Translations under genes and position numbers: made by a program
DNA from: Clostridium pasteurianum DSM 525 = ATCC 6013
GTDB lineage: Bacteria; Bacillota; Clostridia; Clostridiales; Clostridiaceae
Assembly (NCBI RefSeq): GCF_000807255.1
Contig: NZ_CP009268.1
Location: 2,758,384-2,822,383, forward strand
Reading direction: 5' to 3'
Length of the DNA: 64,000 nucleotides
Notes under the pieces: generated by a model
Told to the model about the DNA's origin: nothing
What the model saw: only the letters and a program-made list of their open reading frames with translations
Database searches by the model: none
In this document: in pieces, positions 1 through 64,000 of the stretch
How the letters are laid out: every line of letters starts with the position of its first letter
Position numbering within the stretch: the stretch's first letter is position 1

Positions 1-1
1 T

Positions 2-373
2 ATAACAAGAACTGTTAGTATTATTGTTATTTTAATAGGAATTTTAGGATTAACTATTGAATTAAATAAAATAATTGAAAAACATAAAATAATTGGATTT
101 GATGATTTTGGAGTAGGCTTAATATTAGTTATTATTACCCAATTATTACATTATTATTTTTTGTATATCTGGTTAAATGTACTTTTCTCCTTTATTTTAT
201 TATTAGGAATATTTGGACTAGTTAGAGGACTAATAACTATTATAGGTAATATGTCAATAAATAAACCTTCTATAAAAAACATGTTAATAAAAGCATTAAT
301 TATTATATCCCAAATAATAGCTTTTATAGCAGCTTTACTGCAATCTATGCAAATATTAAAAATAGTAAAATAG
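2..373 (+). CDS. Small polytopic membrane protein, 5' truncated by window edge
   Basis: The frame is open from base 2 to a TAG at 371-373, giving about 123 residues with no start inside the window other than internal TTG codons. The product is almost wholly hydrophobic, with about four predicted membrane segments separated by short charged loops. I recognise no family. A tail of about 70 residues could be called from the TTG at 161, but the coding frame clearly continues upstream. It may belong to the accessory element or to the flanking chromosome; the sequence does not decide. Confidence 0.5.
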   Translation: MTRTVSIIVILIGILGLTIELNKIIEKHKIIGFDDFGVGLILVIITQLLHYYFLYIWLNVLFSFILLLGIFGLVRGLITIIGNMSINKPSIKNMLIKALIIISQIIAFIAALLQSMQILKIVK

Positions 374-806
374 AATATCACGTGCACATGGCTTCAACTC
401 TAAAAATTATCTATCCAAGTGTCTAACGGAAACAAGTTTCCTACGACACTAAGGCAATCTAATATTTTACAGCCTTTGCCCCAAAAATTGCGAAAAGCAC
501 GCAATATTTTGTGTCAACAATATCATTTTTTGAACTTATTTATTAGCATGTATCACCTAGCAATTCAGTATAATTATAAAAGTTGTCCATCTTTCAGTTC
601 TCGTAAATATATTATAACATTAATTAATTGTATATTTATGATTTCTGAAACTTGGACAACTTTTTATATTGTGATTGAGAAAAATTAAAAATATTCCATA
701 ACTTGAATAACTTTTGCGTAGTGAAACGTAGCAAAATTATGAAAGTTAGCTTCGGGAAAGGTGCGGAAAACCCCCAAGGTACGGGGGGTTGTCTGCTATA
801 CTATTA
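374..806. other. Gene-free hairpin cluster
   Basis: No convincing gene lies here. Several inverted repeats follow each other: 418-450 (AGTGTC/GACACT enclosing GGAAAC/GTTTCC), 453-480 (GGCAA/TTGCC), 487-505 (ATTGCG/CGCAAT), about 578-665 (20-bp arms with two mismatches) and about 707-743 (AACTTTTGC paired with GCAAAA and AAAGTT). An open frame at 419-688 has no ribosome binding site and overlaps the palindromes, so I do not call it. Such clusters occur in single-strand or transfer origins, structured RNAs and transposon ends; which applies here is unknown. Confidence 0.5.
766..791 (-). terminator. GC-rich hairpin after the 807-1940 gene
   Basis: AACCCCC (769-775) and GGGGGGTT (783-790) form a strong stem just past the stop codon of the minus-strand gene. 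Read on the minus strand it is followed by TTTT and then GC-containing sequence, so it is a weak intrinsic terminator. Confidence 0.45.
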
Positions 807-1940
807 TTACTCTACTTCTTTAAATAAAAAATCAAAATCCTTTGCTAATTCTATATTCTCTTGATCTATTTGTTTTTGAGTTTTTATATTGCTTATGATA
901 TCTGTAATATTTAATGTATTATAACTTATTAATATCTTAATTAAACGTTCTATAGATTTACCATATTTCAATCCGATTCTTTTTCTATCCCATTCATTTT
1001 TAAATAATACAATACCGCCCCAATCATCTTTTAATTTCTCTATCTTTTTGCTAATAGAATCCATTACATTAGCAGCAAATAAAGTATTAAATTCTTTTTC
1101 TAATGCTTTAATATTCTCTTGTGCATTGCAATTTTCTACTGTAATTTTATATCCTTGATAATATCCATTTATTTCACTATCTACTTCTGCAAAATGATCT
1201 AATACTATTTTTTGTACTTTTTCATAAAATTTCTTTCTGATATTTATATTCCACATTTTTTGTGCATTAGTTATTTCCATCACTTGCATTTGTTCTTTTT
1301 CAACCTCTTTAATATATTTTGTTTCTTTATCTGTTGCACATCTCTGCTTATAATCATTTAAATAAAATATGTAAGATGCTTGTACAACAATCTTATTTGA
1401 CTTTTCTAATCTTGTTAATGAAGATATTATTGCAGGTCTTATATGAGCATATATACAAGTAAATATATCTTGTTCCGCTAAAGAGCTAGATAAATTCTTT
1501 TTATATAGATATCTATGAAATTTTTCCCTATTAGCATTGCAAGTCCTATAATTAAAATTAACCATTTTTACTAATTCTGCTATACAAACATTGGTTATGT
1601 AAACTATATTATCTTCTTTGATTTGTCTTTTTTGTATTATATTATATAATTTATTTTCTAATAATATATCTATATATTTACCATAAATACCTATATAATT
1701 ATTTCTACTACCTTCAGATTTACCACTATGCCCTTTTCTATTATCCACCTTTTCCTTTGGAATGCCATATATCTCATCAACAATAAATCCATTACCCTCT
1801 TTATGGTATCTAAAATATCTTGACCAATCTTTTAATTGTGCTATTTTTGCATTGCCTGTTTTGATTTCTTCCTCTAACGTAGTACATATTGCTCTATAAC
1901 TTTTATATTTAATATTTAATTCTAAATTTTGAATCTTCAT
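807..1940 (-). CDS. Uncharacterised element protein, 377 aa
   Basis: This is a complete ORF with a GGGAGA ribosome binding site ahead of ATG at 1940. It is Lys/Asn/Ile-rich and predicted mostly helical, with no signal peptide or membrane segment. A basic block around residues 60-80 (a PKEKVDNRKG-like stretch) and a Lys-rich middle would fit nucleic-acid binding. I do not recognise a family and assign no function. It lies 17 bp downstream of the small gene ending at 1958 and is probably co-transcribed with it. A replication or regulatory protein of the element is possible but this is inference. Confidence 0.6.
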   Translation of the reverse strand: MKIQNLELNIKYKSYRAICTTLEEEIKTGNAKIAQLKDWSRYFRYHKEGNGFIVDEIYGIPKEKVDNRKGHSGKSEGSRNNYIGIYGKYIDILLENKLYNIIQKRQIKEDNIVYITNVCIAELVKMVNFNYRTCNANREKFHRYLYKKNLSSSLAEQDIFTCIYAHIRPAIISSLTRLEKSNKIVVQASYIFYLNDYKQRCATDKETKYIKEVEKEQMQVMEITNAQKMWNINIRKKFYEKVQKIVLDHFAEVDSEINGYYQGYKITVENCNAQENIKALEKEFNTLFAANVMDSISKKIEKLKDDWGGIVLFKNEWDRKRIGLKYGKSIERLIKILISYNTLNITDIISNIKTQKQIDQENIELAKDFDFLFKEVE

Positions 1941-1957
1941 ATAATATTAATCTCCCA

Positions 1958-2155
1958 TTACATTTTTCTTAATTGATTTCTTAATTGATTTAATCCTGTT
2001 AATGCAATTCTAAATTTCTCATTATCTTCAAAACTATATACCGTCCCATCATCATTTGTAAATTTATAGAATTTGCACCCTAGAAAGTTTAGTGCATCTG
2101 CCATATATTTTTTGTTAACATGATAATATTTCTTTTTACTATTAGTTGTTTCCAT
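1958..2155 (-). CDS. Small element protein, 65 aa
   Basis: AGGAGG is followed after 8 bases by ATG at 2155; an in-frame ATG six bases upstream lies too close to the ribosome binding site, so the shorter start is preferred. The product is small, basic at both ends and soluble, with one Cys. No family is recognised. It is the first gene of a two-gene unit with the 807-1940 gene. The palindromes at 2184-2231 sit directly upstream. Confidence 0.55.
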   Translation of the reverse strand: METTNSKKKYYHVNKKYMADALNFLGCKFYKFTNDDGTVYSFEDNEKFRIALTGLNQLRNQLRKM

Positions 2156-2183
2156 AATCATTACCTCCTGAATTTTTTGATAG

Positions 2184-2231
2184 GTGCATCCATTATGTGC
2201 ACGCCATTAATTTTGTACTTACAAGTACAAA
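2184..2231. promoter_or_regulatory. Two palindromes, possible operators
   Basis: GTGCA (2184-2188) pairs with TGCAC (2198-2202). A perfect 9-bp inverted repeat, TTTGTACTT / AAGTACAAA, occupies 2212-2231 with a 2-bp centre. Both lie between the start-less ORF ending at 2249 and the ribosome binding site of the 1958-2155 gene. They have the geometry of dimeric repressor sites. The HTH protein at 12225 would be one candidate binder, by inference only. Confidence 0.4.
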
Positions 2232-2248
2232 TACTTTATTATTTTTAT

Positions 2249-2575
2249 CTAAATGTAAGTACAATTTTCATAAGTTAAAATATCAAATTCAATCTTAGAA
2301 ACTAATCTAATCCATGTTTTAATATCTTTTTTCCTTAAAGTTTTCATATCTTCATAATTTATATAATCTCTACTTTCTATATCCTCCTGATCTAGTTTTA
2401 ATATATAATCCTGTTTAGTCTTTACTTTCTTATCATTAGAATCTCTATAACTTATACAATTATAAAAATAATATGATAAATGTCCCCATTTTCTTGCTCT
2501 TTTTCTATATTTAATGTATATAATATTTACGTCCTTATTATTTTTGTTATAGGAGTATCCTTTTACAGATACCCC
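2249..2575 (-). pseudogene. Start-less 108-codon ORF, probably a gene remnant
   Basis: An open frame of 108 codons ends at TAG 2249-2251 and is bounded upstream by an in-frame stop at 2576-2578. Its composition is plainly protein-like (for example the run YRKRARKWGHLSYYF) and matches neighbouring genes in Lys/Tyr/Asn content. No ATG, GTG or TTG occurs near its 5' end, although AGGGGG lies there. It starts about 30 bp after the RNA-polymerase-like gene on the same strand. It is either a 5'-truncated remnant or a gene using a non-canonical start. Confidence 0.5.
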
Positions 2576-2606
2576 CTATGTACATATAGACTTTAACTTT
2601 ATTTAA

Positions 2607-5600
2607 CTATCTAAAATATTTAAATAAAGTTTTACACTTATTAATATCCTGTAAAACCTCATTGTCTTCTTCATCACATTCAATATTAATTTTAATCTTT
2701 AAAATAGTGCCATTTTTATTTGTATTTATTGTAATCATTTTATTATCATTTAATCTTTTCATTAATTTTTTGTATTTTCTATCATCAATCCTTGCTAAAA
2801 TTTGAATATTGCTTTTAGTAATTTTATTTTTTGAACTGGTTTCTATGCTGAATATTTCACTTTCTACTTCTTTTTTGTTATAAGTTTTACTGAATTGACT
2901 AATGACATATAAAACTGTTAATAATCTTTTTTCATCTATATCCTTAGTTAATTTCCTAATCTTCCTTATAACATTGGTATTAATTTTTACATCTAAATAT
3001 CCAGCAAAATCTTTTATGTATACTTTATTAGATTGCTCCTTTATTTTTCCAACTTTATTTTTAAGCTTTTCGGCTCTCTCTAGCTTTTTCTCAATTTCTT
3101 CTTCTGTATATTCTTTAGTCGGTCTTAATTTTTCCCCATGTAATCTAACATTTAATTCATTTCCAAATACATTCCAAAGTAGAGCTTTATCATCATTATG
3201 TTTTATGAATTCTTTATTTTCATAGAAAATATAAATTACATAATCTAGCAACTTGTCCTTAGTGAGTTTTAAATTCTTATTGAGTAATAAATTTATTAAT
3301 TCAGTTCTCACGTGGTTGTAGAAGATTGTCCATTTATAGCTATGTTCCTGCTCTGTATCATCGTTATTACAATCCTTTGATTTATTTTCTATAGAATTCT
3401 TTTGTGATATTTCATTACTATCTTTTATAAAATTAAACATCATTTCTTCTATTAATTTATAAGATTTACTACTTCTAATATTTATTTTTTTGTTATCATA
3501 CAAATCCGTAAATTTAAATTCTATATCTTCAGTAATATATAGTTTTATAGGTTTAATTTGTTGTTCCATATAATCGTATAATCTATTCATAGTGCAATCA
3601 TTGTTATTAAATAATCTAACTTTTTCTTTTCCAAGTATTTTATTATTATTATTTATTTCTCTTTCTGTCTTCACATTACTTTTATATATGACTCTTTGAA
3701 ATTTTGGTTTTTTTATTCCATCTACGAGCACTTTTATTTCTTTTGGTATATCAGCTTTAACTCCATGTTTAACATAATCTATTGTCTTAGAACCAACAAT
3801 TGACATGATTTTAATGCAATCCATTGCCGTTAAACCGTCATCATTAATCTCTTTATTTTTATCTTCTATACTCCATAAAGTGGTAATACAATTTACTACC
3901 TTACCAATATCATTAGACATTCCTCGTACATCACAATCAATTATTTCTTTCATATCATCTATACTTTTAGATTCTATTTCTTTTGCATTAGAATCAACAT
4001 AATCAATATTGTAAATTGTATTTGCTTTTTGATTTCTAGCATTTTTACATATAATAGCATTACTGGTTGATGCAACTTCATCTCCATCATAATCAGCACT
4101 ATTAGCTTTTAAGGCTAATGAATCATAGATTGAAGTCACAATTCCTTCAGTACTATACTGATACCAGTCAAACTTCTTTGGAGTTACTACTTTCAATAAA
4201 TTATGTTCATTGGCTATATGAGGATATCTTATAACATCTATTTCTGATTTATCTTTTTTAATCCAATAATTACTATATACTTCATGTTTATTTAATCCCC
4301 CCTTAATATCCAATCCAAAAGAATGCTCTGCCAGTGCCAAAACATCAGGTACTAAAGTTTGAAAATTACCATTAATCCATATGCAACCTTTAAGTGTATT
4401 CTCTTTAAATCTTTTCAAGTCTTCTTTTACTTTAGATTGAATAAAACTATCATTAAACAAACTTTTATTTTTTGCTAATGATTTATAATAAGGAGGTATT
4501 TTATAAGTATTATTCTCTTCATTAATGCCTCTAAATTGTAAAAATTCATCAACATTTGTAGAGATATTACTTATAAAATCTACAGTTGTTTTACATATTT
4601 TTTCAATATCAATTTGACTAATATCTAAACTTTGAAGTGGTTGATATGATAATAGAATCTTATCTTTTAATTCTTCACATTTTGGAGAGACTCTGGATAT
4701 ATTAAATGTTTTTTTATATCCATATAGTTCTCTATTGAAATTTTCCTTCCATGTATCAAAAGCTTTCTTCTCCCCAAATAATTCCTTATACTGCTTAAAA
4801 AATTTAAATTGACTTTTAGTAATTATACAATTAATTCCTTCTTTTAATACATTATGTTTATTTCCGAAAGCATCCTTCACAATTGGAGTAACACCTTCTT
4901 GTTCTGCAAAAGATTTAATATCAAATGTAAATAAATTACCCTTAATTCCTGGTATTGCTCTGAACTGAAAACTTGCTGGTACATAGTCTAATTCCAATTC
5001 ATTATGCCATTGTTTCGCAAGTGAAATATCAACTAATCCACCCCCGTCAAATGGCAAAATTGATATTTTTCTTTTTTGGTTATTCTTTACTTTATAAATG
5101 TCTTTAGCAGTTTCTTCTACTATATCAAAGTATTCTTCAATTTCATGTTCATAGTCATCCACAACAATAAAACTAGGAGTTGTAACCGGTATACTATCTG
5201 TATTTACTAAAGCATAGTAACTATTAAATTTACTAAACACTGGATGCTTCATATCTTTAGGTAAACCACATAATAATATTTCATTTGCTTTATTCCATAA
5301 ATCTTGCTTAATGTATATAACCTTTTTATTTCTAATATTTCCGCTAGAAGATAGAAGTCTTTTAAATACTATTGTTTTATCTATAACATCCTTTATATTC
5401 TTAGAATACATTTTTATATTATTAATCTTATTTTTACTTTTGATATTATGTAATTTCTTCTTACTAATATGTTGAGGTTTAGTAATTATTATCTTAATTA
5501 AACTATTTTTATCTTTTATAATAGTTTTATATGTACCCACGTTCACGGAAAAAGCAATTAAATCTTTTATATATTTATATCCTTCTAATTCCTCTATGTT

Positions 5601-5777
5601 ATTACTTAATGCATTGGCAATTCTTATAGTATCTGTTTCTCTTATAAGTGTTAAGTTCTTTGTCAAATCCGATTCTTTAATATATATTACATTTTCCTTT
5701 TTACCATCTTTATTATCTTCCTCAAATACATTTTTTAAATTTAATTTTAGTAACTTATACAATTTTTTATCTTTCAT
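2607..5777 (-). CDS. Single-chain DPBB RNA polymerase (YonO / RdRP-like)
   Basis: This 1056-residue protein carries both hallmarks of the two-double-psi-beta-barrel polymerases. At about residues 244-247 is DGGG, followed at 267-280 by PASFQFRAIPGIKG, which matches the (F/Y)Q(I/F)R..G.KG block of barrel 1 in eukaryotic RdRPs and phage YonO. At about 562-566 is DYDGD, the metal-binding DxDGD loop of barrel 2, with a preceding RYPHI..E segment near 517-524. The N-terminal ~230 residues and C-terminal ~450 residues are unassigned; the last ~100 look like a winged helix. Known relatives are the DNA-dependent polymerase YonO of phage SPbeta, crAss-like phage polymerases and QDE-1-type RdRPs. Template preference cannot be read from sequence. 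It lies directly downstream of the J-domain fragment on the same strand. Confidence 0.85.
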   Translation of the reverse strand: MKDKKLYKLLKLNLKNVFEEDNKDGKKENVIYIKESDLTKNLTLIRETDTIRIANALSNNIEELEGYKYIKDLIAFSVNVGTYKTIIKDKNSLIKIIITKPQHISKKKLHNIKSKNKINNIKMYSKNIKDVIDKTIVFKRLLSSSGNIRNKKVIYIKQDLWNKANEILLCGLPKDMKHPVFSKFNSYYALVNTDSIPVTTPSFIVVDDYEHEIEEYFDIVEETAKDIYKVKNNQKRKISILPFDGGGLVDISLAKQWHNELELDYVPASFQFRAIPGIKGNLFTFDIKSFAEQEGVTPIVKDAFGNKHNVLKEGINCIITKSQFKFFKQYKELFGEKKAFDTWKENFNRELYGYKKTFNISRVSPKCEELKDKILLSYQPLQSLDISQIDIEKICKTTVDFISNISTNVDEFLQFRGINEENNTYKIPPYYKSLAKNKSLFNDSFIQSKVKEDLKRFKENTLKGCIWINGNFQTLVPDVLALAEHSFGLDIKGGLNKHEVYSNYWIKKDKSEIDVIRYPHIANEHNLLKVVTPKKFDWYQYSTEGIVTSIYDSLALKANSADYDGDEVASTSNAIICKNARNQKANTIYNIDYVDSNAKEIESKSIDDMKEIIDCDVRGMSNDIGKVVNCITTLWSIEDKNKEINDDGLTAMDCIKIMSIVGSKTIDYVKHGVKADIPKEIKVLVDGIKKPKFQRVIYKSNVKTEREINNNNKILGKEKVRLFNNNDCTMNRLYDYMEQQIKPIKLYITEDIEFKFTDLYDNKKINIRSSKSYKLIEEMMFNFIKDSNEISQKNSIENKSKDCNNDDTEQEHSYKWTIFYNHVRTELINLLLNKNLKLTKDKLLDYVIYIFYENKEFIKHNDDKALLWNVFGNELNVRLHGEKLRPTKEYTEEEIEKKLERAEKLKNKVGKIKEQSNKVYIKDFAGYLDVKINTNVIRKIRKLTKDIDEKRLLTVLYVISQFSKTYNKKEVESEIFSIETSSKNKITKSNIQILARIDDRKYKKLMKRLNDNKMITINTNKNGTILKIKINIECDEEDNEVLQDINKCKTLFKYFR

Positions 5778-5805
5778 ATAATAATCCCCCTATATTTAAT
5801 TAGCT

Positions 5806-6005
5806 TTAACCTTTTATTTTTAAATTTATAGCATTTAATAATTTCATTTGCTCTTCAGCTCTTTTAACAGCACCTTCTCCATTTTTAGCTACCTTATCAG
5901 GATGAAACTCCATTGCTGCCATAAGATATAATTTTTTAGCTATTTTTTCATTTACCAGTATCTCCTTTAATAATTTTTGTTCAGCTTCTGTAAATATTTC
6001 CTCTC
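5806..6005 (-). pseudogene. J-domain fragment truncated by the IS element
   Basis: The last 65 codons of a J-domain protein end at TAA 5806-5808. The fragment has helix II (KKLYLMAAMEF), the diagnostic HPDK motif and helix III (AEEQMKLLNAINLKIKG). The 5' end is cut exactly at the left terminus of the IS3 element at 6006, so helix I and everything before it is missing. J-domains stimulate DnaK-type chaperones. It sits 28 bp upstream of the polymerase gene. The missing part may be the 3' end of the DUF3102 gene on the other side of the IS, or may have been deleted. Confidence 0.75.
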
Positions 6006-6045
6006 TGACCCCATAATAACCTTCGACAAAATCTAACGAGCATGG
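6006..6045 (+). repeat. IS3 left terminal inverted repeat
   Basis: It reads TGACCCC, then a variable stretch, then CGACAAAATCTAACGA. It pairs imperfectly with the complement of 7262-7299. Confidence 0.75.
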
Positions 6046-6077
6046 TAGTATAAAAATACACAGTGGAGGTTAGAACT

Positions 6078-6371
6078 ATGGGAAGAAGAAAGTATACTTT
6101 AGAGGAAAAAATTAAAATAGTTGAAGAATTAAATAAAGGGTTAACTAATGCACAAATATGCAAAAAATATGAAATTACATCATCAACATTATCTACATTT
6201 AAGAAGCAACTTAATGTAATTAATGCAACAGAGCCAAAGGATAAAAAGGCTACGCCTAAAGAAAAAGCTCTAGAAGAAGAAAACCGTAAACTTAAAGAGC
6301 TTATTGGCAAAAAAGAGCTAGAACTTGATATGCTTCAAGAATTATTAAAAAAAAAGAATTACCTACGTTAG
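6078..6371 (+). CDS. IS3 transposase OrfA (HTH protein)
   Basis: ATG at 6078 follows GGAGG at 6065-6069; a GTG 15 bases upstream overlaps that site and is rejected. The 97-residue protein has the HTH_Tnp_1/IS3 type N-terminal helix-turn-helix (RRKYTLEEKIKIVEEL, then ICKKYEITSSTLSTFKKQ) and a C-terminal Leu/Lys/Glu-rich coiled coil. The A9G run at 6347-6356 near its end is a classical -1 frameshift site that produces the OrfAB transposase. Confidence 0.9.
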   Translation: MGRRKYTLEEKIKIVEELNKGLTNAQICKKYEITSSTLSTFKKQLNVINATEPKDKKATPKEKALEEENRKLKELIGKKELELDMLQELLKKKNYLR

Positions 6372-7261
6372 AAGATAAAAAGACTCTTGGAATAAAATAT
6401 ACTGGAAAGGGACTTAAGATCTCTAGAGCATGTAGGCTATTACAAATATCAAGAACATCATTTTACCCAAGGAAAAAACTTGTTGTGGATAAAAAATCAT
6501 CAATAAGAAATGTCGGTAGACCAATACCTGGTTTTTCATATGGAATAAACAACTGCATTGTTGATGACTCTGTTATTGAAACTCTTTTACATGAGGCATG
6601 TGAAAAATATCCATTCTATGGCTATAAAAAAGTAACTTGTATACTCCGTAGGAGTCATGGACTTCAACTTAATGCCAAAAAAGTATATAGATTAGCTAAA
6701 AAGCTAGGATTGCTTCTTCCATATGTAAAACACACTAAGCAAGGACATCTTGCTATCGCAAGAGATGTAAAAGCTATAAATAAATTATGGCAAATTGATA
6801 TAAAGTATGTAAAAGCTTTAAATGGACAGTTTATAATGCTTACTGATATTATTGACGTTTATTCTAGAAAATTAGTTGGTAGAGAAATTACACCAACTGC
6901 TACCACAGAAGATGCAAAAACAGCTGTAAAAAGAGCACTTATAGAGAATAATGTTACTTCAAATATAGTTTTAAGAAGCGATAATGGTCCCCAGTTTACA
7001 TCTGTAAAATTTGAACAATTCTGCAAAACAAATAATATATATCATGAGCTTATCCCAACAAGCTCACCTAACTATAATGCACATATAGAGTCCTTTCATT
7101 CCTTACTTTCTAAGGAGTGCATTAGTTGGAATGAGATTAGGAACTTTACTCACGGGTATATGCTTATTGATGAGTATATAGAGTTCTATAATGAAGAAAG
7201 AATTCATGGAAGCTTAAATTATTTAAGTCCAAATGAGTTTATAAGAAAATCTATAATATAG
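6350..7261 (+). CDS. IS3 transposase OrfB, DDE integrase core (-1 frame)
   Basis: The frame is open from the A9G slip site and continues through an in-frame GTG at 6485 to TAG at 7261, so it is best read as the OrfAB fusion. An HTH_21-like region (EKYPFYGYKKVT) precedes the retroviral integrase core: first Asp in WQIDIKYV, second in LRSDNGPQF, Glu in HIESFHSLL. All three catalytic residues are present. The C-terminal YNEERIHGSL..LSPNEF motif is typical of IS3 OrfB. No internal stop or frameshift is seen. Confidence 0.9.
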   Translation, partial: KKELPTLEDKKTLGIKYTGKGLKISRACRLLQISRTSFYPRKKLVVDKKSSIRNVGRPIPGFSYGINNCIVDDSVIETLLHEACEKYPFYGYKKVTCILRRSHGLQLNAKKVYRLAKKLGLLLPYVKHTKQGHLAIARDVKAINKLWQIDIKYVKALNGQFIMLTDIIDVYSRKLVGREITPTATTEDAKTAVKRALIENNVTSNIVLRSDNGPQFTSVKFEQFCKTNNIYHELIPTSSPNYNAHIESFHSLLSKECISWNEIRNFTHGYMLIDEYIEFYNEERIHGSLNYLSPNEFIRKSII

Positions 7262-7299
7262 TTAGCATTCGTTAGCTTTTGTTGAAAATAAAGGGGTCA
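7262..7299 (-). repeat. IS3 right terminal inverted repeat
   Basis: On the minus strand it reads TGACCCC, spacer, then CAACAAAAGCTAACGA, matching the left end. Its outermost TGA doubles as the stop codon of the adjacent DUF3102 gene. Confidence 0.75.
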
Positions 7300-8802
7300 A
7301 TCCGTTTCTAAACTATTATTTGTTTTCTTCTCTCCGAAAAAGTTATAATTTTTATAGAAATCCTCATAATTTTTTTCTTGCTTTCTTTGTGCTTCTTCTA
7401 TTTCTTCTTTAACCTTTTTAGCTTTTGTTTTAAGTTCTTTATGAAAATTAATTAAGTATTTAGGTTGAAAATCTAGTTTATCTTTTATAACATCTAACCA
7501 ATTATTAGTTATTATAGTATTATAAAACTCTAAATTTTCTAAGCACATTCCTACATCAAAAATATAATAGGTTAATTCCTTTTTATGCTTATATACTTTT
7601 ATACAATCCCTATTAGTTGCATAAGAAATCAGCATATAACACTCATTGTCTTTCTCAAAAATAAATTTAGCAGTTTCTTTAGCTCTATTAAATCTTTCTA
7701 TTAATTCTTCATAATCATCTTTTTGTTGTTGTTTAATAAATTTATCTACTAGCTTTAGATATCTTTTATTAATCCTATAGAATCTAAATAATTCAGTAAT
7801 ATTATAAAGATACCTATGGTAATTAGATGTAACTGGGTAATGTGCAAATAATTCTTTATCCTTGTAGATACATATATATGCATTTGTATCTATATATCCT
7901 TTGGCTATTGTGATATTATTTTCATTAAATATATATTTATTATCTTCAATATAACTTTGCCTTTCTTCTTCATTTTTTTCCCAAATAAACTCACAAACAT
8001 TTTCATACGATAAATCAATATTTTCTAATGCATTATAGTATTTATCACCATTTTCCGATATATGTTGATAGCTATTCCATAAATCTAAACTATCAAGGAA
8101 TTTTTTAAATTTATCCTCATTATAGATAAAAGGTATATCCATTTTGCGAATTTTAATAACTTTTTCTAATTGATTATGATTAATTTCTTTATTTAAATAC
8201 CTTGTTAAAATAAGACTCTCAACACTATCTAATTCTAAATCTCCATTATTATCAAAATCAAAACTTCCAGTTAAAAATTCAATATTACACTTTAATCTAG
8301 CAGTATCCTCCCATATTTTATCAGCTTCATAATAATCATCCATAAGATAGTTATCATTTTCTATAAGTTTATTTACATTAACATCACACTTTACATCTTT
8401 AGGTTCTATAAGCTTTTTATTTGACTTTTTAATCTCCTTAATAGCTTGTTTAAGTTCTCTAGTAGACATATTTTCTATATCATTATTATTTATAAATATC
8501 TCTCTATCTTCTTCAGATAAATTAGTTAATAAATATAATTTTTCTGAACTTAAAAGTGAAGGCGACTTCGTTTTTTCAAAAGTTTTTGCTACTTTCATAA
8601 ACTTTTGTGCTGTCCTTGGAGTATAATCTACTTTTTCTTCTAGCCACAATTTAAATTCCCCATGATTTAAGGATTGTTTAATCTTGCTTAGTCTTTTACC
8701 TATTTCAATAATATTTTGTGCAGTTTGTTGTTTTAGTTCTAATATCTCTTTTGTAATTTCATCTATTTCATTGATTTTATCCAATTGATTTATAATGCTC
8801 AC
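7297..8802 (-). CDS. DUF3102-type protein, 3' end replaced by IS
   Basis: The N-terminal ~130 residues match DUF3102: an initial helical region (TAQNIIEIGKRLSKIKQSL), then HGEFKLWLEEKVDYTPRTAQKFMKVA, found in plasmid and phage proteins and thought to bind DNA. Residues 130-501 are unassigned, acidic and Tyr/Asn-rich. The stop TGA at 7297-7299 is the first codon-equivalent of the IS3 terminal repeat, so the natural C-terminus is lost or altered. The annotated start is GTG at 8802 immediately after AGAGG, closer than usual, so the start is uncertain. The J-domain remnant across the IS is on the same strand. Confidence 0.7.
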   Translation of the reverse strand: MSIINQLDKINEIDEITKEILELKQQTAQNIIEIGKRLSKIKQSLNHGEFKLWLEEKVDYTPRTAQKFMKVAKTFEKTKSPSLLSSEKLYLLTNLSEEDREIFINNNDIENMSTRELKQAIKEIKKSNKKLIEPKDVKCDVNVNKLIENDNYLMDDYYEADKIWEDTARLKCNIEFLTGSFDFDNNGDLELDSVESLILTRYLNKEINHNQLEKVIKIRKMDIPFIYNEDKFKKFLDSLDLWNSYQHISENGDKYYNALENIDLSYENVCEFIWEKNEEERQSYIEDNKYIFNENNITIAKGYIDTNAYICIYKDKELFAHYPVTSNYHRYLYNITELFRFYRINKRYLKLVDKFIKQQQKDDYEELIERFNRAKETAKFIFEKDNECYMLISYATNRDCIKVYKHKKELTYYIFDVGMCLENLEFYNTIITNNWLDVIKDKLDFQPKYLINFHKELKTKAKKVKEEIEEAQRKQEKNYEDFYKNYNFFGEKKTNNSLETD

Positions 8803-8887
8803 CCTCTTATCTACTTAATAATTCATATTATGCTACAAGTTTATATAATAAGGATAGGCAGTTACTGACTACCCTTATATATATTAG

Positions 8888-9460
8888 TTAAATAGTTTCA
8901 TCACTTTCATCTTCTTCAAATGTATAAGATTTAATATTAGAATTTCTTTTAACTCCATCCAGCCATTTATCTTCATTATAAATTGTCAGCTCTCCCTCAT
9001 ACGGTTCAAAAGTCTCTACTTTTTTATAAGTATAAATACCAATACTATTGCATTTTTCCAATTTATATATACCTTCTTTTGTAACAACCATGTATTTACT
9101 ATCAAACTTTTTCAGGAAATTATTAATATTATTTCTTTGTAAAATTTCTAATACATCAATACTTGTTAGTTCTTTATCCTCTTTTCTTTCTTTATAAAAA
9201 CCTACATTATTATCATCTGACCAATATAAATATCTTAAATTGTTAATATTATCACCTTTACTTTCTATAGAATTCACGGTATCCACAACATTATAATAAG
9301 GATGCTCTGGGTTTCCTTTAATTTTGTAATGTTCTCCTGTATTCTTATTAATTACAATAGAATCATTTTCGTTATCCACAGTTACTTCCTGTAAATCACT
9401 GGTATGTACAATCACCTTTCCATTAATTTTGTCTCCATCTATTAATACATATTTATCCAT
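8888..9460 (-). CDS. Uncharacterised element protein, 190 aa
   Basis: AGGAGG lies 9 bases before ATG at 9460. The protein is soluble and acidic, with an N-terminal half rich in beta-type, Val/Asp/Asn-containing stretches and no membrane segment. No family is recognised. It is the third gene of a minus-strand run (9817-10233, 9503-9763, 8888-9460, 7297-8802), all with strong ribosome binding sites and probably one operon. Confidence 0.55.
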   Translation of the reverse strand: MDKYVLIDGDKINGKVIVHTSDLQEVTVDNENDSIVINKNTGEHYKIKGNPEHPYYNVVDTVNSIESKGDNINNLRYLYWSDDNNVGFYKERKEDKELTSIDVLEILQRNNINNFLKKFDSKYMVVTKEGIYKLEKCNSIGIYTYKKVETFEPYEGELTIYNEDKWLDGVKRNSNIKSYTFEEDESDETI

Positions 9461-9502
9461 TTGAAATATCCTCCTATTTTATTCAAAATTATATTATTTC
9501 AA

Positions 9503-9763
9503 TTACTCTATCCATCCACACTTTTCACATTTATGTCCATAAATCATTGGTTGTAATTCTTCTGGTGCATTTGTATCCATAAATGGCATTGCTTTCTTCC
9601 CACATTTAGGACATATAATTGAATATTGTTCTTCTTGTTCTTTTTGTTCCTCCATTGCCCATTCTTCTTCGGATTCCATTAAATCTTTAATTTGTTGTTT
9701 AATTTCTTCTTCTGTACAACCTTCTTTTCTCATAACCTTTTTTAGTTCATCATAATTTAACAT
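9503..9763 (-). CDS. Small zinc-ribbon protein, 86 aa
   Basis: AGGAGG precedes ATG at 9763. Residues 1-45 are strongly acidic and helical (many Glu and Gln). The C-terminal part holds two CxxC pairs, CPKCGKKAMP and CEKCGWIE, separated by about 25 residues, the pattern of a zinc ribbon. A nucleic-acid or protein adaptor role would fit but is inference. It sits between two uncharacterised genes in the same operon. Confidence 0.65.
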   Translation of the reverse strand: MLNYDELKKVMRKEGCTEEEIKQQIKDLMESEEEWAMEEQKEQEEQYSIICPKCGKKAMPFMDTNAPEELQPMIYGHKCEKCGWIE

Positions 9764-9816
9764 ATTAATTTTCCTCCTAAATTTTATTTTTATATATTTA
9801 TAAAATCATTGCTGAT

Positions 9817-10233
9817 TTATATGCTTTTTAATAAGCTTGTCTTGTTTATCTGTTTAAGTAATAAATCAATAATTTTCATATAAGTCTCTGTTATATTTTC
9901 CTCATTATATTTATATAAATAAAATTTTGTATCTCTTATTTCTGGTGTTTGATATATTACCTTTAATGCAACTCTTAAACTATGGTTATCATGTTTCATC
10001 TGTACCCAGGTATTGTCTGAATTACATGACTTATCACCAATTACATCCATTTCATAACCATAAGAAAATTTTTGAACTATCACATATGATGACCCTTCTT
10101 TAACTGATAAAATAATTAAATTACCTTGTTCAATTTTATTAATTAATAAATCAATATTTTCTTTTTGAAAATTATTTAAAATAATTCCGTTTCCTAAGTT
10201 AATATCATTTTTAATAAAAATTTTCTTTTTCAT
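9817..10233 (-). CDS. Uncharacterised element protein, 138 aa
   Basis: GAGGA precedes ATG at 10233. It is a soluble protein of mixed beta/helix character without recognisable motifs. It is the first gene of the minus-strand run reaching to 7297. The three iteron-like repeats at 10299-10364 lie about 65 bp upstream and could form part of its control region. Confidence 0.5.
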   Translation of the reverse strand: MKKKIFIKNDINLGNGIILNNFQKENIDLLINKIEQGNLIILSVKEGSSYVIVQKFSYGYEMDVIGDKSCNSDNTWVQMKHDNHSLRVALKVIYQTPEIRDTKFYLYKYNEENITETYMKIIDLLLKQINKTSLLKSI

Positions 10234-10298
10234 AATTTATTTTTCCTCACTTTCATTCTGCGTTTTTGGGTCGCCACCTTATATTTTTTATGTTAATT

Positions 10299-10364
10299 CT
10301 GAAATATCAGTATAAAAGTCCTAAAATATTGGTATAAAAGCACTAAAATATCAGTATAAAAATG
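10299..10364. repeat. Three tandem 22-bp iteron-like repeats
   Basis: Copies start at 10299, 10321 and 10343 with no spacing; each reads close to CTAAAATATCAGTATAAAAGTC with one to four differences. A period of 22 bp is two helical turns and is typical of plasmid initiator iterons or of cooperative repressor arrays. They sit upstream of the minus-strand operon starting at 10233 and beside the orphan plus-strand promoter at 10478. Confidence 0.7.
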
Positions 10365-10477
10365 TACTTTTTTTGTATAAAATATTTGTTTTTGGGGTAG
10401 GTCTAATCTTTGAAGCCCTTGGTATCAGCCAGTTTAGAGCTATGTGTTCATAATATTTTATTATAGACGGTTGCCCA

Positions 10478-10506
10478 TTGACTTCCAATTTGTATAATGA
10501 TATAAT
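10478..10506 (+). promoter_or_regulatory. Orphan near-consensus sigma-A promoter
   Basis: TTGACT (10478-10483), a 17-bp spacer and TATAAT (10501-10506). No plus-strand gene follows for 1.7 kb, so it would drive a non-coding transcript starting near 10513. Confidence 0.6.
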
Positions 10507-10512
10507 TACAGT

Positions 10513-10650
10513 ACAGTTTAAAGAAACACCATCAAATACATAATAATAAATTAAAAAGTTAAATATTCATCGTGAATGTATAGAAGTTAATTAAATTGGT
10601 AATAATATTAATACTGTTAGAAGGTTATTGGAGTAACCCTCTATTATGAG
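10513..10650 (+). ncRNA. Candidate small RNA next to iterons
   Basis: The stretch after the orphan promoter has no ORF with a ribosome binding site and ends near an imperfect hairpin at 10619-10642 (AGAAGGTTA / TAACCCTCT). The hairpin has no clear T tract, so the end is uncertain. A short RNA beside iterons would fit a copy-control or antisense regulator. This is inference from promoter and hairpin only. Confidence 0.3.
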
Positions 10651-10855
10651 TATTAACTTTATATGAACTTTTTGTATCGACTTCTCAAGTATATGTTATT
10701 TTTTTGAATATGTCAAGATTTAAGTATAGATTTTTTTAATAATTTTCTATATTCTTTTTGTGTTATAATTAAATTTGTATTTAGCCAATGATTTTATTTC
10801 AAAGATCAAAGAAAATCAATAATATTTTCAATCTCTACTCTACTTATAATTCGTA

Positions 10856-11089
10856 TTAACATGCATCCTCACTTAAATTAAATTCTGCGTCCTTTGCTAA
10901 ATTGAATCGGGTTTTTGTTACTTCTTTAAGAATTTCCTTGTCGTCTTTTAAGTATCCCAGTATTTCCAAACAATCTATTGAGTTTAAGAAGTTTTCCCAT
11001 GTATTTTCTGTTGCACATGCAAAATAAGTATATAATCTGTACCATTTTTTAACTTCTGGTGAATCATCATCAGTTACATATAGCATCAT
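10856..11089 (-). CDS. Small element protein, 77 aa
   Basis: The frame can be opened to an ATG at 11134, but AGGAGG lies just upstream of two successive ATGs at 11089 and 11086, so the shorter start is chosen. Upstream lies another good ribosome binding site with a four-codon frame (ATG ATA AAA AAA TAA), a possible leader micro-ORF. The protein has aromatic-rich helices (WYRLYTYFACATENTW) and no recognised domain. Confidence 0.5.
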   Translation of the reverse strand: MMLYVTDDDSPEVKKWYRLYTYFACATENTWENFLNSIDCLEILGYLKDDKEILKEVTKTRFNLAKDAEFNLSEDAC

Positions 11090-11159
11090 ATTAAATAACC
11101 TCCTGTATAATTTGTATTTTTCTTTTGATTTCATGTTGTTATTTTTTTATCATTTTATT

Positions 11160-11690
11160 ATTCCTCCTAAAAAATTTAATATTTATATTAATTAATCTGC
11201 TACTATATAACATTTTAATTAAAAACACGAATAAAAAAGAGCCAATGTGATTAAGAATGATTTAACAATACTAATTAGGTTTAAAAATTCAATATATTAT
11301 TCAACATTATTGGTTTATATACAAATAATACTTATAAATATTCTAATCGTACCCAAATAGACTTTATATAATATTATAAACATATAATATAAAAAGCTTA
11401 TAAGTGTAAATTAAATATCATTCAATTAAAGTTATTAAGTATTATAAATGTATGTAATCCTATTATAAAATAAAATCTTAACAATAATGTAAAATATCAA
11501 CTTAAATTCTTAAATCTAATTGCGTGTTAAATACCTTCTTGTATCACCGACTCCTCTTGGTTTAATTTATAACATTTTATGCAATTTTCTTTAAGTGCCA
11601 TATCTTGGCTACGTAAATTATTTTATCATCTTACATTATAGCTTGTCAATATTTATTTTATAATTTTTTCATATTTTTATATTTTTTACT
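11160..11690. other. AT-rich gene-free stretch
   Basis: About 530 bp of very AT-rich sequence lies between two minus-strand genes. I see no gene with a ribosome binding site. The only short frame of note is a 24-codon ORF at 11527-11601 (minus) with a CxxC pair but no ribosome binding site. No repeats or convincing promoter were identified. Confidence 0.4.
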
Positions 11691-11697
11691 CTATCAC

Positions 11698-12039
11698 CTA
11701 CTCTTCCATAATAAATCTGTACATGATATTATGTTTGAGAATTAATATATAACTACCTTCAAAGAACCCAACACCCATAATAATCTTTTTAATGTCTTTC
11801 ATATCTACAAGTACGGAACATATTTGTTCAGTTAAATCATCTAATATTAAAACTCTTTTATTACTATGCTTGTACTCATCTATATACCAACCAAAATCTT
11901 CAAAAGTAAGTTGTGTATTAACTATCCCGTGAATATCTAGTGTAACAGTTTTTTCTGATACTTCATTTAAATACAATTCAAATTCTTGGAAACCAACCTC
12001 AAAACCAAATTCTTTAATATTGCCATCTTTTAAAAACAT
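11698..12039 (-). CDS. Uncharacterised element protein, 113 aa
   Basis: AAGGGGA precedes ATG at 12039. The protein is soluble and mildly acidic, with alternating hydrophobic beta-type segments. No family is recognised. It has its own promoter (12095-12123) arranged back to back with that of the HTH regulator, so it is probably part of the regulatory switch region of the element. Confidence 0.55.
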   Translation of the reverse strand: MFLKDGNIKEFGFEVGFQEFELYLNEVSEKTVTLDIHGIVNTQLTFEDFGWYIDEYKHSNKRVLILDDLTEQICSVLVDMKDIKKIIMGVGFFEGSYILILKHNIMYRFIMEE

Positions 12040-12094
12040 ATTTTCTATTCCCCTTAATATTTTATTTATCAGTTAATTCATCTCCTATACATAT

Positions 12095-12123
12095 ATAATA
12101 TCACTCCTAACGTGACAAGTCAA
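12095..12123 (-). promoter_or_regulatory. Promoter of the 11698-12039 gene
   Basis: On the minus strand: TTGACT, 17-bp spacer, TATTAT (positions 12123 down to 12095). It is divergent to the promoter at 12154. Confidence 0.65.
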
Positions 12124-12153
12124 TAACTCTTAAGAACATTTTTTAACTTTCAC

Positions 12154-12182
12154 TTGACTTTTATATACATAAAAGGTATAAT
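12154..12182 (+). promoter_or_regulatory. Promoter of the HTH/MerR regulator pair
   Basis: TTGACT (12154-12159), 17-bp spacer, TATAAT (12177-12182). It faces away from the promoter at 12095-12123, giving a compact divergent switch. Confidence 0.7.
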
Positions 12183-12224
12183 TTAACCTATAAAGTAGTA
12201 ATGCATATTAAGGAGCGAACTATT

Positions 12225-12464
12225 ATGATAAAATTTTACATATCAGATTTGTTGGGTAAATTTAAAAAGAGCCAACGATGGTTAGCAGATGAAACAGGAA
12301 TCCGACCTTCAACAATTGGTCTCTACTATAGTGAAAATATTAAGAGAATTAATTCAGAAGACTTAAATGCAATTGTCAAGGCTTTTAAGGCACTTGATAG
12401 TAATATAAAATTAAGTGATGTTATAGATTATATTGATGATGAAAGCTCTTCTATTACAAAATAA
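12225..12464 (+). CDS. XRE-type helix-turn-helix regulator, 79 aa
   Basis: AGGAG at 12211-12215 selects ATG at 12225 over the in-frame ATG at 12201. The protein is essentially one HTH domain: SQRWLADETGIRPSTIGLYYS is the helix-turn-helix, followed by a short helical tail (LNAIVKAFKAL). This is the form of small Cro/CI-type repressors of phages and plasmids. It is the first gene after the plus-strand promoter and 18 bp ahead of the MerR-like gene. It may repress the divergent promoters around it. Confidence 0.75.
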   Translation: MIKFYISDLLGKFKKSQRWLADETGIRPSTIGLYYSENIKRINSEDLNAIVKAFKALDSNIKLSDVIDYIDDESSSITK

Positions 12465-12482
12465 AAATTTTGGAGGTTATAC

Positions 12483-13133
12483 ATGGAAACTATATATTAT
12501 TCAACAACCGAAGTAGCAAAAATGCTGGGAGAATTAGATAGCACAATTCGATTTTGGTGTACAAAATTTAAAGATTTTATTCCAATTAAAAGGCAAGGTA
12601 GTCATAGACGGTTTAAAGAAGAAGATATAAATACTTTAAAACAGATTCAAAAATTACTTAGAATAAATCATTTTACCATTTATCAAGTATACGAGCATTT
12701 AAAAAAACAGACTATAGATGATGGTATGGATAGATTGAAAGAGAATGACCCTATTTTTATAAAATTATTATCAAAAGAATTATCAAAAGAATTGTCAAAA
12801 CATTTAAATGAAGAATTGGAATTAATAGAAAAAGAACTTAAAAATCTTATGGATGAAAATTATAAAAAAATCACAAATATTATGAATGAAAATTATAAAA
12901 ATTTAAAATTAGAATCTAAGGAATTTAACTCTGAAATAAAAAAAATTATTGAAGAAAAATTAGATATTGCACTAAAAAAATATTCGGAACCAATTCTTGA
13001 GCAATTAAAAATAGAACAAGAAAAAAACAAACAATTGACAAATATATTACTAGAACTATATAAAACCCCATTAAAGCAAAATGATTTTATTTTTAAAAAG
13101 ACTTTGAAAAAAAATTTATCCGATATGTTTTAG
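12483..13133 (+). CDS. MerR-type DNA-binding protein with long coiled coil
   Basis: GGAGG lies before ATG at 12483. Residues 1-70 form a MerR winged helix: YYSTTEVAKMLGELDSTIRFWC, then GSHRRFKEEDINTLKQIQKLL. Residues ~90-190 are Lys/Glu/Leu-rich with near-repeats such as SKELSKELSKHLNEEL and two MxENYKK units, predicted as a long coiled coil. There are no effector-binding Cys residues. The architecture resembles RacA-like or plasmid-associated MerR proteins rather than metal sensors. A role in segregation or element control is plausible inference. Confidence 0.7.
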   Translation: METIYYSTTEVAKMLGELDSTIRFWCTKFKDFIPIKRQGSHRRFKEEDINTLKQIQKLLRINHFTIYQVYEHLKKQTIDDGMDRLKENDPIFIKLLSKELSKELSKHLNEELELIEKELKNLMDENYKKITNIMNENYKNLKLESKEFNSEIKKIIEEKLDIALKKYSEPILEQLKIEQEKNKQLTNILLELYKTPLKQNDFIFKKTLKKNLSDMF

Positions 13134-13143
13134 TATTTACTTA

Positions 13144-13370
13144 CGACATTACCTTGTAATAAATCACATCGGCATAAATTGAATCTTTTTATATAACATT
13201 ATATTCTACTAGCCAAAATCCTTATAATCATTGATATATCTAGAATTGCAAGTGTTATAATATTATTTTTTAATAAATTTTGTATTTATTATTTTAAATT
13301 AGATATCGAAAGTAAAGTAGAATTTAATCACTATGTATCGTAACTAAAGCAGAATTACAAGGTATTGTCG
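13144..13370. repeat. 227-bp unit bounded by 17-bp inverted repeats
   Basis: CGACATTACCTTGTAAT at 13144-13160 is matched by ATTACAAGGTATTGTCG at 13354-13370, with 16 of 17 positions complementary. The inner 193 bp has no ORF. It resembles a miniature inverted-repeat element or two facing binding sites. No target duplication is seen in the flanks. Confidence 0.5.
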
Positions 13371-13521
13371 GCTGCATAATTATAATATTCAATAAATGAC
13401 GTTGTATTTTAATTTCTCATAAGTGATCAAAAAGCTTATGCTTACAGCCATTTTATTAAATTATTTTATAAAATAGTCCTGTTTTTGTTATGCTTATCAA
13501 TATATTATTGTGTAAATAATG

Positions 13522-13530
13522 TGATATAAT
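13522..13530 (+). promoter_or_regulatory. Extended -10 promoter element
   Basis: TGATATAAT has a TG one base before a perfect TATAAT. No good -35 is present at the proper distance. It lies 27 bp before the start of the next gene. Confidence 0.45.
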
Positions 13531-13556
13531 TACATACAGAATGGAGGTTGAATTTA

Positions 13557-14042
13557 ATGTTTGAAGATTTATATGATACCGTAAAAAAAGAACTGCTTAT
13601 ACAAAAAGATATGAATGGTGTATCTAAAGTATACAGAAATTATGAATATAGCCGATATTTTCACATATACACTTATAAATACTTTTCAAAGAACCCTAAA
13701 AAGAAAGATCAAAAATTAGATTATAATAATTACTATAGAGAGATAAGAAATAAGTCAAATATAGATACATTGTCAAATAATTTTAATACTACTTACAATA
13801 CTTATTTAAACATTAGTGAAGATGATAAATTATATGATTCAAACATAGAAGATTTAGAAATGATTATTGCTAAATATGAAATTGCCGTCGGTAAAATTAT
13901 ATGTTTAAGTGAGCAAATCAAAGAGTATAACTGCTCAAAAGATGATGTAATCGAATATATGAAAATTAGAGATTTAATGTATGAAAACGTTAATTCTATT
14001 AAACATAAAACTGTAGAGTATCGTAGAATGATGTGGGATTAG
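13557..14042 (+). CDS. Uncharacterised element protein, 161 aa
   Basis: GGAGG at 13543-13547 sits nine bases before ATG at 13557; an in-frame TTG at 13548 directly abuts that site and is rejected. The protein is Tyr/Asn/Lys-rich, soluble and helical in its second half. No family is recognised. It is a single plus-strand gene convergent with the 14267-14569 gene, with a 17-bp perfect hairpin between them. Confidence 0.55.
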   Translation: MFEDLYDTVKKELLIQKDMNGVSKVYRNYEYSRYFHIYTYKYFSKNPKKKDQKLDYNNYYREIRNKSNIDTLSNNFNTTYNTYLNISEDDKLYDSNIEDLEMIIAKYEIAVGKIICLSEQIKEYNCSKDDVIEYMKIRDLMYENVNSIKHKTVEYRRMMWD

Positions 14043-14204
14043 AATTTATAGATAATAATATACAAAATATTTTCTAAAGGTACATCCAATAAAACAAATA
14101 TTTTCCAGTACCCAAATTAATCATCGATAATTGATTTGAAAACTCTTTTTCTACTTTCTTTTATAAATCTTTTACTGTCTGCTGTTTGTAGATTTTCTAA
14201 TTCT

Positions 14205-14249
14205 AATTAAAATACTGTATTGTTTAACTAGTAATACAGTATTTTAATT
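14205..14249. terminator. Bidirectional terminator, perfect 17-bp stem
   Basis: AATTAAAATACTGTATT (14205-14221) and its exact complement (14233-14249) enclose an 11-base loop. It lies between convergent genes and has A/T runs on both sides. Confidence 0.7.
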
Positions 14250-14266
14250 AAACACTTAATATATAA

Positions 14267-14569
14267 TTACAAATATGGATTCATTATTTGAGTGTTCCCT
14301 GTTTTTTCATACCTTTTCCATGCCTCATTAGCCCATTTCATCACTAAATCATCTAATAATTTCTCATCCTTTGATGCTTCAATTCCTACATAATCACTTC
14401 CTGCATCAAATGTTTCCCATCTAGTAACGTAATCTAAATGTTCTACCGCACCTCCCCCTGCTCCTTGAAAAAGAATAAAATTGCCATCTCTGTTAAGAAG
14501 CAAAATATTATCTACATTATCATTACCATTTGCTATTACTTGTCTTAGTTGCTCTTTATCTGGTTGCAT
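14267..14569 (-). CDS. Uncharacterised element protein, 100 aa
   Basis: GGGAGG precedes ATG at 14569; the frame also opens to a TTG at 14584 that contains the ribosome binding site, so the ATG is used. The protein has a Gly-rich turn (FQGAGGGAVEH) and a C-terminal amphipathic helix (LLDDLVMKWANEAWKRY). No family is recognised. Confidence 0.55.
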   Translation of the reverse strand: MQPDKEQLRQVIANGNDNVDNILLLNRDGNFILFQGAGGGAVEHLDYVTRWETFDAGSDYVGIEASKDEKLLDDLVMKWANEAWKRYEKTGNTQIMNPYL

Positions 14570-14584
14570 ATTAATCCCTCCCAA

Positions 14585-15235
14585 TAATTTATAATATATA
14601 AAAATAATATATTAATATAATCTTATCTTATTTTGAATAAAATTCATACTTCTTTTGATTCATCTCTTGCCCTATTGAACTTAATCTCTTATAGTTGGGA
14701 AATGTCTGTGTTCTGAGTGGATATAGTTTATCTACCTATACAAGCAAAAAAGAAAAAATCTTAATTACTTATATAAGTAGATAAACTATTAATCTATAGT
14801 TGGTTAAAGCCTTGTGACGTCGCTAATACCCTTCTTATTTATTGCTACTGCAATATTAACTTAACTTATAATACTTGTCCTATAAGTACCTATATGGCTT
14901 GTTAATACCTACCTGATACTATATCACCAAGTAACCTGCCCGAACCTTTAATGGTAGTCCGCACCTTGCATTACACCACTAAAGAAGGGAATAGTGTTTT
15001 ATGTGTAATAGTTGATTTATTTGCAGCGGCTCAACTAACCTACTGGATATTTTTATAGTTATTCCAGTGCTTAGATAACTGACCTATCACCCTAAAAAAA
15101 GGCAATAGGAAATTAGACCTTGACCAAATCCCATTTTTTTGATAAAATCAAGGTACGGTAATTGGAATTGGTAAGGTTTCATTTAAACTATATTCAATTT
15201 TTTATGAGATAAGTCAGTGTGGTCTAGGCACTGGC
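14585..15235. other. 650-bp gene-free region, locally GC-richer and structured
   Basis: No ORF with a ribosome binding site is seen. A 21-bp imperfect inverted repeat (14724-14744 / 14768-14788, 19 of 21) opens the region. From about 14800 to 15130 base composition is visibly richer in G+C than the flanks, and several hairpins can be drawn on the minus strand, for example CTGGA.TA/TATCCAG, AGTTGA/TCAACT and GTGATA/TATCA. A promoter-like TTGACC-N17-TAAAAT lies on the plus strand at 15120-15148, and a hairpin AGTCAGTG/CACTGGCT at 15211-15236. A structured RNA or a transfer/replication origin is possible. Confidence 0.4.
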
Positions 15236-15481
15236 TTATTCTATTTGCTTACATAATTTCTTTAGTTGATTTTCAAAAACTAATACATGGTTAATACTTT
15301 CATTTTTTATAGGCTTGTCTATATCCCCTACTGCTGTAAAAATATCGAACATATTTTTATTTTTAGCAACTATATAAATGGTTACAAATAAATCACTAAC
15401 ATTTACTTCTTTAAATACAATCTGTTTTGGATCTATTAATGCATCTTTATAAAATTGGTCTAAAAATTTATATTCACTCAT
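15236..15481 (-). CDS. Small element protein, 81 aa
   Basis: AGAGGTGA lies before ATG at 15481. The protein is small and soluble with a hydrophobic beta-type centre (DLFVTIYIVAKNKNMFDIF). No family is recognised. It follows the recombinase gene by 24 bp and is probably co-transcribed with it. A directionality factor would be possible by position, but no winged-helix signature is visible. Confidence 0.5.
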   Translation of the reverse strand: MSEYKFLDQFYKDALIDPKQIVFKEVNVSDLFVTIYIVAKNKNMFDIFTAVGDIDKPIKNESINHVLVFENQLKKLCKQIE

Positions 15482-15505
15482 TTATAAATCACCTCTTATT
15501 AATTT

Positions 15506-16462
15506 CTACCGTCTAAGCTTTATATGCTTTATTTCTTTATTTTTTCTTTGCATATCTTCTAATGGATTAAAAATCACTTCATCTTTCTTTAAATCTTGAG
15601 TTAATAAATTTACGTAATTTCTTAAAATTTCTAAATTACTGTGACCAAGAATTTTTTGTAATCTTATTAAATCCATTCCTAATAACACACTTTTCTTAGC
15701 AAACCAATGCCTAAATTTATGAATGCCTGTTCTGCTTATTCCCCTAGATTTGTTATAGTCATCTACCGTATGTGATAAACTTCTAGGTTGCATTTGTTTT
15801 CCTAAAACAGTAGGAAATAGATATATACAATCTTTTGGTAAATACTCTAAATATTCTTTAAGAATATTACACATACTTGGAGATATAGGTACTGTTTGTG
15901 ATTTTCTATTTTTTGTATGCCTATAATAGCAATAACCATTATCTAAATCTAAATCTTCAATTTGTATGCTTATTAAAGTAGACCTTCTAGCACCTGTATT
16001 GCAAAGAAAACAGACACAAACCCAATTTCTAAACTCTACAAAACTACATTTTTTTAAGTTTGGTTTTGTTAATAGCTTCGTTATCTCAGCGTCAGTATAA
16101 GCTTCTATTTGTTCTATATTAGCTCTAATTAATTCTACTTTTATACTACTATCTATCCATTCTTTATCCTTGAAAAACTTAATAACTGTTTTTAGTGCTT
16201 TTAGTTGAATATTAACTGTACTATCTTTTATATCACGTTCTTTTAGCCACAAAACATAGTTATTAATTTCATCTTGTTCCAATTCATTTAATTTAGTATC
16301 CTTATCATAAAATTTATAAAAACTATATTTTATCACTTCTCGATAATGTTTTTCTGTACTTGGTCTAAAATTTTTCATAGTGCAATGTTCCAATATAAAT
16401 TGTTCAAAGCCTTCTTCAAAAGTTTTATTATCCACTTTAGTTTTCATATTTATTTTTTTCAA
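15506..16462 (-). CDS. Tyrosine recombinase / integrase (XerC/D-like)
   Basis: The ORF opens to GTG at 16471, but AGGAGG is spaced better for TTG at 16462, giving about 318 residues. In 16471-based numbering, residues ~15-105 are the core-binding (SAM-like) domain and ~120-300 the catalytic domain. Visible catalytic residues are Arg in NTGARRSTL (~162), Lys in HTKNRK (~187), HKFRHW (~251-255), LGHS (~275-278) and the Tyr nucleophile in RNYVNL (~286). It faces into the element from its right edge, next to the terminator of the chromosomal GGGtGRT gene, so it probably integrated the element. No att repeats could be identified. Confidence 0.85.
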   Translation of the reverse strand: MKKINMKTKVDNKTFEEGFEQFILEHCTMKNFRPSTEKHYREVIKYSFYKFYDKDTKLNELEQDEINNYVLWLKERDIKDSTVNIQLKALKTVIKFFKDKEWIDSSIKVELIRANIEQIEAYTDAEITKLLTKPNLKKCSFVEFRNWVCVCFLCNTGARRSTLISIQIEDLDLDNGYCYYRHTKNRKSQTVPISPSMCNILKEYLEYLPKDCIYLFPTVLGKQMQPRSLSHTVDDYNKSRGISRTGIHKFRHWFAKKSVLLGMDLIRLQKILGHSNLEILRNYVNLLTQDLKKDEVIFNPLEDMQRKNKEIKHIKLRR

Positions 16463-16508
16463 TTTATACACCTCCTCACACGTATAGATGGGAGTAGCTT
16501 TTTATGTA

Positions 16509-16561
16509 TAAAAAAAATACACACATCCATAGATATTAAAATCTATTAGATATGTGTATTT
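16509..16561 (-). terminator. Rho-independent terminator of the GGGtGRT operon
   Basis: On the minus strand AATACACATATC pairs with GATGTGTGTATT around an AT-rich loop and is followed by a run of about seven T. It lies about 45 bp after the GGGtGRT stop codon. Confidence 0.75.
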
Positions 16562-16603
16562 AAAATAGTCTATTCTAGTTAATCAAAGCCTTCATCAATG
16601 GAT

Positions 16604-17602
16604 TTATTTTGAAGCTTCTTCAATAGCAACTGCTACTGCAACTGAAGCTCCAACCATTGGGTTGTTACCCATTCCAATAAGACCCATCATTTCAACGTGA
16701 GCTGGAACTGATGATGAACCTGCAAATTGAGCATCAGAGTGCATTCTTCCCATAGTATCAGTCATACCATATGAAGCAGGACCTGCTGCCATGTTATCTG
16801 GGTGAAGAGTTCTTCCAGTACCACCACCTGATGCAACTGAGAAGTATTTCTTTCCTAGATCCATACACTCTTTTTTGTATGTTCCAGCAACTGGATGTTG
16901 GAATCTAGTTGGGTTAGTTGAGTTTCCTGTTATTGAAACGTCAACGCCTTCTTTGTGCATTATTGCAACACCTTCTCTAACATCATCAGAACCATAACAT
17001 CTAACTTTAGCTCTTTCTCCGTCTGAATAAGCAGTTTCTTTCACTATATTTAATTCACCAGTATAATAATCGAATTTAGTTTGAACATATGTAAATCCGT
17101 TTATTCTTGAAATTATAAATGCAGCGTCTTTTCCAAGACCGTTAAGTATAACTTTTAAAGGCTCTTTTCTTACTTTGTTCGCTGATCTAGCTAGTCCAAT
17201 AGCACCTTCAGCAGCTGCAAATGATTCATGTCCAGCAAGGAAAGCGAAACATTTAGTTTCTTCTCTTAAAAGCATTGCAGCTAGATTTCCGTGTCCTATA
17301 CCAACTTTTCTGTCATCTGCAACTGATCCAGGTATACAGAAAGCTTGTAATCCTAAACCTATTACTTCAGCAGCGTCAGCAGCCTTTGTACAACCTTTTT
17401 TTATTGCTATAGCAGCACCTACAGTGTAAGCCCAACACGCATTCTCGAAGCATATTGGCTGAATACCTTTTACTATATCGTAAACATTTATTCCTTTTTC
17501 ATCACAGACAGCTTTAGCGTCTTCAATTGAATTCATGCCGTATTCTTTTAATACAGGTATAATTTGGTCTATTCTTCTTTCATAACTTTCAAATAATGCC
17601 AT
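16604..17602 (-). CDS. GGGtGRT protein (Fe-S scaffold partner)
   Basis: The 332-residue protein contains the namesake motif ASGGGTGRTLHPDN near residues 255-270 and is otherwise a conserved, Gly/Ala-rich soluble protein. The GGGtGRT family is found in Clostridia and some archaea next to an IscU/NifU-like scaffold, exactly as here, but its biochemical role is not established. ATG at 17602 is preceded by AGGAGGAG. Codon use is more regular than in the element to the left, marking the return to chromosomal sequence. Confidence 0.9.
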   Translation of the reverse strand: MALFESYERRIDQIIPVLKEYGMNSIEDAKAVCDEKGINVYDIVKGIQPICFENACWAYTVGAAIAIKKGCTKAADAAEVIGLGLQAFCIPGSVADDRKVGIGHGNLAAMLLREETKCFAFLAGHESFAAAEGAIGLARSANKVRKEPLKVILNGLGKDAAFIISRINGFTYVQTKFDYYTGELNIVKETAYSDGERAKVRCYGSDDVREGVAIMHKEGVDVSITGNSTNPTRFQHPVAGTYKKECMDLGKKYFSVASGGGTGRTLHPDNMAAGPASYGMTDTMGRMHSDAQFAGSSSVPAHVEMMGLIGMGNNPMVGASVAVAVAIEEASK

Positions 17603-17623
17603 TACTATTCTCCTCCTTACCTA

Positions 17624-18316
17624 TTATTCGTGTCTTGGATCGATAACTTTTGCAGCTTCTGCAAATCTTCCATAACTTGAAGTAGCTTTTTCCATAGCTT
17701 CGTTAGCGTCCATACCTTTTTTAATCATGTCCATCATTTTTCCAAGGTGTATAAATTCATAACCAATAACTTCATTGTTAGCATCAAGACCTATGTGTTT
17801 AACATATCCTTCTGCCATTTCTAAGTATCTAGTTCCCTTAGCCTTAGTTCCGTACATTGTACCAACTTGACTTCTAAGACCTTTTCCTAAATCTTCAAGA
17901 CCTGCTCCAATAGGTAGTCCACCTTCTGAGAAAGCAGTTTGGCTTCTTCCGTATACTATCTGTAAGAATAATTCTCTCATTGCAGTATTTATAGCATCAC
18001 AAACTAGGTCAGTATTTAATGCTTCAAGTATAGTTTTTCCTGGAAGTATTTCTGAAGCCATAGCAGCTGAATGAGTCATTCCTGAACATCCAATTGTTTC
18101 AACTAATGCTTCTTCAATAACACCATCTTTAACATTAAGAGTTAGTTTACAAGCACCTTGTTGAGGAGCACACCAACCTACACCATGTGTTAATCCTGAT
18201 ATATCTTTAATTTCTTTAGCTTGTACCCATTTTCCTTCTTCTGGTATTGGTGCTGGTCCATGGTTAGGTCCTTTAGCAACGCACATCATGTTTGATACTT
18301 CTGTTGAGTAAATCAT
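17624..18316 (-). CDS. Iron-sulfur cluster scaffold-like protein
   Basis: This 230-residue protein is the IscU/NifU-like partner of GGGtGRT. Conserved Cys residues sit in MMCVAKG, GVGWCAPQQGAC and ETIGCSGMTHS, which could bind an Fe-S cluster; the last resembles the NifU/IscU Cys-loop. AAGGAG lies before ATG at 18316. It is the first gene of the two-gene operon, 21 bp ahead of GGGtGRT, with a promoter at 18427-18455. The physiological target is unknown. Confidence 0.8.
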   Translation of the reverse strand: MIYSTEVSNMMCVAKGPNHGPAPIPEEGKWVQAKEIKDISGLTHGVGWCAPQQGACKLTLNVKDGVIEEALVETIGCSGMTHSAAMASEILPGKTILEALNTDLVCDAINTAMRELFLQIVYGRSQTAFSEGGLPIGAGLEDLGKGLRSQVGTMYGTKAKGTRYLEMAEGYVKHIGLDANNEVIGYEFIHLGKMMDMIKKGMDANEAMEKATSSYGRFAEAAKVIDPRHE

Positions 18317-18426
18317 ATTTTTATCTCCTTCCTATACAAATAATTTACAATTACCCTTTGCATAATAAAAAGGGTGTACATAATTCTACTTGAATATGTA
18401 CTAGTAATTACTTTTTAACCTATTTC

Positions 18427-18455
18427 ATTGTAGCAAATTGTTTAAAAACTAACAA
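18427..18455 (-). promoter_or_regulatory. Promoter of the scaffold/GGGtGRT operon
   Basis: On the minus strand TTGTTA, 17-bp spacer, TACAAT. The leader of roughly 100 bases contains a CCCTTT/AAAGGG hairpin near 18345-18375. Confidence 0.5.
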
Positions 18456-18718
18456 TACGTTTTTGAAAAAACATAGCTTTATAGTAGAATTTTTGTATTT
18501 TATTGCTATATAAACTTCCATTTATGTCTATTAATGTTTATTTGTTTTTTGGTATTGCTTATAATTGTAATATATTTAAAATTATTATTTATTTAAAATA
18601 AAATCATATATAATTAAAATTTCACATTATTTTATAATAAAAACACATTAAAATTTTATTATAAATGTAATAATATTTATTTACTTTTAATTTATAATAA
18701 ACAAACTTTAATAAAAAC

Positions 18719-18747
18719 TTGACTATATACAGTCCTTATGTTATATT
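18719..18747 (+). promoter_or_regulatory. tRNA-Leu promoter
   Basis: TTGACT (18719-18724), 17-bp spacer, TATATT (18742-18747), 16 bp before the tRNA. Confidence 0.7.
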
Positions 18748-18763
18748 ATTACATGTCAGCTTT

Positions 18764-18845
18764 GCCGGTGTGGCGGAACGGCAGACGCACACGACTCAAA
18801 ATCGTGCGGGAAACCATGTGGGTTCAAATCCCACCACCGGCACCA
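18764..18845 (+). tRNA. tRNA-Leu (CAA), CCA encoded
   Basis: The acceptor stem GCCGGTG pairs with CACCGGC. The anticodon loop CTCAAAA gives anticodon CAA for UUG codons. The variable arm is long, as expected of class II tRNA-Leu. The T arm has GGTTCAAATCC and CCA is encoded. A terminator hairpin follows at 18859-18906. Confidence 0.93.
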
Positions 18846-18858
18846 AATAATTAGAAGA

Positions 18859-18906
18859 ATGACTGTATCACTTAGTTTTAATACTGTGTGATGCGGTCAT
18901 TTTTTA
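18859..18906 (+). terminator. Terminator of tRNA-Leu
   Basis: ATGACTG.ATCAC pairs with GTGAT.CGGTCAT and is followed by T6. Confidence 0.75.
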
Positions 18907-19092
18907 TATCATAATATAGAATATTGATTTTTTCTTACTTATAGTGTATTATTTATCTATAACAATAATTAAATATTATATAAGTACATTCTATTAATAA
19001 ATTTAAATTTTTATATTATTTAAAGGAATTTATGCCTTTCTATCGTCTATACATAATGAAGATTAAATCTATATAGTGAAAGGAGATTAATT

Positions 19093-19488
19093 ATGCAATA
19101 TTTTTGGATAAACTTAGGCTTTACTTTATTTATTATTTTAGTACTCTTAATTGGATTAATTTCATGTATCAAAGAAATGTTTGAAAAAAAGCTTAAAGAT
19201 TTCATATTAATTATAGTTACTTTAGCCGCTTTGATCTTAATTATAGTAATTAAGGATACTTTACCTTATTTTCAAGATATGAATTATATTTTAACTAAAA
19301 ATTTTTTAGTAAGCACTTGTACTGTTGAAAAAATCGGATTATCCAGTAAGCTTGGTAATGATTTTTTAGCAAATGGTAAATCTTTTTATTGTGGATCAAC
19401 TGATTTTAAAATTAAGAAAGGCCAAAGGTATATACTTACATATACTCCAAATAAACGATTTGTCATTAAGTTAGAGCCAGCTAAATAA
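19093..19488 (+). CDS. Small membrane protein, 131 aa
   Basis: AAAGGAG precedes ATG at 19093. Two membrane helices (residues ~5-25 and ~37-55) are followed by a ~75-residue soluble part containing two Cys (LVSTCTVEKIG and SFYCGSTDF) and ending in a hydrophilic tail. No family is recognised. It is monocistronic, ended by a long hairpin terminator. Confidence 0.6.
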   Translation: MQYFWINLGFTLFIILVLLIGLISCIKEMFEKKLKDFILIIVTLAALILIIVIKDTLPYFQDMNYILTKNFLVSTCTVEKIGLSSKLGNDFLANGKSFYCGSTDFKIKKGQRYILTYTPNKRFVIKLEPAK

Positions 19489-19491
19489 AAT

Positions 19492-19547
19492 AACTAAGGA
19501 ACTAACTCACAATACACATATATTCATTGTGAGTTAGTCCCTTAGTT
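19492..19547. terminator. Long terminator hairpin, CTCACAAT family
   Basis: A stem of about 21 bp (AACTAAGG.ACTAACTCACAAT and complement) lies between convergent genes and is followed by TTTTATT. Its inner CTCACAAT/ATTGTGAG core recurs at 20639 and 46723. Confidence 0.75.
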
Positions 19548-19558
19548 TTATTAAAAAA

Positions 19559-19759
19559 TCAATATTCTCCGAAATATTCTTTTACCTTGTAAGTAGAATC
19601 CCCTACTTTATTAACTGCACCTATTAATTCCTGCTCTGAACAGCTTAATTCTTTACACCACCAATTTATTTCTTCTTGATCAAATATATTTATTGTCCAA
19701 TAGTCAGATGGTGTCTTATAGTAAGTATTTCTTTTAGGTTTAATTTTAAATAAAAGCAT
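19559..19759 (-). CDS. DUF3606-like small protein, 66 aa
   Basis: GAGGAGATGA precedes ATG at 19759. The C-terminal WWCKELSCSEQELIGAVNKVG segment matches the DUF3606 pattern (W..KELG.SE.EL..AV..VG). Function is unknown. It is a single gene, convergent with the membrane protein at 19093. Confidence 0.65.
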   Translation of the reverse strand: MLLFKIKPKRNTYYKTPSDYWTINIFDQEEINWWCKELSCSEQELIGAVNKVGDSTYKVKEYFGEY

Positions 19760-19906
19760 AATACATCATCTCCTCAATAAAAATATTTTATAGTGGGAAT
19801 TTTTTATATTTTCTGATAATTTAATTAATATATTTACATTTTAACCTGTAAATATTAATTATTGTAATTTTTTAAATAATTAGACAATATAAAGCCTAAT
19901 ACCTTT

Positions 19907-20461
19907 TTATATTGTTAATGAAAATATTATTCCTTTTATATCTTTAACTATTTCTTCTATAGTTCTATTACCATTTACCACATAATCACATGGAATTATG
20001 TTAAATATATCAACTTTACGATCATAGTTAAGTCTATTTAAGGCATGGTCTCTTCCTCTACTCTTTTCCATTCTATTAAATCTTTCTTCAGCATCTACTC
20101 TCAAATATATAACAATAACTTCGCAATTTTTAGTATTATTCTTAAGTTCACTTGCTCCTGAGGGATCCACTGTATAAACAGATATACCCTTATCTTTATA
20201 TTGTTCTTCTGTGCTCCAATATTTATATTCATTAAATTCCGTATATGCAATCAATTTTTCTTTAAATCTTTCATTATTGTATTTATTTTTAAAATACTCT
20301 TCGTCCACAAAAATATGTCCATTTTCATTTTCACTTCTTTTAGGTCTTGTAGTATAACTTTTTATATAATTATATCCCTCTCTTTCCAGACATTCTACTA
20401 CAGTAGATTTTCCAGAGCCAGATTCTCCTACCAAACAGACAATTTTATCCAAATTATTCAC
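19907..20461 (-). CDS. Guanylate kinase-like P-loop protein
   Basis: The P-loop GESGSGKST lies at residues ~12-20, and SYTTRPKRSENENGHIFV matches the guanylate-binding TTR.P...E..G..Y/F signature of guanylate kinases. The length (184) is close to Gmk (about 200), but the C-terminal part diverges, so substrate specificity is uncertain and it may be an accessory NMP-kinase-like enzyme rather than the housekeeping Gmk. The assigned start is at 20461, and upstream sequence is very AT-rich with only a weak ribosome binding site (AGTGTAGGTGA). Confidence 0.75.
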   Translation of the reverse strand: MNNLDKIVCLVGESGSGKSTVVECLEREGYNYIKSYTTRPKRSENENGHIFVDEEYFKNKYNNERFKEKLIAYTEFNEYKYWSTEEQYKDKGISVYTVDPSGASELKNNTKNCEVIVIYLRVDAEERFNRMEKSRGRDHALNRLNYDRKVDIFNIIPCDYVVNGNRTIEEIVKDIKGIIFSLTI

Positions 20462-20638
20462 CTACACTTCAAATAAAAATACTTAATTATTAATAATATT
20501 ATTACATCAAACTATTTAATTTTCAAGCAAGAGATTATCTCAAAAGAAGAAATATTAATTAAACTTAAAAATATAGTACAATTAATTATTAAAAATTAGA
20601 TTTTAATATTTATCTTTAGTATTTATAATGAACAAAAA

Positions 20639-20676
20639 TTTATCTCACAATGTATATAAATACATTGTGAGATAAC
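20639..20676. repeat. CTCACAAT-family hairpin
   Basis: TATCTCACAATGTAT and its complement form a near-perfect palindrome immediately downstream of the small gene at 20686. It probably acts as terminator and shares its core with 19492 and 46723. Confidence 0.6.
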
Positions 20677-20685
20677 GTATATTTA

Positions 20686-20826
20686 TCAATTATTTTTTTC
20701 TTTTGCTTTAAATTCTGCACTTCTTGAATGATATTTTGCACTATTAGGATTATGTGACCAAGTTTTAGGCTCATTACCTGCATTTTGTGCTTTAGGTCTG
20801 TAATTTGTCTTTTCATGCTTTTCCAT
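20686..20826 (-). CDS. Small hydrophilic protein, 46 aa
   Basis: AAGGAGTGAG precedes ATG at 20826. The product is short, basic and lacks hydrophobic segments, with motifs KTWSHNPNSAKYHSRSAEF. It is too short for standard ORF cut-offs, but the ribosome binding site and composition support it. It has no recognised family. A second gene of identical length follows upstream (20887-21027), so the two may be related spore- or stress-associated proteins (inference). Confidence 0.6.
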   Translation of the reverse strand: MEKHEKTNYRPKAQNAGNEPKTWSHNPNSAKYHSRSAEFKAKEKNN

Positions 20827-20886
20827 AGACTTTCTCACTCCTTAGGTTATTTTGTCTATTAAATCAACAAATTATAAAATTATATT

Positions 20887-21027
20887 TTAAAATTCACTTG
20901 TTACTTTTAATCTTTCATCTAATTCTGCCCTTGAACTTTCATCTTTAGGACTATGTTTAATATTTTTCTTTTTGAAATTTCCATCTTCTTTTTTATTATT
21001 TTTTGTATTAGTTAAATCATTACTCAT
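20887..21027 (-). CDS. Small hydrophilic protein, 46 aa (second)
   Basis: GGGAGTGAG precedes ATG at 21027. The product is Lys/Asn/Glu/Ser-rich and intrinsically polar, ending SRAELDERLKVTSEF. It has the same length and a similar HSPK / HNPN plus SRAE arrangement as the 20686-20826 product, suggesting an old duplication. No function is known. Confidence 0.55.
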   Translation of the reverse strand: MSNDLTNTKNNKKEDGNFKKKNIKHSPKDESSRAELDERLKVTSEF

Positions 21028-21294
21028 ATACTCTCACTCCCACATTATATTTATATAATACATCTATAAACTTATCTTGCCCAAAGTATATTTATAATTA
21101 CTATGATTTTTATAACATTTTTGGTTCTATATATTATAGTTTAAATCAATAAATTTATATCTTTAAAATTCAAACTGTATAATATAATTATAATTTACAA
21201 TATTTAATTATACATTAAATATCTATAATAAAAAACACAATTAAAATTTTAAATATTATAATAAATATTCAAAACTTTAATTGTGTATCCTTTA
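21028..21294. other. AT-rich intergenic stretch
   Basis: No gene is visible between the two small genes and the HNH gene. An AT-rich inverted repeat near 21238-21290 (ACACAATTAAA.TTT / AAA.TTTAATTGTGT) lies just past the HNH stop and is a likely terminator for it. Confidence 0.45.
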
Positions 21295-21750
21295 TTAAAA
21301 TTCACAGTTACCATATAAATTTAGATCTAAATCATCTATAAAGTCATTACTTATATTCCAAGAATCGTCATAAAACTCATCTAACATAAAGTCATAATAA
21401 AATTTTCCACCCATAAGTCGTTTTATTATATCTTCTCTTTTATATCCTTCCTTATAGATTTTAAATTTTTTACATATACTTCTTCCTTGAGAAGGATTTA
21501 AAGATAATGTTTTTATTATCTCATCCATGGAATAGTAATCTTTTGCCAAAATATTCTTTAATTTAGTTTGAAATTCCAATTTATACATGAGATTTATTCT
21601 TCTATTTCTGTGTGGACTTTTTTTCCCCCTATGATGTTCGGCACAAAGATAAATATAATTTAATGGGAAATCAAGACCGCCTTCACATTTAAAAATTATA
21701 TGGTGTTTTTCTCCCGCTTTTCCACATACCACACATTTCTCATTTTGCAA
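21295..21750 (-). CDS. HNH endonuclease-like protein
   Basis: Residues 1-45 form an HNH fold: CVVCGKAGEKHHIIF supplies one CxxC and the catalytic HH, followed by CAEHHRGKKSPH. The remaining ~100 residues include a basic helical region resembling a DNA-binding tail (IIKTLSLNPSQGRSICKKFKIYKEGYKREDII). HNH proteins of this length occur alone in Clostridium chromosomes and phages; no partner gene indicates a role here. The start at 21750 is uncertain, since CTG/TTG and ATG choices lie close together. Confidence 0.75.
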   Translation of the reverse strand: MQNEKCVVCGKAGEKHHIIFKCEGGLDFPLNYIYLCAEHHRGKKSPHRNRRINLMYKLEFQTKLKNILAKDYYSMDEIIKTLSLNPSQGRSICKKFKIYKEGYKREDIIKRLMGGKFYYDFMLDEFYDDSWNISNDFIDDLDLNLYGNCEF

Positions 21751-21931
21751 AAACTAACACTTCCCCAATAATGTTTTATTAAAAATATTTAAATTATCGT
21801 AATTGTTATTTATATTAAATATTTTCTTATAAATGTTTATTTCAGAATTTACTTACAATTTAATATTACTACTAAATATGAATTTTCTCAATAGTAATTT
21901 AATATGATAAATCTATAATTTATAACTATTT

Positions 21932-23236
21932 TTATAAATTTTCTTCTTTAATTTTAGTTACCAATATTTTTTTTATTCTTCTTTTTTTCACAGAGAGAAT
22001 TTTAAAATTAAAATTTTCAATTATTATATTTTCACCTTCTTTTGGCAATCTGCCTATCCGATCTAATATAAGACCACTTACCGTATCGTAATTTTCTTCA
22101 TAATCAGTTTGTAGCAATTTATTTAATTCTATCATGCTTATACCTGCATCTATTTCAAATTCACCTTCCTTAATCTTATGTATTTCATCCTCTTTTTCAT
22201 CATATTCATCATAGATATTTCCAACAATCTCCTCTAACATATCTTCAATAGTTGCTATACCTGCAGTACTTCCGTATTCATCTATTACTATACATATATG
22301 TATATTTCTTTTCTGCATATCCTTTAATAGTTCATCAATTTTTTTATATTCTATTACAAACAATGGTTCTTTTATAAAATTTTTTAAATCAAATTTTGTA
22401 TGATCTTTTTTAAAAGCCATATAGTCAATTATATCTTTACTATATAATATACCTACAATATTATCTATATTCTCCTTATATACAGGAATTCTAGAATATT
22501 TTTCTTCTGTAATAACTTTAATCGTCTCTTGAAAATCACTTTCTATATCAAGTGCTATTACATCTGGTCTTGGAGTCATTATATCTACTACAGTAGTATC
22601 ATCAAATTCAAATATGCTATTTATCATTTTTGTTTCCATAGCTTGAAAAATACCTTTTTCTTCTCCTACATTTATCATCATTCTTATTTCTTCTTCTGTT
22701 ATATCTTCCTCTTTGTTACTGTCTTTTCCCAGAATTAATCTTACAAAAAAATTAGTGCATGCAGTAAGTGCCTCTACTATGGGTTTACTTATAACATTAA
22801 TAATATGAATAATCCCTATAGATTTATCTGCTATAAAGTCTACTTTTGCAAGAGCTATTCTCTTTGGGATTAACTCTCCAAAAAGTAGAGAAAAAAAGGA
22901 TATTACTATTGTTACCGATATAAAAGCTATTCGTGAACTATTATTCACTAAGAAACTTATATTAGTATTCTGCAAAAAAATTTTAAATCCATTAGACAAT
23001 CCTACTGCTGCAGATGCAGAAGTAAAAAAGCTAGTCAAAGTAATACCAACCTGAATAGTAGCCAAAAATTTACTAGGCTCTTTTATTATGTTTAGAAGTA
23101 ATTTTGCCTTCTTATCGCCTTCACTAGCTCTTTTTTCAATGTTTATTTCCTTTAATGATATTATACTTATTTCTGCCGCTGCAAAAAATGCATTTACTAT
23201 TATAAGTAAAATTATTATACCTATCTCTTCAATCAA
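21932..23236 (-). CDS. CNNM/CorC-type (hemolysin family) membrane protein
   Basis: Order: DUF21 membrane domain with about four helices (residues ~1-185), two CBS domains (~205-330, including VDIMTPRPDVIALD and VIDEYGSTAGIATIEDMLEEIVG) and a C-terminal CorC_HlyC domain. Members of this family are implicated in Mg2+/Co2+ export, though often labelled hemolysin-like. The longest ORF opens at 23284, but AAGGAGGAG is seven bases before a TTG at 23236, which I prefer (435 residues). Monocistronic by appearance. Confidence 0.85.
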   Translation of the reverse strand: MIEEIGIIILLIIVNAFFAAAEISIISLKEINIEKRASEGDKKAKLLLNIIKEPSKFLATIQVGITLTSFFTSASAAVGLSNGFKIFLQNTNISFLVNNSSRIAFISVTIVISFFSLLFGELIPKRIALAKVDFIADKSIGIIHIINVISKPIVEALTACTNFFVRLILGKDSNKEEDITEEEIRMMINVGEEKGIFQAMETKMINSIFEFDDTTVVDIMTPRPDVIALDIESDFQETIKVITEEKYSRIPVYKENIDNIVGILYSKDIIDYMAFKKDHTKFDLKNFIKEPLFVIEYKKIDELLKDMQKRNIHICIVIDEYGSTAGIATIEDMLEEIVGNIYDEYDEKEDEIHKIKEGEFEIDAGISMIELNKLLQTDYEENYDTVSGLILDRIGRLPKEGENIIIENFNFKILSVKKRRIKKILVTKIKEENL

Positions 23237-23382
23237 AAATTTCTCCTCCTTAATTAATAACTTTATCTTACCAAAGAATTTCATATAATCATGAATTTTA
23301 AAATTTCTTGAATAGTAACATTATTCTATCTGAATTCTATAGAATTAGTTTTCTCCAAAAATCACATATAGAAATTTTTTAA

Positions 23383-24642
23383 TTACAATGTATTTCTTAT
23401 AATAGGAACTATATAAGGATCATATATAAAAGTCAAAAATATAAACATAAGTGCACCTATAATTCCACCTACTACAGATCCATTAATTCTTATCCACTGT
23501 AAGTCATTACCAAATTTATGTTCTACAAATTCATTTAGCTTTTTATCATCAAATTCATTTAAAGTTTCAGTTACAATAGTACCTATAAATCTATGTTCTT
23601 TTTCTGCAAAACTGCAAATAATATTCTTTAATATATTTTCTGCTGATTTCTTCAAATCTTCATTCCTAACAAAGTATTTAAAACAAAATTTCATTTGTAA
23701 AAGTATCCATTTACACAAAATAGATGTTTGTTTATTATTTTCATCTAGATTGTTAAATGCTATAGATCTTATATCCAGTTCTCGTATTAATTTAATTTTA
23801 AATTCTTCTATTCCCTCTCTATGATATTCTATATTGGAAATACATTCCCTGAATTGTTCTTTTAACATCCTTCGCATATCACTATCTTTATTTTTCATTT
23901 CTAAAAAACTGTCAATAATACCATTTTGAATACTAGAAGCAGCACTTAAAAAATTTACACTGTCTGTTTTTTCAAATATTGAAAAGCTTAATTTTGAAAA
24001 AAAATTGTTAATTTTTTTTTCTTTTAACTCTACTAGCTTACTGTATATAAAATCTTTAGTTCTTTCTCTTTCACATATTTTAATAGCCCCATCAATAATA
24101 AAATCAATGATTTTTTCTTCGCTTTGGTTATTTTCTATTTCTTTAATTAATAGCTTTATATTATCCGTTATACTAAACTTTTCTATATGCTTTTCAATTA
24201 GATTATTATAAATATATATTAGCGTATCTTTACCATGATTAGAAATATAGTCATTAATATATTTCTCCACATATTTTAATATACTGTATTTTTTATTTTC
24301 AATAAATATAATTAATTTATCAATTACTTTTACTTGGGAAATTCTTTTATTTATAACCTCACTAGTCAATAATTCCTTTTCTACCATATTTGAAATTCCA
24401 AGTATAATTTTTTTTCTATTTCTAGGTATAAGTTCTGTATGATAGGATATACCAAGGGGTTTACTAAATATAGCAGTAATAGCAAACCAATCTGCAATTC
24501 CACCTACTAAAGATGCCTCCATTACTATAAAAAGAAAATTAAAAATAAAAATATTTCCATAAAAATATCTTAAAAATAAAGTTACTATAAAAACTAAAAA
24601 TACACAGAGTAAAGTAATATTTGCTTTATTCTTATAATTCAC
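23383..24642 (-). CDS. DUF445 membrane protein (copy A)
   Basis: The 419-residue protein has paired N-terminal hydrophobic helices with GGIADWFAITAIFSKPLG, a long helical middle, and a C-terminal DLQWIRINGSVVGGIIGALMF ending in one membrane helix. These are the DUF445 signatures (YheB-like). Function is unknown. GTG at 24642 follows GGGGAAGTGG. It is immediately downstream of a paralogue (24756-26018) on the same strand, forming a tandem pair. Confidence 0.85.
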   Translation of the reverse strand: MNYKNKANITLLCVFLVFIVTLFLRYFYGNIFIFNFLFIVMEASLVGGIADWFAITAIFSKPLGISYHTELIPRNRKKIILGISNMVEKELLTSEVINKRISQVKVIDKLIIFIENKKYSILKYVEKYINDYISNHGKDTLIYIYNNLIEKHIEKFSITDNIKLLIKEIENNQSEEKIIDFIIDGAIKICERERTKDFIYSKLVELKEKKINNFFSKLSFSIFEKTDSVNFLSAASSIQNGIIDSFLEMKNKDSDMRRMLKEQFRECISNIEYHREGIEEFKIKLIRELDIRSIAFNNLDENNKQTSILCKWILLQMKFCFKYFVRNEDLKKSAENILKNIICSFAEKEHRFIGTIVTETLNEFDDKKLNEFVEHKFGNDLQWIRINGSVVGGIIGALMFIFLTFIYDPYIVPIIRNTL

Positions 24643-24755
24643 TTAAACCACTTCCCCATCTTTTAGGAATTATCCTTAAATTTGATTTAATGGCAATTGA
24701 CACACTACTAAATTAATTTACCTAATACTAATTGTTTCCACAGGCTCTATAAAAA

Positions 24756-26018
24756 CTATTTTATCCAAAATGTCAATAAAAATATAAATAATCCCACTAA
24801 TCCTCCTATTATAGAACCATTTATTCTAATGATCTGAAGATCTTCTGAAAGCTTATGCTCCATGGTTTTTACAATTTCTTCATTATTATATTTACTTAAG
24901 TTTTCTCTTATTAAATTTCCTATATAACTATATTTATCATCAATAATATTGAATAATATACTTTTAATAGTCCTATCAATCTCTTTGACCTTTTCCTTAT
25001 CCTTTAGAAATTTTAATATCAATTTTCTCTTTTGCAATTTGAAACTTTTAATTAAATATTTATTATTATAGAAGTTTTCAATAATATAATCATTTAAAAT
25101 TTTATTGATTTTTTCTTCTAAAAAATTATTCTTATTCAAAAATTCCAATTTATAATTTTCAACTCTATTTATAAATTCTGTGTCATTATTAAATTTTAAT
25201 ATATAAGTATCCAATTTATCCTTTAATATTATTCTATTTTTATCATCATAACTTTTCATATTATTTAAAGTCTTTACTATTTTCTTTTGAATACTGTAAG
25301 CTGCACTGTCTGGCGATATATCTAATATATAATTTAATATCATCTTATTTGTAATTTTTCTATTTATATTATCTTTCTCATAATTTTTTAAGGCATCTTT
25401 ATATAATTTTTCTAGAAATTCAGTTATATCCTCCTTTTTAGAAATAGTAACAGCTGAGTCAATAATTTTGTCTATAAATATATCATCATAACCTCTAATA
25501 GAAGCCCAGCAGAAACTCTTGTATAATAATGGACTTATTTTAATATTCTTTAAAAAATTTAAAGCAAAATCATATATTAAACTGTTCTCACCTTTAAATA
25601 TCTTATCTTTATAAGGAAAAAATTCATCAATAGATTTTATTAATGCTGCATCAACTTCTTTAGATTTTATGAATCTTATTATAATTCCTGCCAAATTATA
25701 GCTTTTTAGTTCATCTTTTATTTTCTCTTTACTCAATAACTCTTTTTCTATTGTATCTATAATAGTTTCTTCAATTCTATTTCTGTTTTTATTTATAATA
25801 TCCGTTCTAAATAAAAACTCCGGCCAATTCATATTAAAGGGCTTTTTAAATATAGCTGTTATTCCAAACCAATCTGCAAGTCCCCCTATAAGTGCCGCCA
25901 TACAGCATCTTGAAATAAGTTCAGCTGCAAAATTATCCTTAAATGCATAGGAAATTAGAAAACCAATAGCAAATATTAAAAGAAGTAAATTTGCCAACCT
26001 TCTATTTTTTTTATGCAA
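24756..26018 (-). CDS. DUF445 membrane protein (copy B)
   Basis: It has the same layout as copy A: N-terminal helices with GGLADWFGITAIFKKPFN, a helical middle and a C-terminal DLQIIRINGSIIGGLVGLFIF helix. The length is 420 against 419. Only the terminal signature blocks are strongly conserved, so the duplication is old. TTG at 26018 follows GGTGATAAATTT. About 110 bp separates the two copies. Confidence 0.85.
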   Translation of the reverse strand: MHKKNRRLANLLLLIFAIGFLISYAFKDNFAAELISRCCMAALIGGLADWFGITAIFKKPFNMNWPEFLFRTDIINKNRNRIEETIIDTIEKELLSKEKIKDELKSYNLAGIIIRFIKSKEVDAALIKSIDEFFPYKDKIFKGENSLIYDFALNFLKNIKISPLLYKSFCWASIRGYDDIFIDKIIDSAVTISKKEDITEFLEKLYKDALKNYEKDNINRKITNKMILNYILDISPDSAAYSIQKKIVKTLNNMKSYDDKNRIILKDKLDTYILKFNNDTEFINRVENYKLEFLNKNNFLEEKINKILNDYIIENFYNNKYLIKSFKLQKRKLILKFLKDKEKVKEIDRTIKSILFNIIDDKYSYIGNLIRENLSKYNNEEIVKTMEHKLSEDLQIIRINGSIIGGLVGLFIFLLTFWIK

Positions 26019-26126
26019 AATTTATCACCACTTTAATTTTTATGTTTTTCTATATTTTCATCAAAAAATTTATCACATATTTTTATTTTAACCATAAATA
26101 AATCAAATTAACTATATAAAAATATT

Positions 26127-28040
26127 CTAGCCATTTTTATTATTAATCTTTTCTGCTAAATCATTTAAATACACCCATCTATCTAAAAGATAATTCAAAT
26201 AATTTTCTGTTTCCTCTTTTTTATTCATTAATTCCTGCAGGACAACATAATCACTAGAGGATTTACTTATCTCTTTATTTATTTCTTCTAAAGTACTTTC
26301 AGTATTGGATATATTACTATCTATCTCTTCATATTCTTTCTGCTCTTTAAAAGTAAATTTCAACATCTTGCCCCTTTTATTTCCTCTATGCTCTTTTTCC
26401 TGTTTAACTTGCTTTTTTGCTTTGCTATCTTTTTCTTCATCAATTGTATTGTGAAAATTAATATAATCTGTATAATTACCTGTATGCTCTAATATTTTTC
26501 CATTTCCTTCAAAGGCAAAAATCTTGTTACTTATTTTATCTAAAAAATATCTGTCATGGGATACAGCTATAACAGTTCCTGTAAATTCTTCTATGTACTC
26601 CTCTAATATAGTTAATGTTTCTATATCCAAATCATTAGTTGGTTCATCTAGGAGTAATACATTTGGAGCATCCATTAATACCTTTAAAAGATATAATCGC
26701 CTCTTCTCTCCACCAGAAAGTTTAGATATAGGACTATACTGCAAAACACCTGGGAACAAAAATTTTTCCAGCATTTGCGATGCGCTTATAAGTGTACCAT
26801 CTGATGTACGCATATATTCTGCTGTTTCCTTTATATAATCTATTACCCTCAAGCTTTCATCTATATCTCTGTATTCCTGAGAAAAATATCCCAATTTTAC
26901 AGTTTCACCAATTTCTACACAGCCCGAAACAGGTTTTAATTTTCCCGAAATTATATTTAAAAAAGTACTCTTTCCCATACCATTAGGTCCAACTATACCT
27001 ATTCTATCTTCTTTACCTATTATGTAGCTAAAATCTGATATCAAAACTTCATCCTGAAACTTCATACTTATATTATCAATTTCTATTATCTTTTTCCCAA
27101 GTCTTGTATTTCCAACTGATATTTCAACTTTTTCATTGCTTATATCTATATTCTCATCTGTTAAAGATTTAAATCTATCTAGCCTGGCTTTTTGTTTTGT
27201 AGATCTTGCCTTTGCACCTCTTCTTATCCATTTAAGCTCATTTCTTATTAGATTTTGTCTCTTTTCTTCCTTAGCTTCCATTTTACTCAATCTATCCAAT
27301 TTACTTTCAAGATATTTACTGTAATTTCCCTCATAGCTGTATAATTTTCCTTTATACAATTCCAATATTTCATTGGCAACTCTATCAAGAAAATATCTAT
27401 CATGAGTAATCATAATTACTGATCCTTTTCTTCCATTTAAATAGTTTTCCAGCCAGCTTACAGTTTCATCATCTATATGATTAGTAGGTTCATCCAATAT
27501 AAGTAAATCACAAGGTGATATGAGAGCCCCTGCCAATGCTATTCTTTTTCGTTGCCCTCCTGACAGTTTTTCTACATTGTCTTCAAAATTGTTTATGCCA
27601 AGCTTTGTCAAAATAGTTTTTGCATCACTTTCAATGTTCCATGCCTCTAATGTGTCCATTTTTTCTGAAAGTCTGTTGAAATCACTTTGAAGTATAGTAT
27701 CCTGAGGATTTTTAGAGAGTTTCTCCACAACTTTTTCGTACTCCCTTAATAATATCATTATTGGTGAATTACCTTTAAAAACAGCTTCAATAACCCTATC
27801 ATCCTTTGTAAAATTTGTACTTTGAGACAGATACTCTATTCTTAATTTATTCTTTTTTATAATTTTTCCTGTATCCGCAGTATCTATTCCAGCTATAATC
27901 TTTAGAAGAGTAGATTTTCCAGTACCATTAACTCCTATCAATCCAATTTTTTGTCCTTCATTTATTCCAAGTGAAATATCATTAAATAATATTTTTTCTC
28001 CATAACTTTTATTTATATTCTCAAGAGATATTAAATTCAT
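26127..28040 (-). CDS. ABC-F ATPase, Uup/EttA-like
   Basis: Two ATP-binding cassettes lie in one 637-residue chain without membrane segments. Cassette 1 has GVNGTGKST and LSGGQRKR..LDEPTNHID; cassette 2 has GPNGMGKST and LSGGEKRR..LDEPTNDLD. The linker between them is basic and helical (P-site tRNA interaction motif position), and the C-terminal ~100 residues form a coiled coil like that of Uup. ABC-F proteins act on the ribosome. A housekeeping translation factor is likelier than an antibiotic-resistance member. ATG at 28040 follows GGAAGATA. Confidence 0.9.
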   Translation of the reverse strand: MNLISLENINKSYGEKILFNDISLGINEGQKIGLIGVNGTGKSTLLKIIAGIDTADTGKIIKKNKLRIEYLSQSTNFTKDDRVIEAVFKGNSPIMILLREYEKVVEKLSKNPQDTILQSDFNRLSEKMDTLEAWNIESDAKTILTKLGINNFEDNVEKLSGGQRKRIALAGALISPCDLLILDEPTNHIDDETVSWLENYLNGRKGSVIMITHDRYFLDRVANEILELYKGKLYSYEGNYSKYLESKLDRLSKMEAKEEKRQNLIRNELKWIRRGAKARSTKQKARLDRFKSLTDENIDISNEKVEISVGNTRLGKKIIEIDNISMKFQDEVLISDFSYIIGKEDRIGIVGPNGMGKSTFLNIISGKLKPVSGCVEIGETVKLGYFSQEYRDIDESLRVIDYIKETAEYMRTSDGTLISASQMLEKFLFPGVLQYSPISKLSGGEKRRLYLLKVLMDAPNVLLLDEPTNDLDIETLTILEEYIEEFTGTVIAVSHDRYFLDKISNKIFAFEGNGKILEHTGNYTDYINFHNTIDEEKDSKAKKQVKQEKEHRGNKRGKMLKFTFKEQKEYEEIDSNISNTESTLEEINKEISKSSSDYVVLQELMNKKEETENYLNYLLDRWVYLNDLAEKINNKNG

Positions 28041-28230
28041 CTAGTATCTTCCTTTCCGTATAATCCATATCAAATTTTATATTAATATTATTATACCTTT
28101 CTTAATTATAACAAACTTATATATACAGAGTAAGTCTTTTAAAATTATGTTCATTTTTATAATTTTACGTAATAAATAAATTCAATTAGTTTACCTGAAT
28201 ACTGCAAAATCAATTTCCATTCAATATCAA

Positions 28231-28259
28231 TTGACAATCATAATCAATAATTATATAAA
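28231..28259 (+). promoter_or_regulatory. CDF gene promoter with Fur-like box
   Basis: TTGACA (28231-28236), 17-bp spacer, TATAAA (28254-28259). TGACAATCATAATCA at 28232-28246 matches the 7-1-7 Fur-family consensus at 13 of 15 positions and overlaps the -35, suggesting metal-responsive repression. Confidence 0.5.
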
Positions 28260-28357
28260 TATTTTTTTGTGAACAACTCTTATATAATCACATATAATAA
28301 AACATAATGATTTTGTTTCTATTATCAATTGAAATAATTATAACTGGAGAGATAAAA

Positions 28358-29212
28358 ATGAACAAACAAAATGGTGCTTTTTTATCTATAGCATCAAATA
28401 GTATACTGGTTATATTTAAAATTTCCGCAGGAATATCTATGAACTCCATAAGTGTAATATCAGAAGGAATTCATTCCTCTATTGATTTAATTGCTAGCCT
28501 TATAGCTTTTTTTTCTATAAAAAAAGCTAGCAAATCAGAGGATAAAGATCACCCTTTTGGTCATGGTAAATATGAGAATGTATCTGGTTTTGTTGAAGCC
28601 CTTTTAATTTTATTTGCCGGAATTATTATAGTATATGAATCTTTAAATAAACTCTTTTCTGGTTCCTCCATAGAAAATATACATTCTGGATTACTAATTA
28701 TGTTTATTTCCACTGTAATTAATCTCATAATTTCTCTTAATATATTGAGAATATCAAAAAAAGAAAAATCCATTGCTTTAGAAGCAGATGCCCTACATCT
28801 ATTGACTGATGTGTTTACTTCTTTTGGTGTATTTGCAGGTCTTATAGTTTTAAAAATAACTGGTTTAAGAATATTTGATTCAATTTCAGCTATCATAGTT
28901 GCCTCTTTAATCATAAAAACATCTATAAGTCTCGTAAAAAAATCCATGAAAGATCTAGTAGACAGTCGATTATCTTCTGAAGATATAGGTAAAATCTTAG
29001 ATATTATAAAAAAGTATCCCGAAGTAAAATCTTATCATAAACTTAGAACACGAAAAAGTGGCTATACCCGTGAAATAGACCTTCACTTGCTTGTAGATTC
29101 AGATTATTCCTTAATAGAAGCTCATAATTTATGCAATTTCATAGAAAAGGACATAAAAACTATTTTTCCTGATTCTAACACACTAATTCATGTGGAACCA
29201 TATCATCAATAA
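28358..29212 (+). CDS. Cation diffusion facilitator metal exporter
   Basis: GGAGAG is followed by ATG at 28358 (an upstream in-frame ATG at 28307 has no ribosome binding site), giving about 284 residues. Six membrane helices contain the CDF metal-site motifs: SVISEGIHSSIDL in TM2 and ALEADALHLLTDVF in TM5. The DHPFGHGKYE loop and a C-terminal cytoplasmic ferredoxin-like domain (LVDSRLSSEDI to HVEPYH) follow. The family exports Zn, Fe or Mn in exchange for protons. The TM2 Glu-Asp/His pattern does not fix the metal. A Fur-like box upstream hints at iron or manganese. Confidence 0.88.
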   Translation: MNKQNGAFLSIASNSILVIFKISAGISMNSISVISEGIHSSIDLIASLIAFFSIKKASKSEDKDHPFGHGKYENVSGFVEALLILFAGIIIVYESLNKLFSGSSIENIHSGLLIMFISTVINLIISLNILRISKKEKSIALEADALHLLTDVFTSFGVFAGLIVLKITGLRIFDSISAIIVASLIIKTSISLVKKSMKDLVDSRLSSEDIGKILDIIKKYPEVKSYHKLRTRKSGYTREIDLHLLVDSDYSLIEAHNLCNFIEKDIKTIFPDSNTLIHVEPYHQ

Positions 29213-29219
29213 AACAATA

Positions 29220-29248
29220 TTGTAAACCTCTTGCTATTGTAATATAAT
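29220..29248 (+). promoter_or_regulatory. Promoter of the thiamine uptake operon
   Basis: TTGTAA (29220-29225), 17-bp spacer, TATAAT (29243-29248), placing the transcript start near 29255 just before the TPP aptamer. Confidence 0.65.
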
Positions 29249-29269
29249 TTATAAGAACATAATTTACAA

Positions 29270-29353
29270 ATTAGCTAGGGGTGCCTAATGGCTGAGAAAT
29301 GGTGTTCATTAACCCTCAGACCTGATCTAGATAATTCTAGCGTAGGAAAGCAT
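29270..29353 (+). ncRNA. TPP riboswitch (THI element)
   Basis: The aptamer shows the conserved blocks AGGGGTGCC, GGCTGAGA, ACCCTCAGACCTGATCTAGATAA (split over J2-4/P4) and CGTAGGAAAGC. It precedes thiT, consistent with thiamine control. A 3' helix masks the ribosome binding site (see 29404-29427). Confidence 0.95.
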
Positions 29354-29403
29354 TTTTTCTTTAGCCCTTTATTATATTATTTAATCTTTTAACGACATTA
29401 GGT

Positions 29404-29427
29404 CTCCTAGTAAAATTATTATAGGAG
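29404..29427 (+). promoter_or_regulatory. SD-sequestering hairpin of the TPP leader
   Basis: CTCCTA (29404-29409) pairs with TAGGAG (29422-29427) of the AGGAGG ribosome binding site of thiT. There is no T-tract terminator, so translational control is the likely mode. Confidence 0.6.
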
Positions 29428-29435
29428 GTTTTCAC

Positions 29436-30104
29436 ATGAATTTTTTTAATTTAAAACTCTTTCCTGTTAAAGTTTTTTCATTAACGCAAAATTTAGCTGA
29501 GATACTGAAGCATCCTACAGCTATAATCACTTTAATAGGCGTACTAATTCTAATTTTTGTATTCATAAAAATCAAAAGGATTAAGATAACGCCTAAAATT
29601 ACTACTAGGATCGGGATAGCCCTGGCTTTATCTGCAGTACTTCAAATTTTTAGGCTGTATCATTTCCCCCAAGGCGGCAGTGTAACCCTTGGAAGCCTAG
29701 TACCTATACTTATAATAGCATTGATATATGGTCCAGAGATTGGTTTTTTAACAGGGTTCCTCCATGGAATAATTACTTTATTCTTAGATCCTTATATACT
29801 TCATCCTATACAACTGCTGTTTGATTATCCCCTTCCATCCATGGCACTTGGTCTGGCTGGATACTTTAAATCTAAAAAAGTAATTGGAGCCATAGTTGCT
29901 ATTTTTGCAAAATTTATATTTCATTTTATATCTGGAGTAGTATTCTTTGGAAGTTTTGCTCCAAAGGAAATGTCTCCAATAATTTATTCTTTAGTTGTAA
30001 ATGGCACATTTATGCTTACAGATGGTATAATTTGTGTATTCTTAATTGCATTATTACCAATAAGTATGTTAAGTAAAAATGAAAAAAATAATGTTTACAG
30101 ATAG
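29436..30104 (+). CDS. thiT: Thiamine-specific ECF transporter S component
   Basis: The core from about residue 60 has the ThiT signature FPQGGSVTLGSLVPILI plus six hydrophobic helices, including YGPEIGFLTGFLHG and the ...GYF.SKK loop. An extra N-terminal helix (residues ~30-47) precedes the usual start, making it 222 residues against about 190 in typical ThiT. ThiT binds thiamine with picomolar to nanomolar affinity and works with a shared EcfAAT energising module, not encoded here. It is the first gene after the TPP riboswitch and 16 bp before the thiamine-binding protein. Confidence 0.9.
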   Translation: MNFFNLKLFPVKVFSLTQNLAEILKHPTAIITLIGVLILIFVFIKIKRIKITPKITTRIGIALALSAVLQIFRLYHFPQGGSVTLGSLVPILIIALIYGPEIGFLTGFLHGIITLFLDPYILHPIQLLFDYPLPSMALGLAGYFKSKKVIGAIVAIFAKFIFHFISGVVFFGSFAPKEMSPIIYSLVVNGTFMLTDGIICVFLIALLPISMLSKNEKNNVYR

Positions 30105-30119
30105 AGGAGATGATAATAT

Positions 30120-30425
30120 ATGGTAATTGCAGATATAGCCGTTATGCCCTTAGTTCCCGCTGTTTCAGAAGAAGAACTATATAGGCAGGTAGACGCAGCC
30201 ATTGACTATATAAAGAATAGCGGCTTAAAATATGAAATAGGAGCTATGAGTACCACCGTTGAAGGTGAATATGATGAAGTCTTTGAGCTTATAAAAAAAG
30301 TTCACCGAATTCCCTTTGAAGTTGGCAGTGAAAGAGTAATAACCGTAGTCAGAATAGATGAGAAAAAAACTGGATTAACTATAGAAGATAAATTAAGGCA
30401 TCATAAAAACAGAAAAAGCAGCTAA
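30120..30425 (+). CDS. MTH1187/YqgV-family thiamine-binding protein
   Basis: The 101-residue protein is of the MTH1187 family (DUF77): an N-terminal VIADIAVMPLVP, a central YEIGAMSTTVEGEYDEVFELIKKVHR and C-terminal RVITVVRIDEKK. The family forms ferredoxin-like tetramers and has been linked to thiamine binding. GAGGAG precedes ATG at 30120. It is co-transcribed with thiT under the TPP riboswitch, which supports the thiamine link. Confidence 0.85.
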   Translation: MVIADIAVMPLVPAVSEEELYRQVDAAIDYIKNSGLKYEIGAMSTTVEGEYDEVFELIKKVHRIPFEVGSERVITVVRIDEKKTGLTIEDKLRHHKNRKSS

Positions 30426-30481
30426 AATTATTTTTCATAGTACATTTTTCTCATAAATTAATTATTGAGATTTGTCAATCT

Positions 30482-30528
30482 AGAAAAGCTGCAAAAATTT
30501 ATATAACTAAAAATCATACAGCTTTTCT
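30482..30528. terminator. Hairpin between convergent operons
   Basis: AGAAAAGCTG (30482-30491) pairs with CAGCTTTTCT (30519-30528). It lies between the thiamine operon and tcdA, converging on each other. Confidence 0.6.
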
Positions 30529-30601
30529 GGATTATTCATAGAACAAGCATATACCTGCCTATAAAATTCAGTTCCCATTATATATCACTTAAAATATAAA
30601 A

Positions 30602-31360
30602 TTAACTAATCCCTATTATATCCTTTATAACTTCTCCTCCTATTATCATCCCAGCTACAGGAGGTACAAAAGATATACTCCCAGGTATCTGTCTTTTAGC
30701 AAGACATTTTTTTGTTCCTCCAGTACACACACAGCCTTCCTTGCAAGTTATAACTTCATCTTCTTTAGGCTTTAAGGGAATTTCTTCAGAATATAAAACT
30801 TTTAAAGACTTTACTCCTCTCTTTCTCATTTCATGTCTCATTACCTTCGCTAAAGGACATATTTTTGTCTTATATATATCTGTAACCTGAAATTTAGTTG
30901 GATCCAGTTTATTTCCTGTACCCATACAGCTTATAATTTCAATATTATGCTCCTTACACCATAATATTAATGATATTTTTGATGATACAGTATCTATAGC
31001 ATCTACTACATAGTCTGTATCTAATCCAATAATATCACTTATATTATCTTCTTTTACAAAGGTCTGATGTATTGTCACTTCACATCTAGGATTTATACTA
31101 AGTATCCTATCCTTCATAACTTCTACCTTGGGTTTACTTATACTTTTAAAGGTAGCATGAATCTGTCTATTTATATTGGTTAAACAAACTGTATCATCGT
31201 CTACGAGTACAAGTTTACCTATTCCTCCCCTAGCCAGTGCTTCTACTGTAAAACTTCCTACACCACCTATACCAAACACTACTACCTTACTATTTTCTAA
31301 TTTATCTAAAGATTTTTTTCCAATCAAAAGCTCTGTTCTTGACAAAGAATGCTGTGGCAT
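30602..31360 (-). CDS. tcdA: tRNA threonylcarbamoyladenosine dehydratase
   Basis: The E1/ThiF fold starts with VVVFGIGGVGSFTVEALARGGIGKLVLVDDD (nucleotide-binding, split across residues ~27-57) and NRQIHA. The TcdA-specific features are DAIDTVSSKISLI, the ICPLAKVMRHEMRKRG stretch and the C-terminal Cys cluster CKEGCVCTGGTKKC. The enzyme cyclises t6A37 to ct6A in tRNAs. AAAAGGAGAG precedes ATG at 31360. Monocistronic. Confidence 0.9.
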   Translation of the reverse strand: MPQHSLSRTELLIGKKSLDKLENSKVVVFGIGGVGSFTVEALARGGIGKLVLVDDDTVCLTNINRQIHATFKSISKPKVEVMKDRILSINPRCEVTIHQTFVKEDNISDIIGLDTDYVVDAIDTVSSKISLILWCKEHNIEIISCMGTGNKLDPTKFQVTDIYKTKICPLAKVMRHEMRKRGVKSLKVLYSEEIPLKPKEDEVITCKEGCVCTGGTKKCLAKRQIPGSISFVPPVAGMIIGGEVIKDIIGIS

Positions 31361-31544
31361 TTAAATATCTCTCCTTTTATAAATAAAAATCATAACTTTC
31401 ATAAAACATTAGCATACTAAATTATATCACACCTATAATTATCTTCAAAATAACTATTTTAATTTTTAAAATTTAATATTGTAATAAAAACTCTAATATT
31501 TTCATATTTTAATTTAGAGAATACTTACAAAAGGAGTAATAGCA

Positions 31545-32030
31545 TTGAAAGTTAATAAATTAATTTACATAGGAATTATAATTGTTCTTACTTTAAGTAT
31601 TACAGGCTGTAGTCTTGATGCTAATTCCACCTCACTTTTAAAACGTCAAAAACCCTATAATTTTTATTATACAAATTTGCTTACTAGAGACATGAAATTT
31701 GAAAATTCATTTTTAGGAATAATACTAGACACTAATTTTTATAGAGAACATACTCTTACTAAAGATCAAAATGATACAGTTAAAAATTTTATTTTTTATC
31801 TCAGCAGAAAGGATTTCATAAGTAAACCAAAAGACTTACCAGGAAAGCCCACTTATAAAATTTATTTTACATTTAAAACGGACAAGTATGTCATAGAAGT
31901 ATTTAATGAAAAATATATATCTGTATATCCTTGGGATGGCTCTTATAATAAAGATTATATCAGTATGGAGAATATACCTGTATCCTATAATCTTTTTTCA
32001 CTTTGTAAATACTCCATTCCAAGAGATTAA
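31545..32030 (+). CDS. Lipoprotein, DUF4883-like
   Basis: AAAGGAG is spaced correctly for TTG at 31545. A type II signal peptide with lipobox SITGC places the lipidated Cys at about residue 22. The mature part (about 140 residues) contains YNFYYTNLLTRD and a C-terminal beta-type region (TYKIYFTFKTDKYVIEVF), resembling DUF4883 proteins of clostridia. Function unknown; attached to the outer face of the membrane. Confidence 0.7.
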   Translation: MKVNKLIYIGIIIVLTLSITGCSLDANSTSLLKRQKPYNFYYTNLLTRDMKFENSFLGIILDTNFYREHTLTKDQNDTVKNFIFYLSRKDFISKPKDLPGKPTYKIYFTFKTDKYVIEVFNEKYISVYPWDGSYNKDYISMENIPVSYNLFSLCKYSIPRD

Positions 32031-32103
32031 AACACTATTTCATTATTATCATTATTAGTATATAATATTTCTAATGTAAAATAGGAAAGAAGTGATTTAA
32101 TTA

Positions 32104-32937
32104 ATGTATTTTAAAGGTGATTTTCACAGTCATTCAACAGAATCCGATGGAAAACTTTCTCCAGAAGAGTTAGTAACTTTAGCCAAGACTAAAGATATAG
32201 ATATTATGGCAATTACTGATCATGATACTACAAAAGGTATTAATAAAGCTGTCCTAGCAGGCAATAAATTAAATTTAAAAGTAATCCCTGGTATGGAACT
32301 TTCAACACGATACAATGATGAAAGCATTCATGTACTTGCTTATTTTAAAGATGATTCTTTTAATAACAGTGATTTTCAGGATTTTCTAAAGAATTTAACT
32401 GATTATAGAGTAAAAAGAGCTGAAATTATAACAAGTAATCTAAAAAAATTTTTTGATATAGACATTGACTATAAAAAGGTTCTCCAAAGTGCAAATGGCG
32501 TAGTGGCAAGACCTCATATTGCGAAAGCTATAATAAATGCTGGATACAACTATACTATAGACTATATTTTTAAAAACATTATAAATGAAGGAAGCCCGGC
32601 ATATGTTCCAAATAAAAAACTTCCACTAGAAGAGGGGATACAATTACTCAGATCTGTAAATTCCATTGTTGTACTTGCTCATCCTGTATTGGCGAAAAAA
32701 ACTCCAGTGAAGGAGTTACTGAAGTTTGATTTTGATGGAATAGAAGCCATTTATCCCCTTAACACTTCTGAGGATACTGAAAGACTATTAAAACTAGCTA
32801 AAGATTATAATAAATTAATAACTGCTGGTTCTGATTTTCACAGTGGTGAAAAAGCTGATACAAAACATGGTACTCTAGGTTCTGTTTATTTGGATTCTTA
32901 TAATATAGAAAAATTTCTTAAGAAATTTAATCAATAG
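32104..32937 (+). CDS. PHP-domain phosphoesterase (RNase AM / YciV type)
   Basis: Metal-binding motifs of the PHP fold are all present: FHSHSTESDG (residues ~6-15), ITDHDTTKG (~39-47), Glu in GMELSTRY, HVLAYF, ARPHIAKA, LAHPVL and GSDFHSG. The 277-residue length matches YciV/TrpH-type enzymes, which have 3',5'-nucleoside bisphosphate phosphatase or 5'-3' exonuclease activity on short RNAs. It is monocistronic with a strong terminator at 32969-33020. Confidence 0.85.
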   Translation: MYFKGDFHSHSTESDGKLSPEELVTLAKTKDIDIMAITDHDTTKGINKAVLAGNKLNLKVIPGMELSTRYNDESIHVLAYFKDDSFNNSDFQDFLKNLTDYRVKRAEIITSNLKKFFDIDIDYKKVLQSANGVVARPHIAKAIINAGYNYTIDYIFKNIINEGSPAYVPNKKLPLEEGIQLLRSVNSIVVLAHPVLAKKTPVKELLKFDFDGIEAIYPLNTSEDTERLLKLAKDYNKLITAGSDFHSGEKADTKHGTLGSVYLDSYNIEKFLKKFNQ

Positions 32938-32968
32938 ATGCTATGTAGATATCCTGTATATTTATAAA

Positions 32969-33020
32969 AAAACTTCTGAATGTGTTTCAATCATTTTAAA
33001 ATACACACTCAGAAGTTTTT
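32969..33020. terminator. Bidirectional terminator
   Basis: AACTTCTGA (32971-32979) pairs with TCAGAAGTT (33009-33017), extended by TGTGT/ACACA, with A-run before and T-run after. It lies between the convergent PHP and M18 genes. Confidence 0.8.
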
Positions 33021-33035
33021 AAAATTCACTGATAA

Positions 33036-34445
33036 TTAGGCTTCTATCAGAAAAGCCCTATAGGCATTTTGGGTTTCGTAAATATCTACTTTGCTGGAAA
33101 TCTCCCAAGGAGCATGCATATTTAAAAGTGCTACTCCGGAATCTATTACATCCATGCCATATTGTGCAAGTATGTATGCTATAGTTCCACCACCACCTTG
33201 GTCCACCTTGCCAAGTTCTGAAGTCTGCCAGGAAACATTATGCTTATCCATCATAGCCCTTATTTCAGCTAAATATTCAGCCCTAGCATCATTACAACCA
33301 GACTTCCCTCTTGCTCCTGTATATTTATTAAACACAACACCCTTTCCAAGATAAGCTGTATTTTTCTTTTCCATAACAGAAGGATAGTTTGGATCAAAAG
33401 CTGCACTTACATCGGAAGATAACATTTTAGAATTGGCAAGAGCTCTCTTAAGCTTTATATCATTATAATCTCCGGCACATTGCACCACTTCTGCCGTAGC
33501 ATTTTCAAAGAATTTTGAATGCATACCAGTAGCTCCAACACTCCCAATCTCCTCTTTATCAGCTAGTATTGTTACGCAGGTCTTATCAGTTTCATTTATA
33601 TCCATCATAGCTTCAAAGGAAGTATAGGCACATATTCTGTCATCTTGACCATACCCCATAATCATACTCTTATCAAAACCATAATCTCTGGCCTTTCCGG
33701 CAGGGACAACTTCCAGTTCTGCAGATACAAAATCTTCTTCACTTATATTATATTTTTCATTCAAAATTTTAAGTATATTGTACTTAACTTTAGTTTTTAT
33801 ATCCTTGTCTGATGATGGTATACTACCAACTAGTATGTTTAAATCTTCTCCCGTAATACCAGTAGCTAAAGATTTTTTAAGCTGATCCTGAGATAAATGT
33901 ATTAAGAGATCTGATACTCCAAAGACTGGATCCGACTCATCTTCTCCAATAATTACATTTATTATTTCTCCATCTTTTTTTACTATTACTCCATGTATTG
34001 CAAGAGGTATAGTAACCCATTGATATTTTTTTATTCCACCATAATAATGAGTTTCAAGCATTGCCAGATCTGTATCCTCATAAAGAGGATTCTGTTTTAA
34101 ATCCATTCTTGGTGAATCTACATGAGCTCCTAATATTTTTAATCCCTTCTCAAAAGGTTCTTTACCTATTACATACAAAGCCAAACTTTTTCCTCTATTA
34201 TTTGCATATACTTTATCTCCAGCTTTTAATGTCTTACCATCATTTATAATATCATTTATATCTGAATAGCCCTGTTTTCTTGCTAGTTTTATAAATTCAG
34301 CAATACACTCTCTTTCAGTTTTACATATAGATATGAAATTTTTATATCTATCTGCCAATTCAAATATTTTAGTTAAATCTCCTTGAGAATACTTTTGCCA
34401 TGCATACTCATAGTTTTTTTCCAAATCACTCTTTTTATCTGACAT
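33036..34445 (-). CDS. M18-family aminopeptidase
   Basis: The 469-residue protein has the M18/M42 fold landmarks: GAHVDSPRMDL (first metal His/Asp), GYGQDDR (bridging Asp), DKEEIGSVGATG (catalytic Glu pair), SSDVSAAFDPNY and VDQGGGGTIAYI with the late ALLNMHAPWEISSKVD His. Such zinc aminopeptidases remove N-terminal residues (often acidic or neutral) from cytoplasmic peptides. GGGAGGGAATGTT precedes ATG at 34445. Single gene. Confidence 0.92.
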   Translation of the reverse strand: MSDKKSDLEKNYEYAWQKYSQGDLTKIFELADRYKNFISICKTERECIAEFIKLARKQGYSDINDIINDGKTLKAGDKVYANNRGKSLALYVIGKEPFEKGLKILGAHVDSPRMDLKQNPLYEDTDLAMLETHYYGGIKKYQWVTIPLAIHGVIVKKDGEIINVIIGEDESDPVFGVSDLLIHLSQDQLKKSLATGITGEDLNILVGSIPSSDKDIKTKVKYNILKILNEKYNISEEDFVSAELEVVPAGKARDYGFDKSMIMGYGQDDRICAYTSFEAMMDINETDKTCVTILADKEEIGSVGATGMHSKFFENATAEVVQCAGDYNDIKLKRALANSKMLSSDVSAAFDPNYPSVMEKKNTAYLGKGVVFNKYTGARGKSGCNDARAEYLAEIRAMMDKHNVSWQTSELGKVDQGGGGTIAYILAQYGMDVIDSGVALLNMHAPWEISSKVDIYETQNAYRAFLIEA

Positions 34446-34664
34446 AACATTCCCTCCCAGTTCAATGAATTTTATCTAGTGGAATTGGTACTTCCACTAA
34501 ATTTAGAGCAACTATACACCCCTGTACAGCTATTATTCTAACACTTTATTATAACAAAGTATTAAATTAATTATCTATCATATAAAGAATTTACTTCTAT
34601 ATGCTAAAATAGATATAGCAATGTAATCATTACTATACTTATGTACTATTCTACCTAATATATA

Positions 34665-35243
34665 CTATCTAATACTTTTCAAAGCATTTTCAGTTGCTAT
34701 ACAATCAATAGACATGTCGTGATCTTCTATAGGAATTTTATCAAATAGTTGAAATCCATAAGCTAAAGCCATTTTTTTTACACGTGAGTTTTTATTTGAA
34801 AAAAACCTATCATAAAAACCACCACCGTAGCCAATTCTATCTCCTTTTAAGTCAAAAGCCAAGCCTGGAATTATAGCCAAATCCATATCGTCTAACTTTA
34901 CTTCTTCTGCTGTATCCTTTGGTTCTAAAATTCCATAGCTGCTCAATTCAAGTTCTTCTAAATCATTTACTTTAAGTGCTTTCATTCCACTTAAGCGACT
35001 GATAACCCTTGGAGCGCAGACTTTTTTACCTAAATTAAGAGCGTATTTTATTATATTGTGTGTATCCACTTCCTTACCAAAACTTACATAGATAAATAGA
35101 ACTTCTGCTTCAATAAATTCCTTACTTTTAGTTATTATTTCATATATAGCACTGTCTTTTTCTTTTTTGTCTGATAAGGATAATTCTTCTCTTCTTTTAG
35201 CTATACATTCTCTAAAATCACTTTTTGCATTACTCGTCTTCAT
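34665..35243 (-). CDS. 5-formyltetrahydrofolate cyclo-ligase
   Basis: The 192-residue protein has an N-terminal R....I..R basic region for nucleotide/folate binding, GKEVDTHNII in the middle and the signature GYGGGFYDRFF with a late LFDKIPIEDHDMSIDCIATE. It converts 5-formyl-THF to 5,10-methenyl-THF using ATP. Its start overlaps the 3' end of hprK by 14 bp, so the two are translationally coupled. The family symbol varies (fau, ygfA), so none is given. Confidence 0.9.
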   Translation of the reverse strand: MKTSNAKSDFRECIAKRREELSLSDKKEKDSAIYEIITKSKEFIEAEVLFIYVSFGKEVDTHNIIKYALNLGKKVCAPRVISRLSGMKALKVNDLEELELSSYGILEPKDTAEEVKLDDMDLAIIPGLAFDLKGDRIGYGGGFYDRFFSNKNSRVKKMALAYGFQLFDKIPIEDHDMSIDCIATENALKSIR

Positions 35244-36141
35244 TCACATCCATTCTATGATTAATTGTTTCCACTGGTGATATCTTACAGCTAAGTCCAT
35301 ATCTATAATTTGCTGCAGCCGCTTCAATTATGACAGCTAAATTTCTACCCGGTCTTATAGGCAATGTCATTTTTCTTACGGGAACATTCAGAATTTCTAT
35401 ACATTCGTTATCTATCCCAAGTCTATCATAATCCTTGCCTTCTTTCCATTGTTCTAAATACATAACTAAATCAATAGTTTTTGTTTCCAAAACAGAACTA
35501 AGACCATACAGGGCTGGAACATCTATTATACCCATCCCTCTGACTTCAAGCATTCCTGAAGTTATAAATGGTGATCTTGCATGTAATACTCCCTCAATAG
35601 CTTTGATATCAACTGCATCATCAGCTATAAGCCTATGGCCTCTTTTTATAAGCTCCAAAGCCGTTTCACTTTTACCTATACCGCTTTCACCGGTTATAAG
35701 TATACCAAAACCATATACATCCACTAGAACTCCATGAAGTCTTGTTTCCGGTGCCAATTTATCATCCAAATAATTCATAACCTTACTTATAAATCTAGTA
35801 GTAATAGCATTAGACCTAACAAGCCATGTGTTTCTTCTCGTAGCTTCTTCTATAAATTCTTCATGAGGTATAAGATCCCTTGCTATAATTATACATGGAG
35901 TTTCAAATTGAAAAAATTTTTTCAATCTTTTTTTTCTTATTTCAGATCTCATTGCCTCCAAAAAGCTCCATTCTGTTTTCCCTACAATCTGTATTCTCTC
36001 GTTGGCAAAATAATTATAAAATCCAGCAAATTGCAATCCAGGCCTGTTTATGTCACTTAAGCAAACTTCTGTCTCCTCTGATCCTGCAATAAGTACTTCT
36101 AACCCTAAATCTTCTACTAATGTTTTAACCTTAACAGGCAT
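35230..36141 (-). CDS. hprK: HPr(Ser) kinase/phosphorylase
   Basis: The N-terminal ~130-residue domain is followed by the catalytic domain with P-loop GESGIGKSET (~residue 153), the HPrK signature LEVRGMGIIDV and a C-terminal helix. The length of 303 is typical. The enzyme phosphorylates and dephosphorylates HPr on Ser46 to govern carbon catabolite repression. GAAAGGCGTGA lies before ATG at 36141. It sits between glpX and the folate enzyme on the same strand. Confidence 0.95.
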   Translation of the reverse strand: MPVKVKTLVEDLGLEVLIAGSEETEVCLSDINRPGLQFAGFYNYFANERIQIVGKTEWSFLEAMRSEIRKKRLKKFFQFETPCIIIARDLIPHEEFIEEATRRNTWLVRSNAITTRFISKVMNYLDDKLAPETRLHGVLVDVYGFGILITGESGIGKSETALELIKRGHRLIADDAVDIKAIEGVLHARSPFITSGMLEVRGMGIIDVPALYGLSSVLETKTIDLVMYLEQWKEGKDYDRLGIDNECIEILNVPVRKMTLPIRPGRNLAVIIEAAAANYRYGLSCKISPVETINHRMDVNEDE

Positions 36142-36180
36142 TAAATATCACGCCTTTCATGAATTTATAATTAAATATTA

Positions 36181-37152
36181 TTATATTACTAATTCGCTCT
36201 TACTTAAATCATGTCTTCCTTCAACAAACCTTACTACACCAGTTTCAGAGCTCATGACAATAGAATGCGTAGTAGCAAATCTCCTTTTAGAATAGGAAAC
36301 ACCCTTAAGAAGATCTCCATCTGTTATACCTGTAGCTGCAAAGAGAACATCATCTGATTTTACCAAATCATCTATATTTAATGTTTTATTTACATCTTCA
36401 ATACCCATGGACTTACATCTTATCTTTTCTTCTTCACTATAAGGCATAAGTCTTGCCTGCATTTCTCCGCCCATACATTTTATAGCTGTTGCTGCAATAA
36501 CTCCTTCTGGAGCTCCTCCAATTCCCATGAACAAATCTATTCCTGACTCTTCAAATCCGCAAGCCAAAATGGTAGCCACATCTCCTTCTCCAAACAGTCT
36601 AACTCTTGCTCCAATATCCCTTGCTTCCTGAACTATGTAATCATGTCTTTCTCTCTCTTGAACTACTACTGTGAGTTCCGTCACATCTTTATTAAGTGCT
36701 TTTGCCACACTTATTACATTTTCAGCAACACTTTTATCTATGTCTATTGCACCTTTAGCACCAGCACCTACAGCTATTTTTTTCATATACATATCTGGTG
36801 CATGAAGCAGGCTTCCCTTTGGTCCCATAGCAACAACTGCTATGGCATTAGGGGATCCTTTAGCAATTAAAATAGTTCCATCTAAGGGATCAACTGCTAT
36901 ATCCATTTCAGGCATATCAGGTTTATTCATTCCAACTTTTTGACCTATATAAAGCATAGGTGCCTTATCAAGCTCCCCTTCTCCAATTACAACAGTTCCT
37001 CTTACAGGCATTAAATCAAAAGCCTTTTCCATTCCATCCACTGCTGCTTGATCTGCAGCTATTTTATCTCCTCTTCCCATAAATTTTGCTGATCTTATAG
37101 CCGCAGCTTCTGTTACTCTTACGAGAGCCATTGTTATATCAACTTTCAACAT
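36181..37152 (-). CDS. glpX: Class II fructose-1,6-bisphosphatase
   Basis: The frame opens to 37209, but AGGAGG upstream selects ATG at 37152, giving 323 residues, the normal GlpX length. Visible motifs are RSAKFMGRGDKIAADQAAVDGM, the metal site VIGEGELDKAP and DPLDGT, and EGVIAATAIKCMGGEMQ. The enzyme provides gluconeogenic fructose-6-phosphate. It lies 40 bp before hprK on the same strand, linking carbon control and gluconeogenesis. Confidence 0.93.
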   Translation of the reverse strand: MLKVDITMALVRVTEAAAIRSAKFMGRGDKIAADQAAVDGMEKAFDLMPVRGTVVIGEGELDKAPMLYIGQKVGMNKPDMPEMDIAVDPLDGTILIAKGSPNAIAVVAMGPKGSLLHAPDMYMKKIAVGAGAKGAIDIDKSVAENVISVAKALNKDVTELTVVVQERERHDYIVQEARDIGARVRLFGEGDVATILACGFEESGIDLFMGIGGAPEGVIAATAIKCMGGEMQARLMPYSEEEKIRCKSMGIEDVNKTLNIDDLVKSDDVLFAATGITDGDLLKGVSYSKRRFATTHSIVMSSETGVVRFVEGRHDLSKSELVI

Positions 37153-37530
37153 AAATAAAATTACCTCCTGAATATTTCTGTGTCCAAATTTTAGCATATT
37201 AAAAAACAACCAATATATCCATACATGATATCTGTTGTCTTCAACCTCATTTTATGATTAAATATATCAGTAAAAATATATTTGCTTTATAAATAACCTA
37301 TTTTACATAAATATTATAACACAATTATTCTACAAAAAAAACAACTTTGAATAATTAGTTATATTAGATAAAATATATGACACATTCCGTCATTTACATA
37401 TTATAACAGATAGCTTTTTTCAACATCTTCGAACACATACCAAAAACAGTAAATTTGAATAAATCTTTGAATTTAAGTGTAAATTGACATCAGATGTAGA
37501 TTTATGTTTTTTAATGGCTTTTAAAATCAT

Positions 37531-37559
37531 TTTACATGTGATGCATAATTTGGTAAAAT
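37531..37559 (+). promoter_or_regulatory. Promoter of the Spo0E-like gene
   Basis: TTTACA (37531-37536), 17-bp spacer, TAAAAT (37554-37559). The leader is about 45 bases and ends in AAGGAGGG. Confidence 0.55.
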
Positions 37560-37610
37560 AAATTTGCAGTCAAAAAGATAAGGGGTAATTTGAAATAAGG
37601 AGGGTTTAAT

Positions 37611-37787
37611 ATGGATTATAACTTGAATCTTTTAGTCAGTGAAATAGATGATCTGAGAAATGAGCTATATAAGCTTTTACTCAATAATTCTTTAACTGAC
37701 GATAAAGTAGTTACTTACAGTCAAAAATTGGACAAACTATTAGTTGAATATCACAATGCACGAAAATTATTAAAAAAAGCATCTTAA
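37611..37787 (+). CDS. Spo0E-family aspartyl-phosphate phosphatase, 58 aa
   Basis: A strong ribosome binding site (AAGGAGGG) precedes ATG at 37611. The two-helix product has the Spo0E motif SQKLDKLLVEYH (SxxLD..I..Y) in helix 2 and an amphipathic helix 1 (LVSEIDDLRNELYKLL). Members dephosphorylate Spo0A~P and delay sporulation, consistent with a spore-forming clostridium. The region 37210-37530 upstream contains nothing else recognisable. Confidence 0.85.
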   Translation: MDYNLNLLVSEIDDLRNELYKLLLNNSLTDDKVVTYSQKLDKLLVEYHNARKLLKKAS

Positions 37788-37898
37788 TTATTTTAAATGA
37801 TTTTTTTGATTGCATTTTATATTTTAATTTATATATATTATTTGTTAGGTATGCTTAAAGCATACTTATTTTTTTATTTAAATTAATTAGTAAAAAAT

Positions 37899-37934
37899 AT
37901 GCTGTCTTACTATGTATATACATTGCAAGACAGC
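37899..37934. repeat. Hairpin related to the CTCACAAT family
   Basis: GCTGTCTTACTATG and CATTGCAAGACAGC form an imperfect stem around TATA. It lies downstream of the Spo0E gene and is a likely terminator. Confidence 0.5.
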
Positions 37935-38062
37935 TTTAAGCATTCTAATATTGATAACAAATTATTGAAATGTGATTTTAGTGAATATCTAGAATTCTTA
38001 CCAAATATCTGTAAATATTTATTTCTTTTCAGGAAAGATAATCTTAAGATTCATCTATTTAA

Positions 38063-40195
38063 TTAATTATTAGCTTCTGTATAAGAATTTAAATCATAAA
38101 GCTGTTGTGATGAATTTCCATTTCTTCCATCATCTCTATTATCATTTTTTGAATTTGATATACTATTTGAATTGGAATCACTCACATTATTACTGATGTT
38201 ATCTGAATCACTATATTCACTGGAAGAAACAAGTTTGCCATTTTGTTTAACCCAGTTCATTATATCACTGCTTCCATTTCCTTGTCCCATGCCACCTGCC
38301 ATTACATATCTTATTTCTCCATTTACAACCATTTTCTTGAATTCTTCTAATGTAATAGCATTATTTTTGCCAAGGAAACCTCCAATAGACATTACAGGTT
38401 CTCCTGTATTAATTATTATATCTGACGCAGAATTTGAATTAGAAACTACAAGTAGATATTTTTGTTTAGAAGTCTTATTTTTTTGTAAAAATTCTATAAG
38501 TTTTGTATTTGAATTAAGGCCATTATTCCCCATTCTGACCCCCATTCCTCCTTCAGATAGAAGTTCAAGTCCACCATAAGGTGAAGATCCATTTCCTCCT
38601 CCAGACAGAAGTGCTGCTGATCCAGTAAAAGGAGCTGCCAAAAATCCAATAATGGCTATGCATGAAAAAATTTTCTTTAAATCTAAATATTTATCTTTAC
38701 CCGATAAATTTAATATTATAAGAACTATAGAAGAACCTATACTTAAAACAGCTATTATTATCATTAATACTAATACAATAGATGAATAACTTGTAAAATA
38801 AGAACATTCTAGTAATTGTACTGCTCCATTAACAATAAGTGCTGTCGGTAAAATCCATGATCTCCATCCACCTTCTTTAAACATTTTCCACATTGATACG
38901 AGCCCTATTGCTGCTAAAGCTGAGGCTGGCGGAGCAAGCATTGTCAAATAGTAATCATGCCAAGTTCCTACGTTAAAGCTAAAATATAAAAATAACGGAA
39001 AAAACCATACAGTCCATAGCATTAAAGATTGTTTCTTTTTGTTATCAAGCTTAAATCTCATTTTTTCTCTTATAACAGTTGCTATAAATCCTATAATTGC
39101 CAAAGGTAAGAACCATACAATTTGATCCGAAAGCATATTTTTAGAAAACAATCTTCTAAACCCTTGGACAGTTTGTCCTCCAAAACTACCTTGAAGTCCT
39201 GATCCGCCCCCCATAGGATTGCTGCTTGGTCCACCTCCAGCCATTGCTGATGGAAAAGATCCATTAGAATTACCCTGTTGTCTCCAATCCCTTGAAGGTC
39301 TTTGCTCTCCCGTTGTATTGTCGCTATTTGAGGAAGAACTTGAATTATTTCCAGAAATTCCAGGTGGGGTACCTCCACCTCCTATGTTTCCTGGTCCATT
39401 ATTATTTTTAGATAATGAGAATCTTTCTGATCCATTGTGTCCAACAATAAGTTCCATTACAGTATTATTAGTGCTACTATCAACATAAGGTCTACTTGAT
39501 GATGGAATTGCATCAACTATTAACGCCCAGGATAAAGATACTACAAGCAATATCACTGTACCTGCTGCAAGATTTATTATTCTTTTCTTAAATGAAACTG
39601 TTGTTGAAAGGAGATAGGTTACATAAAGTGCAGGTCCTATTAAATAGGCTTGAAGCATCTTTACATTAAATCCAATGCCCAGAAGGACCATACTCAATAT
39701 TAGATATTTAAATTTTCCTTTTCCTGCTGCAATTGAAAGTGCTAAGCAGGAAAGTAACAAGAAAAATATAAGTATATTATCTATGGTATTATTTCTGCTT
39801 ACGGCCACAAAGACAGGAGTTATTGCAAGAAATAAGGCTGACAACAATCCTGCTGATGTTCCAAAAGCTCTTTTAACGATAATATATATTATTACTACCG
39901 ATAGTACTCCAGCTATAGCTGAAGGTAACAAAATGCTTACTGTACTAAATCCAAATATTTTTGCTGAAATTGCCTGGAACCAAAAACCTACAGGTGGCTT
40001 ATCAATTGTCACAAATCCAGCTGGATCAAAAGCCACAAAGAAAAAATTCTTAAAGCTTGTTGTCATACTTTTTACTGCTGCTGCATAATAGGAGTTATAT
40101 TGTGCACTGCTAAGATTTACAAAATTTAGTATTGCAGATAATATTACAATTATTATTAGTGCAATTGTTTCTCTAGTAAATTTAATTTTTTTCAT
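38063..40195 (-). CDS. GT39/ArnT-like polytopic glycosyltransferase
   Basis: The 710-residue protein has about a dozen membrane helices. The first external loop carries the GT-C signature FDPAGFVTIDKPPVGFWFQ (acidic residue followed by PP) seen in PMT/ArnT-type transferases using lipid-linked sugars. A long low-complexity Gly/Ser/Asn/Pro loop occupies roughly residues 255-345, and a Ser/Asn/Asp-rich tail ends the chain. The C-terminal soluble domain (SGGGNGSSPYGGLELL to YVMAGGMGQGNG) is typical of Firmicutes members. Acceptor and sugar are unknown. It is divergent from the GT at 40453 with a shared operator. Confidence 0.85.
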   Translation of the reverse strand: MKKIKFTRETIALIIIVILSAILNFVNLSSAQYNSYYAAAVKSMTTSFKNFFFVAFDPAGFVTIDKPPVGFWFQAISAKIFGFSTVSILLPSAIAGVLSVVIIYIIVKRAFGTSAGLLSALFLAITPVFVAVSRNNTIDNILIFFLLLSCLALSIAAGKGKFKYLILSMVLLGIGFNVKMLQAYLIGPALYVTYLLSTTVSFKKRIINLAAGTVILLVVSLSWALIVDAIPSSSRPYVDSSTNNTVMELIVGHNGSERFSLSKNNNGPGNIGGGGTPPGISGNNSSSSSNSDNTTGEQRPSRDWRQQGNSNGSFPSAMAGGGPSSNPMGGGSGLQGSFGGQTVQGFRRLFSKNMLSDQIVWFLPLAIIGFIATVIREKMRFKLDNKKKQSLMLWTVWFFPLFLYFSFNVGTWHDYYLTMLAPPASALAAIGLVSMWKMFKEGGWRSWILPTALIVNGAVQLLECSYFTSYSSIVLVLMIIIAVLSIGSSIVLIILNLSGKDKYLDLKKIFSCIAIIGFLAAPFTGSAALLSGGGNGSSPYGGLELLSEGGMGVRMGNNGLNSNTKLIEFLQKNKTSKQKYLLVVSNSNSASDIIINTGEPVMSIGGFLGKNNAITLEEFKKMVVNGEIRYVMAGGMGQGNGSSDIMNWVKQNGKLVSSSEYSDSDNISNNVSDSNSNSISNSKNDNRDDGRNGNSSQQLYDLNSYTEANN

Positions 40196-40325
40196 ATACT
40201 ATTCACCCTTTTCTTTATATAATGTTATAATAAGTATTTCTATAGAACAAAATTAAAATCCATAAGACTTAAATTTTGTCTATGGCAAAATTATACTTAA
40301 TAGTTATTGTGTAAATATCAAAAAA

Positions 40326-40381
40326 TTATGTGAACTTTATGTGATAAAGAATTCAAAATACATCACATAAAATTCACATAA
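40326..40381. promoter_or_regulatory. Nested direct/inverted repeat operator
   Basis: TTATGTGAACTTTATGTGAT at 40326-40345 is matched in inverted orientation at 40362-40381 with 19 of 20 positions identical. Each arm is itself a direct repeat of TTATGTGA with ~10-bp period, the geometry bound by OmpR/PhoB-type response regulators. It lies between divergent glycosyltransferase genes. A lone TTATGTGA copy lies upstream of the 42265-42801 lipoprotein gene. Confidence 0.6.
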
Positions 40382-40452
40382 AAATTTAATAATAATTCAA
40401 TAACTTTTGTCTATAATTAATTAATAGGAACTATAATTTAGGAGGAATGAAC

Positions 40453-42078
40453 TTGCAATTTCTAAAAAATAATCTATTAAAAATAATTATAGTATTAATA
40501 ACCTTACTATTAGCTGGTCTATGTATTTATACTGTATTGAACTATGGTAGTAGTAGTTTTTCAAAAAACCTTTCACAAAAAAGTATCACAGCTATAGATA
40601 ATAACTTAAAAATCAAAAGTGCTAAACCTAATACTCACATCTTACAGAGCAGTACCCCTAATTCATTAAATTTAAGTACTGATGGTAATAAAAGTCCTAA
40701 GCCATCTTCAAGAGGATTTAGATCAAATTCGGAAGATAATAAAAATCGACCAAATATATATAATAACAGTTCCTATAGTAAATATTCCTCTGCATTTATA
40801 ACATATTCACTGCTGTTTTTTACATTATCAATATCTATTTATTTACTTTTTATTTGTAAAAAAATAAAATTAAAAAATTCTGATGCTTGTGCACTTATAT
40901 TAGGCATACTTATAATAGGAATTTTATTACGTATTTATTCTGGATTACTAATAGATGGACATCCCTTTGATATTAGTTTATATAAAAGATGGGCTACCAA
41001 TGCTGCAAATAATATCTTACAAATATACGACAATAATTCTTCTATAGATTATCCACCGGTTTATATTTATATTTTATTTGTAATAGGAAAGCTTGCAAAT
41101 ACACCTATATTTAATAACTATTATTATCTTTTTCTTAAATTGCCATCTATAATTACAGACATTCTATCTGGTTATTTTATATATAAAATAGCATATAAGC
41201 ATTTATCTAAAGAATTTGCTATCTTACTAAGTGCTTTCTATATTTTTAACCCTGCAGTTTTAATTAATTCAAGTATTTGGGGTCAATCAGATTCTGTATT
41301 TGCTTTCATAGCTATACTTTCAATATTTTTCTTATCTAATAACAAACTAGTATTTTCTTCAGTTTTATTTACAATCTTAGTTCTTATGAAACCACAAGGA
41401 ATAATACTTCTCCCTCTGCTTTTATTTGAACTAATAAAAAGAAGAAATATAAAGAGTATCATTCAGTGTATTTTGCCGGCATTATTGACTGCAATAATCA
41501 TTATATTGCCTTTTTCCATAAATAATGGTAATATAACTTGGACTTTCAATCTATATATGAGCACAATAAAGGAATATCCTTACGCTTCTATCAATGCATT
41601 TAACTTTTTTAGCTTAATTAAAGCAAATATGGTTAATGCTGCAAATACTATGTTTATATTAGATTATCATACCTTTGGAATGATTTTTATTGTACTTATC
41701 ACTATTTTTTCAGGATTTGTATATATAAAGATCACCAGCAAATATTCTGCATTTATTGCAGCTCTTATTCAGGTAGTTGGTGTATTTAATTTTTCTGTAG
41801 GAATGCATGAAAGATATATGTTTGCATCTATTATTATTTCAATTGCAGCTTACATATATAATAAAAATATAAGATTATTAATATTGTCTGCCCTATTCAC
41901 ATTAATAATCTATATTAACACTCATTCAGTGTTATTTGATAGATTTAATGGATTTGGTACAAGTTCTTATAACCTATTGACCATACTTACTTCGTTTTTA
42001 AATGTAGTTACTTTTTTGTATCTTGTAAAATTTTCTATAGATCTTATAAGAAATCACTCTAAATCAAGATTAGATTAA
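40453..42078 (+). CDS. GT-C type polytopic glycosyltransferase
   Basis: GGAGG followed by seven bases points to TTG at 40453; the in-frame ATG at 40447 directly abuts it. One membrane helix is followed by a ~90-residue Ser/Asn-rich external segment, then about ten helices. The first conserved loop has DGHPFDISLYKRWA and SSIDYPPVYIYIL, and later SSIWGQSDSVFAF and FMLVLMKPQGI-like (ILVLMKPQGIILL) and VGMHERYMFA. These are features of GT-C mannosyl/glucosyl-transferase relatives. The acceptor is unknown. It shares an operator with the GT39 gene and so is probably co-regulated. Confidence 0.8.
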   Translation: MQFLKNNLLKIIIVLITLLLAGLCIYTVLNYGSSSFSKNLSQKSITAIDNNLKIKSAKPNTHILQSSTPNSLNLSTDGNKSPKPSSRGFRSNSEDNKNRPNIYNNSSYSKYSSAFITYSLLFFTLSISIYLLFICKKIKLKNSDACALILGILIIGILLRIYSGLLIDGHPFDISLYKRWATNAANNILQIYDNNSSIDYPPVYIYILFVIGKLANTPIFNNYYYLFLKLPSIITDILSGYFIYKIAYKHLSKEFAILLSAFYIFNPAVLINSSIWGQSDSVFAFIAILSIFFLSNNKLVFSSVLFTILVLMKPQGIILLPLLLFELIKRRNIKSIIQCILPALLTAIIIILPFSINNGNITWTFNLYMSTIKEYPYASINAFNFFSLIKANMVNAANTMFILDYHTFGMIFIVLITIFSGFVYIKITSKYSAFIAALIQVVGVFNFSVGMHERYMFASIIISIAAYIYNKNIRLLILSALFTLIIYINTHSVLFDRFNGFGTSSYNLLTILTSFLNVVTFLYLVKFSIDLIRNHSKSRLD

Positions 42079-42129
42079 ATAAAAAGTCAATTCTTGAAGA
42101 TCCATCAAAAGAAATTCCTGTAGATTTAA

Positions 42130-42172
42130 TAAAGTATTCTCTAATAAAAAATTTTTATTAGAGAATACTTTA
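42130..42172. terminator. Perfect 21-bp palindromic terminator
   Basis: TAAAGTATTCTCTAATAAAAA and its exact complement flank a single central base. It lies between the convergent glycosyltransferase and lipoprotein genes. Confidence 0.8.
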
Positions 42173-42264
42173 TACTTATAAAGCTAATATTTTAGTTATT
42201 AAATCAATTTTATATGTTAATTATATAAGAAATATCAGGTCAGCAAACTTACTCTGATACTTTA

Positions 42265-42801
42265 CTATTGATTTGTAACATTGCTGCTTGTACTCTTATT
42301 TGTATCATTAGAATTTTGTCTATCTCCCATTAAAGCACTCATAACCTTATTAGCTTGATCTTCTGTAATAACTCCATCACTTATTAATTGACTTAAAGGA
42401 TTATTTCTTGCATGCCCAACCTGACCTTGTTCATTGCCCGTAGTGTTTTCCTCATCTTTATTTTCAGGTGATACTGAACTACCTTGTTCCAGAGGATTTT
42501 CCCTTTCCCTATTAGATCTTTGCCCTTTATTTCCCATTTTACTCATATCAGATGTAAGTGTACTTAATATTTTAGTTGATTGAGCTTCTGTTATTGTACC
42601 AGCACTTACCAGTTCTTTAAGTTTACTCTCAAAATTTTTTTGCATTTCTTCACTATTAGCAGTTTTCTCCTCAGTTGATTTTTTCGTTGAATTTTGAGAA
42701 CTTGTACTACTATTACTCTGACAACCTGCAAATATTAATACAGAAAGAGAAGCTGCAATAATAGCACTAACTATTTTATTAGATTTTTTCAAATTAAACA
42801 C
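42265..42801 (-). CDS. Lipoprotein with repeated TITEAQ-type helical motif
   Basis: Residues 1-27 are a lipoprotein signal with lipobox LIFAGC. A Ser/Thr/Asn-rich linker is followed by two related helical units: LVSAGTITEAQSTKILSTL and LISDGVITEDQANKVMSAL, separated by a Glu/Asn/Gly-rich linker. Such units are often found in secreted clostridial proteins; function is unknown. The upstream region has TTATGTGA and TTGTGTAAA elements resembling those upstream of the glycosyltransferases. Confidence 0.7.
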   Translation of the reverse strand: MFNLKKSNKIVSAIIAASLSVLIFAGCQSNSSTSSQNSTKKSTEEKTANSEEMQKNFESKLKELVSAGTITEAQSTKILSTLTSDMSKMGNKGQRSNRERENPLEQGSSVSPENKDEENTTGNEQGQVGHARNNPLSQLISDGVITEDQANKVMSALMGDRQNSNDTNKSTSSNVTNQ

Positions 42802-42959
42802 ATCCTCTATAAATATTTATTTTGTTTATATTCATAGTTTAGCTTTTATTTATGTGATTAATTTCAAAAACCCATTAATATTGTGTAAAGTTATAAAGTT
42901 TGTCAATTCAATATACATTAAAACTAAAAATTTAAATTAATTTAATTTTCAGCAATTTT

Positions 42960-44354
42960 CTAATAATAGCACACAACAGGAGTACCTACATTAATATTAT
43001 TAAATATTGTCTCGGCCAAATTGTATGGTGAATTTACACAACCGTGAGAACCATCCGTCTTATATATCTGTCCACCAAATACACTTCTCCAAGTTGCATC
43101 ATGTATTCCAATTCCTCCATTAAAGGGCATCCAGAAACTAACAGGAGTACTGTAGTCTTCACCTTTTAAAGTAGCATTTCTTTCTTTATATTTCAATCTA
43201 TAAATACCCGGAGGTGTTGTATGATTAAGGCTTACGTTACCTGTAACAACATCTCCATTGGCCACCAGTGAACCATTTTTATAAAACCATAGATGCTGCT
43301 TTGTCATGTCTATTTCTACATAGGTATTTCCAATATCATTACTGTTATAAGATGTAGCGGTAGTAGTATATGACGGTTTTTTTGTTACTGTTTGTCCTCC
43401 TTTTATAGCTTCACTTAAATTTTGTACTTCTTTATTAATGTTAATTTGCCAACCGTAATCACCACCACTAACATTTATAGTATTCCCTGATGATGTATGA
43501 AAACTCCTTGTCTTTCCAACGGTATTATAAGTATTAGCAAAGGATTTTACATATTCTTTTACTTTTGACTCATCAAGTACAACATTAAAATTATTATCAA
43601 CTGTAAGCCACTTATTTATTGTTGAACCATCTAAAATTTCTGTATTATTTCCAAAATTATATGTTATTTTTGAAGATACATATTTATTAAGCATGTCCTT
43701 AGCTTTAATAACTTCTTGAGACTTTGAAGTATACTTAGGATTTGTATAACAATTAGAAGACTCTAAATCTATTGTTGATTCTTGATTAGATATGGCATCT
43801 TCTATACGTTTAAGTAAAACATTTTTATCTATTTTGTTACCTTTAATTTCATCTACAATTGTAAAAGAATTATTCACATATTTAAAACTTGGTTCTTTGG
43901 GTTCAATTATATTGCTATCCGCAAGGGCTGATAAATTATCTATCCTTTTTTCTAACATCCCTTTATCATATGAAATTTCTGCCGTCATGTTAGTATATTT
44001 TTTATTAAAAAATGATAAAGGCCATTTTAAAGGATTCTGTTCCTTTTTGATATTATTAAATTGTTCATCAGACTGGTATTTTAAATTAATATCACCTGCT
44101 TTAATTTGTTCATTCTTGCCACCTCGCTCTTTTATATTCAAAGAATATGTATTCAGCTGAGAAGTTATCTGTGATTTTATTTCTTCTACTGTTTTACCCG
44201 ATACATCAACACCATTAATCTTAGAACCAAAATATAGATGATTCATAAAATATATTGAAAACAAAAAATATACAGTAAATAAGGTACAAACACAAACTAT
44301 TATTCCTGCAGTAATCTTATTATATTTATTTACAAATTTATTCACAACTTCCAT
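42960..44354 (-). CDS. L,D-transpeptidase with VanW-type N-terminal domains
   Basis: A short cytoplasmic N-terminus and one membrane helix (residues ~14-35) are followed by two PG-binding_4/VanW-associated domains (KINGVDVSGKTVEEIKSQI near 42-60; ~180-290) and a C-terminal YkuD domain (~345-464). The catalytic motif is HDATWRSVFG plus SHGCVNSP with His, Gly and nucleophilic Cys all present. It would form 3-3 peptidoglycan cross-links outside the membrane. It is a single gene with an ATG at 44354. Confidence 0.9.
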   Translation of the reverse strand: MEVVNKFVNKYNKITAGIIVCVCTLFTVYFLFSIYFMNHLYFGSKINGVDVSGKTVEEIKSQITSQLNTYSLNIKERGGKNEQIKAGDINLKYQSDEQFNNIKKEQNPLKWPLSFFNKKYTNMTAEISYDKGMLEKRIDNLSALADSNIIEPKEPSFKYVNNSFTIVDEIKGNKIDKNVLLKRIEDAISNQESTIDLESSNCYTNPKYTSKSQEVIKAKDMLNKYVSSKITYNFGNNTEILDGSTINKWLTVDNNFNVVLDESKVKEYVKSFANTYNTVGKTRSFHTSSGNTINVSGGDYGWQININKEVQNLSEAIKGGQTVTKKPSYTTTATSYNSNDIGNTYVEIDMTKQHLWFYKNGSLVANGDVVTGNVSLNHTTPPGIYRLKYKERNATLKGEDYSTPVSFWMPFNGGIGIHDATWRSVFGGQIYKTDGSHGCVNSPYNLAETIFNNINVGTPVVCYY

Positions 44355-44751
44355 AGCATTCGCTCCTTATACATAACTATTAGATAAAATTATTTATATA
44401 ATATAATATTATATTCTATTATATTTAATTATATCATTGTTCACCATAATATTACATATTATTATAACAATATATTTTATAAAATATATAAATTATTTAT
44501 TAAATAAATCTTTATTGTTTTTTAACTCTAAATATTAAAGAAGTAGTTCTTAAATATTTTTTCAAAATTTATAAATAAATACAAAAATTACACTTATTAT
44601 AAAATATATAAATAATTTGAATAAAAAATGAAGAATGAATTTATAGAATGTGAAATATCACGAAAATAATCCCGAAAAATAAATTATCTATATTTCATAA
44701 TTAGTTAAAAAAATTAAATGATCTATTTATTTAATGTGTGAGAAAATAAAA
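44355..44751. other. Very AT-rich gene-free stretch
   Basis: About 400 bp of mostly A/T sequence lies between the transpeptidase gene and the tRNA-Glu terminator. I see no ORF, repeat family or clear promoter. Confidence 0.4.
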
Positions 44752-44788
44752 AATAAGCCAGCCTACAAAACCTGTAAACTGGCTTATT
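44752..44788 (-). terminator. Terminator of tRNA-Glu
   Basis: On the minus strand AATAAGCCAG and CTGGCTTATT enclose a 17-base loop and are followed by TTTTATTTT. Confidence 0.8.
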
Positions 44789-44796
44789 TCTTTATT

Positions 44797-44872
44797 TGGT
44801 AGCCCCAACGGGAATCGAACCCGTGATTCCGCCTTGAGAGGGCGACGTCTTAGCCGCTTGACCATGAGGCCA
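44797..44872 (-). tRNA. tRNA-Glu (CTC), CCA encoded
   Basis: On the minus strand the acceptor TGGCCTC pairs with GGGGCTA (two wobble pairs). The anticodon loop CTCTCAA gives CTC for GAG codons. The T arm contains GGTTCGATTCC and CCA is encoded. It stands alone, with a small palindrome (ACATGGGA/TCCCATGT) upstream at 44891-44911. Confidence 0.88.
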
Positions 44873-45270
44873 TATTTTTACATTTTTATAACATGGGACC
44901 TGATCCCATGTCACTAATTAATAAAACATTATTATCAAATATACTTCCGACGTGTCGCCACACTTAAAAGTCACACCCGCACTATAGCAGGTGGGTTTTT
45001 CTCAATTTGCTTCTATCTACTTCTATACTAAACGGAAGTTCCATATTCACAAATAATATTTTGAAAATCCCTTATTGATTATGTCGGTTGAACATATAAG
45101 CTTCACGGGCACATCAGAATTAACTACGTGTATTATTATAACATTTTTTATTTTAGTTTCAAATTTTCACTTGTTGAATTTATGTGATTTTTATAGTCTA
45201 AATAGGTACTATCTCCATTTTACTCCCTATATCTTTTATTTACTTAATAACGAACTACAAGATAATCTTA
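44873..45270. other. Gene-free region with hairpins, possible mobile-element remnant
   Basis: There is a palindrome at 44891-44911, a GTGTCGCCACAC segment near 44953 and a hairpin CACCCGC/GCAGGTG followed by TTTTT at about 44977-45001. ACTTCCG (44942-44948) recurs inverted as CGGAAGT near 45030. A plus-strand frame at 45075-45293 has no ribosome binding site and is not called. The composition and hairpins resemble the end of an insertion element, but no transposase fragment is recognisable. Confidence 0.3.
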
Positions 45271-45666
45271 CTAGAGCTTTAAATCATCTATAACCTTTTT
45301 TATATCCACTGATTTTTCTATATCATGGAATACAGCAACTATTTCGCTGGACTCCTCTTCCTCTTCATATTCATAGGTAATAAACTGAATAGCTATATTG
45401 AATTCATTCATACAATCTTCAAGTATATCTCCTACATTGTCTATAGCTATATCATTTAGATAAGGTTTAAAAAACTCATTATACCAAACTTCACTTTCTT
45501 TATCTTCCGTGCATTCATCATTAGCATAAGCTTCAGCTGCTTCTATTTCAGAAGAGTCAAAGTCATAATAAAATCTTAGAATATAAATATCTTCTATATA
45601 TTTTATTTCCTCTATATCATCTATTTGATTTTCCTTTAAAAATTTTACAATACTCTTTTTATCCAT
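45271..45666 (-). CDS. Acidic hypothetical protein, 131 aa
   Basis: GGAGG precedes ATG at 45666. The protein is strongly acidic (many Glu/Asp, including a YEYEEEEESSE run), soluble and predicted alpha/beta. No family is recognised. It is divergent from the arginase gene, sharing a ~150-bp intergenic region. Confidence 0.6.
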   Translation of the reverse strand: MDKKSIVKFLKENQIDDIEEIKYIEDIYILRFYYDFDSSEIEAAEAYANDECTEDKESEVWYNEFFKPYLNDIAIDNVGDILEDCMNEFNIAIQFITYEYEEEEESSEIVAVFHDIEKSVDIKKVIDDLKL

Positions 45667-45819
45667 AATAAAAAACCTCCAAAAATTTTTAATATTTATC
45701 AGCTTTTTTGGTTAAATCTAATATTAAAAGTTTATCTTGTAATATAATATCACATAAATATCTAAATTATTATCACTGCTTAAAATTTTTTAAAAATATA
45801 CTTACAGGAGGTGTTACGT

Positions 45820-46719
45820 ATGATTGTAAATATGATAGGTGTACCATTATTTTATGGTTCTGATAAAAAAGGTGTAGATTGTGCTCCAAACAAATTAAGA
45901 GAAAATAATATAATAGATGTAATTCATAATGATAATCATGAAATATATGATTGTGGAAATATTTTTGTTCCTAAAGTAGATGAAAACACTAAATTCTCTT
46001 ATAATAGCAGAATGAAATATTTAAAACCTATTATAGATGTAAATACAAATCTTGCTCATGAAGTATACAGCTCTTTTACTTCTGGAAGCTTTCCTTTTAT
46101 AATTGGAGGAGATCATTCTTTAGGACTTGGAAGCATTTCTGGTGCTAGTAAATACTACAAAAATCTTGCAGTAATATGGGTGGATGCTCATGGAGATATA
46201 AACACTGATGAGACTTCCATTTCTGGTAATGTACATGGAATGCCTTTAGCCGCTGCCATGGGAATAGGTCCACAATCTCTAACAGATTTATACTTTAAAG
46301 GTATAAAGGTAAAATATAAAAATGTATTTATAGTTGGAGCACGATCACTGGATTCAGGAGAATTTAGCCTAGTTCAAGAAAAGGGCTTAAATGTATATTC
46401 TATGGAAAATATAAAAAATATGGGTATAGAATCTATTCTGAAAGAAATTCATCACAAACTTATGGAAAATGGAATAGAGGCAGTACATTTAAGTTTTGAC
46501 ATAGATTGTCTTGATCCATCTATAGTTCCTGGCACTGGAACTCCAGTTACAGATGGTATGTCTGTAGAAGATGCAAAATTTTTGCTAAAATACCTCATGA
46601 ATACGAAGCTTATAAAATCTATGGATATGGTTGAACTAAACACTTTATTAGACAGAAATGATTCTACGACTAAATTAGTTATTGATTTGGTTGATTGGAC
46701 TTTCAAATATATAAATTAA
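45820..46719 (+). CDS. Arginase / agmatinase-family ureohydrolase
   Basis: AGGAGG selects ATG at 45820 (299 residues). All binuclear manganese motifs are present: GGDHSLGLGS, WVDAHGDINT and SFDIDCLDPS, with the NVHGMPLAAAMG substrate loop typical of arginases. The N-terminal GVPLFYGSDKKGVDCAPNKLR also matches arginase rather than agmatinase. It would hydrolyse arginine to ornithine and urea. It is followed by a CTCACAAT-family hairpin. Confidence 0.9.
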   Translation: MIVNMIGVPLFYGSDKKGVDCAPNKLRENNIIDVIHNDNHEIYDCGNIFVPKVDENTKFSYNSRMKYLKPIIDVNTNLAHEVYSSFTSGSFPFIIGGDHSLGLGSISGASKYYKNLAVIWVDAHGDINTDETSISGNVHGMPLAAAMGIGPQSLTDLYFKGIKVKYKNVFIVGARSLDSGEFSLVQEKGLNVYSMENIKNMGIESILKEIHHKLMENGIEAVHLSFDIDCLDPSIVPGTGTPVTDGMSVEDAKFLLKYLMNTKLIKSMDMVELNTLLDRNDSTTKLVIDLVDWTFKYIN

Positions 46720-46722
46720 AAA

Positions 46723-46760
46723 GCCGTCTCACAATGTATATATATGCATTGTGAGACGGC
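46723..46760. terminator. CTCACAAT-family terminator hairpin
   Basis: GCCGTCTCACAATG and its perfect complement enclose TATATATATG. It lies just past the arginase stop. The core is nearly identical to 20639-20676. Confidence 0.75.
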
Positions 46761-46832
46761 CTCTTCATATAAATATTATATGCTCTTCAAAATCAATTTT
46801 CAAAATATATATTATCAATTAACAATAACTTT

Positions 46833-49133
46833 TTATACATCAGATAAAAGAGATGATAACTTTTTATTATAAAAAATATATTCTAGATGCAGAGCTCTTG
46901 TAAGTACAACATATAATATCTTTTTATCAAATTCACTGTCATTGTAATTTCCTTCATCACAATTATATATAACACTACAATCAAATTCTAATCCCTTAGT
47001 CATATAAGATGGAATAATTATCTTTTCTAAATTTACATTCTTATCCGTATCCTTTATTATATTCCAATTATAATTGCTGTATTTTTTCAAAAATCCTTTT
47101 ATCTTTTTGCATTCTTCATAGGTTTTTCCTATTACAGCCACATTGCTTTTACCAATTTTTTCACAATGATTTACTATTTCATCTAAATTACAAGCAAAAT
47201 CCTTGTTATTTTGGAATTCTTTGATTTCAGGTTTAGCTCCATGTCTTAGCACAGGTTTTGCAGGTTTAAGACTATTTTTCTGCTTAATTAATACTTTATT
47301 GGCAAAATCTATAATTTCTACTGTAGAACGATAACTTTGAGTTAACTGCACATAGTTCCCTTCATTGTTAAATACTTCTTTAATAAACTTTTCCCAATCA
47401 TTTACACCTTTGTAATAATAAATTCCCTGACCAATATCCCCTACTATAGTATAGGAATTATTTTTTGCCATATCTTTAATTATATAGTATTGAAAAGGAC
47501 TATAATCCTGTGCTTCATCTATAACAATATGTTTAAATCTAAATTTTTCTTCCACACCCTCAATTCTAAATTTCAAATAAATCATAGAGGATAAATCATC
47601 ACTATCCACGATACCCTTCTCTAGACTATGATTTAATTCATCTTTTATATATTGTGACAATTCCTTTGATATATTGTTTTTAACCACATTATCAAATATA
47701 TTTTCATCATTAAAAAGTTTATAAATAAGTTCTTTTGTATCTTTATGCTTCCAGTTTTCAAAGTACTCTTCTATATTATGTTTTGCTGATTTTAATATAT
47801 ATTTTTTACTGGTATCTCTTTCGTCATAAAGTTCTATTATTTTTTTTCTTCTTTCAGGACCATCTTCCATAAGCTTTTTTATTCTAGCTATATTATATTC
47901 ATATTTAAATACCACTTTTTCCATTATTTCTAAAATTCTATCATTAAATTTAATCATAAAATATCTTTTTATCTCATCTTTTCTCTTATCTATAGGTAGA
48001 TGTTTCATATCTTTTATAAAAAGTCTTTTTATATCTTCAGAGTAAAACAGAACATATTTATCCACTTTTATATCTTCAATTTCTGAGTCCTTAGTTTCTA
48101 TATAGGATATATAATCATCCATAATAGATTTATACAAAATTGAACCTTTAAGGCTGCTGCTTTCCAGCATAAGCTTATTATTTTTATCTTCTTCCTCTAA
48201 TAAGCCAGTCAGCTTTTTATCTTTTGTAAGTATCTTGCCCTTTAACTGAAGAATTTCTACAGCCTGTTCTTCAAAGGTTTTTTGTCTTACTTTATCAATA
48301 CCAAGACTTGGCAGTACCATTGATATATAATCTAAAAATAATTTATTAGGTGCAATAACTAAAATATTGTTTCCTGATATAGTTTTACTATATTTATATA
48401 AAAGATATGCAAGCCTATGTAGTGCAATGGTGGTTTTTCCAGAACCTGCTGAGCCTTGAACTATAAGAGGAGAGTTTTTACTAGCTCTTATAATATCATT
48501 TTGCTCTTTTTGTATAGTAGCTACTACATCTTTAAGTTTACTGCTTACACTTTCTTCAAGATTTATCTTTAAGAACTCGTCTACTAAAACATTATCCTCA
48601 CCTTTTGATTTTAATATAATTTCATTTATACCTTCATCAAATGCGTCTTTAAGTTTTGAATCTCTAATTAAAAATTTTCTCTTTAAATTTAAGGTTCCAT
48701 CTACAAAACCATCTGGTATTTCATAAGAAGTTTCCCCCTGAGTTCCACTATAATACAAATCTGCTATGGGAGACCTCCAGTCAATTACAATTTCATCACC
48801 TGTCTTACTATCTCCAAGCCCAAATTTACCTATATAATAGCTTTCATTATCTCTGTATTTCTCTCTGAAATCTATTCGTGCAAAATAGGGCTGATCTTTT
48901 GCCTCTGTGTATTTCTCTAAGTTTTTATGAGTTATATTATATAGCTTTTGAGTTGTTTCCAGTTCTTCGTTGTATCTGCCTTTAGCTTGTTTTCTAAGTT
49001 CACTTATTTTATTTTGAAGATCCAGGTCATTTTTATTTATTATATTTATTTCATTGTCTATCCATTTTTTTGTAGAATTCAATCTATCTTTTTCAAATTC
49101 AAATTCCTTTTTATCTATAGTCAATACTATCAC
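46833..49133 (-). CDS. helD: UvrD/Rep-type helicase HelD (RNA polymerase recycling)
   Basis: The 766-residue protein begins with a ~60-residue coiled-coil arm, as in Gram-positive HelD. It has Walker A GSAGSGKTTIAL (~230), HIVIDEAQDYSPFQ motif II (~560), TQSYRST motif IV-like and VLTRAL near the C-terminus, flanking a large Lys/Glu-rich insertion. HelD removes stalled RNA polymerase from DNA using ATP. The start may be GTG at 49133 or, better spaced from GAGGTGAT, TTG at 49124. Confidence 0.85.
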   Translation of the reverse strand: MIVLTIDKKEFEFEKDRLNSTKKWIDNEINIINKNDLDLQNKISELRKQAKGRYNEELETTQKLYNITHKNLEKYTEAKDQPYFARIDFREKYRDNESYYIGKFGLGDSKTGDEIVIDWRSPIADLYYSGTQGETSYEIPDGFVDGTLNLKRKFLIRDSKLKDAFDEGINEIILKSKGEDNVLVDEFLKINLEESVSSKLKDVVATIQKEQNDIIRASKNSPLIVQGSAGSGKTTIALHRLAYLLYKYSKTISGNNILVIAPNKLFLDYISMVLPSLGIDKVRQKTFEEQAVEILQLKGKILTKDKKLTGLLEEEDKNNKLMLESSSLKGSILYKSIMDDYISYIETKDSEIEDIKVDKYVLFYSEDIKRLFIKDMKHLPIDKRKDEIKRYFMIKFNDRILEIMEKVVFKYEYNIARIKKLMEDGPERRKKIIELYDERDTSKKYILKSAKHNIEEYFENWKHKDTKELIYKLFNDENIFDNVVKNNISKELSQYIKDELNHSLEKGIVDSDDLSSMIYLKFRIEGVEEKFRFKHIVIDEAQDYSPFQYYIIKDMAKNNSYTIVGDIGQGIYYYKGVNDWEKFIKEVFNNEGNYVQLTQSYRSTVEIIDFANKVLIKQKNSLKPAKPVLRHGAKPEIKEFQNNKDFACNLDEIVNHCEKIGKSNVAVIGKTYEECKKIKGFLKKYSNYNWNIIKDTDKNVNLEKIIIPSYMTKGLEFDCSVIYNCDEGNYNDSEFDKKILYVVLTRALHLEYIFYNKKLSSLLSDV

Positions 49134-49324
49134 CTCACTATAATATATCTATGAAACAATACTTTAATATAATTTATACTTACATAAAAACATACAAATA
49201 TGAAGTTCTGTAGTCATTGGATAAAATTATATATCTAGTACTTAATTTAATCAATAGAACTATTTTAACTTTTTACTGCATATAAATTTATTATGACTGC
49301 ATTATTCAAGGAGGTAGTTCTATT

Positions 49325-50170
49325 ATGAAAATCCTGATTACAGGAGCTGAAAATTCTTTAGCAAAATATATCAAAAATAGGTTTAAAAATACTAAAGATA
49401 TAGAAATAGATAGCTTTAATCGTGATGAATTAGACATATCTGATAAAAATTCAACTTACAAAAAAATAACTGACAGCAATCCTGATCTCTTAATTCATCT
49501 TGATTCCATGAACAATATTGATATTTGTGAAGGCGATGAATCTCTAGCCTACACTATAAATACCATAGGCACCTTAAATGCTGCCTATCCTTGCAGCATA
49601 CTAAATATTCCTATAATTTATTTATCTACTTCCTACGTTTATGATGGAGATAAAGATTCCCCTTACTTTGAAACAGATAAGTGCCATCCGGTAAATATAT
49701 ATGGTAAAACAAAACTCGCTGGAGAAAAACTTATTAGAACTCTCTGCAAAAAATATTTCATTATAAGAACCGGATGGATATTCGGAGAAGAAAATTGCTT
49801 TGTACAAAAGGTACTGAATAATAGTAATGTGTCTATGTTCGTATGCAGTACAGAAATGGGAAACCCCACATACGTAGAGGACTTATGCAGGGTAATTGAA
49901 AAAATGCTTCACTCCGATTTATACGGAATATATAACTGCGGCAATCCATTAAGTACAACTAAATCAGCTTGGGTAAAAAAAATTTTCAACTATGCTGGTA
50001 TAGAAAGAAGTATACTAGAAATACCTGAGAACTTTTTAAGAAATACTGCTACTAGGCCTAAAAATTCTTCTTTAAACATATCTCTCATTAAAAATTGTTT
50101 TGACCTAGAGCTTCCAAGCTGGGAAAATAGACTTTCAGAATATATAGAAAACAAACTTAAAAGCCAGTAA
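49325..50170 (+). CDS. RmlD-like NAD-dependent sugar-nucleotide reductase
   Basis: AAGGAGG precedes ATG at 49325. The short-chain dehydrogenase fold shows an N-terminal ILITGAENSLAKYI (modified GxxGxxG), STSYVYDGDK and the catalytic YGKTKLAGE (YxxxK). This matches the dTDP-4-dehydrorhamnose reductase family (RmlD), but the GxxGxxG is degenerate (GAENSLAK) and no other rml genes are nearby, so the substrate is uncertain. Monocistronic and convergent with birA. Confidence 0.8.
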   Translation: MKILITGAENSLAKYIKNRFKNTKDIEIDSFNRDELDISDKNSTYKKITDSNPDLLIHLDSMNNIDICEGDESLAYTINTIGTLNAAYPCSILNIPIIYLSTSYVYDGDKDSPYFETDKCHPVNIYGKTKLAGEKLIRTLCKKYFIIRTGWIFGEENCFVQKVLNNSNVSMFVCSTEMGNPTYVEDLCRVIEKMLHSDLYGIYNCGNPLSTTKSAWVKKIFNYAGIERSILEIPENFLRNTATRPKNSSLNISLIKNCFDLELPSWENRLSEYIENKLKSQ

Positions 50171-50180
50171 TTACTGGCTT

Positions 50181-51167
50181 TTAGACATAACTTTTTAAAC
50201 CCCTTATAGATATTTCTCCAGATATTAAATTTTCTACCTGACCAGTTTCATACTCTACCACTAATTCTCCATTTTTATTTATATCAATCACATGAGCTTT
50301 TATGGATTCATCTTTTCTAATAACTCTCACTTCATTTCCTATTAAAATGGAATTTTCTCTACAAATCTTCATAGCTTCTTCTATATTATCCTCTTCTATA
50401 AAATCCTTATATAAAGGTTCAAAATTATTCAATATTTTTCCTACTACTTTTTTTCGGCTTATTTTTTTATCTATCTCTATTTTTATAGAAGTAGCGGTTT
50501 CTCTAATTTCTTCTGAAAAATCATCTTCATCAAGATTTGCATTGATACCTATACCTATAACTATAAAATTCACTTTTGTCAATTCTGCATTCATTTCAGT
50601 AAGTATACCACAAATTTTCTTTCTATTTAAAAGTATATCATTAGGCCATTTTATAAAAGTTTCTATTTTCATTTCTCTAAATGCCTTATTTATAGCTGCT
50701 GCGGCTATTTGTGTTACTAGAGATACCTTAAGTGGATTTATATCAGGCTTTAAAATTATTGACATCCATATTCCTTTTTCCCTTGGAGATATAAAATTTC
50801 TTCCTAATCTTCCTTTTCCCCTGGTCTGTTCTTCTGCTATTATTACAACCCCATCTTCTTCTAATTCTAGCGCTATATCTTTAGCTTTGGAATTAGTAGA
50901 ATCGATACTATTTAAATGTATTATTTTTCTTCCTATAAATTCAGTATGCAACTCCTCTTGAATTTCTTCATAAGTCAGTAAATCTGGACATTTTATTAAT
51001 TTATAACCTCTTTTTGATACTGATTCAATTTCATATCCTTCTAATTTTAATTGATTTATGTATTTCCATATAGAAGTACGACTAACCCCAAATCTTTCAC
51101 TAATTTCCTGCCCTGATATAAATCCCTCTGTATTTTCTTTTAAAAGCCTTAATATTTCATCCTTCAA
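50181..51167 (-). CDS. birA: Bifunctional biotin ligase / biotin repressor
   Basis: A winged HTH (residues ~1-60, SGQEISERFGVSRTSIWKYINQL) is followed by the ligase domain with IIAEEQTRGKGRLGRNF (biotinyl-AMP loop), KWPNDILLNRKKICGIL and a C-terminal SH3-like domain. TTG at 51167 follows GGGGAGGAT. The enzyme biotinylates carboxylases and represses biotin genes. No biotin gene is adjacent. Confidence 0.93.
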   Translation of the reverse strand: MKDEILRLLKENTEGFISGQEISERFGVSRTSIWKYINQLKLEGYEIESVSKRGYKLIKCPDLLTYEEIQEELHTEFIGRKIIHLNSIDSTNSKAKDIALELEEDGVVIIAEEQTRGKGRLGRNFISPREKGIWMSIILKPDINPLKVSLVTQIAAAAINKAFREMKIETFIKWPNDILLNRKKICGILTEMNAELTKVNFIVIGIGINANLDEDDFSEEIRETATSIKIEIDKKISRKKVVGKILNNFEPLYKDFIEEDNIEEAMKICRENSILIGNEVRVIRKDESIKAHVIDINKNGELVVEYETGQVENLISGEISIRGLKSYV

Positions 51168-51402
51168 AATTTTATCCTCCCCATTTTTCTTAAGTATCTT
51201 ATATATTTTACATGTAAATATAATAATTCCTACTAATAAAATTCATTACCCTATTTGCTAATTTTTAATCAAAATATCTTTTTATTTTAATTATATGACA
51301 GAATAACTTTATCAATTATATATTTATTATAAATTTTATCATTTAATATTTCCATATAAAATAAATATAAAAATAATATGTTTAAAATTCATTACTTTTA
51401 AT

Positions 51403-51900
51403 TTAACAGTTTAAAAACCATAGTGCAAAATTTAAAACTGCTGCAAAAGAATTACATATTATATAGGGTATCATAAGAAATCCTGACAATCTATCCTGTC
51501 TAAAAAAATGAAAAGTAGTTAATAATATAAATATGATGAGTACTAATAATTCAACGAATGCAAGTCCATATAATCTAAATCTGAAGAATAGTATAGGCCA
51601 TAAAAAATTTAGAAAAAGTTGAAAACTATACAGCTTTAAAGTTCCATTTTCATATCTATCTTGTTTCTTCCATTCCCATATTCTATAAGCCGCTAATCCA
51701 ATTAGTAAATATAAAATAGGCCACACTATTATAAAAATATAGCTTGTAGGCGCTATTACAGGCTTTTCTAAAGCTTCATATATTTTAGAATCTGCATTTC
51801 CTACATATACACTTAATATTCCTATTCCCTCTGCAATAATAATACTGAGAAATGCCTTCAAAATTTCAATTTTATCATTAACCTTCAATATATTAACCAT
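51403..51900 (-). CDS. TspO/MBR-family membrane protein
   Basis: The 165-residue protein has five membrane helices with the TspO signature: KPVIAPTSYIFIIVWPILYLLIGLA split over helices 1-2, FFLNFLWPILFFRFRLYGLA-like region in helix 3 (LFLNFLWPILFF) and the late ALWFLN. These bind porphyrins or related tetrapyrroles. The usual PxW..VW motif is PTSYIFIIVW here. AAGGAGG precedes ATG at 51900. Single gene. Confidence 0.88.
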   Translation of the reverse strand: MVNILKVNDKIEILKAFLSIIIAEGIGILSVYVGNADSKIYEALEKPVIAPTSYIFIIVWPILYLLIGLAAYRIWEWKKQDRYENGTLKLYSFQLFLNFLWPILFFRFRLYGLAFVELLVLIIFILLTTFHFFRQDRLSGFLMIPYIICNSFAAVLNFALWFLNC

Positions 51901-52177
51901 AATAATGACCTCCTTGTATAATTATATATTTTAATATTCATTAACTGCTGAATAATATATTATAGTTTGAAGGAGCCTTCATTATGATTAATAATATATA
52001 GAAAAATAATTTTAAATAAAAATGCATCATAACTCAGATTGCGTTATGATACATTTAATCACTACTAATACTTTTTTATTTTTGAAATAATTCTTTGTAT
52101 ACTTTTTTAGGATAAATAATATTTTTTAATATAAATACCACTTTTATATTTGTGTATAAAAAATACTCTATATAGAG

Positions 52178-52738
52178 CTATTCATATCCATTAACAACAA
52201 CTTCTAATTTCCCTGTTTCTGGATCTATCACTAAACCATGTACCACTATGTCTTTAGGTATTAGTGGATGACTTTTTATTAATTCCACACTCTCTTTAAT
52301 AGATTCTTCTACTGAATCAAAACCATGTAGCCATTTTTTTATATCAATTCCTGCATTACATAGAGTTTCTATAACCTCTTTAGAGATACCTCTTTGCACT
52401 ATTTTTTCTAAAACTTCGTCTCCATTTAAGTTACTCATACCACAACCATGATGTCCAATTACTAACACTTCATCCGCTTTAAATTCATAAACAGCTACTA
52501 TAATACTTCTTATTATACTTCCAAAGGGATGCATTATAGAAGCACCAGCATTCTTAATGAACTTAGCATCACCATTTTTAAGATTTAATGCCTTTGGAAG
52601 AAGTTCTGTTAATCTAGTATCCATACATGATAAAATTACTAACTTCTTATTTGGATTTTTAGATGTTATGTACTTAACATACTCTTTATTTTCTACGAAA
52701 AGTTTATTATAATCTAGTATTTCCTGTAACTTACTCAT
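52178..52738 (-). CDS. Beta-class carbonic anhydrase
   Basis: The 186-residue protein has the zinc ligands and catalytic residues of the short beta-CA type: SCMDTRL (Cys, Asp-Arg dyad) near residue 38 and VIGHHGCGM (His, Cys) near 93-101. It hydrates CO2 in the cytoplasm. AGGAGG precedes ATG at 52738. A short AT-rich leader and no neighbour of related function. Confidence 0.9.
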   Translation of the reverse strand: MSKLQEILDYNKLFVENKEYVKYITSKNPNKKLVILSCMDTRLTELLPKALNLKNGDAKFIKNAGASIMHPFGSIIRSIIVAVYEFKADEVLVIGHHGCGMSNLNGDEVLEKIVQRGISKEVIETLCNAGIDIKKWLHGFDSVEESIKESVELIKSHPLIPKDIVVHGLVIDPETGKLEVVVNGYE

Positions 52739-52850
52739 TATATCCTCCTAAAGTTTTATATTATTTAATTTATTATAGCATAATAGCTAAATATAATGTC
52801 AAATGGAAGTTCTGCATTTTATTCTCAACTTCTGCAAGTTATTCTAAGAA

Positions 52851-52890
52851 ACAAGGAGATAACTAGAGCTCATCTCCTTGTGAAAGACTT
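52851..52890 (-). terminator. Terminator of the Cys/Met operon
   Basis: ACAAGGAGAT (52851-52860) pairs with ATCTCCTTGT (52872-52881). It lies past the operon stop on the minus strand, about 175 bp after the last gene. Confidence 0.6.
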
Positions 52891-53064
52891 TTTTATACAA
52901 TAATAACTCTTAACAAATTATTATAATGACTTTTTACCAGTCTATAAAATTCATTTTTACGACATATGTGAATATTTAAACTAAATAAATTCAAAATTCT
53001 CTATGATAAAAGGAAAATCATCACACTGAATATTTTATACAGCATAATGATTCTATTTTATATA

Positions 53065-54201
53065 TTATATAGAAAGTGCATTTTTAAAATCTTTTATAAT
53101 ATCCTCTGTTTCCTCAAGACCTAAAGAAACTCTTATAAGGCTATCCTTTATTCCAAGACTTTCCCTCTCTTCCTTTGGGACAGCAGCATGTGACATCTTA
53201 GCTGGATAGGAAACTATAGTTTCCACCCCTCCAAGGCTCACTGCTACTGCTGCAAGTTTTACCTTTCTCATAAACCTTTTAGCTGTTTCATCATCTTTAG
53301 TTTCAAAAGATAAAACTGCTCCACCACCTTTAGCTTGTGACAGATGAAGTTCACTACCTGGATGTTCTAGCAGTCCAGGATAATAAACTTTAGCTACTTC
53401 TTCCTGTTCTCTAAGCCATTTTGCTAATTTAAGTGCACTTTTCTGCTGATAGTCCAATCTCACTTTAAGCGTTTTAAGTCCTCTTAAAAGCAGCCAGCAA
53501 TCCTGTGGTCCAAGAACAGCACCAAAGGAATTCTGTACAAACTTCACTTTATCTGAAAGTTCCTTGCCTTTTACTACCACAAGTCCACTTATAACATCAC
53601 TATGTCCTCCAATAAACTTTGTAGCACTATGTACCACAACATCTGCTCCCAATTTAATAGGATTTTGAAGATATGGAGACATAAAAGTATTATCTACGAT
53701 AACTACGATGTTATTTTTTCTAGCAACTTCTATAACTGCTCTAAAATCAGTTATTTTTAAAAGTGGATTAGAAGGCGATTCAAGAAATATAGCCTTAGTA
53801 TTGTTTTTTATTCTCTCTTTAATTTCTCCAATGTTAGTAGCATCTATAAAAGTTGTTTCCACATTAAATTTTTTAAAAAATGAAGAAGTTACCCTGTAGG
53901 TACCACCATAAACATCTCTGCAAACTAAAATATGATCTCCAGCAGAAAAAATAGACAATACAGAAGATATGGCAGCCATTCCAGAAGAAAATGCAAAACC
54001 ACTATCCCCTTCTTCCAAAGCAGCTATAGTATTTTCAAGAGCTTCTCTTGTAGGATTACCTGATCTTGAATAATCATATTTACCAAAATTATCTATATCA
54101 AATTGATGAAAAGTTGAAGCATGATATATAGGTATACTTAAAGCTCCTGTGGTCTTATCTATTTCATTCCCATTGTGAATAAGTTTAGTTCCAAAATCCA
54201 T
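53065..54201 (-). CDS. Cys/Met metabolism PLP enzyme (CGL/CGS type), gene 2
   Basis: The 378-residue fold-type I PLP enzyme has YDYSRSGNPTREALE, the PLP-stacking SSGMAA region, DNTFMSPYLQNP and the Schiff-base Lys in HSATKFIGGHSDVISG, followed by SLGGVETIVSYPA. This is cystathionine gamma-lyase/gamma-synthase family; substrate direction cannot be settled from motifs. AAAGGAGATAG precedes ATG at 54201. It is the second gene of a SAM-riboswitch operon, pointing to transsulfuration or methionine synthesis. Confidence 0.88.
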   Translation of the reverse strand: MDFGTKLIHNGNEIDKTTGALSIPIYHASTFHQFDIDNFGKYDYSRSGNPTREALENTIAALEEGDSGFAFSSGMAAISSVLSIFSAGDHILVCRDVYGGTYRVTSSFFKKFNVETTFIDATNIGEIKERIKNNTKAIFLESPSNPLLKITDFRAVIEVARKNNIVVIVDNTFMSPYLQNPIKLGADVVVHSATKFIGGHSDVISGLVVVKGKELSDKVKFVQNSFGAVLGPQDCWLLLRGLKTLKVRLDYQQKSALKLAKWLREQEEVAKVYYPGLLEHPGSELHLSQAKGGGAVLSFETKDDETAKRFMRKVKLAAVAVSLGGVETIVSYPAKMSHAAVPKEERESLGIKDSLIRVSLGLEETEDIIKDFKNALSI

Positions 54202-54223
54202 TTTTCTATCTCCTTTACCTAAA

Positions 54224-55369
54224 TTATAAATTTAATGATCTATCAAGATCTTCTATTAAATCCTTAACATTTTCGATTCCCACAGACAGTCTTAAAAGTG
54301 TATCTTTAATTCCTATTCTGTTTCTTATATCCTCTGGTATTGAGGCATGGGTCTGAATATAAGGATAAGTTATGAGACTTTCAACACCGCCGAGACTTTC
54401 TGCAAAATATATAGTTTGAAATTTCTTAAGTGATTTCTCAATAATTTCTCTTTCATTTACCTCAAAAGATATCATTGATCCAAAACCAGTAGTCTGTTTT
54501 ACTGATATATCATACCCCTTATGAGCTTTAAGTCCTGGATAATAAACCTTTTTAACCCTTTTGCATTCACTAAGCCATTTAGATATTTTTATTGCATTCT
54601 TCTGCTGTTTTTCTAATCTTATAGCCAGAGTTTTTATCCCTCTTAATATAAGCCAACTATCAAAGGGGGACAACACTGCTCCAGTAGATACCTGCATAAA
54701 TTTAATTTCCTCAATAAATTTATTTGCCACTATGATTCCTGCAAGAGTGTCATTATGTCCTCCTAGAAACTTGGTTCCACTGTGAATTACTATATCCGCT
54801 CCCAATAGAAGTGGTCTTTGAAAATATGGACTCAAAAATGTATTATCTACTATAGTTAATATTTTAAATGCTTTAGCAAGGGATGTTATTTTACTTATAT
54901 CCGTTATTCTCATCATAGGATTTGAAGGTGTCTCTATAAAAATAGCCTTAGTATTTTTCTTTATGGATTCTTCAACTTTTTTTATATCTGTTGTATCTAC
55001 ATAAGTAGTTTCAATACCATATCTTCTGTATATTTCTTCAAATAATCTATAGGTTCCACCATATAAATCTTCCGATACAATTATATGGTCTTTAGGTATA
55101 AAAAGTCTTATAACTGCATCTATAGCTGCCATACCCGTTGAAAAAGCAAATCCAGCCTTCCCACCTTCAAGTTTTGCAATTGTATTTTCAAGTTCCTCCC
55201 TTGTTGGATTTTCTGATCTTGAATAATCATATCCCGTACTCTCATTCAATCCATGGTGCTTAAAAGTTGCACTCTGATATATTGGTGTGCTTATAGCACC
55301 TTTTATATCTTCTTTCTCCCTAGAACCCTGAACCATAATTGTTTCTAATCTCCTACAATTTTCTGACAT
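54224..55369 (-). CDS. Cys/Met metabolism PLP enzyme (CGL/CGS type), gene 1
   Basis: GGAGGG selects ATG at 55369 (381 residues); an upstream in-frame start at 55405 has no ribosome binding site. Motifs parallel the downstream gene: YDYSRSENPTREELE, TGMAAIDAV, DNTFLSPYFQRP, HSGTKFLGGHNDTLAG with PLP Lys, and ESLGGVESLITYP. The pair are diverged paralogues 22 bp apart, perhaps one synthase and one lyase (metB/metC-like). It is directly downstream of two SAM-I riboswitches. Confidence 0.88.
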   Translation of the reverse strand: MSENCRRLETIMVQGSREKEDIKGAISTPIYQSATFKHHGLNESTGYDYSRSENPTREELENTIAKLEGGKAGFAFSTGMAAIDAVIRLFIPKDHIIVSEDLYGGTYRLFEEIYRRYGIETTYVDTTDIKKVEESIKKNTKAIFIETPSNPMMRITDISKITSLAKAFKILTIVDNTFLSPYFQRPLLLGADIVIHSGTKFLGGHNDTLAGIIVANKFIEEIKFMQVSTGAVLSPFDSWLILRGIKTLAIRLEKQQKNAIKISKWLSECKRVKKVYYPGLKAHKGYDISVKQTTGFGSMISFEVNEREIIEKSLKKFQTIYFAESLGGVESLITYPYIQTHASIPEDIRNRIGIKDTLLRLSVGIENVKDLIEDLDRSLNL

Positions 55370-55493
55370 AAAAATCCCTCCCCGGTAAAACATATAATTT
55401 CTCAAATTTAATCTATATTATAAATATTAGATGAAAATACAAAACTGACTAAATAGAATTTATAAACAGAATAATACTATTGATAATAAAAAT

Positions 55494-55518
55494 AAGCCTC
55501 TAAAAGATGAGAGGCTAT
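55494..55518 (-). terminator. Terminator of the proximal SAM-I riboswitch
   Basis: On the minus strand AGCCTCT and AGAGGCT form a hairpin followed by TATTTTTATT. The P1 strand GATAAGAGGC can compete for its 5' arm as antiterminator. Confidence 0.75.
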
Positions 55519-55525
55519 AAAATCG

Positions 55526-55630
55526 CCTCTTATCTTTCAGAAAATTCTGTAGGAATTAGCACATTTTCAACTGTAGTTGAATGTTGCCGGGTTTCATCGG
55601 GCCTATCCCTCCACCACTCTTGATAAGAGC
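55526..55630 (-). ncRNA. SAM-I riboswitch, operon-proximal copy
   Basis: On the minus strand: CTCTTATCAAGAG (P1/P2), GGTGGAGGGA, GGCCCGATGAAACCCGGCAAC, then GTGCTAATTCCTACAGA and AAAGATAAGAGG closing P1. These are the conserved S-box blocks. It directly precedes the PLP-enzyme operon and has its own terminator. Confidence 0.95.
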
Positions 55631-55705
55631 TTATATATTGAATTTTTATAATAAACAATTTAACTTATTTTTATCATAATTTTGATCTTATTTTTGCAAC
55701 ATAAA

Positions 55706-55732
55706 AAGCTGCTTTTCATAAGAAAAGCAGCA
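55706..55732 (-). terminator. Terminator of the distal SAM-I riboswitch
   Basis: GCTGCTTTTC and GAAAAGCAGC form a perfect hairpin followed on the minus strand by TTTTTAT. The P1 strand ATAAGAAAAG is complementary to CTTTTCTTAT in its 5' arm. Confidence 0.8.
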
Positions 55733-55751
55733 AATAATACTATTGGCTTCT

Positions 55752-55864
55752 TTTCTTATCTTTCAGAAAAAATTTCTGCTGGAATTAACACCGTCACATT
55801 TAAATATAAATGCCGGTTGTTGGATTTCATTGGGCCAGTCCCTCCATCTCTCTTGATAAGAACA
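55752..55864 (-). ncRNA. SAM-I riboswitch, distal copy (tandem)
   Basis: On the minus strand: CTTATCAAGAGAG, GATGGAGGGAC, GGCCCAATGAAATCC, GGTGTTAATTCCAGCAGA and GAAAGATAAGAA. All S-box core blocks are present, with minor sequence differences from the proximal copy. It lies first in the transcript, after the promoter at 55898-55926. Confidence 0.93.
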
Positions 55865-55897
55865 ATATTCGTATCTATTAAATTTTCCTTAATCAAT

Positions 55898-55926
55898 ATG
55901 ATATACATTTTTATTTATAATGTCAA
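55898..55926 (-). promoter_or_regulatory. Promoter driving the tandem SAM-I leader
   Basis: On the minus strand TTGACA, 17-bp spacer, TATCAT, about 35 bp upstream of the distal aptamer. Confidence 0.7.
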
Positions 55927-55940
55927 CATATTTTTTAATA

Positions 55941-57185
55941 TTAATAAACTTTATAAACATCATATCCTGCTTCATTTAAAGCTTTTACTATTTCCTGTAT
56001 ATGCTCATGTCCATTAGTTTCTACAGTAACTTCAAGCATAACATCTTTTAATCTGTCAATAGCTTTAAATTGATTATGATCTAATTTTATTACATTTGCT
56101 TTTTGTTTTGCCAATATTTCTGAAATATTTAATAATTGTCCTGGAGAATCCTGTAATTTAACTGAAAAACAGAATATTCTTCCTCTAGACAATAATCCAT
56201 TATTAAGCATTGAAGCTATAGTTACTACATCTATATTTCCTCCGCTTATTAGTGAAACTACTTTTTTACCTTTAAAATTCAATCTCTTTAAAGCAGCTAA
56301 GGACATAACTCCAGTAGCTTCTGCTACAAGCTTATGTTTTTCTAAAAGTACAAAGGCAGCTTCTATAAGTTCTGCATCACTTACAGTTACAATTTCATCT
56401 ACATATTTTTTAACTACCTCAAAAGTTTTATCTCCTGGCTGTTTTACTGCCGCTCCATCTGCAATAGTATCAACTTTATCTGATGCAGTTAATATACCCG
56501 TATCAAAAGACACCTTCATCGCACTTGCCCCATCTGATTGAACTCCTATGACTTTTATATTAGGATTTAAAGCTTTTGCTGCTACGGATATACCACTTAT
56601 CAATCCGCCGCCACCTATTGGTACTAAAATAGCATCTACATCTTTTAATTCATCTATTATTTCAAGAGCTATAGTTCCCTGTCCAGCCATAACATCTAAA
56701 TCATCAAAAGGATGTATAAAAGTATATCCATTTTCTCTTTCTAATCTCTTAGCTTCTTCATAAGCCTCATCATATATCTGTCCTTTAAGAACTACATCAA
56801 CACCATAACTTTTAGTAGCCTGTACTTTTATTAAAGGCGTAGTTTCTGGCATAACAATAGTTGCTTTAATTCCAAGTTTACTTGCAGAATAGGCAACACC
56901 TTGTGCATGATTTCCTGCAGAAGATGCTATTAATCCTCTTTTTTTCTGATCATCACTTAGTTTGCTTATTTTATTTAATGCTCCTCTTAACTTAAATGCT
57001 CCAGTAATTTGAAGATTTTCTGGCTTTATATAAACTTCATTACCACTTTCTTTACTAAAACATGAACTATATATTAATTTTGTATTTATACATATATCTT
57101 TTATTCTCTCTCTTGCTTCTAACACATCATTTAAAGTTATACAATTTGTTTCATTTTCTTTTTCCACTACTGAACTCTGTTCCAT
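55941..57185 (-). CDS. ilvA: Threonine dehydratase (threonine ammonia-lyase)
   Basis: The 414-residue PLP enzyme has KPENLQITGAFKLRGA (Schiff-base Lys), SSAGNHAQGVAYSA and IPIGGGGLISG (phosphate-binding Gly loop, here LVPIGGGGLISG), then a single C-terminal ACT-like domain (KLQDSPGQLLNISEIL onward). It deaminates threonine to 2-oxobutyrate. The single ACT domain resembles the ~400-residue type, but the upstream Ile T-box indicates a biosynthetic role in isoleucine formation. ATG at 57185 follows AAGAGGGG. Confidence 0.9.
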   Translation of the reverse strand: MEQSSVVEKENETNCITLNDVLEARERIKDICINTKLIYSSCFSKESGNEVYIKPENLQITGAFKLRGALNKISKLSDDQKKRGLIASSAGNHAQGVAYSASKLGIKATIVMPETTPLIKVQATKSYGVDVVLKGQIYDEAYEEAKRLERENGYTFIHPFDDLDVMAGQGTIALEIIDELKDVDAILVPIGGGGLISGISVAAKALNPNIKVIGVQSDGASAMKVSFDTGILTASDKVDTIADGAAVKQPGDKTFEVVKKYVDEIVTVSDAELIEAAFVLLEKHKLVAEATGVMSLAALKRLNFKGKKVVSLISGGNIDVVTIASMLNNGLLSRGRIFCFSVKLQDSPGQLLNISEILAKQKANVIKLDHNQFKAIDRLKDVMLEVTVETNGHEHIQEIVKALNEAGYDVYKVY

Positions 57186-57225
57186 AGCTTAAAACCCCTC
57201 TTTCTAAAAATTTAATATAAATAAA

Positions 57226-57545
57226 AAATCTCTCGTCCTTATAAGCACATATAATATACAATCATATGCTCATAAGGACGAAAGATTAACTTCCGTGGTA
57301 CCACCTTTTTTGCGGTTATTACATTAACCGCCTCTCAAATCGGATCTTAATGAAATAAAAAATTCACTGTTAATCCTAACCATATATCGCTGGTAAACGT
57401 CCTTATCTACTTGATAAAAATCTTTCAACTTGGAAACTCCGGAGTGATCATTATATATTCATGCTAATATCAGCTTTCACCTAACGCCGACTCTCTTCGA
57501 TTAACAAAACGAACATTTTTTTCTCCATCTTAGTTTTACATCCAA
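57226..57545 (-). ncRNA. T-box riboswitch, isoleucine specifier
   Basis: The minus strand carries GAGAGTCGG in Stem I, the specifier ATC followed by A in GATCACTCCGGAG (ATC at 57446-57448), the T-box sequence GGTGGTACCACGGAAG (57288-57305 region) and a terminator CGTCCTTAT.../...ATAAGGACG (57234-57280) followed by a T-rich run. Uncharged tRNA-Ile would prevent termination ahead of ilvA. Confidence 0.93.
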
Positions 57546-57564
57546 TATCAATAACTTGATTTTA

Positions 57565-57593
57565 AGTATATTATTATTTAATGTAATTGTCAA
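57565..57593 (-). promoter_or_regulatory. Promoter of the ilvA T-box leader
   Basis: On the minus strand TTGACA, 17-bp spacer, TATACT. The transcript would start near 57558. Confidence 0.7.
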
Positions 57594-57887
57594 TATATTT
57601 TTCTAAAAGATTTCCTACCTAGGCATAATAAAGTTCTGTCCTCAAATATACCTTATAACTATTGGTGTTCCTCATATTGCCCTTAAAAATTTATTGCTCA
57701 ATAACTTTCTCAATTATTTTATTCAATAACAGTGACACATTCCTGTATAATTAATCAAAACTTAGTAAAATTATAAAACTCTACTAAGTAAGATTTATTG
57801 ATAGTTAATACTAGAATAGATATTCCAGTTATACTTATTATCTCTTATTAATATAATTTAAAATAATCAACAATTTAAGGAGTATTT
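57594..57887. other. Intergenic region between divergent genes
   Basis: About 290 bp of AT-rich sequence lies between the ilvA leader promoter and the CPBP gene. No gene or strong hairpin is seen. Confidence 0.4.
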
Positions 57888-58643
57888 ATGTATAATTTTT
57901 ATGATATCAAATTTACTGAAAAATATAAATCTATTATTTATCTACTTCAAATTCCAATTATGTATTTATTTCTTGCCTATCGTCCTATAAAAAACCATAT
58001 AATTTTTGAGGCTGTTTTTTATTTAATTTTTATACTTTTTGCTCTAATTCCTGGTTGGTCTGATGTATCTTCATATCTCAATACAGGAAATAAATCTTTA
58101 AAGCAAATACTATTCTTATCAATGCAATTATATTGTATTCAAATAATTATATCCTCATTAGTAATTTTAATTATGAGAAACCCAGATCCCCAAGGTATAA
58201 AAAATATTTCCTACTCATTAAACTACTATTTAAATAATCACGTTATACAGACAGTAATTGTAGCTTTTAGTGAAGAGTTTTTTAAATTCACCATATTTAT
58301 TGCATTCTTATCTATAATACATAGAAAAAATCTAGTTAATATACTTATATCTATTTTAATCACCTGTACAATATTTGGAGCTATGCATGGAATTAATTAT
58401 AAGCTAACAGCTATGATACCTATAATGTTTAATACAATTCCATGCTTTTTATATCTATTAAAATATAAAAATCTTTATATTTTAATAATAGCTCACTTTA
58501 TCTTTGATACTATAGCCTTCATATCCCACATAAACCCATTAGGACATGAAGCTATCCAATTTGCAGCATCAGTAGCATTATTGATTTTTATTGTAACTCA
58601 ATTTGTTGTTCCTAAGTTTAGACGAAGAGGTGTTAGAAGATAA
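57888..58643 (+). CDS. CPBP-family intramembrane protease-like protein
   Basis: AAGGAG precedes ATG at 57888. The 251-residue protein has about seven membrane helices and the three CPBP motifs in order: SEEFFKF (EExxxK/R), FGAMHG (FxxxH) and AHFIFD (HxxxD/N). The family includes CAAX proteases and bacteriocin-immunity proteins; the substrate is unknown. It is convergent with the frameshifted AAA gene 13 bp away. Confidence 0.8.
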   Translation: MYNFYDIKFTEKYKSIIYLLQIPIMYLFLAYRPIKNHIIFEAVFYLIFILFALIPGWSDVSSYLNTGNKSLKQILFLSMQLYCIQIIISSLVILIMRNPDPQGIKNISYSLNYYLNNHVIQTVIVAFSEEFFKFTIFIAFLSIIHRKNLVNILISILITCTIFGAMHGINYKLTAMIPIMFNTIPCFLYLLKYKNLYILIIAHFIFDTIAFISHINPLGHEAIQFAASVALLIFIVTQFVVPKFRRRGVRR

Positions 58644-58655
58644 TTATTGTTATCT

Positions 58656-60330
58656 TTATGTAACTTTAACATTTTTCCCTTTAAATACAATAGCTAATTC
58701 TAGTATATTCTTAATATTTTTTTCTTCTAAATTTGCTCTATAATTCATGTCATAAATTTGATCCAATGCTTCCTTAGTAACCTCTTCAATAGTACTATCA
58801 GAGAAATCATTTATTTTCTTAAATTCAATTATTATGCCTAATTTTGATATATTTTTAGGAATTAGCATTACATCATATCTCCCATATCCGCTTTCTTTAT
58901 TTGATTTTACATAATACTCATTTGAAAGAGATACTAACATTCCTAAAACAAAAGCGTGATAGACTTTTTCTGGTTCTTTTCCAGCTGCATCAAAGTAACT
59001 TATGCTATTTATTACAAACTCTTTCATTATATATTCAAAGCTTTTAACATCTCCTGATACTAGGGCATTTATCATGGCATTATATTTTGTATTATTTATA
59101 GTTTCAGAAAACCATTTCTTTATTATACCTTTATAAAAAGTATACACCTCTTTATTTGGTATTTTTAACTCACAGATTAATTCTCCATCTATATTTTCCT
59201 TTTTAGTAGCCTTTAGATATCCCGTAAATAATAAAAAACTCCAAATATTTTCACTTGAATATTCTATCTCAGTCATTATGATATTATCATCTACAGTTTT
59301 CTTTATGGATTTTTCTTCCATAAGCATTTCAAGATCTCTTTTTGTAGTTTCATCACTCTTTGAAAGAAATTTTTTTACTAACTCATTAGCACTGGTATTG
59401 ACCCAATAAGATTTTAATCCCTCTAAAGGATTTTCAATATAATTTACTATAGACCAAGGATTATAGATAATTTCATTACCAAAAATATATCCATCATACC
59501 ATTGCTTTATATTCTCTATATCTTCCGAAATATTATAGTAATCTAATAAAATTCTTGTTTCTTTTTCTGTAAAGCCAAATTTATCACTAAAATTATAATT
59601 TATTATAGATGAGACACTCAAATTATTTAATCCTGAAAAAATGCTTTCTTTGGCTACTCTTAAAATTCCAGTAACCATAGCTTTTTGAAGATAGATATTA
59701 TCTTTTAAAGCTGAACCTAAAATATTTCTCATAAAACCAATAACATTATCATAATATTTATTTATGTATGCAGCTTCTATTGGAGTATCATATTCATCTA
59801 TTAATAATATTACTTTTTTCCCATAATATTTATATAAATATTCACATAAGTAAGCTAAGCTTAGTTCTAAGTCGGCTTCTGTACCCATTCCCTTTAAAAT
59901 CTTCTCAAAAAATGTTTTATCTACTTCATCTAGCTTATCTCCTAGTAATACTTCTTTGTGTGACTGGTATTCCTTTGATATTACAAGCTTTATTTTCTCA
60001 CAAAAAATTTCATAGCTGCTACTTTTTAAATCCTTAAAAGATATATATAACAGGATATTTTCCTTTTAAGCTTTTTATATTTTCACATTTTTCTATTTTC
60101 AGACCATCGAACAAATTTTTACTTTCTTCCCTTATATCAAAAAAATACTTTATCATACTCATATTAAGAGTCTTACCAAATCTTCTTGGTCTTGGAATTA
60201 GCATTATCTCTGAAGAATTCTCTATAAATTCTCTTATTAATAAACTTTTATCTATAAAATAACAATTACTCTCTATTAATTTTTTAAAACCTGAAATACC
60301 TATTAGAATTAATTTTTTCAAATGGTTCAC
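58656..60330 (-). pseudogene. AAA-ATPase-like / DUF1703 protein, frameshifted
   Basis: Two consecutive frames form one protein. The 5' part (60330 to 60034) has the AAA-ATPase_like Walker A PRPRRFGKTLNM. The 3' part (58656 to about 60046) has LLIDEYDTPIEAAY (Walker B) and a C-terminal PD-(D/E)XK nuclease-like DUF1703 region (GYGRYDVMLIP..GIIIEFK). The frame is lost at GTTATATATATC: adding one TA unit would give PVIYISFKDLK in frame. If the frameshift is real, the gene is inactive or phase-variable; a sequencing error is possible. Function of the family is unknown, though it is common and often multicopy in clostridia. Confidence 0.8.
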
Positions 60331-60392
60331 CTTCTTCCACTACTACTATTGTATATACTAAATTATATACATAATAAAAGTATTAATACCAA

Positions 60393-60680
60393 TTATATAA
60401 TCAATGATTCACTATTATTAGCATTTACTCCTAGAGTTTCTTCACGAAAACTATTTTCACTCATTAATTTTATTATAGATACAAAATCTTCTCTTTCATC
60501 TATAATTTTTTTTATCTCTGCCCTTAATTTTATAAGGTTAGCAGGAGTTATATTTCCTCGAAATACAGATTTCTGATGATGTTTAAAATATTTTTTGCAA
60601 ATCTTAAATACTTTATTTACTCTCTTTTCATTCACATCATAGAAAACAAATGCATAATTATAGTTAACTTCCTTAGGCAT
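60393..60680 (-). CDS. cas2: CRISPR-associated endonuclease Cas2
   Basis: The 95-residue protein has the ferredoxin-like Cas2 start YAFVFYDVNEKRVNKVFKIC with the conserved Asp after the first strand, and YFKHHQKSVFRGNI. It pairs with Cas1 as the spacer-integration complex. GGAGATGATG upstream overlaps the cas1 stop region, so the genes are translationally coupled (the cas1 TAA is followed directly by T and ATG). No CRISPR repeats follow it. Confidence 0.93.
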   Translation of the reverse strand: MPKEVNYNYAFVFYDVNEKRVNKVFKICKKYFKHHQKSVFRGNITPANLIKLRAEIKKIIDEREDFVSIIKLMSENSFREETLGVNANNSESLII

Positions 60681-60681
60681 A

Positions 60682-61683
60682 TTACATCATCTCCTTTAGA
60701 CTAAATGGAGTAAACTCTCTTTTCTCAATCAAATGTTTTATAAGTTTATATCCGTCAAGCTTTATAGCTGTTTCATAGCTTATTTTTCTCTTTAACTTTT
60801 TATGTTGAAACACATTATTAAATCTAGTCTCTAGTGCTTCAACGAATATCTTTTTCCCAGCTTCATTTAATAGGCAATAATTTAATTTTTTATCAAAATG
60901 TTTGGATACTTGTATTCTTTTATTATTAACTAGATCAAATATTGTTTTAAATACAATTGCTGGTTTAAATACTTCAGATAAATCAAGACTTAAAGAAAAT
61001 CGTCCTTCGCTTGGTTCATGAAGAAAACTTATACTTTGATTCAAATGCGTATGATATATCTGGGAAATAGTTCTAGCATAAAGTATAGAATTACCAAAGG
61101 AAACCATAGCATTCATGGGATTATCAGGTGGTCTTTTTACCCTCTTGTTCATTAAGAAATTCTCCGGCAGAAAATATTTGAAGTTATCATAGAACTGCAT
61201 CCACACCTGGCCTTCTAAAAATAATATTTGCTTTATATCACTACTCTTATCCATTAAATCTATAAAATCTTTCTTAATCCAATCTAGAAAGAGCTTTGTT
61301 TCTTTTTTATCATGTTTATAATAATGATAAACAACTTCATATATATTAGCTGCTATACCTTTTACAAAAGCTTTTGCAATCTCTATCCTATTGTTTATGA
61401 AAGCTTCTGATTGTTTTATAGTCATCTTTCCACTAATCAAATATTCCTTTGGATAAAAAGTTCCACTATAATATCCATAGTAATTAAAAAAATGTATAAC
61501 AACACCAGCTTTTGCTACAAAATCTAAAAATTTAGTATTTAAGCTTACCTCATTTAGAAAATAAATTTCCCTTATGGCTTCTATTGGCATATATACATTT
61601 TTACTATTCCTTCTAAAACAAATGGAGTTATCTTTTCTAGTTATTTCTCCTTGAGACATTATAAACCTTGTTCCCTTCCCCAT
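60682..61683 (-). CDS. cas1: CRISPR integrase Cas1 (type I-B like)
   Basis: GAGGGAGAGA selects ATG at 61683 (333 residues), shorter than the ATG at 61743. Conserved acidic/His sites are visible: LEGQVWMQFYDNF (Glu), YHTHLNQSISFLHEPSEGRFSLSLDLSEVFKP (His, Glu, Asp; split). N-terminal beta domain ahead. With Cas2 it captures spacers. Order cas4-cas1-cas2 and sequence pattern fit clostridial I-B systems. Confidence 0.93.
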   Translation of the reverse strand: MGKGTRFIMSQGEITRKDNSICFRRNSKNVYMPIEAIREIYFLNEVSLNTKFLDFVAKAGVVIHFFNYYGYYSGTFYPKEYLISGKMTIKQSEAFINNRIEIAKAFVKGIAANIYEVVYHYYKHDKKETKLFLDWIKKDFIDLMDKSSDIKQILFLEGQVWMQFYDNFKYFLPENFLMNKRVKRPPDNPMNAMVSFGNSILYARTISQIYHTHLNQSISFLHEPSEGRFSLSLDLSEVFKPAIVFKTIFDLVNNKRIQVSKHFDKKLNYCLLNEAGKKIFVEALETRFNNVFQHKKLKRKISYETAIKLDGYKLIKHLIEKREFTPFSLKEMM

Positions 61684-61872
61684 ATAGTACTCTCTCCCTC
61701 TATAATCTTTAGTAATGATTAAACATTTGAAACAATTAATCATTCAATATGCTTACTTAATGTTTTGTAGTAGAACACTAACACCTAGGTTTATTATTAT
61801 CTTCAGACTATATCGCTTGTCCAATATAGTTCATTCTTGTCATATTAAATTCATTATTTATTTTCAGTTTTA
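61684..61872. other. Gap between cas4 and cas1
   Basis: In most I-B loci these genes abut, but here 189 bp separates them. The stretch is AT-rich, has no ORF, no CRISPR repeat and only the ribosome binding site of cas1. Confidence 0.5.
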
Positions 61873-62367
61873 TTAAATAAAACAATATTCATAATAAGCA
61901 CATTTTTTGCACTTTGGTTTTAGCTCTACTGCTGGTGGTTCTTCTTCAATAAGAAATTGCTCTATGTTATACAAAAAGTCATTCAAGTTTTTTTCATTTT
62001 TATCCGTAAGCTCAATGTAGATGATTTTTTTATCCTGTTTATTTTTTTCTATGAATTCAATTTTACCTTTTCTCTCTATGCCTTTCTCTCTTAATTTCTT
62101 TAAGTAAAGTAACACCTGCCACTTTACAGCCTCAGAATCTGCATCTGATTTTTTAATTTCAACTAAATAGTCCTCAGTAATTTTGTCTATTTTAATGTTG
62201 TCTATAGATATCTCTGTATTTTTCTTTCCTTCTGCTTTTAGTTCATGCAAAACTTTACCTATCCTAACTTCTTCGCTGTTATCTTCGAGATTTATTCTAT
62301 TTGCGTGAAGCCAGCATTGACGTTTACAGTGGAAATAGTAGTTTATTATTGTACCTGTGATTTTCAT
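61873..62367 (-). CDS. cas4: CRISPR-associated exonuclease Cas4
   Basis: GGGGG ahead of ATG at 62367 favours this start (164 residues) over an upstream ATG at 62430. The first Cys is in HCKRQCWLHANR, the RecB-type motifs include GKVLHE, YLVEIKKS and QVLLYLKKL, and the C-terminal cluster CKKCAYYEYC provides three further Cys for a [4Fe-4S] cluster. Cas4 trims and selects PAM-bearing prespacers. Confidence 0.93.
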   Translation of the reverse strand: MKITGTIINYYFHCKRQCWLHANRINLEDNSEEVRIGKVLHELKAEGKKNTEISIDNIKIDKITEDYLVEIKKSDADSEAVKWQVLLYLKKLREKGIERKGKIEFIEKNKQDKKIIYIELTDKNEKNLNDFLYNIEQFLIEEEPPAVELKPKCKKCAYYEYCFI

Positions 62368-62503
62368 AGGAATGCCCCCTTGGAAGCTTTGTTCATGTGT
62401 TGATTTAAAATTATAGATACTCAATCTCATAATTAAATATTATTTTAATATATAGGTTCATATATGAAGTTTCTTATCTATATTTAAAACATCATTTTAT
62501 TTT

Positions 62504-64000
62504 TTATAGTATCAAATTAGCCTGATCTGGTGTTTCTCCAATAAACTTTTCATTATTAAATCTTCCATTTACTATATACTCTTCTCCATTTTCAATATAG
62601 AAAATATTTCCTAACACTTCATTATATTGTTCAACTCTTTTAACCTTATAAATGAAATAATTTAATTTTGAATTTATCTCAGAAAGTCTTACTCTTTTTT
62701 CAGCATAATCTATTTTATTATCCATCAATAAATTCTCATACTCTTTCCATATTTCATTACCATGAATTATATTTCCATGCAGGTCCTTTATTTCCCTTGA
62801 AAGAAAAATAGTATATTTATTTTGATCAACTTTTTCATCTATAAGCTTCATGTAGTCTTTTATTTTATCAAAATTTAATCTATTAAGCTCTTTAATAAAA
62901 GCTAAATATCCACTGTCATTTTTTCGCTTTTTTCTTACTTCAATTTCAGATATAATATTTTTATAATAACTTTCAAAATCCTTATTTCTCAAAATTCCCT
63001 GTATATTCTCATCCTCAAGAGTGAATCTTTTTTCTTTTCTAACATCGCTTTGATAAAGTATTCCACAAGAATCTAATTTAAAAAACTTAACTCTTCCCGC
63101 ATTGAGACAGGATCTATTTATTCTTCCCATAAACTGTTCTTCTGAATCCAATATTGATATATTTTTGTACCCTAAATCCATGTCAATATCAACACCAGCC
63201 TCTATAACTTGAGTTGCCACAATAATAACTTTACGATTTTTTTCTTTAGCTAAATTTATAATTTCTAGTCTATCTATCTTATTATCATCAGAGGTTATAA
63301 TTTTAATTTCATGTCCAGTAGTATTTTTAAAATCATAATTACTTTTAAAATAGTCAAAAAATCTATCGGCACTTTTCTTAAAAATAAATTCAATTAAGAT
63401 TTTATCATCAGATTTACTTTCCATTTCTATGTTATCACTTAAGATTTTAAATGCATCTTCATATTTATTGTCCTTATCTACTTTGCTCAAGTCTAAAATT
63501 TCAAATTTTACTCTGTCTTTAAAAAAATGATTTTCAAAATAATGCTTTCTATTATTAATGAGATATACAAAATTATCATTTTCTCCCTCTACAAGTTTAT
63601 TTAGTCTTGGAAGCGTTGCTGACATTATGACAAGTTTTATATTTAAAATTTCTGCATAGGAATTAAAAAAATTTATTATTTCTTTCCATATACCATTTTT
63701 ATAACTTTGTATTTCATCAATAATAATTACAGAATTGCATATATCAATTAGAGGAAACCCCTCTTCTCTGCTAGTTCCAAAAAGATAACTAAATAGATTT
63801 ACATGAGTAGTTATAATAAAAGGATAATGTAGAAATATTCTGTTTAACAATGATCTTTTATAGTCAATTTTTTTATTGTCTTCTTTACTTTTAAAATCTT
63901 TATAATCTTCATTTTCGTCAACAGTTTTTATAGGTGTTAAAGAATTAATAACCGATATATTTTGTTTTATTTCATCATTATTTTGAAATATATCCATTAA
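62504..64000 (-). CDS. cas3: CRISPR helicase-nuclease Cas3, 5' part beyond window
   Basis: The frame is open to the right edge; an internal ATG lies at 63997. The visible ~498 residues are the helicase half: VIIIDEIQSY (DEAD-like box), LVIMSATLPR (motif III), EFIFKKSADRFFDYF, VIIVATQVIEAGVDIDMD (motif V) and QFMGRINRSC (motif VI), then a ~200-residue C-terminal domain. Walker A and the HD nuclease domain must lie beyond the edge. Type I-B assignment rests on gene order cas3-cas4-cas1-cas2. Confidence 0.88.
   Translation of the reverse strand, partial: LMDIFQNNDEIKQNISVINSLTPIKTVDENEDYKDFKSKEDNKKIDYKRSLLNRIFLHYPFIITTHVNLFSYLFGTSREEGFPLIDICNSVIIIDEIQSYKNGIWKEIINFFNSYAEILNIKLVIMSATLPRLNKLVEGENDNFVYLINNRKHYFENHFFKDRVKFEILDLSKVDKDNKYEDAFKILSDNIEMESKSDDKILIEFIFKKSADRFFDYFKSNYDFKNTTGHEIKIITSDDNKIDRLEIINLAKEKNRKVIIVATQVIEAGVDIDMDLGYKNISILDSEEQFMGRINRSCLNAGRVKFFKLDSCGILYQSDVRKEKRFTLEDENIQGILRNKDFESYYKNIISEIEVRKKRKNDSGYLAFIKELNRLNFDKIKDYMKLIDEKVDQNKYTIFLSREIKDLHGNIIHGNEIWKEYENLLMDNKIDYAEKRVRLSEINSKLNYFIYKVKRVEQYNEVLGNIFYIENGEEYIVNGRFNNEKFIGETPDQANLIL

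Follow-up and report, generated by a model that had tools for sequence, protein, structure and literature searches.

What is a complete RNA polymerase, carried on a single polypeptide, doing in the chromosome of Clostridium pasteurianum, and which genes would it serve? The question is posed by a stretch of 64,000 nucleotides (the window, positions 2758384-2822383 of a closed 4.35-Mb genome), near the left end of which lies an ATG-initiated frame of 1056 codons, present once in the genome (Table 1). An earlier note had taken the product for an RNA polymerase with two barrels in a single chain, akin to YonO and QDE-1, with PASFQFRAIPGIKG and DYDGD as the signatures of its barrels, and this observation is confirmed. 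No Pfam family matches the protein above cut-off, and its PHROGs matches, phrog_8308 (E 6.8e-87) and phrog_25339 (9.1e-42), are both annotated 'unknown function'. By tblastn it matches 35 phage records and four Bacillus plasmid records; yonO of SPBc2, among the phage records, is 28.6% identical (E 5e-30). The predicted structure is confident and holds both barrels in one chain, as in the YonO-like enzymes. Among solved structures QDE-1 and RDR2 match it best and have the same catalytic fold, and the first-barrel motif could be aligned with its RDR2 counterpart. How well are the catalytic residues kept? In a viral-contig scan a single-sequence query found no relative, whereas an alignment query brought up 395, and 80 of these were retained. 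Of the 117 loci gathered, 82 were taken further, 35 being omitted by hand (mostly lower-ranked, short or near-duplicate). All three aspartates of the metal-binding triad are present in 65 of 65 polymerases, YonO included, and so are the basic residues R273 and K279 of the partner barrel; G280 is kept in 64 of the 65. Across a 58-row alignment (57 loci and the window polymerase itself) 28 columns are invariant. The core of the protein, about residues 1-880, is the two-barrel catalytic body.

Table 1. Features of the window (positions within the window)
Feature	Position	Strand	Evidence
Window part of a 30.4-kb prophage; the remainder extends 13.7 kb leftward	1..16603		att repeats, prophage genes
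377-aa protein of unknown function, phrog_36702; relatives in G129, G174 and, partly, Geobacillus virus E3	807..1940	-	profile and BLAST
67-aa protein, weak DUF5659 resemblance; adjoins the 377-aa gene in G129 and G174 too	1958..2161	-	Pfam, synteny
YonO-family single-chain RNA polymerase, 1056 aa	2607..5777	-	sequence, profile, fold and conservation
Winged-helix-like C-terminal domain (residues 925-1056), a homologue of the middle portion of the separate partner protein (phrog_30716)	2610..3005	-	profile and structure comparison
Second-barrel DYDGD (residues 562-566) with the metal-binding triad D562, D564 and D566	4080..4094	-	conservation
PASFQFRAIPGIKG, residues 267-280, first barrel, including R273 and K279	4938..4979	-	conservation; RDR2 counterpart aligned
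J-domain-like fragment (HPDK) rather than a complete gene; it stops at the IS edge	5806..6005	-	sequence inspection
IS-like insertion, TGACCCC...GGGGTCA ends, ORFs 6063-6371 and 6485-7261 (+)	6006..7299		terminal repeats, ORFs
DUF3102 protein	7297..8802	-	PF11300 E 9.4e-24
Cro/C1-type HTH protein, phage-repressor-like; relative in G129	12201..12464	+	Pfam
MerR-type HTH protein; G110 and G010 have relatives no more than 7 kb away from their polymerases	12483..13133	+	Pfam
Tyrosine integrase, right prophage end	15506..16471	-	PF00589 E 1.2e-26; relatives in G129, G132, G144, G174, G148
att repeat formed by the sdaAA 3' end; G000 2744577-2744691 (L002 6194-6308), left of the window, is a copy with 99% identity	16604..16718		115-bp repeat

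In what kind of element does the gene reside? The earlier note saw a small mobile element devoid of phage structural genes, with iterons and a J-domain gene beside the polymerase; this picture has to be abandoned, as the window cuts through a prophage. The left copy of the att repeat lies 13.7 kb left of the window, and the prophage spans 2744692-2775101, or 30,410 bp including one att repeat. Inside the left repeat, within 14 kb of the window, are a tape-measure gene in two halves (L002 14664-17000 and 9367-11421, the latter with an SLT domain, E 8.2e-13) and a scaffold remnant reduced to 60 aa (L002 17078-17260). The halves are parted by an insertion encoding a DDE transposase and an AAA-type protein; its three genes (L002 11650-14505) stand in a row and code for a cysteine-rich protein, the transposase (rve, Mu C-terminal) and a protein that by eye resembles an AAA ATPase. 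A search of the element's ORFs found nothing related to the capsid, terminase and portal proteins of G129, G144 and G148, three genomes with a prophage that encodes a related polymerase. What is left is the decayed prophage of a phage that was tailed and temperate, and because no capsid, terminase or portal gene was detected in it, the polymerase is probably an orphan in this genome. Near the left prophage end there is also a Doc-like toxin (L002 8605-9221, phrog_577, E 5e-35), adjoined by a small gene that looks antitoxin-like by eye. As to the sdaAA site in other genomes, a 46-kb element occupies it in G148, a congener, and G149 has a second, diverged copy of the site nearby, while G146 and G147 have one copy. 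In the present genome the region leading up to the left att (G000 2742727-2744577, L002 4344-6194) carries a partial, 90% copy of the sdaAA 3' end at 2742727-2742820, 1.85 kb further out than that repeat; it looks as though an earlier element had integrated here and since dwindled to a remnant.

The immediate neighbours of the polymerase have fared no better. An IS-like insertion, presumably IS3-type, separates it from the DUF3102 gene, which is probably truncated, since its reading frame stops right at the IS edge. The same insertion severs the J-domain-like sequence, of which a fragment at 5806..6005 is left, so that a J-domain partner gene can be set aside; Pfam finds no J-domain in the 15 window ORFs searched, all outside the insertion. 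As for an iteron-type replication origin, nothing but three 22-bp repeats at 10299-10361 was conspicuous. The 377-aa neighbour was tried as a conserved partner and rejected: single-linkage clustering places it in 61 of 121 loci, but direct BLAST finds relatives in only seven other loci, for which reason we do not claim it as a partner. Could the polymerase gene be a relic as well, its frame open and its protein no longer made or useful? The insertion directly upstream, with the J-domain fragment that it left, would fit such a fate, and so would the split tape measure, the shortened scaffold and the head genes not found in the element, but the frame is full length, the model confident and the invariant columns intact in this very copy. 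We regard a relic as rather doubtful, and it would be compatible with the explanation preferred below.

What does the polymerase accompany in relatives that are less decayed? Within the host's bacterial family, 12 of 206 genomes match it, the window's own included, and full-length close relatives occur in three others, G144, G129 and G132. In G129 and G144 one strand carries a tyrosine integrase, an actin-like gene (ALP_N) with a small partner, the polymerase, and then scaffold, major capsid, tape measure, terminase and portal genes, which also speaks against an element without phage genes. The G129 prophage is present in IMG/VR as the 41-kb contig L057, nine reference genes being 100% identical in one half, and on another contig (L061) polymerase, scaffold, capsid and terminase are consecutive. 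G132, a contig of Clostridium ragsdalei P11 (L137), has the integrase, actin-like gene, polymerase and tape measure in common with these two, and its 80-kb stretch (L024, L025, L034, L035) shows no scaffold, capsid, terminase or portal of the G129 type; this element may be a remnant too. The head module is missing in two of the four close relatives (the window's element and that of G132), through decay or for some other reason. The 46-kb prophage of G148 encodes a polymerase of 1005 aa with 23% identity (phrog_8308, E 2.5e-87), followed by a different head set (Terminase_3, portal PF04860, S78 protease, PF05065 capsid). The position of the polymerase is thus constant, whichever head module follows it. 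This polymerase (L174 2088-5102) is very divergent, on a long branch, with KT in place of KG, DFDSD in place of DxDGD and no tail. In SPBc2, yonO is likewise followed on the same strand by terminase, portal and virion genes. The actin-like gene (L022 17864-19644; L020 16052-17805) and its small partner stand directly upstream of the polymerase, and the G144 protein is 73-74% identical to those of G129 and G132; we take the two to be a plasmid-type partition pair, here in integrating prophages. No relative was found in the window's prophage remnant. A simple repeat search for a late-promoter motif gave no recurrent intergenic word in G129, G132 and G144.

What, then, is the function of the part of the chain beyond the core? 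An answer is suggested by a gene that other family members have and this one lacks. In 33 of the 74 loci with a polymerase ORF of at least 780 aa, a gene for more than 180 aa begins between -40 and +60 nt from the polymerase stop codon, most of these genes overlapping the stop. Their products are about 250 aa long, and four of eight scanned members match phrog_30716; a CxxC pair in 61 of 78 partner-profile hits shorter than 500 aa points to a zinc-ribbon-like C-terminus. All 33 coupled genes went into the partner profile, among them L079 and L088, which have no BLAST link to the family and whose membership is therefore partly circular. The C-terminal domain of the window polymerase is homologous to this coupled protein. 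Compared with the coupled-partner family by hhalign, the tail profile gives a probability of 96.7% (E 4.3e-10, 110 columns). When it was set against 46 neighbour families of at least five members, the coupled-partner family alone matched (96%, against 2% for the runner-up), and 50 copies with shuffled columns gave probabilities of at most 0.2%. HMMER, with the tail profile against 2432 ORFs at E 0.05, retrieves 40 proteins, namely 12 extended-clade polymerases and 28 small proteins, and 27 of the latter belong to the coupled-partner family (best E 1.8e-6). The reverse search, with the partner profile as query, recovers the L062/L063 (2e-12) and L058/L059 (7e-7) tails but, at E 0.01, misses those of the window, G129, L060, L061 and G144. 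We call the domain a relative of the phrog_30716-type protein and do not count it as a member of that family. Enterocloster phage PMBT24 offers a clear case of the separate form, its 240-aa gene overlapping the polymerase gene by 8 nt and being found by both profiles (partner 9e-29, tail 4.3e-5); the partner of TR-TP1 is found by the tail profile (E 2.4e-4). Extended-clade loci that were examined have no separate partner gene, except for one weak hit in G144 (E 0.001). Our literature searches found no paper describing a coupled partner of YonO-like polymerases. Among 391 genomes of the class and 398 of the phylum the profile of the winged-helix domain has a strong match in the window's own genome only, the other matches being six (class) and two (phylum) at E about 1e-4 to 1e-3. 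A second winged-helix-tail protein, a 740-aa open frame (E 1.5e-31), was seen in a Desulfosporosinus MAG (L181; G207 C310:8451-8810), so two such genes may occur per assembly.

How are the fused and the separate forms distributed? A tree of 65 polymerase cores (699 columns, tails excluded, quick method, unrooted, with SH-aLRT as sole support) yields three architectures, whose labels agree with its clades. Ten winged-helix-fused sequences, none with a CxxC pair in its last 95 residues, are grouped with a support of 100 and joined (96) to a 23-row clade holding SPbeta YonO. That clade has a CxxC...CxxC terminal segment in 20 of the 23 rows, its zinc-ribbon label meaning this pattern plus profile matches. 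In SPbeta YonO itself (L176 3620-6139) residues 784-837 form the zinc-ribbon-like segment, a match to the C-terminal end of the separate partners (domain E 3.4e-5, whole-protein E 0.11). The main text of PMC5467207 uses neither 'zinc' nor 'C-terminal'. The third, split clade (30 rows, support 98) is coupled in 26 rows by the strict rule and in 29 once ORF starts are corrected: L089, L095 and L108 pass after an over-long start is mended, and L103 fails. Among its representatives at 60% identity, 18 of 19 are coupled. TR-TP1, which is coupled, and G148 are on long branches and their placement is unsure. Since the tree is unrooted, it does not settle whether fusion or fission came first.

Taken together, the window gene probably encodes a phage-specific, DNA-dependent RNA polymerase of a decayed tailed temperate prophage, with a C-terminal module that is related to the stop-coupled partner and may have a role at promoters. 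In the intact phage the enzyme would transcribe the head and tail (late) genes downstream of it, a role that YonO has in SPbeta; the earlier note was right to suggest that the element's own genes could be its targets. The module, about residues 925-1056, most likely contacts DNA, and our best guess is that it would help to find or open the late promoter. Computation establishes the family, the fold, the catalytic residues, the prophage setting, the order of genes in the relatives, the coupled gene and its homology with the domain. From the fused and split pattern, the stop-codon coupling and the fold we infer contact between the partners, DNA binding and promoter choice; DNA-templated synthesis by this copy and its late-gene role are likewise put forward as probable. 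Is this a more general principle? We tentatively propose that many YonO-like 'single-subunit' polymerases in fact have two parts, a chain that does the catalysis and a specificity module of its own (winged helix and zinc ribbon) which would allow sigma-independent promoter recognition: supplied in trans and coupled by the stop codon in one clade, with the winged helix fused in the window's clade and the zinc ribbon fused in the SPbeta clade. What chiefly speaks against such a rule in general is that the SPbeta clade manages without the winged helix. Domain and coupled protein might also be real partners with another job, such as closing the clamp, processivity, termination, or anchoring the enzyme to the virion or to phage DNA during replication. 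This we consider unlikely; the structural neighbours of the domain include several winged-helix proteins that act as transcription factors or serve as polymerase subunits, a weak pointer towards promoters. That the enzyme is the RNA-templated polymerase of a silencing-like conflict system, the other role raised in the earlier note, is very improbable: its best solved matches are eukaryotic silencing polymerases and several phage records name homologues 'RNA-dependent RNA polymerase', but we saw no test behind these labels, QDE-1 structures with DNA templates exist (by their titles), YonO is reported to be DNA-dependent (PMC5467207), relatives in phage genomes adjoin late genes, and ten window proteins of the element, the polymerase among them, have no PADLOC match at E 0.01. 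The earlier account stands for the class of enzyme and its possible self-transcription and fails for the nature of the element; its RNA-templated or conflict reading finds no support. If the module works as proposed, some polymerases that are among the simplest known relations of the cellular enzyme would recognise promoters independently of sigma, which would bear on how the ancestors of multi-subunit polymerases found start sites without sigma factors. It would also suggest a function for phrog_30716 and phrog_8308, both listed as unknown. With a candidate partner at hand, joined to the polymerase in one clade and coupled to its stop codon in another, the question of the YonO promoter becomes directly testable with small proteins.

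How does the window polymerase compare with known systems? YonO of SPbeta/SPBc2 (phage record, 134 kb) is also a single-chain two-barrel RNA polymerase with the same triad, encoded upstream of late genes on the same strand, but it has 839 aa, ends in a zinc-ribbon-like segment, has no winged-helix domain and belongs to another polymerase clade. Without YonO, 37 SPbeta genes are reported to be silent, structural and lysis genes among them (PMC5467207), where a D-to-N change in the triad served as control, and the late-gene role is repeated in a review of SPbeta (PMC8270828). Forrest et al. leave open the promoter of YonO and the need for other factors (PMC5467207). QDE-1 and RDR2 are 13-16% identical to the window polymerase over aligned residues and belong to eukaryotic silencing, whereas the present enzyme is in a prophage, where no such context was seen. 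The non-virion polymerases of PhiKZ and AR9 are comparable as phage polymerases with an extra, non-catalytic accessory subunit dedicated to them, but they are multi-subunit enzymes with split beta/beta' polypeptides. PMBT24 and similar phages, whose enzymes are annotated 'RNA-dependent RNA polymerase', belong to the same superfamily, and in PMBT24 the polymerase stands ahead of terminase and portal genes, as in the window's relatives; they differ in that the winged-helix module is a separate protein. Related as well are the elements of C. ragsdalei P11, G129/L057 and G144, with polymerases 38-55% identical by segment, the same C-terminal domain, and an integrase and tape measure related to those of the window element; G129 and G144 retain the scaffold, capsid, terminase and portal that C. 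ragsdalei P11 and the window element lack.
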